This document shows, one piece after another, positions 1 to 58,292 of a stretch of 58,292 bases of DNA. The translations under genes and the position numbers were made by a program. The DNA lies in IMG/VR virus record IMGVR_UViG_3300030328_005013, positions 1 through 58,292 of that record. One strand, written 5' to 3'. Source of the DNA: a virus. How positions within the stretch are numbered: the stretch's first letter is position 1; every line of letters begins with the position of its first letter. Below the pieces are notes generated by a model. That model saw only the letters and a program-made list of their open reading frames with translations. It did no database searches and was not told the origin of the DNA.

Positions 1-2792
1 TCGAACTCCGCGCTCGTAACGCCAGTCGCATACAACGCTTCCAAGTAGTCGATCTCCGCAGACGAAAGGTTTTGAAGTTCGCTATCTAACGAAAGGTCAC
101 TAAGGACTTCGCTAGCAGACCGACTCTCCAATCCACTCGATGTGAAACGAGCGAACTCATCGTCTGCTACGCTAGCACTGTCGATCTTGACTGCGTTCGT
201 ATTTGAGATGCCGAACGTAAGAGACGCTTGCTTTCCGTCAAGCGCAGCTTGTAAACCGCTCGTTCTCGCTATCGTTAAGTCACCATCTCCTATGGTCGCT
301 TGTTTCCCGTCGAGTTGCGTCTGGATCGCACTACTAACGCCATCAAGGTAATCGAACTCCGCATTTGATACGTTTCCAGAGGAACCGATAAGGTTCGCAT
401 TCAATCGACTGGAGGCACTTATCGTTGCTTGTTTGGCATCTAACTGCGTCTGGATCGCACTGGTAACGCCATCAAGGTAACCGAACTCTGTATTTGATAC
501 GTCTCCGTTCGCTCCGATAAGATTCGCATTTAATCGACTGGAAGACGTAATCTCGTCTTGATATCTCCCATCGAGATCGACCGTTACCGTTGCGGAATCG
601 GTGCGAGTCAACGTCAGAACTCCGTCAGAGGTTCCGAACGCTGCGCTCGATACATAAACATTTCCATCGTTGCTATCAACGTAATCTTTAACAGCCGCCG
701 AAGTCGGGATCGTCGTATCGTTGTCGTTAGATCCGATACCCTCAGACTCCGTTACGAGTGTCGAAGCTTTAAGGTTACCGACCACCAAGTTTGAAACGGT
801 GACGCTATCGGCATCGACCGCACTAAGGGTAGCGAGCGATCCTAAAGAAAGATCGCTACGAACATCGCTTGCGGAGCGTCCCTCAAGACCGTTAGCAGTA
901 AAACGAGCATACTCGTCATCACTTGGGCTACCATCAACTAGCAAGCCTTTACCATCAGATATACCAAAAGAACTTCCTCCTATAGAGCCATCCACTGTGA
1001 GAGTGTGACTTGGGACAGCAGAACCAATTCCTATTTTACCATCTGACTTGATGGTCATTCTTGCAGAACCCGCAGTATGAAAATCTATTGTATCATCCGC
1101 TGGGTAACCCATCTTAGTGTTTGAGTCACTATTATGGATTAAATAATCAGATATATAGTAATCGGAAGAGGAAGTGCAACAAGCAACACTGATTTGATAA
1201 CCACAACCTCCGCCTACAGCAGCAATTGTTACCGCCGCTGGTGAAGATGGATCAGCCTTAAGGGTATGAAACTGCTCATAATTAGTTGAGTCATTACAAC
1301 CTTTATATGGTTGGTATCCATCTGAGTTACAGTTCTCTAACTGTGTTTTTATTTGAGTTTGGCAATCTGTGTGACTTTCGGTTCCTATACCACATCCAAA
1401 AGATAAAGCTCTAAACTCGTCTACATTATTTGCTGTGCCTTTAAAGGGTTCCCAAAGGAAATCAGGGCTTGTAACAGTGCCTCCACAATTTGCTGAAATT
1501 GTTCCTGATATTGTCGTTACGCAACCGTCAGCACTTGAATCAAAGGTAATCCCGTCACCCGCTTTTAGACCTCTAAATTTAGCTGGTCTTTTGGTGTCTG
1601 CTACATAAGCCCACCAATCAGCCGCACCGTCTGATAAATCTCCACAATTACCATAAGAGCTTTCAACTCCTCCCGTATCAATGCTTATTGTAGTAACGCA
1701 ATAATTTTCGCCAGCAGCATCTTTATCAAAGAATACCCCAGTTCCAGCTTTTAAACCTCTAAATTTCGCGGGTCGTTTGCTCCCATCTACATAGGCCCAG
1801 TGATCAGCAGCATTCAAAGTGCCGCCGCAAATCTGATCCTCTGATTTGATCTCGATTGTGCTTTGACCTTCTGCCCAAGTAATTTCTACGTTTTCTTCAC
1901 CAGTAAGAGTTCTGAACTCAGAAGGCATTAAGGTATACTCATTATAAACTTGAGCACCACCACCTATGTTTTCTCCTGACCATTGTCCACTAGCAGAGTC
2001 TCCTGATGACTCCATAGCTATGATGATCATCTTATCGTCTTCTGACACAGATATTTTTACATCACCGCTACCAGTTAAGTATCTAACTCTTACAGGTTCA
2101 TCTTCACTTTGATGACCGCTTTCTTGTAAAATTTCAGCGCAGTTTGGACCTAAAGTGCCGCCCTCTCCTGATCTCCCGTATTGGAGAAACTGCCTGTCTG
2201 ATAAAATAATATCACTACGCTGATATAATTCAGCTAACTGGCCATCAATTAATCTACAAATGGGATAATATCCTGTAAAACTAAACCCTGAAACTCCACT
2301 ACCGTCTTTAGCTCCTGCTAGATCAAGATTTTCTTCTACTCTTTCGAATAAAATATGCGGGAAGTTTGTGTCAATCTTTTGTAATGCTTCTTTATCTTTT
2401 ACAATATCAAACCCTGTATATGTAGCACTGTTAATTAAAAAGTTATATTTATTTATTACAACCTCAACGTAATATTCTCTTTCGTGTTGTCTGGGAAGCT
2501 CCTCCTTGTTCCCAAGTCCCATTTGCTCTATCTTCCGTTGCAGAGGCTCCTGAAGTTGCGATTCAGAAATTCTATTATAGATATAGGCTTGGTTCCAAGA
2601 TACATCATACCCCCTAATGGCACCCATAGGGTCGTCTTCCTCGGCATTAAATCTTACCTCTATATTAGGGACGAATGGTGCAGATTCCTCTACTGAAAAT
2701 CCCTCTCCAGCAGCCCCCTTCCACTGCATATCTGCATTTGCGACCTCCTCTTCTTCCCAAGAGTCTCTCCTTGATGCTGGTTCTTCAGACAT
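1..2792 (-). CDS. Tail-fibre-like virion protein, C-terminus beyond window
   Basis: The frame opens at an ATG at 2792 and stays open to base 1, so at least 930 residues are encoded and the C-terminus lies outside. Residues about 315-530 are Cys-rich and hold a repeated module of about 60 residues with the shared core RPAKFRGLKAG. Around residue 577 comes SDGKIGIG followed by LTVDGS, typical of phage fibre shafts. From about residue 621 the protein has repeats of the LDGVTSAIQTQLDAKQ type, common in fibre and head-fibre proteins of marine phages. The last ~930 bases are far richer in G+C and CpG than the rest. The start overlaps the upstream stop by one base (TAATG). A host-contact or virion-decoration role is inferred. 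Confidence 0.85.
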   Translation of the reverse strand, partial: MSEEPASRRDSWEEEEVANADMQWKGAAGEGFSVEESAPFVPNIEVRFNAEEDDPMGAIRGYDVSWNQAYIYNRISESQLQEPLQRKIEQMGLGNKEELPRQHEREYYVEVVINKYNFLINSATYTGFDIVKDKEALQKIDTNFPHILFERVEENLDLAGAKDGSGVSGFSFTGYYPICRLIDGQLAELYQRSDIILSDRQFLQYGRSGEGGTLGPNCAEILQESGHQSEDEPVRVRYLTGSGDVKISVSEDDKMIIIAMESSGDSASGQWSGENIGGGAQVYNEYTLMPSEFRTLTGEENVEITWAEGQSTIEIKSEDQICGGTLNAADHWAYVDGSKRPAKFRGLKAGTGVFFDKDAAGENYCVTTISIDTGGVESSYGNCGDLSDGAADWWAYVADTKRPAKFRGLKAGDGITFDSSADGCVTTISGTISANCGGTVTSPDFLWEPFKGTANNVDEFRALSFGCGIGTESHTDCQTQIKTQLENCNSDGYQPYKGCNDSTNYEQFHTLKADPSSPAAVTIAAVGGGCGYQISVACCTSSSDYYISDYLIHNSDSNTKMGYPADDTIDFHTAGSARMTIKSDGKIGIGSAVPSHTLTVDGSIGGSSFGISDGKGLLVDGSPSDDEYARFTANGLEGRSASDVRSDLSLGSLATLSAVDADSVTVSNLVVGNLKASTLVTESEGIGSNDNDTTIPTSAAVKDYVDSNDGNVYVSSAAFGTSDGVLTLTRTDSATVTVDLDGRYQDEITSSSRLNANLIGANGDVSNTEFGYLDGVTSAIQTQLDAKQATISASSRLNANLIGSSGNVSNAEFDYLDGVSSAIQTQLDGKQATIGDGDLTIARTSGLQAALDGKQASLTFGISNTNAVKIDSASVADDEFARFTSSGLESRSASEVLSDLSLDSELQNLSSAEIDYLEALYATGVTSAEF
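301..558. repeat. Two tandem 129-bp coding repeats in the fibre gene
   Basis: Bases 301-429 and 430-558 are two in-frame copies of a 43-codon unit, alike over most of their length, including the block encoding VSSAIQTQL or VTSAIQTQL and the block encoding SSRLNANLIG. A diverged partial copy lies at about 1-50. A second repeat pair, about 92-172 and 859-938, encodes the DDE(F/Y)ARFT module. Confidence 0.85.
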
Positions 2793-3136
2793 TATACTTC
2801 ATCTTTCGCAAGTAGAGATGAAGTTTTTTCTAGATTGCCATTGTCTATCTGACATACTGAGCCATCCTCATCAAAATAAAATAAACGATCAAACCAGTTA
2901 AAACTATGATAGTTTAATGGTTTAATTTCCTTCTCTATTTCGTCTCCATGAAGAGTTGAGTGGAAGTATTTCATACCTCCTCGTTTTAGAGAACCATCAG
3001 GCCACAAATATTGTTTTTCAGCAAAGTAACAGTCTTTTAACGTGCTATTACGCCAAACTTCAATATATGCAAAATCATTATCAAAGTCATGTCGCTTTGT
3101 TTCTAGTCTTATTACCTTTTTTACGATGGTTTTCAC
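2792..3136 (-). CDS. Small protein of unknown function upstream of the fibre gene
   Basis: This 114-residue soluble protein starts with GTG and ends in a one-base TAATG overlap with the fibre gene, so the two are probably translationally coupled. It is rich in aromatic and charged residues and shows no signal peptide, membrane segment or motif I recognise. The coupling suggests a fibre-associated chaperone or adaptor, which is inference only. A good promoter lies immediately upstream, with its -10 element only 7 bases before the GTG, and a terminator separates it from the previous operon. Confidence 0.7.
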   Translation of the reverse strand: MKTIVKKVIRLETKRHDFDNDFAYIEVWRNSTLKDCYFAEKQYLWPDGSLKRGGMKYFHSTLHGDEIEKEIKPLNYHSFNWFDRLFYFDEDGSVCQIDNGNLEKTSSLLAKDEV

Positions 3137-3143
3137 TTTAATA

Positions 3144-3172
3144 ATGATATTAAATACTTACACCTATTTCAA
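3144..3172 (-). promoter_or_regulatory. Sigma70-like promoter, probably giving a leaderless mRNA
   Basis: Read on the minus strand, TTGAAA (3167-3172) and TATCAT (3144-3149) are separated by 17 bases. The GTG start at 3136 begins 7 bases after the -10, about where transcription should begin. No Shine-Dalgarno fits in between. Confidence 0.6.
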
Positions 3173-3189
3173 ATATTTGTGTGCTAGCC

Positions 3190-3228
3190 AAAAAAATACG
3201 AACCCTAAAAAGAGTCCGTATTTTTTTA
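3190..3228 (-). terminator. Intrinsic terminator of the heptose operon
   Basis: A 10-bp stem (3196-3205 with 3212-3221, two G-U pairs in the minus-strand RNA) with a 6-base loop is followed on the minus strand by a run of T. A-runs on the other side could make it work in both directions. It lies 50 bases past the stop of the 321-residue protein. Confidence 0.8.
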
Positions 3229-3277
3229 TTTAAATTATTTTTTATTATCTACAGACCGTAGATTATTTAAAAGACTA

Positions 3278-4243
3278 TCATCCACCCTTGGGTTTAGGCT
3301 TGGGTTTTGGCTCTGTCTCTGGCTCTGGCTCTGTTTCTGAGCCTTTGGCTCTTTGAACCTGATCCTCAGTAGGAGCACCTTTTTCCCCTTTTTTCCTCAT
3401 TTTTTCCCCAGAACCCCTCTTGATTCTCTCTCTTTTCTTTCTGATATTCTCCCAGAGACTGCTATCAGATTTCTCTTTTTCTTTTAGAATCTCCTTGTGA
3501 CGCTTCATAAAAGCTTCATGGTTAGGTCCAGCCATGTAAAGAGTCTTGCCTTCCTCTGTTTTATGAGTATGAACTCCTTTCAAACCCATCTTTTCAGCAT
3601 CTTTCATAGCTTTCTCTTTGCTATCAAAGTAGTGGTCCTTTTCATCTGGAGATCCATAGGAATATTTTTTCTTTTTATCTCCGTAGGCAGCTTCAGAAAC
3701 TTCAGCTAAAGCGGGACATTCTCTAAGCAAATCTTCATGGTCAAAAAAGGTCTCACCATCCCACTCATAATCTTCAGAACCTTTTGTCATATTTGTAACA
3801 CTCTTCTTGCTCCACATTTTACAAGACCAGTATCTAGCCTTCCATTTAGGACCAGCGTTATCGCAATTATGACGACTTCTAAAAGCCTTCCTTCTTTTTG
3901 GGTCGTCTCTCTTAATTTCCATATTGGGGTCGCCAAAGTTGACCTTAACCACGTTTCCTTTTTCGTTTTTTACATAAACAGAGAACTTTTTCGGACCCTT
4001 TGGGGTTCTAAACGGCTTATTTAAAGTTTTATTTTCGTTCGCAGATTCTGAGAAGAATAAAGTAGTATCCTCCCCATCATCAAAAACAACAGATGCTTTG
4101 GACTGAGCATCTTTAAATATATTCATACAAACAGCTACCCGCTGTTTATTATCGTTAAATTCTTTTTTGTCAGTTAAGTCTGATACGCAGCGACCAACAA
4201 AATCACTGCGCTTCTCATTATTTCTTGGAGTGGGCAATGGCAT
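3278..4243 (-). CDS. Phage DUF protein with two Cys-containing motifs and a Pro-rich tail
   Basis: The 321-residue protein begins MPLPTPRNNEKRSDFVGRC and continues to a second Cys in an RVAVC context, a short motif I associate with many marine phage structural or prohead proteins. Residues about 85-145 form a second block, KKFSVYVKN...VNFGDPNMEI...RHNC...RYWSCKMW, also recurrent in phage structural proteins. The middle is lysine-rich and the tail is a low-complexity run of PEPEPE and KPKPKP. It is the last gene of the operon before the terminator and starts 14 bases after the previous stop. A head or scaffold role is possible but not shown. Confidence 0.7.
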   Translation of the reverse strand: MPLPTPRNNEKRSDFVGRCVSDLTDKKEFNDNKQRVAVCMNIFKDAQSKASVVFDDGEDTTLFFSESANENKTLNKPFRTPKGPKKFSVYVKNEKGNVVKVNFGDPNMEIKRDDPKRRKAFRSRHNCDNAGPKWKARYWSCKMWSKKSVTNMTKGSEDYEWDGETFFDHEDLLRECPALAEVSEAAYGDKKKKYSYGSPDEKDHYFDSKEKAMKDAEKMGLKGVHTHKTEEGKTLYMAGPNHEAFMKRHKEILKEKEKSDSSLWENIRKKRERIKRGSGEKMRKKGEKGAPTEDQVQRAKGSETEPEPETEPKPKPKPKGG

Positions 4244-4256
4244 ATTTTTGTTTACA

Positions 4257-4790
4257 CTACAAAAGTTCCATAGGGGAACGATATTCTTCGTATGGTAAGA
4301 ACCAATGTTCGCAGGTATTTAGTATATCATACAGTAAAACAGTGGTCATTAAGTCCTCTCTACCCTTCCTCGTATATCCTTTATACAGGGAGTCTTTGAA
4401 ATTTGAGACCTTTTTAGTCCAGTCACAAGTGTGAGCGAGATCAAATAAGTCGTCATTTTTAACACATAAAAAGAAAGCCCCATAGTCGAATGCTATCCAT
4501 GCTGGCTTTTGTTCGCCATTGCACCAGCCCATTTTCCCTTGCACATTCTTTATTTCTAAGACGACTTTACCTTCTTTTTGGGTTTGTTTCAGCCCTTTTA
4601 CGTCAAATCCTACGCCATCAACTACAAAATCAGTATGATTTTTTATATCATCGTGCTGACTGGTTTTCTTTATTTCTTTTCCCGCTGCTCTACAAGAATC
4701 GTAGAATCTTTGTTGACCTTCATGGCCAATATTTATTGATTTTTTAATATGCCCAGCAGATGACATATTTTTAGCTTTGTCTGATATCAT
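4257..4790 (-). CDS. Probable PD-(D/E)XK nuclease-like protein
   Basis: The 177-residue product has the pattern HTDFVVDGVGFDVKG followed by VVLEIKNVQGKMGW. This fits a PD-(D/E)XK fold, with the Asp of TDF and the D-x-K of FDVKG as candidate metal and catalytic residues. A similar block with an N-V-x-G-x-x-GW signature recurs in small phage nuclease-like proteins. It starts in an ATGA overlap with the HAD gene, so it is cotranscribed and probably coupled with the heptose genes, an unexpected place for a nuclease. A non-catalytic member of the fold is possible. Confidence 0.5.
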   Translation of the reverse strand: MISDKAKNMSSAGHIKKSINIGHEGQQRFYDSCRAAGKEIKKTSQHDDIKNHTDFVVDGVGFDVKGLKQTQKEGKVVLEIKNVQGKMGWCNGEQKPAWIAFDYGAFFLCVKNDDLFDLAHTCDWTKKVSNFKDSLYKGYTRKGREDLMTTVLLYDILNTCEHWFLPYEEYRSPMELL

Positions 4791-5128
4791 AAAGTCATTG
4801 ATTTTGTTTCCCCTGTCCTCACATCTGTCATGAAAAAATCCCTTACATTAAATGCCTTGTCGTCTATCCAGTAATCATATGGTGGTTTACCCATTCTTAA
4901 CTCTGTCCTCTTCACCCCCCATTGGTCTAGTTGTTTTTTAGTCAACTCGCTATGATCTACTCCACTATTACCTCCTCTAGCAGTCCAATAAATTATTGTA
5001 TGTCCAGCATCATATAATTGATTAAAAAAATCTATTCTTTCTTTTATTGGTTTCCCTCTGCTATACGGAGTTGTGCGGCTATCGTGTCTACAAATTGTGC
5101 CATCAATATCTACAATGTAAGTTTTCAT
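4787..5128 (-). CDS. Small HAD-family phosphatase, possible GmhB-like step
   Basis: The 113-residue protein has the HAD motifs DIDGTI (nucleophile Asp near residue 7), a TAR motif II near residue 50, and IDDKA (acidic motif IV) near residue 89. It is shorter than classical GmhB (about 190 residues) and lacks an obvious zinc-binding loop. It resembles small HAD proteins found next to sugar-nucleotide genes. ATGA overlaps tie it to the adenylyltransferase upstream and the nuclease-like gene downstream. Removal of the C7 phosphate in ADP-heptose synthesis is the natural inference; a general sugar phosphatase is the alternative. Confidence 0.7.
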   Translation of the reverse strand: MKTYIVDIDGTICRHDSRTTPYSRGKPIKERIDFFNQLYDAGHTIIYWTARGGNSGVDHSELTKKQLDQWGVKRTELRMGKPPYDYWIDDKAFNVRDFFMTDVRTGETKSMTL

Positions 5129-5619
5129 TTTATTTTTTTAATAATATTTGAAGTGCTAGCACCCTCTAAAAGAGGCACTATTCTTACGGCGCTGTTGCCT
5201 TTGGCTTTTAATTCTCTTTTATTTAAGTCCTCTAATTTATAATCCCCTCCTTTGAACCAGAAATCAGGTTCCAGTTCTTTTAATTGTTTTGATACTGTTT
5301 TCGTATCATAAATAAAAACATAATCAACAGCTTCATGACAAGCTACGGTATATGCTCTCTGAGCAGCAGGAATTATTGGGCGACTATCTCCTTTTAGGGA
5401 TTTTACGCTTTTATCGCTATTTACTCCCACAATCAATCTTGAATTGTTACTAGAAGATTCTTTTATAGTGTTTAGTAAATAAGCGTGTCCTGTATGGAAT
5501 AAATCAAAACACCCATTTGTGAAGGCTATAAATTTTTTAATACCGAAAGATTCCATCTGACGAAATTGCTCTCTCTCTTTTAAGATATCTCCAAAAGTAA
5601 ATATTTTTTTATGCTTCAT
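5125..5619 (-). CDS. hldE (C-terminal domain): HldE C-domain-like heptose-1-phosphate adenylyltransferase
   Basis: The nucleotidyltransferase signature TNGCFDLFHTGH contains the HxGH motif. VGVNSD, RPI and the later FKGGDY segment match the RfaE2/HldE adenylyltransferase family. The chosen ATG gives 164 residues: it overlaps the kinase stop as ATGA and has an AAAGGAG Shine-Dalgarno nearby, so a longer frame starting at 5661 is less likely. In enterobacteria this domain is fused to the kinase; here the two are separate genes, as in some other bacteria. It should make ADP-D,D-heptose from heptose 1-phosphate and ATP. Confidence 0.82.
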   Translation of the reverse strand: MKHKKIFTFGDILKEREQFRQMESFGIKKFIAFTNGCFDLFHTGHAYLLNTIKESSSNNSRLIVGVNSDKSVKSLKGDSRPIIPAAQRAYTVACHEAVDYVFIYDTKTVSKQLKELEPDFWFKGGDYKLEDLNKRELKAKGNSAVRIVPLLEGASTSNIIKKIK

Positions 5620-6362
5620 ACTGTCGCGACTCCTTTCTTTCTTATAACCTTTTGGCAGCAATCTTGAGCAAATATAATGGCTGTATTAATTTTTTTGGTA
5701 GAAGTAAATGCATAAGAAAACCCAGCCAGAAAGGTGTCTCCTGCTCCAGAGACATCTCTTATTTCAGAGGGATATTGTATAGCGTAATCTTTATATTTGT
5801 AAGAACAACCTTTTTCTGCTTTTGTTACAATTATATTTTCTGCCATATGTTTCCATCCGTTTTCTAAATATTCCTTTTCATTTATTTTTATAAACGTAAA
5901 TGAATCTGCCCAGTCAATATTGAATTGTTTTTTAGTGTCTAAAAAAGAAAGCCTACTCCTCTTAGCTATTTCCTGAAGATCTGAATCTTTTAGGAATCCT
6001 TTATCGTAATCTGAAACTACAACTGCATCATATTCTTCTATGTTTTCTGGAAGTTCGCCACAATGAGTGTAGCTATCTGTATCTACTCTTAGAAACATTT
6101 GGTTTGATGTCGAATCAATATACCTTGTTTTGTGACCGTTTGCCTCGTTCGTAAATAAATCAATAGTATTGTCAAACGGTATATCTTTTGTGGTTTCTTT
6201 TTCTATGGCTACAAGGTTATTATAAACATTTGTTGCCATTCCTAGATTATTTATACCCTCGCTAGGTATAAATACAGGAGCAGGGGCTTCAGGGCATAGA
6301 CGATCAGCTTTGCCGTAGCAAAACCTATCACTACAAGTTTCTCCTATTACTAGAAACTTCAT
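5616..6362 (-). CDS. hldE (N-terminal domain): HldE N-domain-like PfkB sugar kinase
   Basis: This 248-residue PfkB/ribokinase-fold protein opens VIGETCSDRFCYG and carries the family signature DVSGAGDTF near residue 210, where the final Asp is the catalytic base. VVSDYDKGFL and the K-x-N-x-x-E segment (IKINEKEYL) match the RfaE1 pattern. It is shorter than the ~320-residue kinase domain of HldE, so some surface segments are missing. It sits between the cupin and the adenylyltransferase with ATGA overlaps on both sides. Phosphorylation of heptose 7-phosphate at C1 is the likely reaction. Confidence 0.8.
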   Translation of the reverse strand: MKFLVIGETCSDRFCYGKADRLCPEAPAPVFIPSEGINNLGMATNVYNNLVAIEKETTKDIPFDNTIDLFTNEANGHKTRYIDSTSNQMFLRVDTDSYTHCGELPENIEEYDAVVVSDYDKGFLKDSDLQEIAKRSRLSFLDTKKQFNIDWADSFTFIKINEKEYLENGWKHMAENIIVTKAEKGCSYKYKDYAIQYPSEIRDVSGAGDTFLAGFSYAFTSTKKINTAIIFAQDCCQKVIRKKGVATV

Positions 6363-6730
6363 TGAGAGGCACCCTTTTCTACTCTATAAGAATCTTCGTT
6401 AAAATGTTGAGTGCTGACCTCAAAAACATGAGCATCCTCTAAAGCGGTTAACTTATGGGGTATACAGGGCTTCAAGTGAACCACATCACCCTCCACTAAT
6501 TCTTTCTCTAGCCTTTCAGCTTTCTCTAGATCAAAATATTCTAACTTTAGTTTGCCCTGAGTAACGCACCAAGTTTCTTCTTTTCTTATGTGATAATGCA
6601 TAGAAAAGGATGAACCCTTCTTGAATCTCAATATTTTACCACAATATTTTTCATTGTTGGTAATCCACAATTCATCACCCCAACCCTTAGGGTGTGGTTC
6701 TAAGCGACTAAAGCAAGGCTGTATACTCAT
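6359..6730 (-). CDS. Cupin similar to mannose-6-phosphate isomerase type II
   Basis: The 123-residue single-domain cupin begins PHPKGWGDELWI and has the metal motif SMHYHIRKEETW followed by the second cupin motif around LKPCIPHKL. This matches the C-terminal cupin of type II phosphomannose isomerases, which also occurs as a stand-alone protein beside heptose or capsule genes. It is the first gene of the heptose operon, directly after a strong promoter and without a Shine-Dalgarno. Its exact reaction, such as sugar isomerisation or epimerisation, cannot be told from the sequence. Confidence 0.75.
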   Translation of the reverse strand: MSIQPCFSRLEPHPKGWGDELWITNNEKYCGKILRFKKGSSFSMHYHIRKEETWCVTQGKLKLEYFDLEKAERLEKELVEGDVVHLKPCIPHKLTALEDAHVFEVSTQHFNEDSYRVEKGASQ

Positions 6731-6737
6731 TCAGAGT

Positions 6738-6765
6738 ATTATAGCCTTGTTTATGTAATATTCAA
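6738..6765 (-). promoter_or_regulatory. Consensus promoter of the heptose operon, probably leaderless
   Basis: On the minus strand TTGAAT (6760-6765), a 16-base spacer and a perfect TATAAT (6738-6743) stand 7 bases before the ATG at 6730. There is no room for a Shine-Dalgarno. It drives the six-gene unit that ends at the terminator at 3190-3228. Confidence 0.75.
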
Positions 6766-6770
6766 GGAAA

Positions 6771-6959
6771 TTATTCCCCTTTATCTTTGCTTTTACCGAT
6801 ATTTAAAGCAGCCCAATCAATAAGTGAGTAGACTTTAGCCCAAAAAGTTCCCTTTTTAGGAGTGGGAGTTGCTGCGGTAATAGCAGAGGCGAGAGCAACA
6901 GCAGAAGCTACTACACCCCACCAAGGATTGTCCTGAATCAATTGAATAATTGTGTCCAT
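6771..6959 (-). CDS. Small holin-like membrane protein
   Basis: The 62-residue protein has one clear hydrophobic segment (residues about 14-31, WWGVVASAVALASAITAA) followed by a short Pro/Lys stretch, an amphipathic WAKVYSLIDWAALNIG helix and a charged tail. Similar short proteins occur near lysis genes in marine phages. A second, weaker TATAAT lies at 6965-6970, 5 bases before the ATG, without a recognisable -35. It may be a second holin, an antiholin or a pinholin; no function is proved. Confidence 0.6.
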   Translation of the reverse strand: MDTIIQLIQDNPWWGVVASAVALASAITAATPTPKKGTFWAKVYSLIDWAALNIGKSKDKGE

Positions 6960-7011
6960 AGTAAATTATATGCCTTTTCTATATATTACACTACTCAAAT
7001 TTTGAGGGGAA

Positions 7012-7902
7012 TTATATTCTAGTATACGAATAAGTCCTTCCCATGTCGTATTTTAAAGTATTAAAATACTGCCAACCAAAATCCACCCATGTATTAAACT
7101 CACTAAAACCACTGCTTAATGGGTCAAAACTAGCAGAGTGGAAACAAGGCGGTTCATTTGATTCTTTCATTATTATTTTCTTAGCTATATGAGGATAGCA
7201 ATTAGCTATATGGATAGGGCCGCTATTTATTCCAATAAAAATAGAACTTTCTGATATGGTTTTTACTGTATCCCAAATTTTCAAGCCTCTCTTATCTGTA
7301 AAAGGAGACGAGTTATCTGTTTTTGCGCCCACTTGTATTATATTGTAATTAGCATACCTTTTAGCTATAGTTTGCAATACTTCGTCGGGTATGAATTGTA
7401 ATTTACAATTATTACTTGGCCCAACATGTATTGTTATTTGGTCTGGCTTAACACCAAGGGGGTCTTCGTGTTTATATAAACGTGGACCTCTTGGTAAACA
7501 TAGATCAGGTCTTGTCCAGTCTTGTATGCCTAGCGTTTTATAAAACCATCGAGACCTACTATAGCACCCCAATTGATTTGGAGGGTGCCATAAGTTAATT
7601 ATTTTAGTTTTTTGACGGGGTGTCGGAACTTCAACTGGCTCAACCCAATCGTGAGGCTTGCAATACACAGCGGGATACCCGTCAATATTTTCATTAGTTT
7701 CAGCATTTTTAAAACGCAAAGGTCTTATTTCATCTGGGTGAAAAAGTCTGCGAACGTATGGATTTCTATCAAAAACCCAACATCTATGAACATCTATTAA
7801 TTTTACTCCATACCACTTATAAAACGCTTCGGGTATGCAAGAGTATTGAACCTTGTCACCAATTCCTACTGCTCCCCTTAAATCTATACCTATATTTTTC
7901 AT
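7012..7902 (-). CDS. GT9-like (heptosyltransferase-type) glycosyltransferase
   Basis: The 296-residue protein has a two-lobed GT-B plan. The N-lobe begins IGIDLRGAVGIGDKVQYS, the usual GT9 phosphate loop region. The C-lobe has IIQVGAKTD, and then DTVKTISESSIFIGINSGPIHIA, matching the GT9 sequence in which a Ser-Gly-Pro-x-H-x-A loop binds the nucleotide sugar. GT9 members commonly use ADP-heptose, and this genome carries the genes to make it. The start overlaps the previous stop as TAATG. Acceptor unknown. Confidence 0.72.
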   Translation of the reverse strand: MKNIGIDLRGAVGIGDKVQYSCIPEAFYKWYGVKLIDVHRCWVFDRNPYVRRLFHPDEIRPLRFKNAETNENIDGYPAVYCKPHDWVEPVEVPTPRQKTKIINLWHPPNQLGCYSRSRWFYKTLGIQDWTRPDLCLPRGPRLYKHEDPLGVKPDQITIHVGPSNNCKLQFIPDEVLQTIAKRYANYNIIQVGAKTDNSSPFTDKRGLKIWDTVKTISESSIFIGINSGPIHIANCYPHIAKKIIMKESNEPPCFHSASFDPLSSGFSEFNTWVDFGWQYFNTLKYDMGRTYSYTRI

Positions 7903-8195
7903 TAAGACAGATCCAAAGAATCAGGAGCGATTTCCTCTAACTCTTCACATATTCTATCTATCTCATCAGGCATCATGTGCCTAGCGCAGTTCCTAAGCTT
8001 TGTCACCTCCCACTCAAACTTGCAGAATTTATCATCTTGAGTTATATTTTTCTTTTCTTTGCTATCGTAAATAAATGTGTCGAAAACCTCGTATCTTAAA
8101 GGGTCGATGCATTTTTCGATAGGATCGAATGTGGAGCGACTAGTGACATAATCAAAGATGTCATACCTACTTACTTTAATTTTGACTTTTTGCAT
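7902..8195 (-). CDS. Protein of unknown function coupled to the GT9 gene
   Basis: This 97-residue, charged, soluble protein begins MQKVKIKVSRYDIFDYV and ends in an acidic helix (DEIDRICEELEEIAPDS). I recognise no family. Its stop overlaps the GT9 start by one base, so the two are probably made together. The upstream 44-base gap holds an inverted repeat at 8201-8226 and AT-rich -10-like elements but no convincing Shine-Dalgarno. Confidence 0.6.
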   Translation of the reverse strand: MQKVKIKVSRYDIFDYVTSRSTFDPIEKCIDPLRYEVFDTFIYDSKEKKNITQDDKFCKFEWEVTKLRNCARHMMPDEIDRICEELEEIAPDSLDLS

Positions 8196-8200
8196 TAGAG

Positions 8201-8226
8201 TCTAATATACGAGATTATATATTAGA
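8201..8226. promoter_or_regulatory. Inverted repeat upstream of the 97-residue gene
   Basis: Nine-base arms TCTAATATA (8201-8209) and TATATTAGA (8218-8226) flank an 8-base loop, five bases before the ATG at 8195. On the minus strand it overlaps a TATAAT sequence, so it could be an operator or an mRNA hairpin. It has no T-run of terminator type. Confidence 0.4.
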
Positions 8227-8239
8227 TTTTAGAAAAAGT

Positions 8240-8860
8240 CTAGACAATCCTAATTCTGCTCCTGATTTTTGAAACGTGCCTTTTCTTTTCTAAGACAGAG
8301 CCGCCCTCCCTGCTTCCAGCACCGTTTGTGTTACCTTCAATAGTAACTACATAACCACTTGAGTCTGCGTCTTTTACAGCTAATCCAATATGAGAAAAAG
8401 TAAATACAACGATATCACCTGCTTTAATATCTTCGTTTGTAGGTTTGCGGAGTTCCACGCCTTTTGTGCTTTCTTGTTTAGCCCAGTTCTCAAAATCCCA
8501 AGCTCCAGCGGTTCTCGGTCTTTTGAATGCTACATCCTCTCCTTCAATAGCCTCTCTAACTAACCAGCAAATAAAAGCAGCGCACCAAGGCCAACCTTTG
8601 TCTGCGTCTAGCCATGTGGCAGCTTTGTATTCATCTACTCTTGGCCCACAATTACTGCCGTCAACTTCGGAGACTCCTATTTCTTCTCTCGCTAAGGACA
8701 CCATTTTCTCTGCTACACTCCCACCAGAAGCAGCAGGTTCTTTGGTCGATAGCTTTGCTAAAATAGCATTCCAAGTTACAGGACCATCGGCACCATCAGC
8801 AGAAACCCCGAGAAGCTTCTGCACTGCTTTTACTACTTCTTTCTTGCCTCTAAAATTCAT
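8240..8860 (-). CDS. Endolysin: peptidoglycan-binding domain plus CHAP-like domain
   Basis: The N-terminal ~35 residues (EVVKAVQKLLGVSADGADGP then VTWNAI) match the PG_binding_1 fold. After a linker comes a CHAP/NlpC-type cysteine peptidase or amidase domain: catalytic Cys in GWPWCAAFICW, His in FSHIGLAV, and an acidic residue in TIEGNTN. There is no signal peptide, so export should depend on a holin. The start at 8860 is favoured because AGGAGG lies 8 bases upstream and the ATG overlaps the previous stop (TAATG). Length about 206 residues. Confidence 0.87.
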   Translation of the reverse strand: MNFRGKKEVVKAVQKLLGVSADGADGPVTWNAILAKLSTKEPAASGGSVAEKMVSLAREEIGVSEVDGSNCGPRVDEYKAATWLDADKGWPWCAAFICWLVREAIEGEDVAFKRPRTAGAWDFENWAKQESTKGVELRKPTNEDIKAGDIVVFTFSHIGLAVKDADSSGYVVTIEGNTNGAGSREGGSVLEKKRHVSKIRSRIRIV

Positions 8861-9465
8861 TACCCACACCTCCTACTAAACCCAGCACATATTGACATAA
8901 CAACTGATAATACGATAGCTAAAATCATAAAGTCGCTGTATTCTTTAATTTTAATGTTTAATAAATCAGACTGTTCCTCATTATAATACATTTTTGTATC
9001 CATAATATTGTTGATCGCACCAATTGTAGGGTCAGTCATTTCATACATTTTAGGAACTGATGACTTAATCATTTCAATATTATTTGTGTTACCCCATTCA
9101 ATTAATTGGTTAACATAGATATTTATTTTCTTCTCTTGCTCAAAAACAAACTCAGCATACTCTACTTCTTTAGGCGTTATATCTTTTTTATAACCTTGTA
9201 AATACTCATCCTTATACACCCTCTCTTCTTCTAAAATTTCTACCATTTCTGCGGGTGTGATTACTCCATGAGAAGTTTTTACTACTGAGTTTACTATAAT
9301 TACTCCATACCAATCAAAGCACATGCCTATTTCCATAATGGAAGACTCTGATTGTCGAGCATTCTCTTTTAGTGTGTTTTGAATATCTTCCGTAAGGCTT
9401 AACCCTTTGAAGCCAAAGGCTAAACAAATAGCGGCTAAACAGTATACAATAAACTTTGGTCTCAT
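8860..9465 (-). CDS. Two-TM protein with a helical extracytoplasmic domain
   Basis: Residues about 5-22 (FIVYCLAAICLAFGFKGL) and about 178-196 (MILAIVLSVVMSICAGF) are membrane segments. They flank ~150 mostly helical, polar residues. The layout resembles the four-helix ligand-binding modules of chemoreceptor-type proteins but without any cytoplasmic signalling part. It is coupled by overlaps to the holin upstream and the endolysin downstream, so a role in lysis timing or superinfection control is an attractive guess. No known holin, antiholin or spanin motif is visible. Confidence 0.65.
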   Translation of the reverse strand: MRPKFIVYCLAAICLAFGFKGLSLTEDIQNTLKENARQSESSIMEIGMCFDWYGVIIVNSVVKTSHGVITPAEMVEILEEERVYKDEYLQGYKKDITPKEVEYAEFVFEQEKKINIYVNQLIEWGNTNNIEMIKSSVPKMYEMTDPTIGAINNIMDTKMYYNEEQSDLLNIKIKEYSDFMILAIVLSVVMSICAGFSRRCG

Positions 9466-9779
9466 TTTTTAAGAAATTTTTCTGGGTTCTTAGCAAATTT
9501 TTCGCCCATTCTTACTATCCCACTAATAACCTCTGGGCTTATTACGCCAATAATACCGTAAGTAATCGCCTTAGTTAAAGATGATACGTCAGTTTGTTCT
9601 AAAACAAACCAAGCAATGCCAGCAGCTAGGGCCGCTGTAATCACCCTTTTAAACTGTTGTTTAAGCGTTAATCCATTATTACCTGATAAGAGCCTAGCAA
9701 ACATCGCAGCAGCGCCTACAAGCGGGACTAACCAACCTCCACTGAGGAATTCTTTGATTAAAGACTTTTCAGGTTCCAT
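9462..9779 (-). CDS. Putative holin
   Basis: The 105-residue protein has up to three hydrophobic segments (about 15-32 WLVPLVGAAAMFARLLS, 46-63 ITAALAAGIAWFVL, 70-90 ITYGIIGVISPEVISGI) and a basic tail ending FAKNPEKFLKK. This resembles class I phage holins of the LydA/Phage_holin type. Its ATGA overlap with the next membrane protein, and the endolysin after that, support a lysis cassette. A TAGAAT stands 8 bases before its ATG, but no -35 is visible because a terminator occupies that place. Confidence 0.72.
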   Translation of the reverse strand: MEPEKSLIKEFLSGGWLVPLVGAAAMFARLLSGNNGLTLKQQFKRVITAALAAGIAWFVLEQTDVSSLTKAITYGIIGVISPEVISGIVRMGEKFAKNPEKFLKK

Positions 9780-9796
9780 GTAATTACATTCTACAC

Positions 9797-9827
9797 AAAA
9801 AAAGCCACCCGTGCAGGTGGCTTTTTT
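9797..9827 (-). terminator. Strong intrinsic terminator between barrel and holin genes
   Basis: GCCACC (9804-9809) and GGTGGC (9816-9821) form a 6-bp GC-rich stem with a 6-base loop, flanked by A-runs and T-runs so that it can act in both directions. It ends the transcript of the outer-membrane barrel gene. Confidence 0.9.
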
Positions 9828-9852
9828 ATTTTATAATTAAAAGTAATTTAAA

Positions 9853-10545
9853 TTAGAACTTGTAAGAGACTCCTGCTCCGACAGACCACTCGTTATCTAA
9901 GCTATATGCGCTAGAAGAATCGAGGTCATTGTCGTTATAAGCGCCTTTTACAAAAACAGAAGCACCGTCTGTAATTTTATAAGCAGCAGCTAGACCTGCC
10001 TCAAGAGCAGTGTATTCATCAGCAAGATTAAGTCCGACAAAAGGTGTCAACACAAGACCTTCTACTGGAGTAGCAATGTCGCGAGAGAGAATGAACTCTA
10101 CGCCATAAGAGCCACCAGAACCTCCTCCAACTTCATGCCATGCAGTTGCTGTAAGATCTGCAAGAGTATGGCTATAAGTAAGACCCACTCCAACTTCGTC
10201 CCAGCCTCCAAAGGAAGAATCAACCCTTTGAAAATAAAACTCAGCCCCGAGGTCTTGGCCAAGAAGAGTAACCCCCCTTGAGTAAGCAAGGGAGATGTCT
10301 TGTTCGTATCCCTCGTCAACGTCAAAGATGTCGATACCGACAGAAGCAGTGCCTCCAGCTTTTACTGGGGCAGAGAGTGTAAGTGAATAACTAAAAGCGT
10401 CATCCCTAATGCCAACTCCTCCGCTAGTCGAAAGAGTGCTATATGAAACACCACCTTCTACAGAGACATCTGCCAAAGTGGTTGCTTTAACTGCGCCAAC
10501 CATAGCAGCGCCCATAAGTAGTGTTGTAAGAATAAGTTTCTTCAT
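9853..10545 (-). CDS. Outer-membrane beta-barrel (porin-like) protein with signal peptide
   Basis: The N-terminus MKKLILTTLLMGAAMVGAVKA is a classic Sec signal peptide, with cleavage probably after AVKA. The mature ~209 residues alternate polar and hydrophobic residues in repeated strands (for example VSYSTLSTSG, VGVGLTYSH, VGAGVSYKF). The protein ends in Phe, the usual recognition signal for barrel assembly in Gram-negative outer membranes. Length suggests about 8-12 strands. It is a single-gene unit with its own promoter, a palindrome in the promoter spacer, and a strong terminator. Phage-borne porins are known to replace host receptors; that role is inferred here. Confidence 0.8.
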   Translation of the reverse strand: MKKLILTTLLMGAAMVGAVKATTLADVSVEGGVSYSTLSTSGGVGIRDDAFSYSLTLSAPVKAGGTASVGIDIFDVDEGYEQDISLAYSRGVTLLGQDLGAEFYFQRVDSSFGGWDEVGVGLTYSHTLADLTATAWHEVGGGSGGSYGVEFILSRDIATPVEGLVLTPFVGLNLADEYTALEAGLAAAYKITDGASVFVKGAYNDNDLDSSSAYSLDNEWSVGAGVSYKF

Positions 10546-10551
10546 GAGATT

Positions 10552-10580
10552 AATATATATTACAGAATTGTAATGGTCAA
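10552..10580 (-). promoter_or_regulatory. Promoter of the outer-membrane barrel gene
   Basis: On the minus strand TTGACC (10575-10580), a 17-base spacer and TATATT (10552-10557) lie 6 bases before the ATG at 10545. No Shine-Dalgarno is present, so the transcript is probably leaderless. Confidence 0.7.
10559..10574. promoter_or_regulatory. Palindrome filling the barrel promoter spacer
   Basis: ATTACA (10559-10564) and TGTAAT (10569-10574) are inverted around 4 bases and lie exactly between the -10 and -35 elements. That is where a repressor or spacer-binding activator would sit. No regulator gene for it is recognised in the window. Confidence 0.5.
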
Positions 10581-10608
10581 GGGAAAAATTATCCAGAAAT
10601 AAGGAAAA

Positions 10609-10824
10609 TTAAACAGCTTCTACAGCCTCTAGAGGCTCAGCAAATTCAGGGCTAACCTCCTGTGTGATAGGAGTGTTATCAATGCCTCTGGCAGCTTGCT
10701 TGATTTTAGTGGCTAACACTAATGCGTTTTGTGCTACATTTAGTCCTTGTGCTCTTACGGCTACATCTAAAAGGCCAATAAGTGCATTCATTTCCTCGTC
10801 GGAGAATTCGATTGTAGTATTCAT
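10609..10824 (-). CDS. Small protein of unknown function
   Basis: The 71-residue product is largely helical (FSDEEMNALIGLLDVAVRA..., then ALVLATKIKQAA) with an acidic C-terminus rich in Glu and Pro. There is no signal peptide or membrane segment. It resembles short conserved proteins scattered through marine phage genomes, but I cannot assign a role. It has its own promoter and no Shine-Dalgarno, and it precedes the barrel gene. Confidence 0.6.
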   Translation of the reverse strand: MNTTIEFSDEEMNALIGLLDVAVRAQGLNVAQNALVLATKIKQAARGIDNTPITQEVSPEFAEPLEAVEAV

Positions 10825-10833
10825 ATATGCAAT

Positions 10834-10861
10834 ATTATAAATTAATAATACAAAAAATCAA
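10834..10861 (-). promoter_or_regulatory. Promoter of the 71-residue gene, probably near-leaderless
   Basis: On the minus strand TTGATT (10856-10861), a 16-base spacer and a perfect TATAAT (10834-10839) lie 9 bases before the ATG at 10824. The -35 overlaps the stop of the upstream gene. Confidence 0.65.
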
Positions 10862-11142
10862 GGCCAAGTTACAAAATGTGTTTGGCCTGTATAGGAATAT
10901 CCTGCGTTGTATGGAGCCAGAAATAAACCTGTGGTTTCCCAGATGCCAGACATTATGTCAACCTTCCTGTTATACTCCCTCATATCATGATACGCCAAAT
11001 CCATACCCTCAAATCCTGTGATACCAGATCCACTTAAGAAACGCCCTGTCAATTCAGCACGATAAACCTGCCAAACCCCACTACCTGTAGCTGTTTCGGA
11101 GTGGATTTGACCTCTAAGTGGACTGCCTTCTTGATATGCCAT
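10858..11142 (-). CDS. Small virion-like protein of unknown function
   Basis: The 94-residue protein is rich in Gly, Tyr and Thr, with segments such as GSGVWQVYRAELTGRF and GYSYTGQTHFVTW that suggest short beta strands. It is soluble with no signal peptide. It lies between the lipoprotein gene and the 71-residue gene, 25 bases after the lipoprotein stop. The [ST]-G-aromatic motifs echo the tail proteins at the right end of the window, so a structural role is possible. Confidence 0.55.
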   Translation of the reverse strand: MAYQEGSPLRGQIHSETATGSGVWQVYRAELTGRFLSGSGITGFEGMDLAYHDMREYNRKVDIMSGIWETTGLFLAPYNAGYSYTGQTHFVTWP

Positions 11143-11167
11143 TACTAGAATCTACACTTAAAAGTGT

Positions 11168-11437
11168 TTATTTCCCGCTAGGAAAATAAAGCTGTCTCTC
11201 TAAGCGTCTAAATCTAGCATCAGAATGCCAGACTTCATTTTGTTGTGGAGTATAGATTCCTTTACTTGTCTCGATTGGAGTCCCTTTTGTCAAACTGAGA
11301 GTAGAAGGCTGATAGATGTTTAAAGGAGTTGTCTTCACGGATGAGTTCGTCGCGCAAGAGATCAGCACGGTCGGGATCACCGCCAATAGCCCTAATATTC
11401 TCAAGTTCTTGAATAATTCTTTCTCTTTCTTCTTCAT
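11168..11437 (-). CDS. Lipoprotein, candidate outer-membrane spanin (Rz1-like)
   Basis: The 89-residue protein begins with a basic n-region (KKKEKELFKNLR), a hydrophobic core (ILGLLAVIPT) and the lipobox VLISC, so processing at Cys near residue 28 is expected. The mature part is short and polar. Its first 176 bases overlap the preceding 88-residue gene in another frame, the arrangement known for Rz/Rz1 spanin pairs. Position near the holin and endolysin fits. It is less proline-rich than lambda Rz1. Confidence 0.7.
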   Translation of the reverse strand: MKKKEKELFKNLRILGLLAVIPTVLISCATNSSVKTTPLNIYQPSTLSLTKGTPIETSKGIYTPQQNEVWHSDARFRRLERQLYFPSGK

Positions 11438-11528
11438 GGTCTCTTTTTAATTGTAAATAGAAAGTCTTATTTTTTAAAGATAAAAATAACTCAATTGATT
11501 TTAAAACAGATTTAATTAAGGAAAGCAT
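11262..11528 (-). CDS. Coiled-coil protein, candidate spanin partner (Rz-like)
   Basis: The 88-residue product starts with an amphipathic stretch (MLSLIKSVLKSIELFLSL), followed by a highly charged helix with heptad character (QLKRDHEEERERIIQELENIRA) and a DRADLLRDELIRE segment. It resembles short Rz-like proteins in podo- and siphophages. A true N-terminal membrane anchor is not obvious, since Lys and Glu interrupt the hydrophobic run, so the i-spanin call is tentative. It overlaps the HldD gene by 17 bases and hosts the lipoprotein gene in a different frame. Confidence 0.55.
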   Translation of the reverse strand: MLSLIKSVLKSIELFLSLKNKTFYLQLKRDHEEERERIIQELENIRAIGGDPDRADLLRDELIREDNSFKHLSAFYSQFDKRDSNRDK

Positions 11529-12357
11529 CTATGTTCTCTTCTACATAATCCTCTACACTTTTCCAGTTATATTCGCCGATTATTTCGGTAATTTTAGAAT
11601 TATCAGCTTTAGTTAATTTTTGATATTGGCCTTTCAGTTCTTTCGGCATTGGTATTTGTTTTATACTACAATTGCATCGTGATTTAATTATTTCTGCTAC
11701 ATCTCTAAAAGAAATAGCATTTCCTGTCCCTATATTAAAAACACCTGAAGCATCTGAGTTTAAAAGCTTTACATGCATTTCGCAAACATCTTCAACAGAA
11801 ACAAAATCTCTTTTATATTTCTCACTTTTATCAAAAATTTCTATCTCGCCACTCCTCTGGGCTTGGTTAATAAACTTAGAGACAGGACTAGCTTGCTTGC
11901 CTTTTTTATCTTCCCCCAATCCATAAACATTAAAATACCTTAATCCTTGGTAGGGGTAATCTTGATTCATTAGCCAACAATCAAAGATGTATTTACTAAA
12001 TGCGTATGGGCTAAGTGGTTTACAGAAATCAGTTTCTTTAAAGGTTTTGGAATCACCATAAACAGAGCCACTGCTAGCATATTGAAACTTAACGTCATAA
12101 CCCTCACATAACTCGTAAAGCATTACTGAAAACTCAAAATTCTGTTTTAGAATTTTTTTAAGGTCTTTTTCCGTAGTTGATGAATTTGCCCCCAAATGTA
12201 TTACGACATCTTGACTGCCTACATCGGGAATTGCATTTGGATCGCCTTTATTTATGTCAAATCTTGTAACATCGTATCCACGATGTTCCAAGTATGAGCA
12301 CAAATTGCCACCTATGAACCCTCCAGAGCCTGTTACTAGTATTCTATTCAGAGTCAC
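11512..12357 (-). CDS. hldD: ADP-L-glycero-D-manno-heptose 6-epimerase-like (HldD)
   Basis: This short-chain dehydrogenase/epimerase has the NAD(P)-binding motif TGSGGFIGGN near its N-terminus. It also has HldD-specific features: GANSSTTEKD, the SGSVYG loop with catalytic YAFSK, NVYG, the KYKRDFVSVEDV segment and PMPKELKGQYQKLTKAD. The last two closely follow the pattern I know from Escherichia coli HldD. I prefer a GTG start at 12357 (281 residues), which puts the Rossmann motif at the right distance and overlaps the upstream gene by 14 bases. The open frame extends to 12465 and the start is not certain. It completes the ADP-heptose route. Confidence 0.85.
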   Translation of the reverse strand: MTLNRILVTGSGGFIGGNLCSYLEHRGYDVTRFDINKGDPNAIPDVGSQDVVIHLGANSSTTEKDLKKILKQNFEFSVMLYELCEGYDVKFQYASSGSVYGDSKTFKETDFCKPLSPYAFSKYIFDCWLMNQDYPYQGLRYFNVYGLGEDKKGKQASPVSKFINQAQRSGEIEIFDKSEKYKRDFVSVEDVCEMHVKLLNSDASGVFNIGTGNAISFRDVAEIIKSRCNCSIKQIPMPKELKGQYQKLTKADNSKITEIIGEYNWKSVEDYVEENIDAFLN

Positions 12358-12832
12358 AATCGCAATCTTCTTCGCAATCCGAAGTGCATTCTTCTTCTTT
12401 TGGAGAGGGTTGTTTAAAATCTGCGAGCTTAGGCATCTTATCAGATAAACCAAAAATCTCAGCAATTTTTTCCATTTTAAAGTCCGAGGCTTTTATTTCA
12501 TTTAAAAGCCTGTCAAGCTCTTCCTCTCCTGTTTCCTCTATTTCTGCTTCTGCAAAGTAATTAAAGTTATCAGAAAATTGTATATTTTCAATTAATTCAA
12601 CAACAAGCTCATCACCTTTAAAGGATTTTTGAATTGAATAAGAAGAGTGTGTTCTGGAATATTGATCTCGCAGATTGCTTTCTCCCAAGTCTACTTCTCC
12701 TCCAGCCTTTCTATATTCTTTTAAAACCCAGACTTTTTTGCTGTATTCTGAGGCTTCAGGGAATTGCATATCTGCGTCAAAGGATAAGCTTTGACGCAAT
12801 TTGTCATCTAGGAACGTAACAGTGTAAGGCAT
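12344..12832 (-). CDS. Acidic protein of unknown function with Cys-rich tail
   Basis: The 162-residue protein has a mixed alpha/beta N-terminal half and a very acidic centre (EAEIEETGEEELDRLLNEI). It ends ECTSDCEEDCDCDSE, four Cys spaced in an acidic tail that could bind metal. No family is recognised. It overlaps the HldD gene and lies downstream of two other small acidic or charged proteins in the same unit. Confidence 0.6.
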   Translation of the reverse strand: MPYTVTFLDDKLRQSLSFDADMQFPEASEYSKKVWVLKEYRKAGGEVDLGESNLRDQYSRTHSSYSIQKSFKGDELVVELIENIQFSDNFNYFAEAEIEETGEEELDRLLNEIKASDFKMEKIAEIFGLSDKMPKLADFKQPSPKEEECTSDCEEDCDCDSE

Positions 12833-12851
12833 TTTTAGTGTCTTACACCTA

Positions 12852-13076
12852 TTATGCCTTTTGACCCTCTGTTTTCTGCTGAGTTTCTTCTACTTTTTTA
12901 GAAAGTTCTTCAAGAGCCGATTCTTTTTCTTGATCAGACATCTCTTCTAAGTTTTTTTCTACCTCCCCAATAGCTATATTGTGGATAATATTAATAGACT
13001 CAGCAAGAGTTACTCTTGAGACCATTTCTGCGGTAAGAAGATCTCTAAGTTTATTTTCTTTTTCTTCAGATAGCAT
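12852..13076 (-). CDS. Small helical protein of unknown function
   Basis: The 74-residue product is a predicted coiled-coil or helical bundle, mostly charged (MLSEEKENKLRDLL ... SALEELSKKVEETQQK). The ATG at 13076 is preferred because it follows the previous stop by one base and has GAAGAG just upstream. A longer frame to 13163 would run deep into the neighbouring gene. Function unknown. Confidence 0.55.
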   Translation of the reverse strand: MLSEEKENKLRDLLTAEMVSRVTLAESINIIHNIAIGEVEKNLEEMSDQEKESALEELSKKVEETQQKTEGQKA

Positions 13077-13077
13077 A

Positions 13078-13296
13078 TTACTCTTCTTTTTCTTTGCTGG
13101 CATAGATTCTAATATCAGGCTGATTGGAGCCTTTTTCTTTGAATGTGTTGGGGAAGCAAACAATTTTTACATCATTACCTTCTGAATCTTTGATAGATCC
13201 GCTATAGTAAGACTGCTTGTTTCCGTCAACTCTCCAGAGAGCGCCTAATTCGCGCTTGCTCCACTCACTTTTTTCTTTTGTATTATCTTCAGACAT
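13078..13296 (-). CDS. Small DUF736-like protein
   Basis: The 72-residue protein reads KRELGALWRVDGNKQSYYSG ... VKIVCFPNTFKEKGSNQPD ... IRIYAS. This pattern of short strands ending in a Q-P-D-x-R-x-Y element is seen in small phage and plasmid proteins, some annotated DUF736. Its role is unknown; single-strand binding or a replication accessory would fit the neighbouring genes but is unproved. It follows a 55-residue gene in the replication operon. Confidence 0.6.
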   Translation of the reverse strand: MSEDNTKEKSEWSKRELGALWRVDGNKQSYYSGSIKDSEGNDVKIVCFPNTFKEKGSNQPDIRIYASKEKEE

Positions 13297-13301
13297 AAAT
13301 T

Positions 13302-13469
13302 TTAATCTTGGTTATCAAATCGACCTTCCATTTTCTTCCAGAAAACTTCTGGTCCGAGAGCATTATACTGCGACTTCAATCGCTTGTAAAGGTTTTTTTG
13401 GATTGGATTGGCATTTTTTTTGTCATATCCAATTAATCTACGGATTTTTTTAGCTACTGAACCACTCAC
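13302..13469 (-). CDS. Small basic protein (55 residues), GTG start
   Basis: A clean frame begins at a GTG that overlaps the stop of the ClpA-like gene by four bases (GTGA) and ends 5 bases before the next ATG. It fills the gap exactly. The product is basic and helical, with segments AKKIRRLIGYDKK and QKNLYKRLKSQYNALG, and ends in EGRFDNQD. Gap-filling, coupling and amino-acid character argue for a real gene. A DNA- or RNA-binding role is only a guess. Confidence 0.6.
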   Translation of the reverse strand: MSGSVAKKIRRLIGYDKKNANPIQKNLYKRLKSQYNALGPEVFWKKMEGRFDNQD

Positions 13470-15814
13470 GCAATATCATCGCCTTTTGTTTGTTTTTTGT
13501 CAACAAAAAGTTTTATATTTTTGTCTCCTTTTAAAGTTTTATCAGATATATATGGTGTTATTTGTGATAATATCTTTTTATTTAAGGCTTCTGTTTTGTT
13601 TTTAGCTTTGCAAATTTGCTCAGTAACCCTCTTTATATAATCAAAATCAAAGTTTAGATAAATATCATTATCTTCTAACCTGTTTTTTAGTCTTTTTAAT
13701 TTCATCCACAACAGTCTCCGTAGATCTTTTTCAGTGAGTTCTTTTAGGATAAAATAATCATCTATTTGTGATAAAAGCTCTGGGTGAATCATTAGATTGT
13801 TTTTACCTTCACCTGCTGCTTGAAATCCCATAGAGGATTGGCTGCTTGACAGAGAGCATGTCAAAAATATTTTACAGTTTGAAAAATCTGCGATATCCCC
13901 ATTGGTCATTTGGAACCTCCCATGCTTGAAGATTTGACTGAAAATAGCGATTGAGGAGTTGTCTATCTTGTGAAAGTCATCAATAATTAAAACGCTATTA
14001 GGGGTGATATTTATTTTTTCACATATTGATGTATTTGTTCCCTGCGAAGAAGCTATTTTATGTGGAGCGAAATTATCGGAAAAATGCACACCACTGTAAG
14101 ATAAAACATTTATACCTCTTTTTTGAAGAGAGTCTTTTAGCAAGTCTAGAAAATAAGACTTACCGCTAAAACTAGAACCACTAACTACAAAGCAATCAGG
14201 TGATGAAAAATTATCAGATTTTTTTAATCCTAAACCAGAGAGAATTAGTTTTTCTTTAAGATTATTTAAGAAATCTCTTTGACCAACTAAGCTTTTAGAT
14301 AAGCATTTAAATAACTTGTCTATAGTATCTTTGTTGCTTAATGGGTTCTTCTTTTTATCAAAGAAATCTTTTAAATGCTTAAGTTTTACTATAGGTGTTT
14401 TATCCTCAACCCCTTCTGTCCATTTCTCTAAGCTGGCATTTAGCTTTTCTAGTAATTCTGCGTGATCTTTCTCAGGGTCAAGCGCGGCCTTAACTGTCTC
14501 AGTTTGTATGGCCTTTATCGAAGGTGTAACGTGCCAAAAATTAACTTTAGCTTGAGCACCACAATGATCAATTACGTCTATAGCTTTATCTGGGTAAAAC
14601 TTATTGGGGATATATTTTTCACAATATTCTATTATATTATTTAAGAATCTATCACTATACTCAACTGCATGAAACTCTTCGTAATATGATACAATAGTTG
14701 GAAGGATTTCTTCCATCTGGAATTTAGATGGTTCTTTAATTATAACTCTCTCAAACCTCCGATCTAATGCAGTATCTTTTTTTATCGTATTTGTATATTC
14801 ATTAATTGTTGTAGCGCCTATGCAACTTATTGTGCCTCTAGCAAGTTCTGGTTTGAGTATATTAGAAGCTTCTAGTGAATTATTTGTCGCTCCTCCTGCC
14901 CCTATTAAGGTGTGAACTTCGTCTATGAAGAGAATTAAGTTTGAGTATTGTTTAGCTTCATTAACAAAATCCTCTAATCTTTTCTCAAACTGCCCTCTGT
15001 ATTCAGTGCCAGCGACCATGCTAGATAAACTAACAGAGTATATTACTTTATTTGCTATAAGTTCTGGAGCATCTCCAGCAACTATTTTAGCCGCTAACCC
15101 TTCTACTAGAGAAGTTTTTCCCGTTCCCGCTGGGCCTACCAATATTGCGTTCGGTTTTTTCTTTCGACAAAGAATCGTAGCCAGTTCATCAATTTTCCCA
15201 TCGAAATCAACAATCTTATCAAACTCCTTATTTAAAGCTTTTAAGTTTAAGTTTTCTGCAAATTGACACAAAATTGGATTCTGCTCAAACATGTCTATCC
15301 AGTGTTCTGGAGTTTCGACATCTGCTTCTAAAGGACCAAAGGTGTCATCAAATTCAAGATCTTTTATTCCTAAGGAACATTCTGTTATGAACCCTAAAAC
15401 TGTAGCGTCTGATTTATCGTCTTTTTCAGGGTAAAGCTCTTTAATTACTTTAGGAGAATGAACATTATCAAAAAAAGTCATTAAGATTATTTCTGGGGGA
15501 ATATAATCTAAGTCAAAGCTTTCTTCAGCTATGCCTTCAGCAGTTGCTAAAAGTTTTCTAACATCTGTTTTTACAGTTCTTTTTACATTTTTATTTTCTC
15601 TTTTTTTACTTAAGCAATGCCTAGATTCTTTGAGCCATTCTTTTGGATCTATATGAACCCTCTTGAAAATAGAAGAGCAAGAAAGACTTAAATCGCTTAA
15701 GAAGCAGTGAAAAAATAAATCAATGTCTACCCCATTCCTTTTTAAGATGACGGATAGGTCTTGAGATTTTTCTAAAACTCCCTCTATGTGGGGTGTCAAA
15801 GGAAGTTTAGTCAC
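13466..15814 (-). CDS. ClpA/ClpB-like double AAA+ unfoldase
   Basis: The 782-residue protein has an N-terminal region with Clp_N-like helices (around residues 85-130). AAA module 1 shows Walker A GPAGTGKTS near 227, Walker B LILFIDEVHTLIGAGG near 293, and an Arg finger in DRRFER near 351. AAA module 2 shows Walker A GSSFSGKS near 545 and a variant Walker B LIIDDFHK near 608. SSMGF near 660 falls where ClpA has its ClpP-binding IGL loop. Start is GTG with GGGAGG upstream and an 8-base overlap with the polymerase gene. It could unfold proteins for host ClpP or remodel replication complexes; both are inference. Confidence 0.85.
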   Translation of the reverse strand: MTKLPLTPHIEGVLEKSQDLSVILKRNGVDIDLFFHCFLSDLSLSCSSIFKRVHIDPKEWLKESRHCLSKKRENKNVKRTVKTDVRKLLATAEGIAEESFDLDYIPPEIILMTFFDNVHSPKVIKELYPEKDDKSDATVLGFITECSLGIKDLEFDDTFGPLEADVETPEHWIDMFEQNPILCQFAENLNLKALNKEFDKIVDFDGKIDELATILCRKKKPNAILVGPAGTGKTSLVEGLAAKIVAGDAPELIANKVIYSVSLSSMVAGTEYRGQFEKRLEDFVNEAKQYSNLILFIDEVHTLIGAGGATNNSLEASNILKPELARGTISCIGATTINEYTNTIKKDTALDRRFERVIIKEPSKFQMEEILPTIVSYYEEFHAVEYSDRFLNNIIEYCEKYIPNKFYPDKAIDVIDHCGAQAKVNFWHVTPSIKAIQTETVKAALDPEKDHAELLEKLNASLEKWTEGVEDKTPIVKLKHLKDFFDKKKNPLSNKDTIDKLFKCLSKSLVGQRDFLNNLKEKLILSGLGLKKSDNFSSPDCFVVSGSSFSGKSYFLDLLKDSLQKRGINVLSYSGVHFSDNFAPHKIASSQGTNTSICEKINITPNSVLIIDDFHKIDNSSIAIFSQIFKHGRFQMTNGDIADFSNCKIFLTCSLSSSQSSMGFQAAGEGKNNLMIHPELLSQIDDYFILKELTEKDLRRLLWMKLKRLKNRLEDNDIYLNFDFDYIKRVTEQICKAKNKTEALNKKILSQITPYISDKTLKGDKNIKLFVDKKQTKGDDIA

Positions 15815-18365
15815 TTTTTACCTCCCTCAGTTTCATGTAAATGTCGGTATCAATTGGTTTGATTGTTTCGACAAAGAAGCTATCTCTGCTTTTAGAGCCA
15901 TTTACAATAATAACTTGGGTTTTTTTCAATTTATTATACTGTAGAAAATCTGTGAGTTTATTGCCTCTACTTGTATCCATGAATAAGAAATTCTTAGTAG
16001 CGGTATTATCTGCGAGAGATATGATCATATACTTGTTACCGTTTTGAGAGGTTCTTGTAAAGAAATCTTTTACCTCCCCTGCGACTTGAAATGTTTCTCT
16101 TTCGGGCAATTCTGAAATTACCTTTAGGTCTTGGAGGTTGGGGTATCTTTCTTTAAAACATTCTCTTAAGTCATGTGAGTAGCTGTAACCAAGTAGCGAA
16201 CTTTCATACCTCCATTTAGCAAACATCTCATGTTTTCTGTTTTGAGAATATATTTTTTTATACTGATCAAACTTAGTTTTAAATGTTTTAAATCTTTTTT
16301 CAGACATGATGGGTTTGTTGTCATCTCCTAAGATTTGCTTTCCTATAACTTCTGATATTGCATCAAGTATATCATATCCAAACCTCTCTCCTATCTTGCA
16401 AAAGTTTCTTTTTTCTCTGTCTGTAAGAAGGTTGAATGCTTGAGCTTCTAGGACCATGCGGGTTCTGTTGGTCCCCGCATGATCCATTGTCCCAGCTTGG
16501 ATTAAGGCCGCAAGCACAGAGATGTTGATACCGCACTGTCTGGCAGCTAGAAAGACTTCATATTTGTTTGAGAACTCTATCCCTCTAAACTCTACAAGGC
16601 TCTCCATTGCTTTGAGAGAGATTCCTTTAATGCTGTTTAATCCATATCTAATATCCTCTCCCTCTATTTTAAAATCAAAATCAGATTTAAATAAACAAGG
16701 AGGAAGCATCTTCATGCCGAAATCCTCCAACTCTTCATTAACTCCAGATATGGTAGTCAAAGGTTCTGGATCAAAATCAGCACACTCAAGAACAGAGAGG
16801 AAAAAATTTTGAGGGTAATTATGTTTTAGGAAAACTGTTTTGGCTGCTAAATCTGCGTAAGCAAAGCTGTGAGATTTATTAAAAGAATAATGCGAAGCAG
16901 CTATCAATGAATTCCAGTAAAAGTCTGCTATTTGATCAGTTAAGCCTCTAGACTGAGCGGCTTCATAAATCCTATCTTTCCACTTAGGCATCTCATCAAC
17001 TTTTTTCTTACCAACAATTCTTCTCAAGACCTCTGCTTCTTCAAGACTAAGGCCAAAAACTTTATGAGCTATTTGCATCAATTGTTCTTGATATAAAATA
17101 ACATTTTTTGACCAAGATAATATTTTGTCTAACTCAGGATGAATTTCCTGCACCAAAGAATTATTTTTGTTGTCCCTGTATGTGTCAACAAATTCAAGTG
17201 CTGCTGGTCGAGCGAGAGCAACAACGTCAGAAAGTTCATTTAAGTCATCAGGCTTGACCTGCCTACAGACCTTAAAGTTTGTTTCAGCCGATATTTGGAA
17301 AAGGCCCACAGGGTGCTTAAAATCCTGTAATATATCATAAATAATTTGTGAATTAGGGTCTATGTCTTCAATTTTTATACCCACCTTTTCACATGTTTTG
17401 TGGGCAATGGTTAGTGTTCTTAACCCAAGAATATCAAACTTAACCATTAAATCTGCGACATCTGTCATATCGTAACCAGTAACTAAGTCTCCATCTTTAG
17501 TTTTTTGCAAAGGAACTACGTTCTCTATTTTTTCAGAACAAATGGCGATTCCAGATGGATGGACTCCAGTATTCTTTGGCAAGTTTTCTATTTTTAATGC
17601 ATTTTTAAAAGTTCTCTTGTGGTCTTTTACCCATCTTTTAAACTTACCACTTTCTTCCCTAGCTTGCTCTAGGGGAAATACATTCCCGTGAAGCTTTGGT
17701 ATCATATCTGATACTTGGTTCGCCTGATCTTCTTTTACCTCATCAAAGAACTTTGTAGCTTCTCTTATGCAAAGCTTAGCACTAAAGGTATTAAAGGTTA
17801 GTATTTTGGCGGTTCTCCCTTCATGTTTACGCTCAATATATTGAATAACTTTATATCTTTGCTCATAAGAAATATCTGAGTCTACATCAGGCAAGAGACT
17901 GCCGACTAGAAATTCTTTGCCTCTTTTGTCAGTGACTTTCTTCGCTCTAGATTTAGACACAAATCTTTCAAAAAAGAGATCGTGAGGTATGGGGTCAATA
18001 TTTGTTACTCCGAGGAGATATAGAACAAGAGAACCAGCAGCAGAGCCACGGCCAGCACCAGTTGGAATATTGTTATCATGGCAAAAGTTTAAAACGTCCC
18101 AGTTAAGTAAAATGTAATCTGTAAATCCAAGCTCCTCAAAAGTCTCTAGTTCTTGTTTGGCTCTATCGTAGTATGCATCTTTGTTTTCGTATTTTGTTAT
18201 GCCTTTATCGCGTAAACCTTTTCTGGCTAACTCGTAAAGAATATCCTTGGTAGAACTATCTACGCTAAGACCAAGCTCTTCTAGCTTACTAGGATCAACG
18301 ATTGTTTTAGGGAGTTCAACTCCCGCAGGTTCGCAATCGTCATATGGTGTGAAATCTTCAAACAT
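15807..18365 (-). CDS. dnaE (core): DNA polymerase III alpha core (C-family), lacking the PHP domain
   Basis: The 852-residue protein begins where the palm of DnaE begins. GAGRGSAAGSLV (about 103-114) is the nucleotide-binding motif. PDVDSD gives catalytic Asp160 and Asp162, and VKFDILGLRTL gives the third Asp, 311. The finger segment YSFNKSHSFAYA and a helix-hairpin-helix (SIKGIS) follow, then an OB-fold-like C-terminus. The ~270-residue PHP domain of standard DnaE is absent. A separate gene two positions upstream looks like that missing part. The start overlaps the DnaQ stop by one base. It is probably the phage replicative polymerase. Confidence 0.93.
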   Translation of the reverse strand: MFEDFTPYDDCEPAGVELPKTIVDPSKLEELGLSVDSSTKDILYELARKGLRDKGITKYENKDAYYDRAKQELETFEELGFTDYILLNWDVLNFCHDNNIPTGAGRGSAAGSLVLYLLGVTNIDPIPHDLFFERFVSKSRAKKVTDKRGKEFLVGSLLPDVDSDISYEQRYKVIQYIERKHEGRTAKILTFNTFSAKLCIREATKFFDEVKEDQANQVSDMIPKLHGNVFPLEQAREESGKFKRWVKDHKRTFKNALKIENLPKNTGVHPSGIAICSEKIENVVPLQKTKDGDLVTGYDMTDVADLMVKFDILGLRTLTIAHKTCEKVGIKIEDIDPNSQIIYDILQDFKHPVGLFQISAETNFKVCRQVKPDDLNELSDVVALARPAALEFVDTYRDNKNNSLVQEIHPELDKILSWSKNVILYQEQLMQIAHKVFGLSLEEAEVLRRIVGKKKVDEMPKWKDRIYEAAQSRGLTDQIADFYWNSLIAASHYSFNKSHSFAYADLAAKTVFLKHNYPQNFFLSVLECADFDPEPLTTISGVNEELEDFGMKMLPPCLFKSDFDFKIEGEDIRYGLNSIKGISLKAMESLVEFRGIEFSNKYEVFLAARQCGINISVLAALIQAGTMDHAGTNRTRMVLEAQAFNLLTDREKRNFCKIGERFGYDILDAISEVIGKQILGDDNKPIMSEKRFKTFKTKFDQYKKIYSQNRKHEMFAKWRYESSLLGYSYSHDLRECFKERYPNLQDLKVISELPERETFQVAGEVKDFFTRTSQNGNKYMIISLADNTATKNFLFMDTSRGNKLTDFLQYNKLKKTQVIIVNGSKSRDSFFVETIKPIDTDIYMKLREVKSD

Positions 18366-18979
18366 TACAGATCCATGTGCTTCTTAAGTTTAAGAAAAAT
18401 TTGATAACACATCTTAATATCGTAAAGAGCGTTATGTAATTTACTCTCGTCAAACTCTATATCAAAAAACTTTAGAAGTTGGTTTTGAGAAACCTTTGCT
18501 TTAAGGCTTCTATCATTAATTATCTTATATTGCCAACTCAGCAAGTTTCCTTTAGGTCTTTCTAGTTCCTCTCTGTAAGCCTTCCCTAAAGCCCTAGTGT
18601 CTAAAATACGAGGCAAGTAAGAATACTCTGGTTCTTGACCCAATAACCTTTGTAGCACAGCAAGCATGTAAACATCGAAGCCTAGAAGGTTTTGTCCCAC
18701 TACAATGTATTGAGGGTCAAATATATACTTTTCAAACTTGTTCCAAACCTCGTCTAATGGTTTAGCTTTTCTGTTATAAGTGTCCCAATTAAAACCTGTA
18801 ATCTTCTTGACTACTTCGGGAATATTCAATTCTTTGTGGATTATAAACTCGTCATGAGTTTCTAATATTTTATTTCCCTGACAAACTATCCAAGATAGCT
18901 GCCATGTTTTAGAAGAGAATAAATTTAAACCTTCTGTTTCAGTATCAAATACTAGATATTTTTGGTTACTTGGCAACAT
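18365..18979 (-). CDS. dnaQ-like: DnaQ-like 3'-5' proofreading exonuclease
   Basis: The 204-residue protein is a DEDDh exonuclease. DTETEGL gives Asp12 and Glu14, GFDVYML gives Asp102, and LHNALYD gives His182 and Asp187. It is the length of a bare exonuclease domain without the extra C-terminal alpha-binding region of E. coli epsilon. It lies between the PHP-like gene and the polymerase core gene and overlaps both, so it is surely made in step with them. Proofreading for the phage replicase is the expected role. Confidence 0.88.
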   Translation of the reverse strand: MLPSNQKYLVFDTETEGLNLFSSKTWQLSWIVCQGNKILETHDEFIIHKELNIPEVVKKITGFNWDTYNRKAKPLDEVWNKFEKYIFDPQYIVVGQNLLGFDVYMLAVLQRLLGQEPEYSYLPRILDTRALGKAYREELERPKGNLLSWQYKIINDRSLKAKVSQNQLLKFFDIEFDESKLHNALYDIKMCYQIFLKLKKHMDL

Positions 18980-19664
18980 TTTCTAAATATGATTCGTAGC
19001 AAAATTCGTTGGAAGAAAAGTCATTCAGGCGAGGATTACTAAAAGTAGGCACCCTGCCCTGCTTTCTATTACAGACAGCTTTATACATTTGAAATGCTTC
19101 AAAGTCATCCTTATTTTTGTAATATATGCTTTTGCACTTCTCTGTTTTTACTTTTAGTTTTTTCAGTGCTGAACTTATCTGAAAATCAAAGGGGTGTTTA
19201 TTGTCCTCTTCCATATAAAAATGATCATACTTGTCTAAGAATAGATCGCACATTCCAAAATGGAAAATATTATTGCATACATAAGAATCATAAAAGGGGA
19301 CTCCTATGCTAATGTCGTCAAGCTCTCCTTCGCCCAGATCTGACATGTTTAAATATTCCCCGACACTTGTAAAACACTTAGTATAAAGGTTTCTAGCAAC
19401 AGCTACGCCTTTGTTGTTTTTGGGGAAGAAAATCAATTTACTGGGTTTCTCGGTAATGCTTGACTGAACTACAGGCAACTTAACTCCATACACCATAGAA
19501 ATTCCTATGTGGAGGAAGGCTTTATTAATTACCCTAAAACCATAGAAGTTATCTTCTACTAAAATCATTTTTTTGACATCCCCGCTTTGAGCAATGTCAA
19601 CTAAATCCTCAACCCTCAGAAGAGATCGCCCTATACTGAAGGTGCTTTTAAATAATGGTATCAC
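18966..19664 (-). CDS. Detached, degenerate PHP-domain-like N-terminal part of DnaE
   Basis: The 232-residue protein starts MIPLFKSTFSIGRSLLRVEDLVDIA and continues with MILVEDNFYGF and ISMVYGVKLPV. This mirrors the DnaE N-terminus, in which a His-containing HSDFS-like strand, an ITD strand and an I-x-P-I-x-G strand follow in order. Later, a segment ending DDFEAFQMYKAVCNRK matches the E-A-x-x-x-x-x-A-I-x-x-x-K helix near the end of the PHP region. The metal-ligand His of the first motif is missing (FKSTFS), so it is probably inactive. It would complement the 852-residue polymerase core in trans. Confidence 0.7.
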   Translation of the reverse strand: MIPLFKSTFSIGRSLLRVEDLVDIAQSGDVKKMILVEDNFYGFRVINKAFLHIGISMVYGVKLPVVQSSITEKPSKLIFFPKNNKGVAVARNLYTKCFTSVGEYLNMSDLGEGELDDISIGVPFYDSYVCNNIFHFGMCDLFLDKYDHFYMEEDNKHPFDFQISSALKKLKVKTEKCKSIYYKNKDDFEAFQMYKAVCNRKQGRVPTFSNPRLNDFSSNEFCYESYLENVAK

Positions 19665-19673
19665 TCCTGCACT

Positions 19674-20714
19674 CTACAGAAGTTCCATTGGTTTGTCAAA
19701 GGAAAAAGCGGGGCATCCGTCATATTTAACCTTCTCCATCTTCAAGTCTTTAGTTTTCTTGTCCTTAAGGTCTTTTTTGAGGTCGGCTGATGCCACTCTA
19801 ACACCCTTTTTATCTACTAGCACATAAAATTCTCTAGCAAATTTAAATGGGCAATGCCACATGGGAGTGCCATCTTTTTTAAGTTGCCCAGCAAACTCTG
19901 CTCTACCGCAAACCACCCTTCCAGCGAAACCGTCATCTCTTCCCAAATAACCCTTGTCATAGGCTAAGTTTTTAGAGGCTATATCTTCATTAAAATTATT
20001 AATAATTTGTTGAACTTCAGTCAAAAAATATTCAAAACCTTCAAGTTCATCTGCATCAAGAGGTTCCATTTCACAGCACCCATCATTGTTGCAGTCAAAC
20101 TTTACAAACAAAAATTCCATCTTTCTTTTAAGAAACTCTGGGTATAGATGCTTTACCGCCAAACAATACATTAAATTCTGCATGTTGTCGGTATACTCCT
20201 TGCCAGAAAAAATTTGTTTCGAGGTTTTAAAGTCTCTTATAAGGGCGGTTTTTTTTCTCTTAAATAAAAACAATTTATCAATAAATCCAAGTATGCGGTA
20301 GTTTTTGCCTTCTTCGTTTACGGATATATCAAAATCTTTTTCACTGATGGATTTAGTAGGCTTACCCTCTTTGTCTCCAAAGAAATCATAATTAAGACCC
20401 TCCACGGTCATCTGGTTGATTAGATCCATATTCTCAAAATCGTCTATATTATGCTTTTTAGCATATGCCTCTATCATCCTTTTTACAGGGGGCGAGGCAA
20501 AAGCGTTTTGAGTTTTAATTATGCGGGTATAGTGTTTTTTATGTTTTGGGTTCCCCAAATTTTCGAAAACAGCGTGGCAAATAGTTCCACGCAAACTACC
20601 TTCGTTAGCCTTATCAGGAAGTTTAAGGTGATATTTACACCAATACTGCCAAGAACACATTTGTAGCGTCTTTATTCGTGACGCTGAAAGCGGTTTGTTT
20701 TCAGAAGCCTCCAT
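19674..20714 (-). CDS. RecB/Cas4-like PD-(D/E)XK nuclease
   Basis: The 346-residue protein opens with LSASRIKTLQMCSWQYWCKYHL, the typical start of RecB-family nucleases. It carries LRGTICHAVFE, then GFIDKLF ... IRDFKTSK as motifs II-III (Asp and D-x-K) and QNLMYCLAV as motif QxxxY-like. An early Cys and a late Cys cluster (VVCGRAEF ... WHCPFKF) could hold an iron-sulfur cluster as in AddB or Cas4, though spacing is not canonical. It overlaps the primase gene by 14 bases. A role in phage recombination or end processing is likely. Confidence 0.78.
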   Translation of the reverse strand: MEASENKPLSASRIKTLQMCSWQYWCKYHLKLPDKANEGSLRGTICHAVFENLGNPKHKKHYTRIIKTQNAFASPPVKRMIEAYAKKHNIDDFENMDLINQMTVEGLNYDFFGDKEGKPTKSISEKDFDISVNEEGKNYRILGFIDKLFLFKRKKTALIRDFKTSKQIFSGKEYTDNMQNLMYCLAVKHLYPEFLKRKMEFLFVKFDCNNDGCCEMEPLDADELEGFEYFLTEVQQIINNFNEDIASKNLAYDKGYLGRDDGFAGRVVCGRAEFAGQLKKDGTPMWHCPFKFAREFYVLVDKKGVRVASADLKKDLKDKKTKDLKMEKVKYDGCPAFSFDKPMELL

Positions 20715-21747
20715 AATGAAAGTCGTTCTTCTTTATTAACTTTTTAAAAGAAGAAGAAAAATTCTTGTTTACACCTCTACTATCCATTTTTTCAGCAATT
20801 TCAATAACTTGCCCTATGGATTCTTGATGTTGTATATTATAGCAATCTGAAGCGTATTTTTCTATTTGATCTTTAGTCATTTCCCCAAAGTCATTCTCTT
20901 CAGGAGGAATAAAGTATATCTTTTCAAAATCAATCGACTCAACCAATTTAAAAATAGATTTAATTGCTCCTTCAAATCCTCTGTTAACAGAAGATGTGTG
21001 ATCGTTATTAAAGGATACAAAAACTTTTTTTATGGGCAACAAAGATAGCCTTGCTATGAATTTTGGAGAAATATTCAAGCCAAAGGAAACAAGAACATTT
21101 TTTATACCATAATTATATAGAGATAAACAGTCTCCTACGGACTCCACAATGTGAACCGCCTCTTTTTCTTCTATAGCTTTTTGGACTTTATCAATATTGT
21201 AATACGGAAAAAACCAACCTGATGACTTCCCCATATGTAACCACTTTGGTCTATCATCGCTAGTAACCTTTCTGCCAGAAAACCCATGTATTCTGCCGTC
21301 TTTCCTGAAAATTGGGAATATCACCCTTTGATACATTTTACCAGACATAGCTAACCCGCACTTAAAGTCCTCAAGAGCTTCCTTTCTAATGCCTTTCTCT
21401 AAGTAAAAATCGTGATGTGGTAAAAGCTTTGCTAAAACTTTAGCGGGATATGTTTTTTCCTCTTTCAATAAGTGTTTTTGTTTGATTCTAGCGCCTATGT
21501 TTACACCATTATCCTTTAAATAATGCTTCACTGCATTAGGATCTTTTGTGTTTAAAGTTTTCTGGAGCAGTGCCTCAAAGGGCATAAACTGAGAATCCTC
21601 TACATAATCTTTCCAGACTCCAGTATCCTTGTAGATTTGAAGTGCCGTGGAGTTATCTCCAGACCTGTATACAGCATTTGTTCTCCAGTATGACCCATGA
21701 TCCCTGAGACGATAACCAAGGTTTTCTAAGACATCTTTATAGTCCAT
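20701..21747 (-). CDS. DnaG-like primase without zinc finger
   Basis: The 348-residue protein has the bacterial primase plan: an N-terminal YWRTNAVYRSGD...DYVEDSQF region equivalent to the zinc-binding domain but lacking Cys ligands, an RVIFPIFRKDGRIHGFSGRK segment, then a Toprim fold with VESVGDCLSLYNYGIKNVLVSFG. The second Toprim acidic motif, usually DxD, reads FNND here, so the first Asp is replaced by Asn. It sits directly after DnaB helicase with a one-base overlap. It may need divalent metal in an altered way or be a helicase partner. Confidence 0.83.
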   Translation of the reverse strand: MDYKDVLENLGYRLRDHGSYWRTNAVYRSGDNSTALQIYKDTGVWKDYVEDSQFMPFEALLQKTLNTKDPNAVKHYLKDNGVNIGARIKQKHLLKEEKTYPAKVLAKLLPHHDFYLEKGIRKEALEDFKCGLAMSGKMYQRVIFPIFRKDGRIHGFSGRKVTSDDRPKWLHMGKSSGWFFPYYNIDKVQKAIEEKEAVHIVESVGDCLSLYNYGIKNVLVSFGLNISPKFIARLSLLPIKKVFVSFNNDHTSSVNRGFEGAIKSIFKLVESIDFEKIYFIPPEENDFGEMTKDQIEKYASDCYNIQHQESIGQVIEIAEKMDSRGVNKNFSSSFKKLIKKNDFHYGGF

Positions 21748-23285
21748 TACGCCCTAAGGTTGATTGGTATTTCCTCTACCTCGTTTGTTCTGACCTCTAT
21801 CCCCTCTCCATTGAATGCGTCCACCACATCTTGAAGGTCTCCACGCTCAGTAATTCTAAAGTTTTCGATATTTAAATTAATAAAATTTTGTTTCTTTGTT
21901 CCATCTGGCATTTCTACTGGATGTATAGCTCTTAATGCGCTCTTCCCCAAGTGCCTAGACTTCAAATTTATTAACTTATGGGTTCCGAAATTAGACCCCT
22001 CTTCATGGATTTCATCTGCCACCTTTCTTCTAAGTAGGAATAAGTGAGAGCAAAACTGAGTAATACCATCAGATAGAGAGACTACGCTTTCGTCGTCCAC
22101 AATAGAACCAGCGTTCCTGTTATTGGTTATTCCTAACCTGTTAGACTGGACCGAGGTAATCATTGATACGCAAGGTTTTCCATCAAAAGCTAAGTCACGG
22201 TGAATTGTTTGTTTAAACTTGTGAACCATGTAAGAAACTTGTTGCCAACCATCAACTTTCCCGATGCTGCCAAAATCGCTTTTAATGTAATCGAAACTGA
22301 AAATCAGTGGGTTGCCTCTACCAATCTTTGAGAAGTAAAACCTCTTCAAAAGAGAGCACATTTCATCAGGAGATAGACCAGCCACATTCTCATAATAAAA
22401 CTTCATGTTTTTTATTTTTGACCAAGCAGATCTAACCTTTGCAATCACTTCATCTACAGACCAATCTTTGTATGCTGTTGTTCTCCATTTACCTGTCTGC
22501 AAAAGCCACACAGGTATACCCGTCATGGCAGAACACTGCCTGAAAATAAGCTCTTCTTCGCTCATTTCTCCATTATCAAAATGAAGCACAGGGACACCAT
22601 GTTCAGCAGATGCTTTTGTGGTGAAATCCATGCAGAAATTCGTCTTGCCAACCCCCGAGCGAGCTACAATCACTGATATATTGCCAGCTAGGAGTAATGA
22701 TCCATACATCTCATTCATTCTGGGATGAGGACCAAGCATTCCGAAATCATCTACTGGATTATTTCCTCTTTCCTCAACAACCTCCTCCATCATCTCAAAG
22801 AGATTGACAGGGCCAGCTTCTGTCATCTCGAAATCTTTTATGTTTTTATTATAAAGTTGATCTGATTGTTCTATCAGTTCCCCATATTTTAAGTTAGGGT
22901 CGGCGCTTTTTACAAATGAGGCTACCTTCTTACAGCTATTGTATATCTCTCTACGGGCAGTGTATTTTTTAAGCTCTCTAACAGAGGAAATAAGAATTTT
23001 TTCTGTTATCTTATAAAAAGCTAATGAATAAATATATTCCCCTATGTCGATGCTATCAGGGAAGCTTGCTTTAAGCTGTTGAATTCTCTGGACTAAAATA
23101 GTTTCATCAATATCTTCTGCATTATTAAGAGCATTTTTTAATAATTTAAATATTGATACATTTACTTTAGAGTCCTCTGAATAAAAATCACTTTCATTTA
23201 GAAAGCTAGATACTTCTTCCCACTTATGCTGATGTTGCAACAATCCGCTGAGAACTTTCTTTTCTAAATCATAAGAAAATATCAT
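21747..23285 (-). CDS. dnaB-like: DnaB-like replicative helicase
   Basis: The 512-residue protein has an N-terminal helical domain (1-~150) beginning LEKKVLSGLLQ, a linker, and a RecA-fold helicase domain. Walker A is ARSGVGKTNF near 208, DNGEMSEEEL follows as the motif with the catalytic Glu, and Walker B is PLIFSFDYIK. Late motifs SVQSNR and GITQFCSHLFLLRRK fit DnaB family motifs. Neighbours are primase and RecA. It should be the ring helicase at the phage fork. Confidence 0.9.
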   Translation of the reverse strand: MIFSYDLEKKVLSGLLQHQHKWEEVSSFLNESDFYSEDSKVNVSIFKLLKNALNNAEDIDETILVQRIQQLKASFPDSIDIGEYIYSLAFYKITEKILISSVRELKKYTARREIYNSCKKVASFVKSADPNLKYGELIEQSDQLYNKNIKDFEMTEAGPVNLFEMMEEVVEERGNNPVDDFGMLGPHPRMNEMYGSLLLAGNISVIVARSGVGKTNFCMDFTTKASAEHGVPVLHFDNGEMSEEELIFRQCSAMTGIPVWLLQTGKWRTTAYKDWSVDEVIAKVRSAWSKIKNMKFYYENVAGLSPDEMCSLLKRFYFSKIGRGNPLIFSFDYIKSDFGSIGKVDGWQQVSYMVHKFKQTIHRDLAFDGKPCVSMITSVQSNRLGITNNRNAGSIVDDESVVSLSDGITQFCSHLFLLRRKVADEIHEEGSNFGTHKLINLKSRHLGKSALRAIHPVEMPDGTKKQNFINLNIENFRITERGDLQDVVDAFNGEGIEVRTNEVEEIPINLRA

Positions 23286-23512
23286 AAACCTATTTCGCCT
23301 TCTTTTTTCGCCATAGCTAGCTCTATTAATTTACTAAGAGCCATCTCTACACAAGGGTTTTCTGTTTTGGTAGTCATACTAGGGCAACCATTTTTGTCAA
23401 CATAAAGAAGTAAAAAACCTCTATTACCACCGTTTGCGGAGCCAGTGGAGTCATAAATTTTATCAAGAAGAGATTGAGGTAATCCTTGTTGTTCATCGTC
23501 TTGTAACTTCAT
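23282..23512 (-). CDS. Small protein of unknown function in the replication operon
   Basis: The 76-residue protein shows MKLQDDEQQGLPQSLLDKIYD, then a beta-like stretch GGNRGFLLLYVDKNG and a C-terminal helix VEMALSKLIELAMAKKEGE. No known family. It overlaps the nuclease stop upstream and the helicase start downstream by 4 bases each, so it is tightly coupled with DnaB. A helicase loader or regulator is conceivable but unsupported. Confidence 0.6.
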   Translation of the reverse strand: MKLQDDEQQGLPQSLLDKIYDSTGSANGGNRGFLLLYVDKNGCPSMTTKTENPCVEMALSKLIELAMAKKEGEIGL

Positions 23513-23925
23513 TTCAATAGCTTAATCAAACTTTGTGGGTATTTTTTTGAATCCAGAACATCAGACTCTAGGACTCTAATTAATTCAATTTTATTAATTT
23601 CACAGAAATATTCTTTCTTTTCATCTCTGTGGAGTTGATGAAGGAATTTTTGTCGAGAATTAGAATGGAAAAACTGATTATATCTATAGTGCTGATTGCC
23701 ATCCACTTCTACTGCTATTTTTTGTGTAGAGTTGTAGAAGTCTAAACTCATTCTAGTTCCCGCGACAGGAAACTCTTCAAAAACAACATCAGCAAACCAG
23801 TAGTCTTTTAATTGATCTTTTACGTCTTTTTGTATCCCGCTTTTGCAGTCAGATTCCCAATCAATAAGGTATTTGCTGACGTTTTTTATCTTCCTCTCTC
23901 GACCATTAGAGCATAAAAATATCAT
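23509..23925 (-). CDS. Vsr/DUF559-like endonuclease
   Basis: The 138-residue protein holds the motif LDFYNSTQKIAVEVDGNQHY and then HRDEKKEYFCEINKIELIRV. This is the DUF559/very-short-patch-repair nuclease pattern, with a catalytic Asp in LDF and ExD in VEVDGNQH. The N-terminal half has FEEFPVAGTRMS, where the usual strand before the catalytic Asp is found. It lies between RecA and a small unknown gene with ATGA-type overlaps. Repair, restriction-like or recombination cleavage are all possible. Confidence 0.75.
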   Translation of the reverse strand: MIFLCSNGRERKIKNVSKYLIDWESDCKSGIQKDVKDQLKDYWFADVVFEEFPVAGTRMSLDFYNSTQKIAVEVDGNQHYRYNQFFHSNSRQKFLHQLHRDEKKEYFCEINKIELIRVLESDVLDSKKYPQSLIKLLK

Positions 23926-25046
23926 TGCTTGAGAATATTCTGTTTTACAAAGTCAACAAGAAGAGAAGTAATTTTTTCATCCGACTCTAAAAACTCATAC
24001 ACTGCTTTAATTCCTTGATAGGAATCTTTTATTTCAATTTTATTATCCTTCAAATAACTTTTTACTTTATCGTCGAGCTTGATCCAAGCCCCTGATTTCT
24101 CTAGGTAACCCCACATCAAAAGCATGTCAACAACTTCCCTCTCAAGCCAAATAGATTTTCCGTTATTGCGACCATGCTTGATTGGATAAGTTACAATTTG
24201 TCCTGTGGCTTCATTCGTTGATTTTAAAATTAAAACCTTGGCGTTATGACCATAAATTTTATTATCAGGAGTGATTTGTTCTTTTGGATTTTCTAGAATC
24301 TTGTCGCTTTTGTTTTGTTTTTTGAATTCTAGAATCCAATCTGGGTAATGTAAGATAGCATTTCCCCCACTGCTATTTGTCTGGTTATTTGGGTCTTGCT
24401 TAGCATACATGCTAGTATTGATGCTTGATCTAACCTGAGAAATCATGATACACATGTGTCCAAACTTGCTCATACCCAAGCTGACTCTTTTTAGAAAGTC
24501 AGAGGTCATTAAAGCTCCTCCTGCGACTTTCCTAGCATCAGAAGATCCTTTTTCTAAATCTTCTTTTGTAATTAGGCCATCCATGCTGTCGATTACAATA
24601 CAGAATTTTTCTTTGTCTGGATTGTTTTTTAATAACCCTCTAAGAAAATCAATCATGGTATCCATGATATGACACTCAAGAACTAAACATGTTCCTACAT
24701 CCCAATCTTCTGCTGAATGAACGAACTTAATCCCCGCTCTGTCTTTAACTTCTTGGCTGAGCCTTCCTTCAGCCATTACGAAAAGACCCTTTGAGTTATC
24801 TACGGTTTTAAGCATGTTGTGCATTACATGAAGAGCTTCGTTTGTCTTGCCCCCTTCATTAGCTCCAATAAACCTATGCAATCCAGAACCAAACCCACCA
24901 CTTAAAACGTGATCAAGAATCATAGATCCACTCGACACTAGATATGGTTCTGCCCCCTCTTCTAAATTGTAGTGGTAATCTTTGTTTGATTTGAGGAATG
25001 CCTCTGTATAGTCCTTTGATCCGCTTTTCTTCTTCATTTTAGTCAT
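23922..25046 (-). CDS. recA-like: RecA-like recombinase
   Basis: The 374-residue protein has GGFGSGLHRFIGANEGGKT as Walker A (about 61-69), CIVIDSMDGLITKEDLE as Walker B, and MISQVRSSI as a motif equivalent to the DNA-binding L1 start. TNSSGGNAILHYPDW corresponds to the conserved GGNALKFYA element of RecA. The C-terminal ~60 residues form a helical domain. It is longer than T4 UvsX-like minimal cores and of bacterial RecA size. It follows the zinc-ribbon gene with an 8-base overlap. Confidence 0.9.
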   Translation of the reverse strand: MTKMKKKSGSKDYTEAFLKSNKDYHYNLEEGAEPYLVSSGSMILDHVLSGGFGSGLHRFIGANEGGKTNEALHVMHNMLKTVDNSKGLFVMAEGRLSQEVKDRAGIKFVHSAEDWDVGTCLVLECHIMDTMIDFLRGLLKNNPDKEKFCIVIDSMDGLITKEDLEKGSSDARKVAGGALMTSDFLKRVSLGMSKFGHMCIMISQVRSSINTSMYAKQDPNNQTNSSGGNAILHYPDWILEFKKQNKSDKILENPKEQITPDNKIYGHNAKVLILKSTNEATGQIVTYPIKHGRNNGKSIWLEREVVDMLLMWGYLEKSGAWIKLDDKVKSYLKDNKIEIKDSYQGIKAVYEFLESDEKITSLLVDFVKQNILKQ

Positions 25047-25482
25047 TTAAAAAATCTCTTAGTGTTCTAGCCTTTTTCTTCACAGTATCTTCTCCAACTT
25101 TTATGCCCGTGTCAACAAATTTATCTTTCTCTGGTGGCTTGTAATTAAATTCCTTATATTTTTTGCTTAAATATTCTCTTCCGTCTTTGGTTAAAAAATA
25201 TTTAATAGTGCCTTTTAATTCAAAAGGTGGTTTAATCTTACTTAAAAAGTCGAGATCGTTGTCAAACTGTGCGAAAATCTTTGTCACAGTAGACATTTCA
25301 AAAACATAATTTATCGGCTTTGAGCCGCCGAGCATACGTTTTAAAAATTCTTTTCTTTCTTTGAAGAAAGGCTTAGCTTGCTTCTTAGCTTTTGGCAAAA
25401 ACTCATGACCACAATCACAGACCTTTACCCGCGCTCCGAGTAGAGTATTACAGGATGGGCATGACTTTTTACCTCTTGGCAT
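25039..25482 (-). CDS. Zinc-ribbon protein at the head of the replication operon
   Basis: The N-terminus SCPSCNTLLGARVKVCDCGHEF has two CxxC-type knuckles, a zinc ribbon of about 25 residues. The remaining ~120 residues are basic (KKQAKPFFKERKEFLKRML) with a small alpha/beta part. Similar zinc-ribbon proteins precede RecA or polymerase genes in other phages. It is the first gene of the recA-dnaB-dnaE operon and has its own promoter with a -10 only 6 bases before the ATG. DNA binding is likely. Confidence 0.7.
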   Translation of the reverse strand: MPRGKKSCPSCNTLLGARVKVCDCGHEFLPKAKKQAKPFFKERKEFLKRMLGGSKPINYVFEMSTVTKIFAQFDNDLDFLSKIKPPFELKGTIKYFLTKDGREYLSKKYKEFNYKPPEKDKFVDTGIKVGEDTVKKKARTLRDFLND

Positions 25483-25488
25483 ACAGTC

Positions 25489-25516
25489 AAGATAACTGCA
25501 TATATGATAAAGTCAA
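25489..25516 (-). promoter_or_regulatory. Promoter of the replication operon, probably leaderless
   Basis: On the minus strand TTGACT (25511-25516), a 16-base spacer and TATCTT (25489-25494) lie 6 bases before the ATG at 25482. No Shine-Dalgarno is present. Confidence 0.6.
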
Positions 25517-25520
25517 TGCT

Positions 25521-26498
25521 TTAGACTTCTTTTTCCCAATATGAAACCATATCATGGACTAAACCTTTAAAATCAAATTTTGGTTTCCAATTAAGAGCTT
25601 TTCTTGCCCTAGTGGAGTCTCCTTTTAATACAGCGAGTTCCTCTGGTCTCATGAATTTTGGATCTTGGGATACATAATCTTTATAATCTAAGTCAAAATA
25701 TCCAAAAGCTTCTTTACAGAAATCTCTAACAGAGTGGCTTTCTTTAGATGAAATAACAAATTCATCTGGCTCATGATGTTGCAGCATCAAATGCATCGCT
25801 TCAACATAATCTTTAGAATGACCCCAATCTCTATAAGCGTCTAGGTTTCCTAAAACTAATTTATCTTTTTTACATGCTGCGATCTCTGCGACTCCTTTGG
25901 CAATTTTTGCCGTCACGAAGTTTTCTCCCCGTCGAGGAGATTCATGATTAAAAAGAATTCCATTAGATGCAAAAAGGTTGTATGAGTTCCTGTAGTTTCT
26001 CACAATGCAGTAAGCTGCTAGTTTGGAACATCCATATGGGCTAACAGGTTTCATGTTTGTGGTTTCCCTCTGGAAGCCGTCTTCGTCTATCTCATTGCCA
26101 AACATTTCTGATGAGCTAGCTTGATAAAATTTAGAATCAGGGCAAGAAAATCTATACGCCTCCAAAAGATTTAAAGTTCCTATCATGTTTGTTTGCAAGG
26201 TAAACTGAGGAACATCGAAACTAACTCTAACGTGACTTTGGGCAGCTAAATTATAAATTTCATCAGGTTTAATTAATGCCATCAACCTATTCAAAGACGA
26301 GGCATCAAGTAAATCAGCATAGTCCGTTTTAACCAACCCTTTACCTACTAAATGATCTATTCTGCTCTCTTGAGTGCTTGCTAAGGAGTGTCTACGAATA
26401 AGACCGTAAACATCATAATCTTTTTCTAGCAAAAGCTCCGCTAGATAGCTCCCATCCTGTCCTGATATTCCCGTTATAAGGGCTTTTTTCTTTTTCAT
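25521..26498 (-). CDS. gmd: GDP-mannose 4,6-dehydratase
   Basis: The 325-residue short-chain dehydrogenase has ITGISGQDGSYLAELLLEK at the N-terminus and YNLAAQSHVRVSFDVP. SSSEMFG then precedes the catalytic YGCSK, and NHESPRRGENFVT follows. These are hallmark segments of Gmd. It converts GDP-mannose to GDP-4-keto-6-deoxymannose, the precursor of GDP-fucose, GDP-rhamnose or GDP-perosamine. Gmd is known from several cyanophages. A GDP-fucose synthase is not seen in this window, so the next step must come from the host, an unrecognised gene, or outside. Confidence 0.95.
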   Translation of the reverse strand: MKKKKALITGISGQDGSYLAELLLEKDYDVYGLIRRHSLASTQESRIDHLVGKGLVKTDYADLLDASSLNRLMALIKPDEIYNLAAQSHVRVSFDVPQFTLQTNMIGTLNLLEAYRFSCPDSKFYQASSSEMFGNEIDEDGFQRETTNMKPVSPYGCSKLAAYCIVRNYRNSYNLFASNGILFNHESPRRGENFVTAKIAKGVAEIAACKKDKLVLGNLDAYRDWGHSKDYVEAMHLMLQHHEPDEFVISSKESHSVRDFCKEAFGYFDLDYKDYVSQDPKFMRPEELAVLKGDSTRARKALNWKPKFDFKGLVHDMVSYWEKEV

Positions 26499-26506
26499 TT
26501 TAATTA

Positions 26507-27169
26507 TTAAATATTCTTAGGAATGAATAAGTAAGAAAAGGTTTCATTCTTTTGTGGGTTAAAGTCATCGTCTAAGCCTAGTATTATTGGATCTTCCCAT
26601 AGCCTATCAGGGTCTTTCCAGTTAAATTTTTTTACAATGTATGGATGTTTTTTTAAACTATTCCAATCAAAGCCTCCCTCTTGAGGAAATTTAAAGGTGG
26701 GAAACCAAGTATGCATTTCAACATAAAAGAAAGTTTTACCTTTTTCCAAAATAGACTCTATCGTTTTAAAAAACAAACTTTCAAAGCCTTCAATATCTAC
26801 TTTTATAAAATCTGGAAAGGGCAAGTCCTTCTCTTTCATGTAGCTACCTAAAGAACGAGCACCCCTTTGATTTTCAACGATAATTTCTTCGTCATCATTG
26901 TCGCTAAGAGCGATTCCATGATAATCAATATTAGAAAACTCTTTGGTGTAATCTTTTAATTGCTCAAAAAGAAATGGGACTGGCTCAAAAGCGTGAACGT
27001 GCTTGGCTACTTGGCAGAAATATTCGGACATCCACCCAGTATGTGCTCCCAAATCATATACAATGTGGTCTTTTTGTATATAGTCCTCATAAATATTCCA
27101 CTCATCGTAAGAATCGGTCTCGGCTGGCCCGTTTCTTGTCTTAAACTTAATCTCCATTTCCATTTCCAT
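26507..27169 (-). CDS. FkbM-family methyltransferase (first copy)
   Basis: The 220-residue protein has the SAM motif VYDLGAHTGWMSEYF, then VHAFEPVPF and PDFIKVDIEGFESLFF, the FkbM-family signature. The N-terminus reads MEMEMEIK, so three ATGs are possible; the first is given because the promoter is close. FkbM enzymes typically O-methylate sugars or other small molecules. It lies between gmd and a radical SAM gene in the glycan island, so sugar methylation is the reasonable inference. Confidence 0.85.
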   Translation of the reverse strand: MEMEMEIKFKTRNGPAETDSYDEWNIYEDYIQKDHIVYDLGAHTGWMSEYFCQVAKHVHAFEPVPFLFEQLKDYTKEFSNIDYHGIALSDNDDEEIIVENQRGARSLGSYMKEKDLPFPDFIKVDIEGFESLFFKTIESILEKGKTFFYVEMHTWFPTFKFPQEGGFDWNSLKKHPYIVKKFNWKDPDRLWEDPIILGLDDDFNPQKNETFSYLFIPKNI

Positions 27170-27183
27170 TTTTAAATTTAATT

Positions 27184-27212
27184 ATATTAATAATGAAATG
27201 TTTAAATGTCAA
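27184..27212 (-). promoter_or_regulatory. Promoter before the FkbM and gmd genes
   Basis: On the minus strand a perfect TTGACA (27207-27212), a 17-base spacer and TAATAT (27184-27189) lie 14 bases before the ATG at 27169. That leaves a leader of only about 7 bases and no Shine-Dalgarno. Confidence 0.65.
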
Positions 27213-27219
27213 ATATACT

Positions 27220-28428
27220 TTAGATAAACTCTTTGTGTATTATTGTCTTCTGCAATTCTTCCGATTGCTTAGATAGTTTGTCTTTATATTCTGACCACTC
27301 AGAGGCACTTAGTTCTTCATGTTTTTTGTAGATGTCCCAAACAGCTTTATTGCTTTCGTGTGGTTTGCATAATTTAGTGCAATTTTTAAAACACTCTACA
27401 TTTTCAATTGTATTCATGACTTCTCTTCTAGAGATTAAATCATTCCAGATATCTTTAAACGATTTATCGTCATACAAACAACCATAGCTATATTGTTTCC
27501 ACCCTCTATGATTAGTGCATACATACACATGACCATCAGCACCAACACAAGGTGAAATTTGAGACCCCAAGCATTTTTTATAATTCCTACCAAATTTTTC
27601 TCTGTCCATAGCTAGGTCTTCTAGCTTATAACCATTTACCTGAAATTTATTACCCAAGATTTCATTAGCCTCGTCTAATAAGGGTTGAACTTCGTCTCTC
27701 CAAAACTCTATGTCTCTTTGTTGCCCCCCGTCTTCTCGGATAACAATTTCAGGCTTATATTGACAATAAGTTACGTTAATATTTTCGAAAAACTTAGCAA
27801 AATCAACTATGCCGTGGTAGGTGTCAGGAGATATTACATAGCCAACTCCTATATCAATTTTATTTCCTTTTAATTCATTTACTCTAATTAATTCTTTTAC
27901 ATTAGAAACCATTCTGTCCCAATTAGCTCCCCCTTTTGGGCTTCTAATTTTGTCGTATTCTTCTGCCGTCCCAGTATCTATTGAAACTCTTACCCATGAC
28001 ATATTATCTACCAAGGTTTCAAATAAATCTTGCTTATCCAGAAGAGTGCCATTTGTAAACATGCCCATTTTAATACCATGCTTACCGCAATAAGTGATAG
28101 CTTCTTTTAAGTGTCTATTTAGTGTAGGTTCTCCTCCTCCAGTCCAGTTCACTGCCCTAACCCCCATTTCAACAAAGTCCTCGCATAAGCTCATTAGCAT
28201 GTCTCGGGGCATCAAAGCTCTGGAAAAAGCCTCTGTGCCTTTATATTTGTTGAAATGTATATAAGAAGATAAGCAAAATGAGCAAGCGTGATTACAAGAG
28301 TTGCTAGGATCTACCTCTATTAATACAGGCGCTGTATTGCCAGTCTCAACAAACTCAACAACCCTGTCTGCGTTTGCATAAACCTTAGATTGAGGGTCAA
28401 ATATAGCTGATTTTCCATATTTCTTCAT
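27220..28428 (-). CDS. Radical SAM enzyme with SPASM-like C-terminus
   Basis: The 402-residue protein has the CxxxCxxC cluster motif CNHACSFC (near 46-53), then WTGGGEPTL and VRVSIDTGTAEEYDKIR. These are radical SAM core motifs. The C-terminal part has Cys at CLGSQISPC, VYVCTNHRG and CFKNCTKLC, fitting SPASM-type auxiliary clusters. Substrates of such enzymes are peptides or sugars. Its place between an FkbM methyltransferase and a GT2 suggests a sugar or glycan substrate, but a peptide modification of a virion protein cannot be excluded. Confidence 0.85.
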   Translation of the reverse strand: MKKYGKSAIFDPQSKVYANADRVVEFVETGNTAPVLIEVDPSNSCNHACSFCLSSYIHFNKYKGTEAFSRALMPRDMLMSLCEDFVEMGVRAVNWTGGGEPTLNRHLKEAITYCGKHGIKMGMFTNGTLLDKQDLFETLVDNMSWVRVSIDTGTAEEYDKIRSPKGGANWDRMVSNVKELIRVNELKGNKIDIGVGYVISPDTYHGIVDFAKFFENINVTYCQYKPEIVIREDGGQQRDIEFWRDEVQPLLDEANEILGNKFQVNGYKLEDLAMDREKFGRNYKKCLGSQISPCVGADGHVYVCTNHRGWKQYSYGCLYDDKSFKDIWNDLISRREVMNTIENVECFKNCTKLCKPHESNKAVWDIYKKHEELSASEWSEYKDKLSKQSEELQKTIIHKEFI

Positions 28429-29202
28429 TTATATTGATAAGTCGTTTTCTACTTGTTCTGGATAAACAAAAATTTCATTTTTAGCTAAGTTTACTACTTT
28501 TTCGTGGTAATCTTCGTCTCTAGTTTGACAAGCGTTCCTTGAATAATACACGTTAGTAAGATCATCAAGGTCAATTTTTTTAAAAGCAGTGCCAAGCCTT
28601 TGCATAAATTCTGTATCCTCTTTAAATCCCATCGGGTTCTCTTCCCACGGCAACCAATATCCAATTTTATTAACAACTTTTTCTATGCTATGAGCTATGC
28701 GTAGCATATCGGGATATTTGGTTATAAAATTTACAGCTTCTTCGTCACGATTGTAGTAGAGTAAATTTAATTCATTTTCAAGACCTTTGTTTATAATTTC
28801 TTTTATTAAAAAATTGCCATTTCCTAAGTGAAAATGAAACCCAGAGGTTGATATATAATCAAATTGTCCTTTTTGATGTTCTTCGTAGATTACTCTAAAA
28901 TGATTGGGTAAAAATATATTATCATCACACAAGTAAGTTATGATATCTGAATTTGCATTTTCTAATCCATAATTAACTCCAACTGCCCCAACATTTTTAA
29001 TCCATTTATTTGGATTCTCTACAAATATTATTCTAGAATCATTCTTAAAGTAATTTTCGTAGACTAAGCTAGCCTTAGGGCAATGGTCTGAAAAAATTAT
29101 ACACTCCCAATCTTCAAATTCTTGTAACTGAACAGACTTGATCGCTCTAGCTAATAAATCAGGTCTATGATAGGTCGGTATTATGGTGGTTATTTTAGGC
29201 AT
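28429..29202 (-). CDS. GT2 family glycosyltransferase
   Basis: The 257-residue protein starts ITTIIPTYHRPDLLARAIKSV, the GT-A/GT2 nucleotide-sugar motif. It has WECIIFSDHCP, then ENANSDIITYLCDDNIF, where the DD is the metal-binding DxD-like element. No membrane segment follows, so it is soluble or peripheral. It is directly coupled to the radical SAM gene and to the DegT-like gene. Donor and acceptor are unknown. Confidence 0.82.
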   Translation of the reverse strand: MPKITTIIPTYHRPDLLARAIKSVQLQEFEDWECIIFSDHCPKASLVYENYFKNDSRIIFVENPNKWIKNVGAVGVNYGLENANSDIITYLCDDNIFLPNHFRVIYEEHQKGQFDYISTSGFHFHLGNGNFLIKEIINKGLENELNLLYYNRDEEAVNFITKYPDMLRIAHSIEKVVNKIGYWLPWEENPMGFKEDTEFMQRLGTAFKKIDLDDLTNVYYSRNACQTRDEDYHEKVVNLAKNEIFVYPEQVENDLSI

Positions 29203-29788
29203 TTTTAAAAATATCCATCTGTGTTAAGTCGGGCCAATCGTAAAAATCCCACTTTCTAGGATTCTTGTTGATCGCGTCATCTAACCTATTTAAACCCTTG
29301 ATTGCTGTTTCAGGTGTCATGTAGTAGTGGTATCCGTAAGAAGATATATTTTGTTCCCTCCAAGGCTTGTCGGGGAGCCTTCCATCATAAGACATTTTTT
29401 TTAATTCATGAGCGGCATCTGCATTATCCGTTAAAATCATTCCTCCTCTCCCAAGACTTAAATGTTTTTGATATTGGAAGCTTAAACACATAAAAGTCTT
29501 TGGAATGTAGCTATTTTGTTTCCATAAAACAGCAGCATCAATAACGGATGTGCCTCCTAAATAATAATAGTCTTGCCACTCTTCGTCCCTCCATTCAAGA
29601 GGCAGATTTAACTTGTTAGCTAAAAAGGGTATAGAGATATATGTTCTTTTAGGCACTGATACTTTTTCTGCGTTATTTAATCGCAAACATAATTCTATTC
29701 CGTGAGTGCAAGAATCAACAGCAACTCCGTAAGGAGAACCAAACCAAGAGGAAACTTCGTCCTCAAACTCTTTTACTAATTCAAACAT
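29195..29788 (-). CDS. Short DegT/DnrJ/EryC1-type aminotransferase
   Basis: The protein has AVDSCTHGIELCLR, VSVPKRTYISIPFLANKL and then SFQYQKHLSLGRGGMILTDN. The last matches the PLP-lysine site of DegT enzymes (S-F-x-x-x-K), with the Lys in SFQYQKH. At 197 residues it is about half the usual 370, and the C-terminal domain is nearly absent. A dimer could still make an active site, or it may be a degenerate or regulatory form. With Gmd present, an amino-sugar such as perosamine is a conceivable product if it is active. Confidence 0.65.
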   Translation of the reverse strand: MFELVKEFEDEVSSWFGSPYGVAVDSCTHGIELCLRLNNAEKVSVPKRTYISIPFLANKLNLPLEWRDEEWQDYYYLGGTSVIDAAVLWKQNSYIPKTFMCLSFQYQKHLSLGRGGMILTDNADAAHELKKMSYDGRLPDKPWREQNISSYGYHYYMTPETAIKGLNRLDDAINKNPRKWDFYDWPDLTQMDIFKNA

Positions 29789-30410
29789 CTAGCTTTTTGT
29801 TTTTAAGCAAAACATTGTGTCCTATTTCTTCTATTTTTTCAAAATTAGAAAGTTTCTCTGTAATCCAATCTAAATTGACTTGTCCCGCCCACATTTCGTT
29901 ATCAAAATATTCTGTATACAGATATCTGGTTTTTTCTTGAAGGGATTTTATTCCCCCTAATATGAATTCTTCTTCAGCGCCATTAACATCACACCAGATA
30001 AAATCAATAATTTGGTCACCAAGGTTATCCTCTACCCAAGAATCTAGTTTTGTGGCGTTAACTGTGATGGGATCTTCTGAAAACGAAACGGGATAGTGGT
30101 TTAAATGATTGTGAGGTTTTTTAAGAGAGCTAGATAGAGACCAGTCTTCTGTTCCATATCTTTTCTCGCTTGAATACCAGTCAATCTCTCCGTCTATATT
30201 GCATACAGCAAGCTCCACTAGCTCAACTTGCTTTGGGTGACCTATAGCTTTAAATGATTCTAAAGATGCAGGGTCAGCTTCAAATGCATAAATCTTACAA
30301 TCTGGCATGACTGAGGCAAACTCATTGGAGTCTTCTCCATCAAAACTCCCTACATCTAAAATGATAGGATCTGGCTTATCTATAAGAGTTTTAATTAAAT
30401 TTTTATTCAT
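29781..30410 (-). CDS. FkbM-family methyltransferase (second copy)
   Basis: The 209-residue protein has IILDVGSFDGEDSNEF, IYAFEADPASLESF and WCDVNGAEEEFILGG, the SAM-binding and catalytic blocks of the FkbM fold. The motif-III Asp-Asn pair differs from the first copy (DVNGAE against DIEGFE), so substrates may differ. It overlaps the cupin and DegT genes by a few bases on each side. Confidence 0.8.
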   Translation of the reverse strand: MNKNLIKTLIDKPDPIILDVGSFDGEDSNEFASVMPDCKIYAFEADPASLESFKAIGHPKQVELVELAVCNIDGEIDWYSSEKRYGTEDWSLSSSLKKPHNHLNHYPVSFSEDPITVNATKLDSWVEDNLGDQIIDFIWCDVNGAEEEFILGGIKSLQEKTRYLYTEYFDNEMWAGQVNLDWITEKLSNFEKIEEIGHNVLLKNKKLDV

Positions 30411-30826
30411 TAGTCTATAAAAGTTTTATCTTTTGCTTGCCCCATGTATGGGCCAGTTTTTATTTCATAAACCAATGTGTCTTCACTCAGTGATTGGTAG
30501 TTATGACCACCTCTAAAGGTTATTGTAGCGTCTCCTTCATTTAAAATATTTTCTTCTATAAGGTTGTCGTCCTCATCATAATGAAATGTTTTCACAGATC
30601 CTCTAATAACAATCCAACATTCTTGAGTTATGTCAGTTTCCCTTACTAATCTTAAATGTTTGTGACCTCTAAACTTGTGGTCTTTTTTTATTTTCATTGC
30701 CGCAAGTTGTAGAAACTGTGATTCATTGGAAATATCTATTCTGCCATCTAGAGACTCAAGATCTTCTTTTTTGTAAATAATATGTAAAGCTTCGCTAGGG
30801 TTTTTAGGGTTAACTATAGTTCTCAT
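30410..30826 (-). CDS. Cupin-fold protein
   Basis: From the ATG that overlaps the GT11 stop as ATGA, the product is 138 residues. Beta-strand rich, with GHKHLRLVRETDITQECWIVIRGSV as cupin motif 1 and ATITFRGGHNY as motif 2. It lacks obvious catalytic residues beyond the His cluster. It resembles small cupins in sugar-biosynthesis clusters, including some 3,4-keto-isomerase relatives, but the reaction is open. Confidence 0.65.
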   Translation of the reverse strand: MRTIVNPKNPSEALHIIYKKEDLESLDGRIDISNESQFLQLAAMKIKKDHKFRGHKHLRLVRETDITQECWIVIRGSVKTFHYDEDDNLIEENILNEGDATITFRGGHNYQSLSEDTLVYEIKTGPYMGQAKDKTFID

Positions 30827-31623
30827 AATCTTTTCCAATTTTTAGGACAAATATTCATTTCTACTGCACTTCCAGAGGAATCATTCATCCAAATATATGG
30901 TGCTATAACTCTTTTTTCAATATTATTATTAAGTGTAGCCCCCCACCAAGAAAAAGTTGAGTTAGCTATGATTTGGTGGGAACACATGGAAAAAGCGCAC
31001 AAATGAACAAATGCGTTTTTGCTGTAAGGCATGGGGTGTATTTTTTTATAATTAAAATTATTTTTGACCCATTCTAAATCGTCAGACATTACTAGGAATT
31101 CATATCCTTCAAAATCTTGCATCGCTTTTTCATAATAGTCTTTTGCTATAACAGGATGTGCGGATATATTAACGTAGTCTCCCCTTCTAATGTGCAATCC
31201 GACACATTTTTCTGTAGTTAAATTTAGTTTTTTGAATATTGTTCTAGCTTGTTCTTGTATTTCTTTTAAAAACAATGGTTTTGTAGATTCAAAATCTTCG
31301 TAGTAAGACATGTTTTGGAAATATCCAAATATATTTGTTCCGTCTTGTATTTCAAATATAGACGGGTCGAAATTATTATCTAAGTCTCTTTTATACTCAA
31401 ACAGTATTTGATTTTCTAGTTTTGATATTGGAGATTTTTTTATAGGTATGTGAAAGGCGTTATAGAGTTGTTGTATGTTTTGACCATTAGACGGATCAAT
31501 GTGATCTTCGCCAATCGGATATATGGGTTCAAATCCTGTTTTTTTAGCTACTTCTAGTAAAATCGCATAATTAAATAATGCATTACCTATTGCGCGAGTG
31601 CTAATTCCTAAAGATGTAATCAT
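30823..31623 (-). CDS. GT11 alpha-1,2-fucosyltransferase-like
   Basis: The 266-residue protein begins with an N-A-L-F-N-Y-A segment and has the GT11 hallmark VGLHIRRGDYVN near residue 140, followed by YYEKAM, FLVMSDD and ANSTFSWWGA. These match GT11 motifs I-III. GT11 enzymes use GDP-fucose, which fits Gmd upstream. It lies between the GT25 and cupin genes with short overlaps. Donor identity is inferred from the family. Confidence 0.87.
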   Translation of the reverse strand: MITSLGISTRAIGNALFNYAILLEVAKKTGFEPIYPIGEDHIDPSNGQNIQQLYNAFHIPIKKSPISKLENQILFEYKRDLDNNFDPSIFEIQDGTNIFGYFQNMSYYEDFESTKPLFLKEIQEQARTIFKKLNLTTEKCVGLHIRRGDYVNISAHPVIAKDYYEKAMQDFEGYEFLVMSDDLEWVKNNFNYKKIHPMPYSKNAFVHLCAFSMCSHQIIANSTFSWWGATLNNNIEKRVIAPYIWMNDSSGSAVEMNICPKNWKRL

Positions 31624-32279
31624 TTGTAAATATCAAATTGTTTTTCTATGGTATCTTGTCGAGGGCTAACGAATCCATCTATATCTGAATATCCGTTATA
31701 TTGACAGGCGCAGAGCTTGTCGGGCATATATGAGTTTCCCTCTTTTTGATATTTTCTAAGATGTATATCATGACAAACATTTGCTGATGTCCAGTCAGTC
31801 CAAGATGACCTATCATTCCTCTCAGGAAAATCTTTTACATAGCGTAAAGCGAAGTCTCTATTGTAAGTTATAGCGTGGGCAGTCCCAGCACACATTACCT
31901 TTAGTAAAAAACTTTCTTTAGTTTTTTCTAGTGGGTTTTCGACCCCCTCCTCTCTGGGAGCGCAACCCCAATATAAAAGATCCCAATTATTATTTTTTAG
32001 GCTATTTAGGCATTTAGATATTAAAGAAGCTGTATAATCATAAAAAAATATATCATCCTCAAAAATAGTAAATTGATCTTCTCCACTTAATAATCCAAGT
32101 GTTATAGCATCCCGATGAGCCGCAGAGCACCCCGCTCGCGTGATTGAACTATCTCCCGAGCCAAAATCCACGCCATCAACCCTTGTCAAAAGAGACTCGT
32201 CATCTATTGAAGAAAATTGAGATTTAAATAACTCCCATCTATCTTTTCTTTTTTCTAGGTTAATAACGTAATATTTCAT
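31620..32279 (-). CDS. GT25 family glycosyltransferase
   Basis: The 219-residue protein opens YYVINLEKRKDRWELFKSQF and has GCSAAHRDAITLGL and FTIFEDDIFFYDY. This is the typical GT25 (lipooligosaccharide galactosyltransferase) signature with EDD as the metal motif. The later LLYWGCA and the His-containing AGTAHAITYNR block complete the pattern. Overlaps couple it to its neighbours. Donor could be UDP-galactose or UDP-glucose as in the family. Confidence 0.85.
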   Translation of the reverse strand: MKYYVINLEKRKDRWELFKSQFSSIDDESLLTRVDGVDFGSGDSSITRAGCSAAHRDAITLGLLSGEDQFTIFEDDIFFYDYTASLISKCLNSLKNNNWDLLYWGCAPREEGVENPLEKTKESFLLKVMCAGTAHAITYNRDFALRYVKDFPERNDRSSWTDWTSANVCHDIHLRKYQKEGNSYMPDKLCACQYNGYSDIDGFVSPRQDTIEKQFDIYK

Positions 32280-33114
32280 TTACTTGACCGCATTCTGGAA
32301 TTACTATTTCTCCTAAAATTTCTCCAGTATCTTTATTCATTTTAACAATGCCTCCATCGCACCCTTTGTGCCGCTCAGCCGTAGAAGCTTTTGCAGATGC
32401 TCCAACATACAAAAATTTCTCATCAGTAGATAATCCTCTTAATAAATAAATTGCCTCAGTCTCAATGTGATTTAATGTTTCTAGTTGAGGCGAGGTGTCT
32501 GGATTTTTTACATGATGCTGTTTGCTCACAGAAAAAACACGACCGTTTAATGAATCACAAATCCAAAACCTGTCTTGATGGTATAAAATACTGTGAGAGT
32601 GGTCTCCAAGGAATCTAGACAAGCATAGTGTTTCTTGCGAGTATGGGTTAAATTCATATAGGCAAGATTGTGCATCGAAGCTATCTCTATGGCAAATTAT
32701 CAATAATCTATCATTGTGTCTTTTTATTGTGTTCATGTGCGATCTTTCGCAATTAGGTATACCTTCATGAACTTTCAAAACCTCTCCTTGAAAATTTGTT
32801 TGATATATCCTGTTTGTTTTTGTAGATAGGATATAAATAGAATCTCCAAAGACCTCTATTCCATGAACATCTTCACAGCCCTTTATATCAAATTTATTTT
32901 TTAAATTTAAAGATTCATCAAATGAGCATATTCTTGTATCACAACTAAAACCTGAGTGATCGCCAATTCTAAAGGCGGCAAAAAGTGTTTTGTTAGCTTC
33001 TTCTGTTTTTGCTAATCCAAAACAAACACCCTCATTTTCGTGTGCATATTCCTTTGAGGTTAAATTATAAATACCTCTTGATGTGGAAACTAAAATCACT
33101 TGTCTTTTATCCAC
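32260..33114 (-). CDS. Beta-propeller-like protein (TIGR03032/DUF4915-like)
   Basis: The 284-residue protein is all-beta, with repeated short strands such as LFAAFRIGDHSGF, GIEVFGDSIYIL, ILYHQDRFWICDSLNGRVF and LRGLSTDEKFLYVGAS. These look like 5-6 propeller blades. The ending segment resembles the TIGR03032 family found in sugar clusters. No catalytic residue is obvious. It overlaps the GT25 and epimerase genes; binding to a glycan or acting as a lectin-like partner is a guess. Confidence 0.6.
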   Translation of the reverse strand: MDKRQVILVSTSRGIYNLTSKEYAHENEGVCFGLAKTEEANKTLFAAFRIGDHSGFSCDTRICSFDESLNLKNKFDIKGCEDVHGIEVFGDSIYILSTKTNRIYQTNFQGEVLKVHEGIPNCERSHMNTIKRHNDRLLIICHRDSFDAQSCLYEFNPYSQETLCLSRFLGDHSHSILYHQDRFWICDSLNGRVFSVSKQHHVKNPDTSPQLETLNHIETEAIYLLRGLSTDEKFLYVGASAKASTAERHKGCDGGIVKMNKDTGEILGEIVIPECGQVNEILRY

Positions 33115-33989
33115 TCTGTTAGTTTTACTTTAGGCTCCCACTTTAGCAGTTTTTTTGCTTTTTTATTACTTGCCAAGGTTATTCTAGCCTCTCCTTTGCG
33201 CGGCGGTATATGAACATATTTTCCTCCTACAAAATCTTTAATTTCTAGTATGGAAAAATTTTCTCCAGTCCCTATATTGAATAACTCGCCAACTACTTCT
33301 TTGTTTGATAAGTTTCCAGCCAAAATATTCGCTTCTACAATATCGCTAACGTGGGTGAAATCCCTTCTCTGTTCCCCATCTCCTACAACAGTCATATCTT
33401 CCCCGTTATCTCTTTGCCTTATAAAAATACCAATAACAGGAGCATATTGGCCCTTAATTGGTTGTCTCTCTCCATAAACATTGAAGTATCTAAAAAATAC
33501 GGTTTCTAGGCCAAAAAGATCTGTATACATTTTACAAAGCTCTTCTCCCCCTACTTTTGTTACAGAGTAAGGATTTAAACAATCTTTTTGCATTGTTTCT
33601 ACGTTTGGAATATCATTTGCTAGGCCATAGGCCGAAGATGTAGAGCTATAAATTACTCTTTTTACGCCAGCCTCTTTCGCACATTGTAAAATAGTGCAAG
33701 TTCCTAAAAAATTGCTTTTAGCGGCTAAGATGGGGTTTAATAAAGTAGGTTGTATTCTGGCTTCGGCAGCTATGTGGAAAACTAAATCAACGCCTTTAAA
33801 TAGGGGTTTGATGTTATCATAATCACATATATCTAAAATATAATTATTGGCTTTTTCGTTCCAATAAAATTGGTCATGTGCGTCACTTGATTCGTTATCA
33901 ATAACTGTTACTTCATAGTCTAAAGAAAGTAGTTTGTCTACTAAGTTTGATCCTATGAAACCTGCTCCTCCTGTTACAATAGCTTTCAT
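33096..33989 (-). CDS. NAD-dependent sugar epimerase/dehydratase
   Basis: The 297-residue protein has TGGAGFIGSNLVDKLL as the NAD motif, HIAAEARIQPTL, YSSTSSAYG, catalytic YSVTK and NVYGERQPIKGQYAPVI. This places it in the UDP-glucose 4-epimerase/WbpP-like group of extended short-chain dehydrogenases. The substrate is not clear; a UDP-N-acetylhexosamine 4-epimerase would be typical. It overlaps the GT4 and propeller genes. Confidence 0.85.
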   Translation of the reverse strand: MKAIVTGGAGFIGSNLVDKLLSLDYEVTVIDNESSDAHDQFYWNEKANNYILDICDYDNIKPLFKGVDLVFHIAAEARIQPTLLNPILAAKSNFLGTCTILQCAKEAGVKRVIYSSTSSAYGLANDIPNVETMQKDCLNPYSVTKVGGEELCKMYTDLFGLETVFFRYFNVYGERQPIKGQYAPVIGIFIRQRDNGEDMTVVGDGEQRRDFTHVSDIVEANILAGNLSNKEVVGELFNIGTGENFSILEIKDFVGGKYVHIPPRKGEARITLASNKKAKKLLKWEPKVKLTEWIKDK

Positions 33990-34834
33990 TTATGTTTATT
34001 ATAGAGATTTAAAATATTCTGAGCAACAGTAAATTTAGAAAACTTATACTGCGCCCACTGTGTCCATTCGCTTAATATAACTGAATGGTAGTGGGTAAAG
34101 TGATTTAATAATCTGTTATATGTGTCATTAATGGATTTTTCATTAGGCTCCGCTACACAAAAGTCAGGACAAAGGTTTGAGTTTGGGTTATCGCTGCAAA
34201 CAAGAGGTATGGCCCCGCAAGCCATTGCTTCTAAAGCTGTTAGACCTAACCCTTCAAACTTAGAAGGTAAAGCAACTATTTTGCTTGAATTATAAAATTG
34301 ATTAAGGACCACATCGCTTACTAATCCTACATATTCCCCGCTAGAACAGCCTCCTTGGGGGGCTATAACATATTTTTCTATATTATCTAATAGATTAAAT
34401 CTTTTATTAGGGTCTTCATGGCGACCAACATATAAACAATTTATTTCTCTTTTTATTTGAGGATCATAAAATACATCCTTTATAGGATTCCATATAACGT
34501 GGGATTCTACTCCCACTTTTTCTAATTGTTCTTTCACGGGAGGGCTTATGCAGGTAACGACATCCGCTTCCGCGACTTGTTCTTTAAGCCTTTCTATTGG
34601 AAAATCTGCTATATGAGGAGGGATGTCTAAAACATTGAAGATTTTAAAACCTTTTTGAGATAGAGCCGAGTCTTTGTGTTGGACATCTACATCTGCATAA
34701 TCAAAATTATTACAATAAACAAAATCATAGTCGTCTCCCGTTACGACTTCGTTTTCTAAGCCCAAAAAACCCTCCCCTATTCTAATTACTTGGCATGTGT
34801 ATCCCTTGTTCCCATATAATTTTATTTTAGTCAT
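33986..34834 (-). CDS. GT4-like glycosyltransferase
   Basis: The 282-residue protein is a small GT-B enzyme. The N-lobe ends with EADVVTCISPPVKEQL. The C-lobe has LYVGRHEDPNKRFNLL and IVALPSKFEGLGLTALEAMACGAIPLVCSDN, the E-x7-E sugar-nucleotide motif of GT4. No membrane segment. It is coupled to the epimerase downstream and a GT2-like enzyme upstream. Confidence 0.85.
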   Translation of the reverse strand: MTKIKLYGNKGYTCQVIRIGEGFLGLENEVVTGDDYDFVYCNNFDYADVDVQHKDSALSQKGFKIFNVLDIPPHIADFPIERLKEQVAEADVVTCISPPVKEQLEKVGVESHVIWNPIKDVFYDPQIKREINCLYVGRHEDPNKRFNLLDNIEKYVIAPQGGCSSGEYVGLVSDVVLNQFYNSSKIVALPSKFEGLGLTALEAMACGAIPLVCSDNPNSNLCPDFCVAEPNEKSINDTYNRLLNHFTHYHSVILSEWTQWAQYKFSKFTVAQNILNLYNKHK

Positions 34835-35591
34835 CGTAAATACTGTTCACTTTAGGCATTGGTTCGCCTGTCTTTTTGTAATACTCTTCATCAAACTCTA
34901 AGCAATGGTTTTCGTGGTTCCACTTGTAAGAGCAAGCCCCAAAATGTCTGTGTTGATACTCAACCTTTCTTTTGCCTATCCTGTTATTCAGCCAACTATA
35001 GTGTTTTATTAAGGCAACTCCCTCAGGGATAGTTGTTAATTCTTCTACTTGGCTGTGTCTAAAGAATTCCCCATCCTTGCCATAGGCAATATCATTATCC
35101 CAAATAAACTGCGCTAGTCTATAATCGTTAATCTTTGTTTTAAATATTCTCGGTGGGCGAAAAGGTTCTTCTAAATAATGATCTGTATCAAAAACAAAGT
35201 TTCTGAGACTTATTTTAAATAAGTTTTTATCAGAAGTCTCTACATATTTTTCTATCTCTTCAATATCTCTTTCGGTATAAAATTCGTCAGAATCAACTAA
35301 CCAAATGTAGTCTAGATCATATTTAATTAAGTAAAATAGAGCATGATTTCTAGCCTCTGCTTCAGAAATATACTGGGGTGTATCTACTAAATGTTTTAGT
35401 CTCTTTTGCTCAACCAGTTCTCTTAGTAGATCTGTGGTATGGTCGTGAAAAGAATCTATACCTTTATATTCTTTAAATGGGACAGAAACAGCAGATACTA
35501 TATGGTTATCCCTTTTAAGAAAAGGCTCAATAGACTCTAATACATATTCTTCAGTATTGTAGCCGCAAAATATAATTCCAAATTTTTTCAT
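34827..35591 (-). CDS. GT2-like glycosyltransferase
   Basis: Taking the ATG that overlaps the previous stop as ATGA gives 254 residues. FGIIFCGYNTEEYVLESIEPFL is the GT-A start, EAEARNHALFYLIKY precedes YIWLVDSDEFYTERDIEEIE, and DSDE is the DxD metal motif. The C-terminal part (HFGACSYKWNHE) is aromatic and may bind an acceptor. It belongs to a phage cluster of several related GT-A proteins. Confidence 0.75.
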   Translation of the reverse strand: MKKFGIIFCGYNTEEYVLESIEPFLKRDNHIVSAVSVPFKEYKGIDSFHDHTTDLLRELVEQKRLKHLVDTPQYISEAEARNHALFYLIKYDLDYIWLVDSDEFYTERDIEEIEKYVETSDKNLFKISLRNFVFDTDHYLEEPFRPPRIFKTKINDYRLAQFIWDNDIAYGKDGEFFRHSQVEELTTIPEGVALIKHYSWLNNRIGKRKVEYQHRHFGACSYKWNHENHCLEFDEEYYKKTGEPMPKVNSIYDD

Positions 35592-36364
35592 AAACTGGGC
35601 CAAAGTGGCATTGGTAAATTATGTGGTTGTTTTCTGGGGTCTCCAGATTTTACTTCTTCTGGTTCGAAGTCTGGTGAGTCTATACCAGTTTTTCTTTTAT
35701 GCCAGATTTTTCCCCAAAAGTTTTTATTTATATTGTTTTTATCTTCTAGGTTAAGATATCCTAAGTGAATTATTTTAGGGTCATGTTCGGCAAAAGATAC
35801 TCTTCCTATACATGGAATTAACTGACCTTGATCATCAATTAATTCGCAAGTATCACTTTTTTCAGGATCAAAAGTGCCATCGTTTTTTAATGAGAAGTTT
35901 ACAGAACCCCTATTTGTCCCATCTCTCGTATGAATATACCATTTATAACCTATATTAACAAAACTGTGAACATCTTCATAGAGGTCTATCGTTGGCAACA
36001 TTATACTACAGGGAAAGTCGTGCCTGTTGATTTCAGTAAATAACTCTTTAAATGTGTATTTAGACCCAGATATTCTTTCGTCTAGATCTAATTGTATAAC
36101 AAAATTGTGACTACACGCTTTAAGACCTGCATCTTTTAGTCTTCCGTCCCAATATAAATCTTTGTTTGGGTCTAAATCAGTAGATACAATTTTTATGCGA
36201 TCAGAAAAAGTTGTTTTGTTTATTTCTGTCTTAATTTCTTCAACTTGATTTTCCAAGGTGCTTACAACCACCTCATCAACATAATAAAACCAATTTTCAA
36301 ACACTTGCTTAAAACAAAAGTCGAAGTTGTTTAAATTAAATGCAGTTGTATATAATGAGATCAT
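35588..36364 (-). CDS. GT2-like glycosyltransferase, diverged
   Basis: The 258-residue protein has the GT-A plan: ISLYTTAFNLNNFDFCFKQV, WFYYVDEVVVSTLENQ, then LKACSHNFVIQLDLDERISG, where DLDER is the metal motif. Its C-terminal half (YKWYIHTRDGTNRG ... IIHLGYLN) has no match I recall. It may descend from the same ancestor as its neighbours by duplication. Confidence 0.65.
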   Translation of the reverse strand: MISLYTTAFNLNNFDFCFKQVFENWFYYVDEVVVSTLENQVEEIKTEINKTTFSDRIKIVSTDLDPNKDLYWDGRLKDAGLKACSHNFVIQLDLDERISGSKYTFKELFTEINRHDFPCSIMLPTIDLYEDVHSFVNIGYKWYIHTRDGTNRGSVNFSLKNDGTFDPEKSDTCELIDDQGQLIPCIGRVSFAEHDPKIIHLGYLNLEDKNNINKNFWGKIWHKRKTGIDSPDFEPEEVKSGDPRKQPHNLPMPLWPSL

Positions 36365-37200
36365 TTGAATATGGGTTTAAAAATTGAAAAATCATGCTTA
36401 TCAATTAAGCCTTCTCTCTGATCTAGAACCTCATACCTATACCAGTCGTTTAAAAACTTATCAAAATCAATACACTCCCGCATATCATCGGTTAGATGAT
36501 TCTTTAAACAATCTTCAACAGATTTTATGTTGAGAGGATTAAACCCTTGATCATAAATTTCTTTTAGAAGTTTTGCTCTGTTTTCATATCTTTTTTTAAT
36601 TAGATTGTGATCATTTTCAAAGCCTAAAACAAGGTGATTGCTGTTAGGGAAAAAATAATATTTAAAATTGTGTTTAATAAAGTGATATGCATCTTGCCTT
36701 CTTTCAGATCTTACATTTTTTTGATACTCTTTTTTCCAAAAAGGATGATTGGATATTTCCGTTGTTTTTGAAACACCCGCGATTCCTTCATGTGGGTTAT
36801 TAACAAAACGAGTCTCTTCATTTAATTTAAATAAAAATCTTTTGTTATAGAGATAAGTTCCATCAATATTTAAATCATCTAACTCTGCACATAATTTCTT
36901 TAAGTTTTTTGTAAAATCTGGCGAAAGTCTCTCTAGGCTGTCTATTGTCAAAAACCAATCACCTATTATTATTGGCCCCTGAAACAAACAATGGTTTCTA
37001 CTAAAATCTAACCTATTGCACCATTTAGTATAGATGATCTCCCCCTCTCCTTTAACACTTTCTAGATAATCTGCGCCACTATCCTTGGGGTAGTGGAATG
37101 TCCAAACCAAGCCGTCAAAGTCATCTTTGATTGGTTCTATAAGTTCACGAAGGTCTTTTTCATGACCTTCATTAGTTACTCCTATAAGCCATAATCTCAT
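36361..37200 (-). CDS. GT-A-like glycosyltransferase, diverged
   Basis: The 279-residue protein contains DFDGLVWTFHYPKDS, EIIYTKWCNRLDFSRNHCL and GDWFLTIDSLERLS. The last is a DxD-like element (D-S-L-E) in a GT-A-like context. The C-terminal part, LLKEIYDQGFNPLNIKSVEDCL, is helical. Assignment to the glycan island is by position and fold resemblance only; the donor cannot be told. Confidence 0.5.
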   Translation of the reverse strand: MRLWLIGVTNEGHEKDLRELIEPIKDDFDGLVWTFHYPKDSGADYLESVKGEGEIIYTKWCNRLDFSRNHCLFQGPIIIGDWFLTIDSLERLSPDFTKNLKKLCAELDDLNIDGTYLYNKRFLFKLNEETRFVNNPHEGIAGVSKTTEISNHPFWKKEYQKNVRSERRQDAYHFIKHNFKYYFFPNSNHLVLGFENDHNLIKKRYENRAKLLKEIYDQGFNPLNIKSVEDCLKNHLTDDMRECIDFDKFLNDWYRYEVLDQREGLIDKHDFSIFKPIFK

Positions 37201-37931
37201 CCTATGTGTTCTGAATATATTTTATTAGTATTAAAAAAGGAAAATGGTGTTCTTGAATTTGTTGCGCCTTTTAATAAATCACCAGACATTAGCTCGCAGT
37301 GATAAGAGCCAAGTTTGTCTAAATAGTTTTGAGCAGACTTCCAAGCGATAAAAACCTCTGTAGTTCTGTTTATATTTGGCTGGAAAGTGAATGTAGGGCC
37401 ATATTTAGTATAGTTAATTGCTTGAGTATATATATTATCATTCTCAACTAAGTGATTGCCCTCAGGCTCTCCGAAGTCTTTAGATCCGTTAAATCTTACG
37501 CAAAGTTGATTTGGATTATCATCAAGAAACTTTAAGGAATCTTTAAAAACCTCCTCTAAACAAACTTTAGAATTAAATATCCAGTCGTCTTCCAACCACA
37601 GAGAATATTTTTGTTTTCTAATTTCTAGGTCCGAATATGCTGTATAAATATCTTTAAAATATCCTGCCGAGTGAGACAAGTGGTTCTCAGAGTGATGCAC
37701 TATATCTTCTTTTGATTCTAGAACCCTAATATCGAGATATGAACAAAATGATTTTATTTCATATGCTATGTCTTCTTCCCCATCTCTTGATTTTAGGTGA
37801 AGAAGTTTGTTTGAAAAAATTGACAGGTCTATCTGGCTATGAAGTTTGTTAAGACAATCCTGATAAGTGTGTCTGCCACCATGACCCATAGTGGTGCTAA
37901 AAACAATAAGATTTAAAGGAAGTGTAGACAT
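37197..37931 (-). CDS. Glycosyltransferase-like protein, first gene of the glycan run
   Basis: The 244-residue protein has LNLIVFSTTMGHGG, and YSLWLEDDWIFNSKVCLEEVF resembles a GT-A strand with an EDD metal motif. FNTNKIYSEHIG closes the protein. It is the most upstream gene of the 28-38 kb glycan run. Its ATG lies 2 bases after a long hairpin that buries the only Shine-Dalgarno-like sequence, AGAGG. Confidence 0.55.
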   Translation of the reverse strand: MSTLPLNLIVFSTTMGHGGRHTYQDCLNKLHSQIDLSIFSNKLLHLKSRDGEEDIAYEIKSFCSYLDIRVLESKEDIVHHSENHLSHSAGYFKDIYTAYSDLEIRKQKYSLWLEDDWIFNSKVCLEEVFKDSLKFLDDNPNQLCVRFNGSKDFGEPEGNHLVENDNIYTQAINYTKYGPTFTFQPNINRTTEVFIAWKSAQNYLDKLGSYHCELMSGDLLKGATNSRTPFSFFNTNKIYSEHIG

Positions 37932-37933
37932 AA

Positions 37934-37966
37934 AACCTCTGGGCCTTAGTATCAGACCCAGAGGTT
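37934..37966 (-). promoter_or_regulatory. Hairpin hiding the Shine-Dalgarno of the first glycan gene
   Basis: A perfect 10-bp stem, AACCTCTGGG (37934-37943) with CCCAGAGGTT (37957-37966), encloses 13 bases. On the minus strand the 3' arm contains AGAGG, which stands 4 bases before the ATG at 37931. The structure would block ribosome access; it has only a four-T tail, so a terminator role is weaker. Confidence 0.6.
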
Positions 37967-38032
37967 ACTATGACCTCAAGGAAATAAATCCTCGACCTGT
38001 CTTATTGTAGAATTAATTGTTATTTTTGTCAA

Positions 38033-38152
38033 CTAATCCTCAATAATCTCTTCGCTGATTTTGCCTAGTATATAGGCAAGTGTCTCATCAGTCTCAAAAT
38101 CTGGGGTAGGAACCTCTATTTCCTCATCATTTATTGTGTGCAGGTTAGTCAT
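38033..38152 (-). CDS. Possible tiny acidic protein (39 residues)
   Basis: An ATG frame between the NrdA stop and the glycan operon reads MTNLHTINDEEIEVPTPDFE and continues to ISEEIIED. It is highly acidic with an amphipathic end. It fills most of a 258-base gap that holds no other gene, but it is short and has no clear Shine-Dalgarno. No similarity is recognised. Confidence 0.45.
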   Translation of the reverse strand: MTNLHTINDEEIEVPTPDFETDETLAYILGKISEEIIED

Positions 38153-38189
38153 AGTATGACTTTCTACACACAAAATTTACAAAACGGAA

Positions 38190-39836
38190 CTAACCCTCAC
38201 AAGAAGAACAATTTAGTATTGATCTAGCTAATTCTTGACTAGGGTTAGCACTTCTTTGATAATAAAAACTCTTAACTCCTTGTTCCCAGCCGAAAATAAG
38301 TAATTCGCTAACTTGTTTCGGTGGACATTTAGGAGAAATCATTACGTTTAGGCTTTGACCTTGATCAATATATTTCTGTCTCTGAGCAGCCTGTATCACT
38401 ATCTCTTTTTGGGAAATTTCACCGAAAGTTTTAAATACATCTTTTTCATGTTCTGACAGAAAGTCTAAATGTTGAACAGATCCTCCTTTTACTAAAATTG
38501 ACTTCCAAGTAGTCGCATTGTTTTTGCCTTTCTCTTCAAGGAGTTCTTCTAGATGGGGGTTTTTATATGTGAATTTTCCCTTGGCTAAATCCTTGGTAAA
38601 ATAATTACTATTTAATGGCTCAATAGATGGAGAAACTTGACCGAGAATAAATGAGCTAGATGTAGTGGGAGCAATCGCCATAGTGGTCATATTCCTTTTT
38701 CCATAGCCACGAAGATGTTCTGGTTCCCCAAATTCTTCTGCTAATTTGGAAGTAGCTCTGTCGCATCTTTCTCTAATTATATTATGTATCTCTGCATTTA
38801 AAAACTGAGCCTCTAATCCTTCAAAAGCAATATTCTTAGATTGTAAGAGAGAGTGCCAACCGAGAACCCCAAGACCCAAAGCTCTTTGTCTTTTTGCAAA
38901 GTTATGACAAGACTTCATAAAAGGAATGTTTTCTGTTTTGTAGATATATTCCTCCATAACTGCGTCCAGAAACTGAACGAGGGTTTCAACCGCATCGGTT
39001 TCTTTTATTTCGTCCCACCTGAGAAGATTTAAAGAAGACAGACAACAAACAAAAGATTCATCCTCTGATGAATGTAGGGCTATCTCACTGCAAAGATTAG
39101 AAGCGTGGATTTTGAGTTTCTTATCCTTGTATGCTTGTGGAGCATTGTTGTTGGCGTTATCTGTAAAAAATATGTATGGGTATCCTGTTTCAAATCTTTT
39201 CTTTATTACATTCGCCCAAACCTTTCTTTTATCTTTATCTCCATCTACCATTGATTGCATCCACTTATCATCAATACAAACAGCAAACGACATTTCTTGG
39301 ATAGGGTTTCCTTCACTTCTAATTCTTAAAAATTCCTCGATATCAGGGTGATCTATAGGAAGATATGCTGCGAAAGATCCTCTTCTTACATGTCCTTGAG
39401 AAACAATAGAAGCAACCTTGTCGAATAGTTCCATGAAATAAACTGCGCCAGCAGAAACTCCTCCCACGCTAATTGGAATTCCTCTTGCTCTTAAATCACC
39501 AAAATACCCTGATGTCCCAGAACCATGTTTTGTTTGCATTCCAACTTCCGCTTGTTTGCGAAGAATAGAATCCATTTTATCGTCAACATAAACGCCGTTA
39601 CAAGAAATGGGTAATCCTCTGTCTCTGCCAAAATTGGACCAAACAGGACTAGCGAGAGAATAAAACCCTCTCTTCATATAATCTTCAAACTTATCCGCAA
39701 ACCCACTCTGCCTTAAATATTTTTCAGCAGCTTCAGCAATAGCTCTTATTCTTTTTTTAGGGCTTTCTCCTTTTTGTAAGTAGCCTCTTTCAAGAAATTG
39801 TTTAGAATCTTCGTTTAGCCAATAATAGTCTTTCAT
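38190..39836 (-). CDS. nrdA: Ribonucleotide reductase class Ia, large subunit
   Basis: The 548-residue protein has LPISCNGVYVDD (redox Cys), ASNLCSEIAL (Asn, thiyl-radical Cys and Glu of the active site), SFVCCLSSLNL (second redox Cys) and NMTTMAIAPTTSSSFILGQ with SIEP. The N-terminal ATP-cone is missing, so overall activity control by ATP/dATP is probably absent. The C-terminus ends CSSCEG, giving the swinging CxxC. It is coupled to NrdB by a one-base overlap. Supplies dNTPs for phage DNA. Confidence 0.94.
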   Translation of the reverse strand: MKDYYWLNEDSKQFLERGYLQKGESPKKRIRAIAEAAEKYLRQSGFADKFEDYMKRGFYSLASPVWSNFGRDRGLPISCNGVYVDDKMDSILRKQAEVGMQTKHGSGTSGYFGDLRARGIPISVGGVSAGAVYFMELFDKVASIVSQGHVRRGSFAAYLPIDHPDIEEFLRIRSEGNPIQEMSFAVCIDDKWMQSMVDGDKDKRKVWANVIKKRFETGYPYIFFTDNANNNAPQAYKDKKLKIHASNLCSEIALHSSEDESFVCCLSSLNLLRWDEIKETDAVETLVQFLDAVMEEYIYKTENIPFMKSCHNFAKRQRALGLGVLGWHSLLQSKNIAFEGLEAQFLNAEIHNIIRERCDRATSKLAEEFGEPEHLRGYGKRNMTTMAIAPTTSSSFILGQVSPSIEPLNSNYFTKDLAKGKFTYKNPHLEELLEEKGKNNATTWKSILVKGGSVQHLDFLSEHEKDVFKTFGEISQKEIVIQAAQRQKYIDQGQSLNVMISPKCPPKQVSELLIFGWEQGVKSFYYQRSANPSQELARSILNCSSCEG

Positions 39837-40807
39837 TAAAATAAATCTTCAGCGTCAAATGTTTGAGAGTTTTTTGCGTATTCTACAGGGCGCGTATGAA
39901 AAAAATCAGTGGCGTTATTCCCAAGTAACTCTTCTTCAAACCAGATTGTATTCACTAATAGCTCCTTGTCAACGTCAAATGCCTTCTTAAAGCCAATTTG
40001 TTCTAATGATTCGTTAATTCTGTTCTTAATAAATTCTTTTAAAATCGGTGCGCTTATGCCCTTCTCATTATAACCATTGATCATCCAATCTACAATTTGA
40101 GATTCTGCCTTAAAAGCGGCTTGTGATTCTTCTAAAATCTTCTCTTCAAGACCATCATCAAAAAGCTCTGGATGCTCTTCTCTAATTGTGTTGATTATCT
40201 TAATTCCAGCTAAAGCATGAATATTTTCTTCGTTCCTTGTATATTTTACCTGCTGACCAGTATCCTTTAAGACATTCTTGTAGCGATTAAACCAATTAAT
40301 TACATAAAACTGGCTAAACAGTGAAACATTCTCTACAAAAAGTGTAAATAAAATAAGAGCATAAACATATTGCTTTTTAGAGTCTTTATAAAATCTGTGA
40401 GTGTATTTCCTCAGATAATTTACCCTACCCTCAATAAAATCGAGCTTAAGGTTCTGCTCGAAAATATCCTCCAATCCTAATACTTTCAGTAATCTCTCAT
40501 AAGCGTTATTGTGGATAACTTCCACATTAGCCATAACATACCCTAAATCAGTCAAACTGGGGTGAGGTAGATTGTCCCCTAGCTTACTCCAAAATTTCTT
40601 TACCGCAACTTCAATTTGGCCAATAGCAGAGAGAGTCCTGATGATCATCTCTCTTTCTGTATCATTTAAATTTACGCTAAAATCTTGCACATCACTGGTA
40701 AAACTAAATTCTTTATCTGTCCAAAAGCCGTTATGCATGGCCTCAATAAATTCTTCTGCCCAAGGGTAGTGATCTGGCTTTCTGGATATTTGTTCTTCAA
40801 AAATCAT
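39836..40807 (-). CDS. nrdB: Ribonucleotide reductase class Ia, small subunit
   Basis: The 323-residue ferritin-like protein has the radical-site motif NVEVIHNNAYERLLK, whose Tyr aligns with the E-x-x-H-x-x-x-Y of E. coli NrdB. Further metal ligands lie in NVSLFSQF, RNEENIHA and the E-rich helices after it. It is slightly shorter than the ~375-residue enterobacterial form. It should house the diiron-tyrosyl radical. It starts at a promoter with a short leader and lacks a Shine-Dalgarno. Confidence 0.93.
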   Translation of the reverse strand: MIFEEQISRKPDHYPWAEEFIEAMHNGFWTDKEFSFTSDVQDFSVNLNDTEREMIIRTLSAIGQIEVAVKKFWSKLGDNLPHPSLTDLGYVMANVEVIHNNAYERLLKVLGLEDIFEQNLKLDFIEGRVNYLRKYTHRFYKDSKKQYVYALILFTLFVENVSLFSQFYVINWFNRYKNVLKDTGQQVKYTRNEENIHALAGIKIINTIREEHPELFDDGLEEKILEESQAAFKAESQIVDWMINGYNEKGISAPILKEFIKNRINESLEQIGFKKAFDVDKELLVNTIWFEEELLGNNATDFFHTRPVEYAKNSQTFDAEDLF

Positions 40808-40822
40808 TTCGTAAAGTTACAC

Positions 40823-40851
40823 ATGTTAGGGGGTGCTAAGAAACCCGTCAA
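40823..40851 (-). promoter_or_regulatory. Promoter of nrdBA
   Basis: On the minus strand TTGACG (40846-40851), a 17-base spacer and TAACAT (40823-40828) lie 15 bases before the ATG at 40807, leaving a leader of about 8 bases without a Shine-Dalgarno. Confidence 0.55.
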
Positions 40852-40862
40852 TCGCTTTTTCT

Positions 40863-40884
40863 CAAAAAAATGCCGAAGGCATTA
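40863..40884 (-). terminator. Intrinsic terminator ahead of the nrd promoter
   Basis: AATGCC (40869-40874), a 3-base loop and GGCATT (40878-40883) form a 6-bp stem; read on the minus strand, a seven-T run follows. It would stop leftward transcripts entering from the right before they reach nrdB. Confidence 0.65.
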
Positions 40885-40893
40885 AATTAATAT

Positions 40894-40940
40894 TAACGGA
40901 TGGGTAGCGTATGGAATATTATTTTAATACGCATCCGTTA
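40894..40940. repeat. Inverted repeat in the divergent control region
   Basis: TAACGGAT (40894-40901) and GCGTAT (40907-40912) pair with ATACGC (40927-40932) and ATCCGTTA (40933-40940), giving 14 bp with a 5-base bulge and a 14-base loop. It lies between the leftward nrd promoter and the rightward sigma-gene promoter. Confidence 0.65.
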
Positions 40941-40944
40941 CGCT

Positions 40945-40957
40945 CGTATTCAATACG
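40945..40957. repeat. Short palindrome in the divergent control region
   Basis: CGTATT and AATACG flank a single C. The motif repeats the GCGTAT/ATACGC core of the neighbouring inverted repeat, so the two may be bound by one protein. Confidence 0.5.
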
Positions 40958-41010
40958 CTCAATAATTAGATTCTAGACTGTTTTTTTTGGCTGTCAAGAA
41001 AAAAATAAAA

Positions 41011-41039
41011 TTGATATTTTCCTTTAAACAACGTATAGT
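41011..41039 (+). promoter_or_regulatory. Rightward promoter of the sigma-like gene
   Basis: TTGATA (41011-41016), a 17-base spacer and TATAGT (41034-41039) stand 9 bases before the TTG start at 41049. No Shine-Dalgarno is present. Confidence 0.7.
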
Positions 41040-41048
41040 ATAGCACAA

Positions 41049-41645
41049 TTGATTGAAGATTTAACAGATTGCGCTCTTACCGATTTAATCAAAAGAGAGA
41101 ATAGTGAGGATGCCTTAAATGAGTTGATTTTAAGACATTCTGGCATATATGTCGATATGCTCAAAAAATTTGGATTCAAATGTTTGACAAACAATCAAGT
41201 TCAAGACATCATGAGCGAAAAGGACTATGTTATATACAAAGCGGCTCTTGAATACGATGAAAATAAAGCTAAATTTTCCACCCATTTAGCCAATAAAGCC
41301 AAATACCTTTGTTTAACACAAAAAACTAAAAATAAGAATAATAAAATATCTTCAAATTTTGAAGATGTTCAGTTTTCTCAGAAAGACAAGGGGTCCAACC
41401 CAGCAGAATCTTGTGATTTAAATGATTCTTTTGCTAGAATATTAAACTTGATTAACAAACACAAGGATAAGAGGCTTCAGACCATATTCCACGAAAGATA
41501 TTTTTGTGGCAGAAGAGGAAAACTACAGCCTTGGAAAGAAGTGGCTAAAAAATTAAATCTTTCTGCTCAAGGCTGTATAAATATACACGATAAAGCCATA
41601 AAAGAATTAAATTACAAGATCAACAATGAGACGATTAAATTTTGA
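41049..41645 (+). CDS. Sigma-factor-like protein
   Basis: The 198-residue protein looks like a compact sigma70-family factor. ALNELILRHSGIYVDMLKKF and then VIYKAALEYDENKAKFSTHLANKAKYL resemble region 2.1-2.3. RLQTIFHERYF ... PWKEVAKKLNLSAQGCINIHDKAIKEL resembles the region 4 helix-turn-helix. The start is a TTG because an in-frame stop lies at 41025-41027 and no ATG precedes it. It is the first rightward gene. Redirecting host RNA polymerase to phage promoters is the likely role, analogous to late sigma factors of T4-like phages. Confidence 0.68.
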   Translation: MIEDLTDCALTDLIKRENSEDALNELILRHSGIYVDMLKKFGFKCLTNNQVQDIMSEKDYVIYKAALEYDENKAKFSTHLANKAKYLCLTQKTKNKNNKISSNFEDVQFSQKDKGSNPAESCDLNDSFARILNLINKHKDKRLQTIFHERYFCGRRGKLQPWKEVAKKLNLSAQGCINIHDKAIKELNYKINNETIKF

Positions 41646-42717
41646 TGGCCCAATAAACGGCCTAAGCTTGGGTAATGTGTCTCTTAATATGCTGAGAGAG
41701 ATTAGGGAGAGGGAAATAGATCTGGGTATCTTTCCTATAGGAGATAAAGGTGAATTTGAGGCTTATGATAAACTAGACGAAGAATTTAAACAGTGGGTTG
41801 GAACATTATCAATGAGCCGTCTTAAAAAGATTCATCCAGAAACTCCTACTTTAAAAGTCTGGCATATTAATGGTTCAGAAAGAACTTTGGCTGATCAATA
41901 TTTATATACTTTTTACGAAGTAGATTCTCCAACAGAAGAAGAAATTAATATTGTAAAATTACAAAAACATGTTTTTTTCTCTTCGTCCGAAGCTGCGGAG
42001 AGCTTCAAAGAAAAAGGTTGTGAAAATGTATCTCATGTCCCTTTGGGTTTTGATAAAGATTTTTACGAAGTAGATAAAAAATATCTAGAAGATGATGTAA
42101 TTCACTTTGGCTTAATCGGTAAGTTTGAAAGAAGAAAAAACACACAAGCCATAATTCAATTATGGGCTAATGAATTTGGAAATAATCCAAAATATCAACT
42201 TAGCTGTTTAGTGACTAACCCTTTCTTCAACCAAGAACAAATGACTCAGGCTATTCAATCTTCTACAGGTGGAGCGTCTTTATCTAATATAAACTTTTTA
42301 CCACGACTTGCTACTAACTCAGAAGTTAACGACTTTATGAATTCAATAGATATTGATCTTTCTGGATTGTCTAACGGAGAGGGTTGGAACCTACCAGCAT
42401 TCAATTGCACAGCTTTAGGTAAATGGTCTGTAGTTAGCAACTGCACATCTCATAAAGATTGGGCAACCAAAGAAAACTCTATTTTAGTTGATCCAATTGG
42501 TAAACAACCCTGTTATGACAATTTCTTCTTCAAAGAAGGTATGCCGTTTAATCAAGGGCAATACTACAAGTTAAACGGTGATGATATGCTTGAGGCCATG
42601 AGAGAGGCTGTTAAAAAAGCGGGACAAAAGAACACTGAAGGGACAAAATTAAGGGACAAATTTACCTATTCGGAGACCGTGGATTTAATTTTAGACCGTA
42701 TTTATAGCGATTCTTGA
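41626..42717 (+). CDS. GT4-like glycosyltransferase
   Basis: The 363-residue protein has HVFFSSSEAAESFKEKG at the domain hinge. IHFGLIGKFERRKNTQAII and DIDLSGLSNGEGWNLPAFNCTALGKWSVVSNC follow, a GT-B C-lobe with a variant sugar-nucleotide motif (E-G-W-N-L-P-A-F). It overlaps the sigma-like gene by 20 bases. It is soluble and probably modifies a virion or host glycan with the other enzymes. Confidence 0.78.
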   Translation: MRRLNFDGPINGLSLGNVSLNMLREIREREIDLGIFPIGDKGEFEAYDKLDEEFKQWVGTLSMSRLKKIHPETPTLKVWHINGSERTLADQYLYTFYEVDSPTEEEINIVKLQKHVFFSSSEAAESFKEKGCENVSHVPLGFDKDFYEVDKKYLEDDVIHFGLIGKFERRKNTQAIIQLWANEFGNNPKYQLSCLVTNPFFNQEQMTQAIQSSTGGASLSNINFLPRLATNSEVNDFMNSIDIDLSGLSNGEGWNLPAFNCTALGKWSVVSNCTSHKDWATKENSILVDPIGKQPCYDNFFFKEGMPFNQGQYYKLNGDDMLEAMREAVKKAGQKNTEGTKLRDKFTYSETVDLILDRIYSDS

Positions 42718-42742
42718 AATGGCACGGTTAATGTTATATAAT
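42714..42742 (+). promoter_or_regulatory. Promoter of the Hsp20 gene, probably leaderless
   Basis: TTGAAA (42714-42719, overlapping the upstream stop), a 17-base spacer and a perfect TATAAT (42737-42742) lie 8 bases before the ATG at 42751. No Shine-Dalgarno. Confidence 0.75.
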
Positions 42743-42750
42743 AATATATT

Positions 42751-43077
42751 ATGAACTATAAATTAAACACTCACCTATTAGATAATTTTTTTGATGCATT
42801 CGGGACTAGCAAACACGCTGATGTAAAAGATTGCGGAGATGTATATTCTGCTGAATTTGAACTAGCAGGATTTGCTAAAGAGGATATCGAAATCACTGCA
42901 ACTAATGACAATTTGGTTATTAAGGCAAAAAATGATAAGCGCCAAAAGGATTTTAAATTAAATTTATATGGAGCAGTTTCTGTTGAAAGCATTTCTTGTG
43001 ATACAGAAAATGGACTTCTAACGGTAACTATGCCTAAAAAGTGCGTCAGCGAGCAACGAAAAATTAAAATTCAGTAG
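42751..43077 (+). CDS. Small heat-shock protein (Hsp20)
   Basis: The 108-residue protein is an alpha-crystallin domain: DVYSAEFELAGFAKEDIEIT, NLVIKAKN and the final ENGLLTVTMPK match the conserved strands. The N-terminal arm and C-terminal extension are very short; an I-x-I-like end (KIKIQ) is present. Hsp20 proteins are common in cyanophages and other marine myophages. Likely a chaperone for virion assembly. Confidence 0.87.
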   Translation: MNYKLNTHLLDNFFDAFGTSKHADVKDCGDVYSAEFELAGFAKEDIEITATNDNLVIKAKNDKRQKDFKLNLYGAVSVESISCDTENGLLTVTMPKKCVSEQRKIKIQ

Positions 43078-43457
43078 TGCCAATATATATTTATAAACAC
43101 CCCGAAGAGGATATATATGAAGAGGTTGTTCAAGGAATGAACGACCCTCATGTATTTTCCAAAGAAGGCGTTGAATGGCAGAGAGTTTTTCTTTCTCCGA
43201 ACGCAGCAATATCGAGCGATGCTGATCCTTTCAGTAGTAACTCTTTTGTCGAGAAAACAGCCAACATGAAAGGCACCTTTGGAGACATGATGGATTATTC
43301 CGCAGAACTGAGTGAGAAAAGAGCAGAAAAATCAGGTGGAGAAGACCCTTTAAAGAGAAAAATGTTTTCAGACTACGAAAAAAGAGTAGGCAAAAAACAC
43401 ATCGCAGATAAAAAGACCACCTTTGAGAAAAACGGTATTAAAGTTGACCTTGATTAA
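43077..43457 (+). CDS. Conserved phage protein of unknown function (FmdB-like start)
   Basis: The 126-residue protein starts MPIYIYKHPEEDIYEEVVQG and has EGVEWQRVFLSPNAAI. That pattern recurs at the start of small FmdB-like proteins in marine phages, but the Cys pairs of true FmdB zinc ribbons are absent. The C-terminal half is charged and helical. Start is GTG, overlapping the Hsp20 stop by one base. Its stop overlaps the stop of the convergent fibre-like gene. Confidence 0.65.
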   Translation: MPIYIYKHPEEDIYEEVVQGMNDPHVFSKEGVEWQRVFLSPNAAISSDADPFSSNSFVEKTANMKGTFGDMMDYSAELSEKRAEKSGGEDPLKRKMFSDYEKRVGKKHIADKKTTFEKNGIKVDLD

Positions 43458-44299
43458 GGTGAGGGTGGTGGAGTAGTTAGCAAGGTTCCATACCAAGTAG
43501 CCCCCACAGAGACACAGAGAGTAGTCCCTGATATAGCCATAGCTCCCCTCTGCTGGCTCATGCTCATTCCCTCCCAAGCTGGAAGTTTAAATCCGCTAAC
43601 AAAATCTTTTATGCCGTGGATTGTTTGATCTTCACTTAAATCTACAAATCTTCCTGTCGTATAACCCGTTACGTCATGTATCGTAGCTATATCATAACCA
43701 GTCAAAAATCCACTGGTCTGTATTTCAAATTTCCCAGAGACAATACCAGAATTGTCTATACTAACACTGTTTCCGAAATAATTTTGACCATCTTCAAAAT
43801 AATGACCAGATGCAAACTGCACATAAAATCTATTAGGATCTCCCACTGTTAAAGTGGAGCTTGATTGATCTTTTATAGCCGCACAACCAGTTGCAGCTTT
43901 TGCAAAAGTAACTCCAGCACCTCCTAGTGAAGTATTACTCTCACTTCCAGTGTTAAAAACTATTGAGTTTCCATTCAATACGACATTATTGATACCGCTA
44001 ACTCTGGTTGAATTAGCCACAATTCCTATATTATTTGTTCCAGCTAACTGAGTATTAGACCCAGCCAATAGAACATTACCGCTTTCTACAAGAAAGCTGT
44101 TATCTCCTGTGCTGGCAGTTCCGAAAACTTTTTTGTCCCTTATCCTTAAGTCACCAGTAAAATTAAAATCACCAGTTAAATTTCTAGATAAAACTAGACT
44201 AATCCCAGTATCGCTACTTTGGTCAATGTGAAAATCTCCAGATGGTCCTAAAAAAGTGGGCATCTGAAGCTGTTCTGGTTGAATTTTATTAAAAGGCAT
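43454..44299 (-). CDS. Fibre-like virion protein on the opposite strand
   Basis: From the ATG at 44299, preceded by GTAGG, the product is 281 residues. It reads MPFNKIQPEQLQMPTFLGPS and then many short strands with [ST]-G turns (VSGINNVVLNGNS, TSGFLTGYD, VTGYTTGRF). These resemble the tail proteins at the right end. The C-terminus ends in Pro residues. It is an isolated leftward gene within a rightward block, converging with one neighbour and diverging from the other. A tail or neck fibre is inferred. Confidence 0.6.
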   Translation of the reverse strand: MPFNKIQPEQLQMPTFLGPSGDFHIDQSSDTGISLVLSRNLTGDFNFTGDLRIRDKKVFGTASTGDNSFLVESGNVLLAGSNTQLAGTNNIGIVANSTRVSGINNVVLNGNSIVFNTGSESNTSLGGAGVTFAKAATGCAAIKDQSSSTLTVGDPNRFYVQFASGHYFEDGQNYFGNSVSIDNSGIVSGKFEIQTSGFLTGYDIATIHDVTGYTTGRFVDLSEDQTIHGIKDFVSGFKLPAWEGMSMSQQRGAMAISGTTLCVSVGATWYGTLLTTPPPSP

Positions 44300-44337
44300 C
44301 CTACAATAGATTATCTTTAATAGATTACACGAATTCA

Positions 44338-44904
44338 ATGAAATTTACTCTTTATAAGCCAAACTCTAAAAATACAGGGGCAGCTTTTAGCTTTGACCTA
44401 GCTAAAGACAAGAAAGGCAATGCAGTTATGTATGTATCAATGATCCAGCAACATAGTTGGAATGATAAGACTAAAAGCGGCTCTTTCAAAGAAAATGCCA
44501 AGAATCCTGAGAAATCAGGCACAATTAAGCTCTCCGCAAACGAAGCTGGCGAGGTTCTTTCTTCATTTAAAACAAGAATACCATTTGTTGCTTTTCATAG
44601 GAATAATGAAGATACAACAATTATTAAATTTACGCCTTGGGATAAAAAAAGAAAGATTATGGGCAAAGATGGAGATGAATGGCATGAAACACCAGCTTTC
44701 GGTATAAGCGTAAGTAGGAACTCATCTCAAATATACAAACTCCCTCTTGAAGCAGGAGAAACGGAAGTGTTATCAGAATTATTGAAAAAATATATTTTAA
44801 ACTCTTTTATTACAAATGATTCTTATAAAACTCAACCCCCGAAAGAAGAGCCTCGCAAATCCGAAAAAGCCGCAGAACTTGAAGATCTAGATGTCCCGTT
44901 CTAA
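44338..44904 (+). CDS. Putative single-strand DNA-binding protein
   Basis: The 188-residue protein has a beta-rich core (FSFDLAKDKKGNAVMYVSMIQQ, SGTIKLSANEAGEVLSSFKT, PFVAFHRNNEDTTIIKFTPW) reminiscent of PC4/whirly-type ssDNA-binding folds. It ends EDLDVPF, very like the acidic D-x-P-F tips of bacterial SSBs that recruit partner proteins. A linker of charged residues precedes the tip. It lacks a clear OB-fold SSB signature, so the fold call is tentative; the role is more secure than the fold. Confidence 0.62.
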   Translation: MKFTLYKPNSKNTGAAFSFDLAKDKKGNAVMYVSMIQQHSWNDKTKSGSFKENAKNPEKSGTIKLSANEAGEVLSSFKTRIPFVAFHRNNEDTTIIKFTPWDKKRKIMGKDGDEWHETPAFGISVSRNSSQIYKLPLEAGETEVLSELLKKYILNSFITNDSYKTQPPKEEPRKSEKAAELEDLDVPF

Positions 44905-46594
44905 GAAGCTAAAAGTTTTAGTTCACTCTAATCATTCTAGGTTAGTCACTGGATTTGGCAAAAACGCAAGAAATATATTACTTGGTCTGAATGAAGATCC
45001 AGACATAGAGGTAATAGAAGCGGCAAACGGGCCAAGATATGGCACTGATTTGATGACACCTTGGGAATCTTATGGGACACAACCTATAAATTCTTCATTG
45101 ATACAAGCCATTCAAGGAGATCCCGCTAAAGAAAGAGGTGCTGGATATGGGTTTTATACCATAGATCAAATTATAGATGAATGCAAGCCAGATATATATC
45201 TCGGCATTGAAGATATATGGGCTTTCGGGGGCTACGAACACAAGCCTTGGTGGAATAAAATAAATAAAGTTCTTTGGACAACCTTGGATAGTTTGCCGAT
45301 TTTAGATCAAGCCTTACAAATGGAACCTCATTGTGATAAGATGCTAGTTTGGGCATCTTTCGCAGAGGAAGAAATGAAAAGACTAGGTTATAAAAATGTA
45401 GAGACTCTTCACGGTGCTGTAGACTATACAAACTTTAAACCTCTTGATAACAAAAAAGAGCTAAGAGAAAAATTTAACCTTCAAGATAATTATGTAATTG
45501 GATTTGTTTTTAAAAATCAGCTAAGAAAATCTGTCCCAAATCTTTTAAGAGGATTTAAAATTCTAAAAGAAAAAAATCCAGACTTAAAACCTAAATTGCT
45601 TTTGCATACAGATTGGGGAGAAAGGGGCTGGGATATTCCTAAATACATAAAAGAACTAGAATTAGATCCTAGTGATATTCTATCCACTTACGTTTGCCAC
45701 GCTTGTGATCATTATTCAGTCTTACCATATGAAGGTGAGGACAAAAAATGCCCAAGTTGCAATGCAGAAAAATCTTTTAAAACCAAAACAAGCTCTAAAG
45801 GAGTGGGGGAAAAAGAATTAAATGAAATTTATAACTTAATGGATGTTTATTGCCACCCATTTACCAGTGGTGGTCAAGAACTTCCAGTGCAAGAAGCTAA
45901 AGCCGCTGGGCTGATAACTTTAGTCACAGAATATTCCTGTGGGACAGACTCTTGTTATGAACATCAAGGAGGAATTCCGCTAAAATGGAATGAATATAGA
46001 GAGCCTCATACTCAGTTTATTAAAGCTTCCACATGTCCCCACGACATAGCTCAACAGTTGCAAAAAGTTAGCAGAATGAGCGATGATGATAAATTTATTC
46101 TATCAAATAAAGGAACCAAGTATGTAAAAGAAAAATTTTCCGTTTCAGCCACTGTCGAAAAGCTTAAAAAAATTCTTCTTGATCTTAAAAAACCCACTAA
46201 AGAAGAACAAGAAGAAAAAGCTACTGAACAACCACTAATGCTTAATGATGTTCTTGGCGATGAGGGCCAAGAAAACAGAATAGCAGTTGTGCTGCCAGAG
46301 TCAGCGGGAGATATACTAATATTGAATTCTCTAATGGATAACCTCAAAAAACTTTATCCAGAAAAAAACATATATGTATTCACTAAACCTGAGTTTTACC
46401 AAATGATTGATGACAATCCAAATGTGCATAAACTTCTACCATATCAACAATCTTTAGATAACTTGCTTTACTTAGAGGGAAGAGCAGACCACGAAGGCTT
46501 CTTTCAGATGGCATTTTTACCAAACATTGGAACTCAAAGACATCTTAACTATCTTCACAATGGAGAAGATAAAATACAATTTCAATTAACATGA
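44891..46594 (+). CDS. GT4 glycosyltransferase fused to the N-half of a GT9
   Basis: Residues 1-~435 form a GT-B enzyme: TGFGKNARNILLGL at the start, YVIGFVFKNQLRKSVPNLL at the C-lobe start, and SGGQELPVQEAKAAGLITLV as the E-containing donor motif. A zinc ribbon (C269, C272, C287, C290) is inserted in the C-lobe. Residues ~462-567 read IAVVLPESAGDILILNSLMDNLKKLYPEKN, matching the N-lobe of a GT9 heptosyltransferase. The rest of that GT9 is in the next gene (ATGA overlap). Confidence 0.8.
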   Translation: MSRSKKLKVLVHSNHSRLVTGFGKNARNILLGLNEDPDIEVIEAANGPRYGTDLMTPWESYGTQPINSSLIQAIQGDPAKERGAGYGFYTIDQIIDECKPDIYLGIEDIWAFGGYEHKPWWNKINKVLWTTLDSLPILDQALQMEPHCDKMLVWASFAEEEMKRLGYKNVETLHGAVDYTNFKPLDNKKELREKFNLQDNYVIGFVFKNQLRKSVPNLLRGFKILKEKNPDLKPKLLLHTDWGERGWDIPKYIKELELDPSDILSTYVCHACDHYSVLPYEGEDKKCPSCNAEKSFKTKTSSKGVGEKELNEIYNLMDVYCHPFTSGGQELPVQEAKAAGLITLVTEYSCGTDSCYEHQGGIPLKWNEYREPHTQFIKASTCPHDIAQQLQKVSRMSDDDKFILSNKGTKYVKEKFSVSATVEKLKKILLDLKKPTKEEQEEKATEQPLMLNDVLGDEGQENRIAVVLPESAGDILILNSLMDNLKKLYPEKNIYVFTKPEFYQMIDDNPNVHKLLPYQQSLDNLLYLEGRADHEGFFQMAFLPNIGTQRHLNYLHNGEDKIQFQLT

Positions 46595-47715
46595 GCCATC
46601 TAGCAGAAGAATACGCCAAATGCTGTGGGGTTAAAATAGGAAAACCTGTTTTAAAACCTCACTATTTTCCTGTTCTTTACGATAAATATATAACAATACA
46701 TAACGATAAAAAAGTCCAAGCAAAAGAGTATGACATGTGGCCCGATGTAATTAAAATACTTAAAAAGTATTTGGGTGACATAAAAATTATACAAATAGGA
46801 GCGCAAGGAGAAGAAACAATACAAGGCGTAGATAAACACATGCCTACAGCATCTCTTAAGCAGTCTTCTTATATTATAGATAAAGGATTAGGTCATTTAG
46901 GTATAGATAGTGTGCCAGTTCACATCGCTTCAGCCTTAGATAAACCAGTTGTTGGCATTTATGCACATACTTACGCGAATACATGTAAACCTTTATGGAA
47001 TGATAAATCAAAATCAATACAAATTGAATCTCACAGAAATGGAAGAAAACCTTCTTTCTCTTTAGAAGAGCACCCAAAAACAATCAACCTGATTAAACCA
47101 GAAGAAATAGCCCAAGCTGTGCTTGACGTATTAGATATAAATAAAACAGTAACACATAAAACTATTTTTATTGGTGATCACTATACTTCTAACTTTGTGG
47201 AAGTAATTCCATCTCAGCCAACCACCGTTCAAGCCCCCTTAATTGATGTAAGAATGGATATTTGCCATAATGAAGAAGTGCTCGGTGGAATTCTAGGAAG
47301 AAATGATGTGGAAGTAACTACAAATAAACCCATTTCGCTACCTCTATTAGATACAAGAAAAATTAAAAAAATTGTTTACAAAAGCGATTTTTTTGATGTA
47401 GATTTTTGCGAAGCTGTAAAAAGTAGAGCAATACCAATTTCTTTAGAATGCAGGTCTTCAGATCATCTAAAAAAACAAAGAGCCAGACTTTTTGATTGTA
47501 TGATAAATTTATTAGATGAGAACGAGATAATAAAAAAGAATAAAAAAAGATTACCCGAAGAAGATCTTGGAAAAATAAACATTGCGAGTAACAAAAAAGT
47601 TGTTTGCGGAGATGAGATTTATGAAAGCATATATCATTTGAATGATAAAAAAAATTCAGACGATTTTTATCTTGATTTAGATTTTTATAGAGTTTATACT
47701 GATTCAAATGAGTGA
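46591..47715 (+). CDS. C-half of a GT9-like enzyme plus unknown C-terminal domain
   Basis: Residues 1-~180 carry the GT9 C-lobe: YITIHNDKK, IKIIQIGAQGEETIQGV, then LGHLGIDSVPVHIASALDKPVVGIY with the S-V-P-V-H-I-A loop. The missing N-lobe is the C-terminus of the previous gene. Residues ~180-374 are of a kind I do not recognise. The split falls between the two Rossmann lobes, so a two-chain enzyme is plausible. Coupled by ATGA. Confidence 0.7.
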   Translation: MSHLAEEYAKCCGVKIGKPVLKPHYFPVLYDKYITIHNDKKVQAKEYDMWPDVIKILKKYLGDIKIIQIGAQGEETIQGVDKHMPTASLKQSSYIIDKGLGHLGIDSVPVHIASALDKPVVGIYAHTYANTCKPLWNDKSKSIQIESHRNGRKPSFSLEEHPKTINLIKPEEIAQAVLDVLDINKTVTHKTIFIGDHYTSNFVEVIPSQPTTVQAPLIDVRMDICHNEEVLGGILGRNDVEVTTNKPISLPLLDTRKIKKIVYKSDFFDVDFCEAVKSRAIPISLECRSSDHLKKQRARLFDCMINLLDENEIIKKNKKRLPEEDLGKINIASNKKVVCGDEIYESIYHLNDKKNSDDFYLDLDFYRVYTDSNE

Positions 47716-48484
47716 GAAAAAGATCTACGGACCAGATGTTTACAAGCGCAACGAGCATGGACTGCTTGAAAATGTAGACTATGAATTTAACGAAGATGGC
47801 TCTGTCAACTGGAGAGCTATGATTAAGGAAGAGTTTCTCTATCCTAACAAGGATTGGTTTGCTTCTAGGAAGAAAGATGTGCCTACTTCTGTTGAGGGTC
47901 TCTCTGATAAACAACTTCTCATTATGCTTGGAGGAATTAAAGAGTTGGCAAAACTGAGAGGCTATACTTCTATCAACTTTAAAGTAAATAATGTTTCAGA
48001 TGGCTATGTAACAGCAAAATGCACTATTTGTTGGCAGCAAAATTATGAAACTGATTCAGAGTGGAGAACTGAATATGAGGATGTGGCAAACGCCACTCTT
48101 GCAAATACAGACAATTTCTGCGCTAAATTCCTAGAAACAATCGCTTGTAATCGTGCTTTTGTCCGTTGTGTGCGTAATTATCTCAATATCCACATTGTGG
48201 GTGCAGATGAGATTGATAAGTCAAAAGGAGCTAATAATTCCAACACTGTGGAATATGATGCCTCTAGCGACTCCGCTATGTTGCCTTTAACGCCCTCAGG
48301 AGCACTCCAGAAGGCTTTAGATGAAGATAATGGGGTAAAGTCCTTCGATAAGTTTAAAGAGCTTCTAAGAGCCTTGTGGAAGGAAGAAATCTACAGAAAC
48401 GAAGAGGCTGCGAACTGGAAATCCTATGAAGATATTCCAGCCAAAGAATGCAGAAAGCTCATCGCAATCTGTAAAAAATCATAA
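47708..48484 (+). CDS. Unknown protein, possible Rad52/annealing-like
   Basis: The 258-residue protein has YTSINFKVNNVSDGYVTAKCTI, a strand pair, and FCAKFLETIACNRAFVRCVRNYLNIHIVG, a helix with a R-A-F-x-R-x-V-R-N pattern. Rad52- and DdrA-like annealing proteins show a comparable beta-hairpin then R-A-x-x-R-A-x-R helix. The match is by memory and weak. It overlaps the previous gene and its stop overlaps the opposing tail gene. An ssDNA annealing role beside the SSB-like gene is only a suggestion. Confidence 0.45.
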   Translation: MSEKKIYGPDVYKRNEHGLLENVDYEFNEDGSVNWRAMIKEEFLYPNKDWFASRKKDVPTSVEGLSDKQLLIMLGGIKELAKLRGYTSINFKVNNVSDGYVTAKCTICWQQNYETDSEWRTEYEDVANATLANTDNFCAKFLETIACNRAFVRCVRNYLNIHIVGADEIDKSKGANNSNTVEYDASSDSAMLPLTPSGALQKALDEDNGVKSFDKFKELLRALWKEEIYRNEEAANWKSYEDIPAKECRKLIAICKKS

Positions 48485-51082
48485 TTTAAGCCTGTTTCTT
48501 TGAGTCGCGTTGTATGTGCTAGGCACATTTGACTTAGAATTCATAGCCTCCATTCCTTGATTCATTAGTAACTCAGGATCTGGCGGTATTAACTTAATAC
48601 TAGATTCTGAAATTGTCGTTGTAATTCCCTGTGGACCTATCGACACAGAAACAGAGTTCATTGTTGATTTAAACGCAGGTATATGTAAACCATATAAAGT
48701 TCTAGAGGAGGAAGACGGCCTATCTGACTGTTCCCTGTATTCTCCCCTTAAACCCTTCAAAACTTCTATTTCTGCCAAAGATCCATTATGGCTAGAAAGA
48801 CTTAAATGATTAAGAATATTTGGAGCAGTTGGAGCCTCAAGGGTATACGACCTAAGATCAAACCTATCTGCAAGGTCTGACATTTTTTGAGAACCCTCAT
48901 CACCCCTAGCTATATCTCTATCCTCTTTGTCTGCCCTATCTTTTTCTTCTTCTTCTTCGTCAACCTTATTGACTCTCGTTTTACTTCTAGTATATTCTAA
49001 TTTTAATCTCTTATTGACATTCTTCGCCATTGCGACTTCAAAATTTATGGCAGACTGTCTAGCTATTTCAAGAACCGAAAGAAATATATTTTTACCGTTT
49101 TGTAAGGTTGGTCCCCCAAGATACCACAAAGAGTTCCTTCTAGGGTGTTGAAAAAATTCTAATTTATTAAAAACAGGATCAAAGTCTATTGCTTTATCTG
49201 TTTTTTCGGCTTCTGCTTTTTTCTCCTCAACATTTTTCTTCTCAAGCTTTGGTATGTTTCTTATAGCTAAGAAGAAAAAGGACTCTCCTATAGCTTCAGA
49301 TTTTACAGCCTCATCATTTGTAAACTGCTGCATCTCTCCTACTTTTCTTTTTTCTTTAGGAACACCCAAATGTTCTAAGAGATCATTTAACTCAGCAAGT
49401 TCGTCTACGTCAGCGATATTCTTATCTTCAGAGAGAGGTCCAAATATAGTTATATTGTTTGTATTAGTAAACTGCATCCTCTCTACCTTATATTTGCTAT
49501 AACCATTTGATATAAAAATACCTCCAGCCACAGCAAAATAAGCTGCCATCATTTCCCTCATTTTTGTCCCCGATGGCTTGGGCAACGGTTTTACTATATC
49601 TTGATCTGCCGCTAATAACCCTCCACGCTTGCCCAAGTAAGTTAAAAGCTTGTAGTAAAATCCAGCTTTCCCAGACCTCATCATTGGCTTGCCATCATCA
49701 AGTCCATTGTGAGTTATTTTACTTGGATTCTCTAAGTCAAATTTCCAACCATGACTACCTTGCCACACGAAATCAAATTCTTTTGGATTGGCATCATGTT
49801 TGGCTTGCCACACTTTCATTTCATCCTTGGGGTCTTTTACAGACTTACCCCAAGCAAACAACGTCCCGCAATTCGGTTTTTGCATGTAAAGACTTGATTT
49901 TATCCTTACCTCTTCATTATCATTTAGCGCCCACAAAGGAGGCATCTCATTAGGATCATTAACTCTATTTAAATGCATTAAAGCAAAAGTATATTTATCG
50001 AAAACTTCTGCATCGTCAGCTACACCTTGGTTGAATAGAGCAAACCAGAATTTTAAATCTCTACCCTTCATTGGGAACCTTACCTCATCCCAAGCTTGTT
50101 CAAGATCGACTCTTTTGAAAAATATTGGTCTTGGCCTATCTTCATCAGGACCACTAGATTCGTCTTTTTGTTTCTCCCCACTTCCAATATAACTATTAAC
50201 AATTTTAGTGGTCACTAAACTTTCTGTAAAGCTGGCACTTATGACATTAGAATCATCAGTTTCCGTATAATCGTCTACTGGTATAGAAGCTGCCGATTCA
50301 GTATTAACAAACTCAAGGCCACCAGTGTCTGGATTTACATACCAAAAATAACCAAAATAAGAAGCAATAGCCCCAACAACACTTTCTAGTGTCCCACTAA
50401 CCTCAAACAAAACATCGTCTGATACTGGCAACCCCTTGGCATCAATCCCCACTAAACCAAGCATTGATTTAAACTCACTTAAAGTATATCCAAATTTTAA
50501 TTCATACTGAGCCAAATCTGGAGATGATAAGTATTGATTACTAACGGCATCAATATTAAGAGATAATTCTGGGACTAATTCGTGCTGATGATAACACAAG
50601 CCAACCTTCATTCCGTCAAATTGTGCTCCAGCCTCATAATTATAAACTCTTCCAGCTAATATAGTTGCCCCATTAAGACTTGGACCGCTAGCTGGGAAGG
50701 GATTCAAAGGACTTCCAATAACTTCACTAAAGTAAGGAACTGGTCCTTCATACTCTTTACCAAAAACTGGAGCATTTACACCCCTAACCAAAACTACATA
50801 AGACTTTAAAGTCAAGGAGGTTCTATCTACATATTTTCTACTTATAGATCTTCTGGTTGGACCAGAATTTCTTGTTAATTCAGTGCAAACAAAGTTGTCA
50901 AGTGCTGTTTGTATTTTATCATTGGAAAAATTGTTAACATCACCCAAGGGACCAATAACTGTTCCGAGACCTTCAGTTCCATCTAAATTTTTCGCGCTCA
51001 ATACAGTGCTCACGCTCGCCGTGTGACCGCCTCCTGAGTTTGTAAAATTTAAATCTACTTTTGTAATAGTCTCTTTCTTCAT
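48479..51082 (-). CDS. Large tail protein, probably tail tip or baseplate
   Basis: The 867-residue protein is the last gene of the tail run in transcription order. Its middle (VVGAIASYFGYFWYVNPDTGGLEFVNTES) resembles a phage tip or hub domain, where a Y-x-W-Y-V-x-P-x-T-G motif precedes a beta sandwich. Charged helical stretches occur near residues 620-740. No protease or lysozyme motif is seen. Position after the tape measure and beta-rich proteins supports a tail-tip or host-recognition part. Confidence 0.6.
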   Translation of the reverse strand: MKKETITKVDLNFTNSGGGHTASVSTVLSAKNLDGTEGLGTVIGPLGDVNNFSNDKIQTALDNFVCTELTRNSGPTRRSISRKYVDRTSLTLKSYVVLVRGVNAPVFGKEYEGPVPYFSEVIGSPLNPFPASGPSLNGATILAGRVYNYEAGAQFDGMKVGLCYHQHELVPELSLNIDAVSNQYLSSPDLAQYELKFGYTLSEFKSMLGLVGIDAKGLPVSDDVLFEVSGTLESVVGAIASYFGYFWYVNPDTGGLEFVNTESAASIPVDDYTETDDSNVISASFTESLVTTKIVNSYIGSGEKQKDESSGPDEDRPRPIFFKRVDLEQAWDEVRFPMKGRDLKFWFALFNQGVADDAEVFDKYTFALMHLNRVNDPNEMPPLWALNDNEEVRIKSSLYMQKPNCGTLFAWGKSVKDPKDEMKVWQAKHDANPKEFDFVWQGSHGWKFDLENPSKITHNGLDDGKPMMRSGKAGFYYKLLTYLGKRGGLLAADQDIVKPLPKPSGTKMREMMAAYFAVAGGIFISNGYSKYKVERMQFTNTNNITIFGPLSEDKNIADVDELAELNDLLEHLGVPKEKRKVGEMQQFTNDEAVKSEAIGESFFFLAIRNIPKLEKKNVEEKKAEAEKTDKAIDFDPVFNKLEFFQHPRRNSLWYLGGPTLQNGKNIFLSVLEIARQSAINFEVAMAKNVNKRLKLEYTRSKTRVNKVDEEEEEKDRADKEDRDIARGDEGSQKMSDLADRFDLRSYTLEAPTAPNILNHLSLSSHNGSLAEIEVLKGLRGEYREQSDRPSSSSRTLYGLHIPAFKSTMNSVSVSIGPQGITTTISESSIKLIPPDPELLMNQGMEAMNSKSNVPSTYNATQRNRLKL

Positions 51083-51906
51083 AAGCTTAGATTATCGGTA
51101 TAAAGTCCATTCCTTAAACCGCTATTCACACTAGCACTTACACCAGATTTAATCATCTCGACACCAGTGTAAGTTTCCAAATAGTCGTCAGGATGCTGTA
51201 AAACGCCGTTAATATAGAAACTAGTCCTACCTTCTACGAATCCTGTGTCGCTATACAAATCTGGAGATAGTCCTGTTACTGAATGAGTCCTTACACCTTT
51301 CTTATAGGCGGTATATTTAAATTTATTTTTATTAGAACTAGTAACCACTCCTCCTCCCGCCGAGAAATCAGGCTGATTTGCGGCAGAAGCTCCAACCCCA
51401 AGACCAGAATAAACTTTTTGACCATTTAGAAAATATTCAAAATCTACAAAATTGTCTGCTGCTGACGCAAAGGCGGGGTATCTGCCCATTATGCTTGTTT
51501 TAAGAGATGCCCCCAAATCACCAGTTCCGATAAAAATTCCACCAGTATCAAAGTTGTAAATACCCCTGTAATTAGATTTGTGAGGAGAAGTGGATGCAAA
51601 ATTTAATACATTTGTTTCAACAGGATCTACGCCTGTTCCTTTGACGAAAAAATCTCCCGTTTCTATTTTAAATACAGTTTTATTTGTAATCACTGTTTGA
51701 GAGGGGACTTCTTGAGTATAATTCATCCCATTCATAGACAACTTTATAGTATCCTGCCCAGTGACAATTTTTGGATTATAATTAAACTGATCAAGAGTTC
51801 CCCCAACTTCTAAATTAAAACCATTAAAATTATTAGTTGAAAGATCTTTTGAGTGACAACCAGAAACAGTTTTATCACCTGTAACTATAGTGAAATCGTA
51901 AATCAT
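51079..51906 (-). CDS. Beta-rich tail protein
   Basis: The 275-residue protein is beta-strand rich with turn motifs such as TVSGCHSKDLSTNN, TGDFFVKGTG and GTSFYINGVLQHPDDYLET-like segments. The last of these, FYINGVLQHP, is common in phage tail and fibre proteins. It is coupled with the proteins on both sides by ATGA overlaps. No catalytic motif. A tail structural role is inferred from position. Confidence 0.6.
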   Translation of the reverse strand: MIYDFTIVTGDKTVSGCHSKDLSTNNFNGFNLEVGGTLDQFNYNPKIVTGQDTIKLSMNGMNYTQEVPSQTVITNKTVFKIETGDFFVKGTGVDPVETNVLNFASTSPHKSNYRGIYNFDTGGIFIGTGDLGASLKTSIMGRYPAFASAADNFVDFEYFLNGQKVYSGLGVGASAANQPDFSAGGGVVTSSNKNKFKYTAYKKGVRTHSVTGLSPDLYSDTGFVEGRTSFYINGVLQHPDDYLETYTGVEMIKSGVSASVNSGLRNGLYTDNLSL

Positions 51907-53312
51907 AATCCTATCTGCCCCCCTAAATATTTAATAAAGTTTTTCTTAAGAACATAAGAATCGCCTAAGAAATGAACCCCAGAAGATGCTGGAATTTGTT
52001 GATTTATAACGGTTTCATAAAGAGGTTCTTGAATAACACCACTAATACCAGAAGTCACTCCTGTTTGCATCCTAGATCCAAAAAGCTGGACAGCCACTGT
52101 CGCAGCCCCAGAGATGCCCTTTTGTTCAACGTATTCGTTTACCGCAACATCTATACCCCTTAGACCCAACGTGTCAAAAGCTTGTTCTCCTGTCGGCGTA
52201 TACTGGTAACCCGAACCCATGCCCCCATACAAAGCGCCAACTTCTTCTTTTACAAAAGTGCTAACACCACTATCAGATAAAGCATCATTAAAAGAGCGAT
52301 ATATAAAGTATCTATCACCTTCACCAGTATCCACGCTTGACGCATTAAAGAAACTACCAGTTAGCATGTATCTCCCCGTAGATATGTTAACACTACCTGT
52401 ATTTTCATAGTCATATCCTGTTATGCCAGTTTTATATACTATAGTCTGCGAATACCCAGTTACGTTCTTCTTGAAAGTAGTGGTCCCTGCATTTTCAAAG
52501 TAATTCCCCGCCAAACCACTACCAACATCAAACATTACGTTTGCGGGTATATATCCACTGACTAATGCAAAAGAATTTAAACTAACATCAGCGGTCTTAA
52601 ATGAACCATTGGTGCCTCTAAAGTATTCATCAGATCCTCCTATGTAAAATTTATCATTATTGGATATGAATTTAGTATCTAATGAAAATGTTGAACTATT
52701 AACAACATTATTCAAATAGTCACAACTAAATAAAGATATGCTATTAGCTCCTACAGAAAACCCAACAATATTTCTTTTGTTTACCTCTATAGAACTATCA
52801 AACTTAATAAAATCCCCTTTTTCATTAAAGCTCTGATAAAAAAGATGACCTCTGTCAGTTAGACCAAAATTATATCCTTTAGCCCCAACAAAAACTTCGT
52901 CATTCACAGTGTTAGAAGTTTTTTCTAAAGAACCAAATAAAACACAATTACCTACTTGGTTGTTTAATTCAAAATCAAATAAAGCAGAGCATGAAGAAAA
53001 ATCCAAACTAGAGATTCCAGTTACCTCAATATTGGAGTCGTTCAAATGAGCTTGATCACCATTTAGAAAAGTCCCAGTAGTAAAAAGTAAAGAGGTTGCT
53101 GCTACGGCATGTGCAGAATCTCTAACGATGCCGCTATAAAGACCTGTATTTAAAGCGGGATCTGAGTTTTCAAAAACGGTGTAATACAAAGAATCATCAA
53201 GGTTCTCACCCATGCTTCTCCCGCTAAGCCCAGAAAAATCATAATAAGCCAGCAAACGCTTGTTGCTACCAAACGTGGCTTTCATGATGTAATCCATAGA
53301 CTGTCGGCTCAT
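51903..53312 (-). CDS. Tail protein with LamG/concanavalin-like fold
   Basis: The 469-residue protein contains SALFDFELNNQVGNCVLFGS, HLFYQSFNEKGDFIKFDSS and NDKFYIGGSDEYFRGTNGSF, segments of a concanavalin/LamG-type beta sandwich that often binds carbohydrate. It also has repeated TG- and SG-containing turns (YSGIV, TGISSLDFS, TGITGYDY). An adhesin or receptor-binding role in the tail is plausible. It is coupled to the next gene. Confidence 0.6.
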   Translation of the reverse strand: MSRQSMDYIMKATFGSNKRLLAYYDFSGLSGRSMGENLDDSLYYTVFENSDPALNTGLYSGIVRDSAHAVAATSLLFTTGTFLNGDQAHLNDSNIEVTGISSLDFSSCSALFDFELNNQVGNCVLFGSLEKTSNTVNDEVFVGAKGYNFGLTDRGHLFYQSFNEKGDFIKFDSSIEVNKRNIVGFSVGANSISLFSCDYLNNVVNSSTFSLDTKFISNNDKFYIGGSDEYFRGTNGSFKTADVSLNSFALVSGYIPANVMFDVGSGLAGNYFENAGTTTFKKNVTGYSQTIVYKTGITGYDYENTGSVNISTGRYMLTGSFFNASSVDTGEGDRYFIYRSFNDALSDSGVSTFVKEEVGALYGGMGSGYQYTPTGEQAFDTLGLRGIDVAVNEYVEQKGISGAATVAVQLFGSRMQTGVTSGISGVIQEPLYETVINQQIPASSGVHFLGDSYVLKKNFIKYLGGQIGL

Positions 53313-53313
53313 A

Positions 53314-54939
53314 TTAGTAGTATCTACTTAGATTATAAGAAATAGTTTGATCATTTAAACTACTAGATTCACTAAATTTGTAAACCCCAGTAGAATAACC
53401 ACTAACTACGTCCATTAATTCAGGCATCTTCCCAGTTCCTCCTTCGCATGTGGCGCTAATCGCCCATTGTCCAGCACTCCTCTTCATAATTAACTGTTTA
53501 GCGAAACCACCTATACTTGGAACAATACCGCTTTTTTCAATCGGTTTAGTATCAGCGATTGACAATTGCAATCCAGTCAAATTACCTGAGGCTAAATCTA
53601 CTTTATTATCAAATGATGCAGAATAAGTTATAGTAGAAGTGTTTGGGTCTTTTGAGAAATCTTCTGATTTTGCCTCGTTATTAACATAATTACCACTTAT
53701 ATGGTAGCCCGTCCCAACCTCTCTAAAATCTTGCAGAGCTTCTATAGCAAAATTCAACAATCCAGAATTTTCTATAACTCCGCTAAAAACACTATCAACC
53801 TCTAAAAACCTTGCTCCTGTTGCTGGGTCTCCTGTTCCTAATACATCAAAAGGTCCATTATAAGAAAGGTTACCGTTAACAGAAATGTTTACAATGCTTT
53901 CATCTTTAGATGTAGATACACTTGCTGTTCTTTTATGTAAGACGTTCCCAATTTGATCTGTGTTATCTGGATCTTGAAAAGTAAAAGTATAATCTACTTT
54001 ATTAACACCACTATCTATCCTGTAAGAGACAGACTTTGGACCTCTGTTTATAAAACTATAAGCACCACTCTCATAATCTGAAAGAGAGGAAGCTACAGCG
54101 TTAACTGCTATCTCTGCGGCTTGAGTGGAAGTAAACATACCTGTATCAACCAACCCATCTGTATTCTTAGTAGCATCCATGTTGCCTTGAACAGATGCGT
54201 TGACATTGACACTTAAACCCGCATCTTTATCAAATGCTATTTGAGTTGAAGACGTAAAGAAGCCAGAGATATTCTTTATTGGATTTTCGCTAGTGCTATA
54301 TTTATAGTTTTCAGTTATCCCGTAAGTGTTTGAACCTTTATCTATATTCTCTGTTCTTGATATAAGGTATGCGCCACCAGCTATAGCACCCCCTTCAGCG
54401 CCTGTTTGAAAAAGGCTAATGTTTCTACATCCAGTCGCTCTTCCCGTAACAAAATTAATTGCATTTACTAAAGGGGTAGTATTATCAATTTTAATACCTT
54501 GCGCCGAAACTGTATGGGTAGCTGCGGTTATTTTTCCAATCTCTTCTGTGAAGCTCCAATTGTCTACAGGACTTTGAATCCCAAAATATTCTGAAAAAAC
54601 TCCAGAGGAAAAAGATTCAAAACTAACGCTATAAGGAAGGACGGTTGTTAAATCTGAATCACTAAAAGAAATTGAAGTAGGCTTTGAGCATGTAAATTCT
54701 TTATTAGAGTCATCGTTCGATACCGTCAGAGTTTCATATTCTGACATCAACCCACTAATCATTTGCATTTTCTGTAAATGCAACCCGCTCAAATTTGCGC
54801 CCGTTAAATTACCTATAAGCTCTACACCATCCTGATAGTGGTCTAGCTTACCTGCCACATAAACAGGATTCACGCTCTGACCAACTAAAGGAGTGGGGTC
54901 AGGGAAAGTATATGAACCGTATGTTATGCTTTCAGCCAT
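53314..54939 (-). CDS. Beta-rich tail protein
   Basis: The 541-residue protein starts MAESITYGSYTFPDPTPLVG and reads as a long chain of short strands and Gly/Ser turns, for example LSGLHLQKMQMISGLMSEY, GAYSFINRGPKSVSYRIDSGV and STITYSASFDNKVD. No enzyme motif. A TIxYNLSRYY-like end is unusual. The gene is one base from its downstream neighbour. It is probably a tail tube-associated, distal or baseplate structural protein. Confidence 0.6.
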   Translation of the reverse strand: MAESITYGSYTFPDPTPLVGQSVNPVYVAGKLDHYQDGVELIGNLTGANLSGLHLQKMQMISGLMSEYETLTVSNDDSNKEFTCSKPTSISFSDSDLTTVLPYSVSFESFSSGVFSEYFGIQSPVDNWSFTEEIGKITAATHTVSAQGIKIDNTTPLVNAINFVTGRATGCRNISLFQTGAEGGAIAGGAYLISRTENIDKGSNTYGITENYKYSTSENPIKNISGFFTSSTQIAFDKDAGLSVNVNASVQGNMDATKNTDGLVDTGMFTSTQAAEIAVNAVASSLSDYESGAYSFINRGPKSVSYRIDSGVNKVDYTFTFQDPDNTDQIGNVLHKRTASVSTSKDESIVNISVNGNLSYNGPFDVLGTGDPATGARFLEVDSVFSGVIENSGLLNFAIEALQDFREVGTGYHISGNYVNNEAKSEDFSKDPNTSTITYSASFDNKVDLASGNLTGLQLSIADTKPIEKSGIVPSIGGFAKQLIMKRSAGQWAISATCEGGTGKMPELMDVVSGYSTGVYKFSESSSLNDQTISYNLSRYY

Positions 54940-54941
54940 TT

Positions 54942-56489
54942 TTATTCATTTATATATAAAAAATTAATATTCCTACTAGATTTTCCTTCTCCTAATTTTA
55001 CCGAGACTTTATCAGCAGTTATATGAGTTACACCCTCATCAACCAAATCAGTCATTTCTTGAGTTTTTGTTTCCAGAATATCCGCAGCTTCATATATACC
55101 CATGCTTTGACTCACTGTAGCTTCGGCTGTGACAGAAGCGGTGCCAAGCGTTTTTAAATCGCTTGTTATAACCTGTTCCTCTAAATTGCCTAAATCTAAT
55201 ATTTTTTCAACTCGGTCTATCTGAAGTTGCTTATTCATAGTTAGTTTGAACTTTAAAAGACCATCATCATTTGTTTTATAAGCTGGATCAGTGGTAAAAA
55301 CAATTGAATCTTGAATAGTTCCTTCACTCTTGCTAAAACTAGTAGATCTACTTTTTTCATGAAACTCTTCTAGCGGGTGAAATAACCTTTTAACTCTGAG
55401 GTGATTTAAATCCTGTCCACTTTTCCAAAAATCTCTACAATTATAAAACTTATCTATTTTGTTTTTGCCCAAAGCCTTATACATCATTGAAAGAGTATAC
55501 TCTTTAAATTTACCAGCTTTTTTCTGAGTTCCTGTATAGGATAAGTTATTATCTTGAGATTTGTTTGGGTCAGTCGAAAACTGAATAGTCAAGGTGGCAT
55601 TGATGCCATCCTTTGTTATCCCTTTCGAAATAGAAAATGGAGACCCAAATTGCTGCCCTTCATTAGATTTAACTTCATCTACTATTTCACCTATAGCTTT
55701 TGTTAATGTATTCTCAGAATCTTGTCTCAATGACGTTAATTGAATATTAACAGTTTTTTCTAAAAACCCCTGTGGAGTTATTTTTATATCTTGAGTTTCT
55801 TTCCTGCCTACATTTTTATTAGGGTCTACTATCGAAGTCGTAACTGTTTCAGTTAAACTTACATTTAAATTTATAAGGTCGTAAGTCTCTGAAATGTTTC
55901 CTCTGAAATTTTCATCTATTTTTGCTTTTTCAGAAATCCCATCTTCCTGATATCCTAAAGATGGTCTGTTAGCGAAATAATAATTAGTTAAAAATGTTTT
56001 AGCATTATTTAAAAACTGATCACCAGCTTCTTGAGCATAACCTATAGAAACTTTTCGCGTAGAAGTATAGTCCCCACCAGTTCTTGAAAAATCATAAGTT
56101 TCTGAAAAGGACGCGAGCGTGTGGGGGTTCGGAATGTATTTAGCGAATTCAGAAGAAGAATAATCATCTAGTCTTCTTTTTTCTGTTATGCTTATACTAA
56201 CCGTTTCTGCGCCGACTAAGGTGCCTCCTTCAAAGTTATAACTTTGTATTTGACCATTCAGATAGTCATCTGCACCTATCCTTGCTACTAGATTAGGTCT
56301 TCCATAAGCCTCTTTAATAGCATCTCTACCTGACAATAAAGTTGTGTCATTCTGCTCAAACTTTAAATCAGATATATCTACCTGATAATTACCTTTTACA
56401 GTATATCCAAAAAGCTCTATTGTTCCTTGGTAATCATAAGTGATCTCTACAGAAGAACTTAAAACATTATTTACGATTAAAGATGCCAT
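54942..56489 (-). CDS. Beta-rich tail protein next to the tape measure
   Basis: The 515-residue protein is the first gene after the tape measure. It shows repeated strands (VEITYDYQGTIELFGYTVKG, TYDFSRTGGDYTSTRKVSIGY) and a late helical part. Its position matches that of distal tail or baseplate proteins in siphophages and myophages. No catalytic motif is visible. Confidence 0.58.
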   Translation of the reverse strand: MASLIVNNVLSSSVEITYDYQGTIELFGYTVKGNYQVDISDLKFEQNDTTLLSGRDAIKEAYGRPNLVARIGADDYLNGQIQSYNFEGGTLVGAETVSISITEKRRLDDYSSSEFAKYIPNPHTLASFSETYDFSRTGGDYTSTRKVSIGYAQEAGDQFLNNAKTFLTNYYFANRPSLGYQEDGISEKAKIDENFRGNISETYDLINLNVSLTETVTTSIVDPNKNVGRKETQDIKITPQGFLEKTVNIQLTSLRQDSENTLTKAIGEIVDEVKSNEGQQFGSPFSISKGITKDGINATLTIQFSTDPNKSQDNNLSYTGTQKKAGKFKEYTLSMMYKALGKNKIDKFYNCRDFWKSGQDLNHLRVKRLFHPLEEFHEKSRSTSFSKSEGTIQDSIVFTTDPAYKTNDDGLLKFKLTMNKQLQIDRVEKILDLGNLEEQVITSDLKTLGTASVTAEATVSQSMGIYEAADILETKTQEMTDLVDEGVTHITADKVSVKLGEGKSSRNINFLYINE

Positions 56490-56495
56490 GTCTCA

Positions 56496-58292
56496 TTATG
56501 ATCCTTCGCTAGATGGTTCTAGTGCAGTTGCTCCTGTTCCCTCTGCGGGTTCTTCATCCATTAAGTCTTTAATTAAATTCTCCATAGAAAGCATCTTGTT
56601 CGCCAACATCTTCATGCTGTTAGTCGCAGATTTAGCAAACTTAGCTTGCTCTGACAAAAACGGCTGCAAATCTTTAGAAGCCTGTAGGTTTTCATCCAAG
56701 AATTTCAAGACCTCATCTACGCTAGCCTCGCCACTTTCTATTTTTTCTTGTGTTTCTTTGAGTTTTTTAGCAATATCAGCAGTATCTGAGTCTGTTGCAA
56801 ATTTCTCCCAAGCTTTTGTAGCGGCTCCCATAGCTGCATTTAATCCTTTTTGAGTCTCTAGTAACTCGTCCATTTCTGCGGTCGGATCTAATCCTTTGGC
56901 ATCGTCCATCATGCCTTTAAATGATTCACCTTCCCCAGACCTTAATTGCATAAGCATGTTTTTGCCTTCGCCCCCTACCATCCCAGCATCTGCTACTTTT
57001 CCAAGTATCTCCTCTAATTTTCCTTGGCTTACGCCAAACAGAGTAACTAATTTATCTATGCTAACCCCAGTTCCTTGATCATCGAACTCAGACATCATCA
57101 TGCCGATTTTCTCATAATCAATATCAGCAGGGTCTTTCAACATTTCATCAGCGACCTCCTTGCCTTGAGCGTGAACATAATCTAAGTCCATGCCCCCTTG
57201 ACCGAACGCTTGCTGGATATGGCTAACTTGAGCTTGAATTGTTTGTGCTGTGAGTTCAGCCATTTTCTTTTCATTAGCCATCTGCAAGTCGCCAACCTGC
57301 TTCATCTTAGAAAGTATATCTATACCAGCCTTTCTAGCTGCACTTTCAAATTGCTGGCCAGCTTTCTCAAGGTTATTCCTTGCGGCTAAAGTTCCCTTCA
57401 TCAACTCTAGATTTGTTGGAGCACTCCCCTTCTCTGCCGCAGCCTTTGAAGTCTCGGCATATGCCACATCAACACCTGTCTGAGCGTTTACCATAGCACC
57501 TCTAAATTGATCCAAACCTCTCTGTTGAGTTTGGAACCCAGCGCCCATGTTCATGGCTAGAGCATTAGGGCCAGTAGCTAGAGATTGCACTAAAGCTTGC
57601 TGATCTTGAGCCTGAGCAAACGCATCGGCGGTCTTCAGCGTTATCTTAGACTGTCTTTCTTGAATATCTGCTAAAGTGCTTGCATAATCTTTTTGAGCCT
57701 TTGCTAATGTCGCAGTAGCCTCATCCATATCAGCTTGCCAAGACATTTGCATTTGCAAATCTTTATATTTCCAATTTGATATATTAGCTACGACATTTGC
57801 TAAAGCGTCTTGAGCCTTAGCGAGTTCTTCATTGGACTTGTTTAACTTTTCCGTTATCTTTTTCTTTTTCTTTGAGCCTTCTTTTGCTTCCTGCTCTTCT
57901 AGTTGAAGCTCTTCAGATATTTTAGTTTGTTTTTGAACAGCTTGGGCTGCTTTATCATAAGCGTCTGCAAGTGCTTTTGGGTCAGCGGCGTTAGCCATAC
58001 CTTCCTGTAATTGCTCGTTTAAAAATTTAGCTTGCTGATCTGATGTCCCGAAACCCTCAAAATCAGGGGCTTTGTCAAATTTTGTTCTTCCTACTCCTAC
58101 TGCTTTTTGAGTTGCCGCAACTTTTTCTCGAGCTTCCATCATTGCTTTCTCCTCAGGAGTTAACGCTTCTGCTACTCCCTTGCCAGCCGCACCTCCCACT
58201 ATAGCTCCTCCTATACCTCCTACCAATCCTCCTATAGCAACAACTAATGGAGCAGCGGGTCCGAAGAACGGAGCGACCGCAGCCGAAAGCTT
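56496..58292 (-). CDS. Tape-measure protein, N-terminus beyond window
   Basis: The frame is open from 58292 to the stop at 56496, so at least 598 residues are present and the N-terminus lies outside; the apparent TTG start at 58226 is internal. It begins with a hydrophobic glycine zipper (GPAAPLVVAIGGLVGGIGGAI), typical of tape-measure proteins, then long coiled coils rich in Lys, Glu, Ala and Gln. It ends in an acidic helical region. Its length sets tail length in phages of this kind. The ~500 visible residues fit a much longer protein. Confidence 0.82.
   Translation of the reverse strand, partial: KLSAAVAPFFGPAAPLVVAIGGLVGGIGGAIVGGAAGKGVAEALTPEEKAMMEAREKVAATQKAVGVGRTKFDKAPDFEGFGTSDQQAKFLNEQLQEGMANAADPKALADAYDKAAQAVQKQTKISEELQLEEQEAKEGSKKKKKITEKLNKSNEELAKAQDALANVVANISNWKYKDLQMQMSWQADMDEATATLAKAQKDYASTLADIQERQSKITLKTADAFAQAQDQQALVQSLATGPNALAMNMGAGFQTQQRGLDQFRGAMVNAQTGVDVAYAETSKAAAEKGSAPTNLELMKGTLAARNNLEKAGQQFESAARKAGIDILSKMKQVGDLQMANEKKMAELTAQTIQAQVSHIQQAFGQGGMDLDYVHAQGKEVADEMLKDPADIDYEKIGMMMSEFDDQGTGVSIDKLVTLFGVSQGKLEEILGKVADAGMVGGEGKNMLMQLRSGEGESFKGMMDDAKGLDPTAEMDELLETQKGLNAAMGAATKAWEKFATDSDTADIAKKLKETQEKIESGEASVDEVLKFLDENLQASKDLQPFLSEQAKFAKSATNSMKMLANKMLSMENLIKDLMDEEPAEGTGATALEPSSEGS

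Follow-up and report, generated by a model that had tools for sequence, protein, structure and literature searches.

ADP-heptose, from which sugar units of bacterial surfaces are built, is the ligand of ALPK1, and GmhA, the isomerase of its biosynthetic pathway, has been pursued as an antibacterial target. P-SSM2, S-SM2 and S-SSM7, which are T4-like cyanophages, were each reported to have the LPS gene clusters T4-GCs 304, 305, 307 and 308, with a functional link among these suggested as a possibility (PMC3037559); rfaE has been reported from pelagimyophages (PMC7029224). A tblastn search of isolate phages with the kinase described below matched 33 records, nearly all of them cyanophages, and the five genes considered here are clustered in P-SSM2, S-SSM7, S-CAM3 and P-TIM68. 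Since T4-like cyanophages were thus known to carry all five genes, heptose genes in a phage are not new. What appears to be new is the part suggested here for one of them, a cupin gene, as a second kind of GmhA; no published link of this cupin to the GmhA step was found in the open-licence literature.

Some propagated labels for these genes can now be corrected. When the proteins are read, the 'phosphoheptose isomerase' of GC306 and PHROG_1238 is a small HAD protein and its name a misnomer; the GC306 product has no SIS match and was rejected as the missing GmhA. The 'putative nucleotidyltransferase' of GC307 (T4-GC 307) and the 'cysteine dioxygenase' of PHROG_7851 are likewise wrongly named, both being the cupin. 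For SynMITS9220M01 an isomerase gene has been listed (PMC7378029), which may be the same small HAD.

An ADP-heptose cassette in an uncultured phage

The window, the whole stretch of DNA analyzed, is an entire IMG/VR virus record of 58,292 bases with tailed-phage replication genes for a DnaE-type polymerase, a DnaB-like helicase, a UvsX-like recombinase and a class I ribonucleotide reductase. Its polymerase is only 28-29% identical to those of the nearest isolates, none of them a close relative, and so the phage is considered uncultured and of a separate lineage. A second glycan island, in which there is a GDP-mannose 4,6-dehydratase gene, is present at 25.5-38 kb. HMM searches matched all five gene families of the cassette in the window, as they did in four other viral loci (L005-L008). 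The features concerned are:

4787-5128, minus strand: small HAD phosphatase (EcbF/BcbF-like; PHROG_1238), candidate heptose-1,7-bisphosphate 7-phosphatase in place of GmhB
5125-5661, minus strand: HldC-type heptose-1-phosphate adenylyltransferase (TIGR02199, 6e-40; PDB 5x9q, 6e-20; GCFDLFHTGH motif, HxGH)
5616-6362, minus strand: compact HldA-type heptose-7-phosphate kinase of the PfkB kind (TIGR02198, 3e-29; GAGD motif; 248 aa)
6359-6730, minus strand: metal-binding cupin, proposed sedoheptulose-7-phosphate isomerase from its active site and genomic context (PF07883, 2e-7)
11512-12357, minus strand: HldD-type ADP-heptose 6-epimerase (TIGR02197, 3e-67; relatives in cyanophage GC308)
25521-26498, minus strand: GDP-mannose 4,6-dehydratase (TIGR01472, 1e-119), given for context only

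The first four, occupying 4787-6730, overlap their neighbors, the overlaps ranging from a few bases to a few tens, and this is expected of one operon, which is what the original prediction had described. It had also counted the cupin, with the kinase and the HxGH adenylyltransferase, as a split HldE. The latter two do correspond to HldE, and in many viral relatives they are fused as a compact form of it, one such fusion (L131) matching HldE at 2e-104; the cupin is no part of it, the HldE fusions being of kinase and adenylyltransferase only. HldD and HAD genes accompany the two in related viruses, and the ADP-heptose reading gains from this.

Searches with the heptose-family HMMs matched the kinase, adenylyltransferase and HldD-like protein at 102, 136 and 227 bits, respectively, against curated NCBIfam cut-offs of 345, 181 and 275, and since all three fall below them they are regarded as divergent members. 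The kinase also matches PDB 4e84, a heptose-7-phosphate kinase, at 2e-10 and PHROG_8133 at 2e-63, and the best PDB match of the HldD-like protein, at 1e-41, is E. coli HldD (1eq2), in agreement with its predicted identity. The pathway assignments of these three are predictions from homology. The small HAD has 113 aa, is EcbF/BcbF-like at 23.6 against 162 bits, and no GmhB-type Cys zinc motif was found in its sequence; its position suggests it as a GmhB substitute.

The scores below cut-off, a HAD that is not GmhB-like and a kinase some 70 residues shorter than HldA could all be taken to mean that the product of the cassette as a whole is some other activated sugar, made with a repurposed kinase and nucleotidyltransferase. 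This is highly improbable, as the best matches are specifically to HldA, HldC and HldD rather than to other PfkB, nucleotidyltransferase or SDR families, HldE-like fusions occur among the relatives, and orthologous cupins adjoin canonical HldA, GmhB, HldC and HldD.

The missing isomerase and the cupin

The prediction that only GmhA is not seen was borne out in the narrow sense, keeping in mind that the cupin probably fills the gap in effect. Searches of the window, and so of the entire 58,292-base record, of six complete cyanophage genomes bearing the cassette and of 25 viral records (36-364 kb) did not find GmhA (TIGR00441), and none of the viral loci fetched has an SIS-type ORF.

GmhA converts a ketose to a manno-configured aldose with the stereochemistry of the D-lyxose/D-mannose isomerase reaction, and this shared stereochemistry is a chemical reason for preferring an isomerase assignment for the cupin. 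Cupins are versatile in function. The AF2 model of the phage protein (pLDDT 94.5) has a cupin fold, for which Foldseek returns lyxose isomerases and archaeal phosphomannose isomerases, and also quercetinase, CapF and oxalate decarboxylase; because quercetinase and CapF match too, the fold alone does not decide the function. Profile matches include D-lyxose, L-ribose and mannose-6-phosphate isomerases. The PF07385 score of the window protein, 20.9 against 20.8 bits, is borderline, and the cyanophage copies fall below the cut-off. Residues H45, H47, K50, E52 and H92 (HxHxxKxE...H) are invariant in all 91 aligned cupins and correspond to H75, H77, K86, E88 and H143 of the D-lyxose isomerase TsLI, with identical K-x-E spacing, and a YCxK motif is common to the cupin and YdaE (2y0o). 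In TsLI H75, H77, E88 and H143 are the metal ligands, with E88 proposed to shuttle the proton and K86 to act as a stabilizer (PMC8378251).

Such resemblances bring up the possibility, improbable in our view, that the cupin isomerizes mannose 6-phosphate or another sugar phosphate for the second glycan island, with its place by the kinase incidental. The cupin phosphomannose isomerases among its fold and profile matches, the GMD gene at 25.5 kb of the window and a type II MPI reported in cyanophage S-SCSM1 (PMC9602691) fit that idea. Yet the fusion partners of the cupin are HldA and HldC, not mannose enzymes, across phages it accompanies the heptose cassette, and S-SCSM1 is not among the 35 phage records that the cupin matched.

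Fusions and neighbors in viruses

Two viral contigs (L136 and L153) have the cupin fused to HldC. Among the best 80 viral kinase loci both adenylyltransferase and cupin are present at 47, adenylyltransferase only at 7, cupin only at 3 and neither at 23, an association with a p value of 5e-11 that is inflated because the loci are related to each other. The loci with kinase only are mostly also without adenylyltransferase and probably belong to another pathway. Counting against a pathway role, 14 of 80 viral cupin loci have no kinase nearby. A copy from a Prochlorococcus cell (L172) was discounted as cellular since a UvsX-like gene adjoins the cupin and the contig looks to be from a phage.

Patescibacteria and other cellular genomes

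A Parcubacteria genome (L178) has the order GT9 - cupin - HldA - HldC::GmhB - HldD, with HldA, GmhB and HldD canonical and above their cut-offs. Among other Patescibacteria the order is cupin-HldA-GmhB-HldC in L290 and GmhA-HldA-HldC in L292 and L293. A single protein, cupin::HldA with a full HldA, is encoded in G478, G598 and G498, and the reverse fusion, HldA::cupin, in G525. GmhA was not found in G478 and G525, each a single contig covering the whole listed genome; the sole SIS match in G478 is a 644 aa protein, the size of GlmS, and G525 has none. In G066 and G278, of the same class, GmhA immediately precedes HldA, exactly where the cupin would be. Against mutual exclusion with GmhA, G598 has a 90-bit SIS protein. 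Other subfamilies, namely the Patescibacteria 331 aa NTP-transferase fusions, NeuB fusions and cupins of about 145 aa, were set aside.

Of 286 genomes from one class, 10 have HldA and 3 a strong cupin, these 3 all having HldA as well (p 3e-5). Linkage alone does not explain such co-occurrence because G005 and G111 have cupin and HldA on separate contigs. A strong GmhA is present in none of 8 genomes with cupin and HldA and in 4 of 7 with HldA and no cupin (p only 0.026). Transketolase, a source of sedoheptulose 7-phosphate, is encoded in 7 of those 8. Counting against the association are three cellular genomes (G011, G001 and G445) with the cupin and no HldA, and three HldA-positive Patescibacteria (G056, G090 and G193) with neither GmhA nor a strong cupin.

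A host GmhA might instead supply the phage enzymes, with the cupin acting elsewhere in the pathway, for instance in RmlC-type ADP-heptose epimerization or as an anomerase. RmlC-type C3/C5 epimerases are part of Campylobacter heptose pathways. To our knowledge, such epimerases do not have the complete metal site and lysine that are invariant in this cupin family, and the cupin stands next to HldA where GmhA otherwise would, with HldA fusions of it in Patescibacteria that have no GmhA. For this reading speak the existence of cupin epimerases in heptose pathways (PMC7949155), and the presence of GmhA elsewhere in some cupin-bearing cellular genomes (G002, G006 and G008). As the LPS of marine Synechococcus is reportedly without heptose (PMC4377996), it is doubtful that the host could supply the cyanophage cassette. 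All told, supply by the host is unlikely, and the cupin is the best candidate for the GmhA step. It is the fusions, gene position, co-occurrence and active-site match together from which we infer the isomerase step.

Glycosyltransferases

Three reading frames are relevant to potential use of the heptose:

7012-7902, minus strand: GT9-like protein, a weakly supported candidate heptose user (hhalign against GT9, E 2.7e-4, 41%)
44891-46594, plus strand: GT1-type glycosyltransferase (PF00534, 1e-4)
46591-47715, plus strand: C-terminal half of a GT9 domain with a tail of no known kind (PF01075, 1e-8; 35 against 22 bits)

GT9-type transferases had been predicted at 7012-7902 and, split, at 46.3-47.2 kb. 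The split one is real. With hhalign the 46591-47715 product aligns to GT9 over the C-terminal half (E 2.5e-8, 95%), and by eye the C-terminal end of the 44891-46594 protein looks like the N-terminal half of such a domain. The break at 46.6 kb is an ATGA overlap, and because this junction is conserved in seven relatives a sequencing slip is ruled out as its cause. The call at 7012-7902 is weaker: searches of Pfam, NCBIfam and PHROG found no family for the protein, a PDB profile search was without any match, and its AlphaFold model has a pLDDT of only 37.

A proposed pathway and its relation to known systems

We consider it likely that the phage encodes an ADP-heptose pathway with a cupin in GmhA's step, then HldA, HAD, HldC and HldD, and GT9-like users. 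The cupin would convert sedoheptulose 7-phosphate to heptose 7-phosphate, replacing GmhA, and the HldA-like kinase would form the 1,7-bisphosphate, from which the small HAD would take off the 7-phosphate. The HldC-like enzyme would then adenylylate heptose 1-phosphate, the HldD-like enzyme would epimerize C6, and one or more GT9-like transferases would place the heptose on a glycan of the host surface or virion, either being a plausible site of use. There is also a good chance that the cupin constitutes a second, non-homologous class of GmhA, in many aquatic phages and some Patescibacteria, making the viral ADP-heptose pathway self-sufficient. If so, the one gap in the pathway of many aquatic phages is filled, the complete route to ADP-heptose can be introduced by a virus even into hosts like marine Synechococcus, and there is a second GmhA unrelated to the first.

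Compared with the bacterial ADP-heptose pathway (GmhA, HldE or HldA/HldC, GmhB, HldD), kinase, adenylyltransferase and epimerase are common by homology, whereas the phage is without an SIS-type GmhA or canonical GmhB and has instead a cupin and a small HAD, respectively. With the T4-GC 304-308 cassette of P-SSM2, S-SSM7, P-TIM68, S-CAM1 and S-CAM3 it shares the adenylyltransferase, kinase, small HAD, cupin and HldD, but the gene order in the window differs, the kinase and cupin are 33-44% identical, and the enzyme roles have not previously been assigned in this way. Archaeal cupin phosphomannose isomerases (7zvy and 7zvm) are the same kind of small single-domain cupin, with a TM-score of about 0.8 by target length and about 21% identity; we know of no link of these to heptose genes. 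The cupin-type D-lyxose/D-mannose isomerases YdaE (2y0o) and TsLI (7nzo) have the same metal ligands and lysine (HxH...KxE...H), the YCxK motif and the cupin fold. In contrast to their 170-220 aa the phage cupin has about 120, with some 20-25% identity, and its expected substrate is a seven-carbon sugar phosphate.

Database names of the HAD and cupin proteins

The labels of PHROG_1238, PHROG_7851 and T4-GC 306 and 307 in GenBank, the latter two being the small HAD and the cupin of the heptose cassette of T4-like cyanophages, are systematically wrong, with the HAD carrying the name 'phosphoheptose isomerase' and the cupin either 'cysteine dioxygenase' or 'nucleotidyltransferase'. At three Patescibacteria loci (L204, L206 and L214) related cupin domains occur in fusions with sugar-nucleotide transferase-like and NeuB-like proteins, and so the wider cupin family also serves other sugar pathways.

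Split GT9 domain and other genes

An ATGA overlap at 46585-46595 divides the GT9 domain, an arrangement kept in seven relatives, and the two halves could be joined either by stop-start coupling or by frameshifting. Other features of the window are:

13466-15814, ClpA/B-like ATPase of 782 aa (PHROG ATP-dependent protease family, 4e-102)
25521-37931, second glycan island, which encodes a GDP-mannose dehydratase and a GalE-like epimerase along with GT2/GT4/GT11/GT25-like transferases, FkbM methyltransferases, one radical SAM protein and an aminotransferase of DegT-like type
27220-28428, the radical SAM protein, 402 aa

The radical SAM protein is resembled by a 401 aa protein encoded within a glycan cluster at 5630-6835 of L172, a contig that is assigned to a Prochlorococcus cell and looks like phage DNA.
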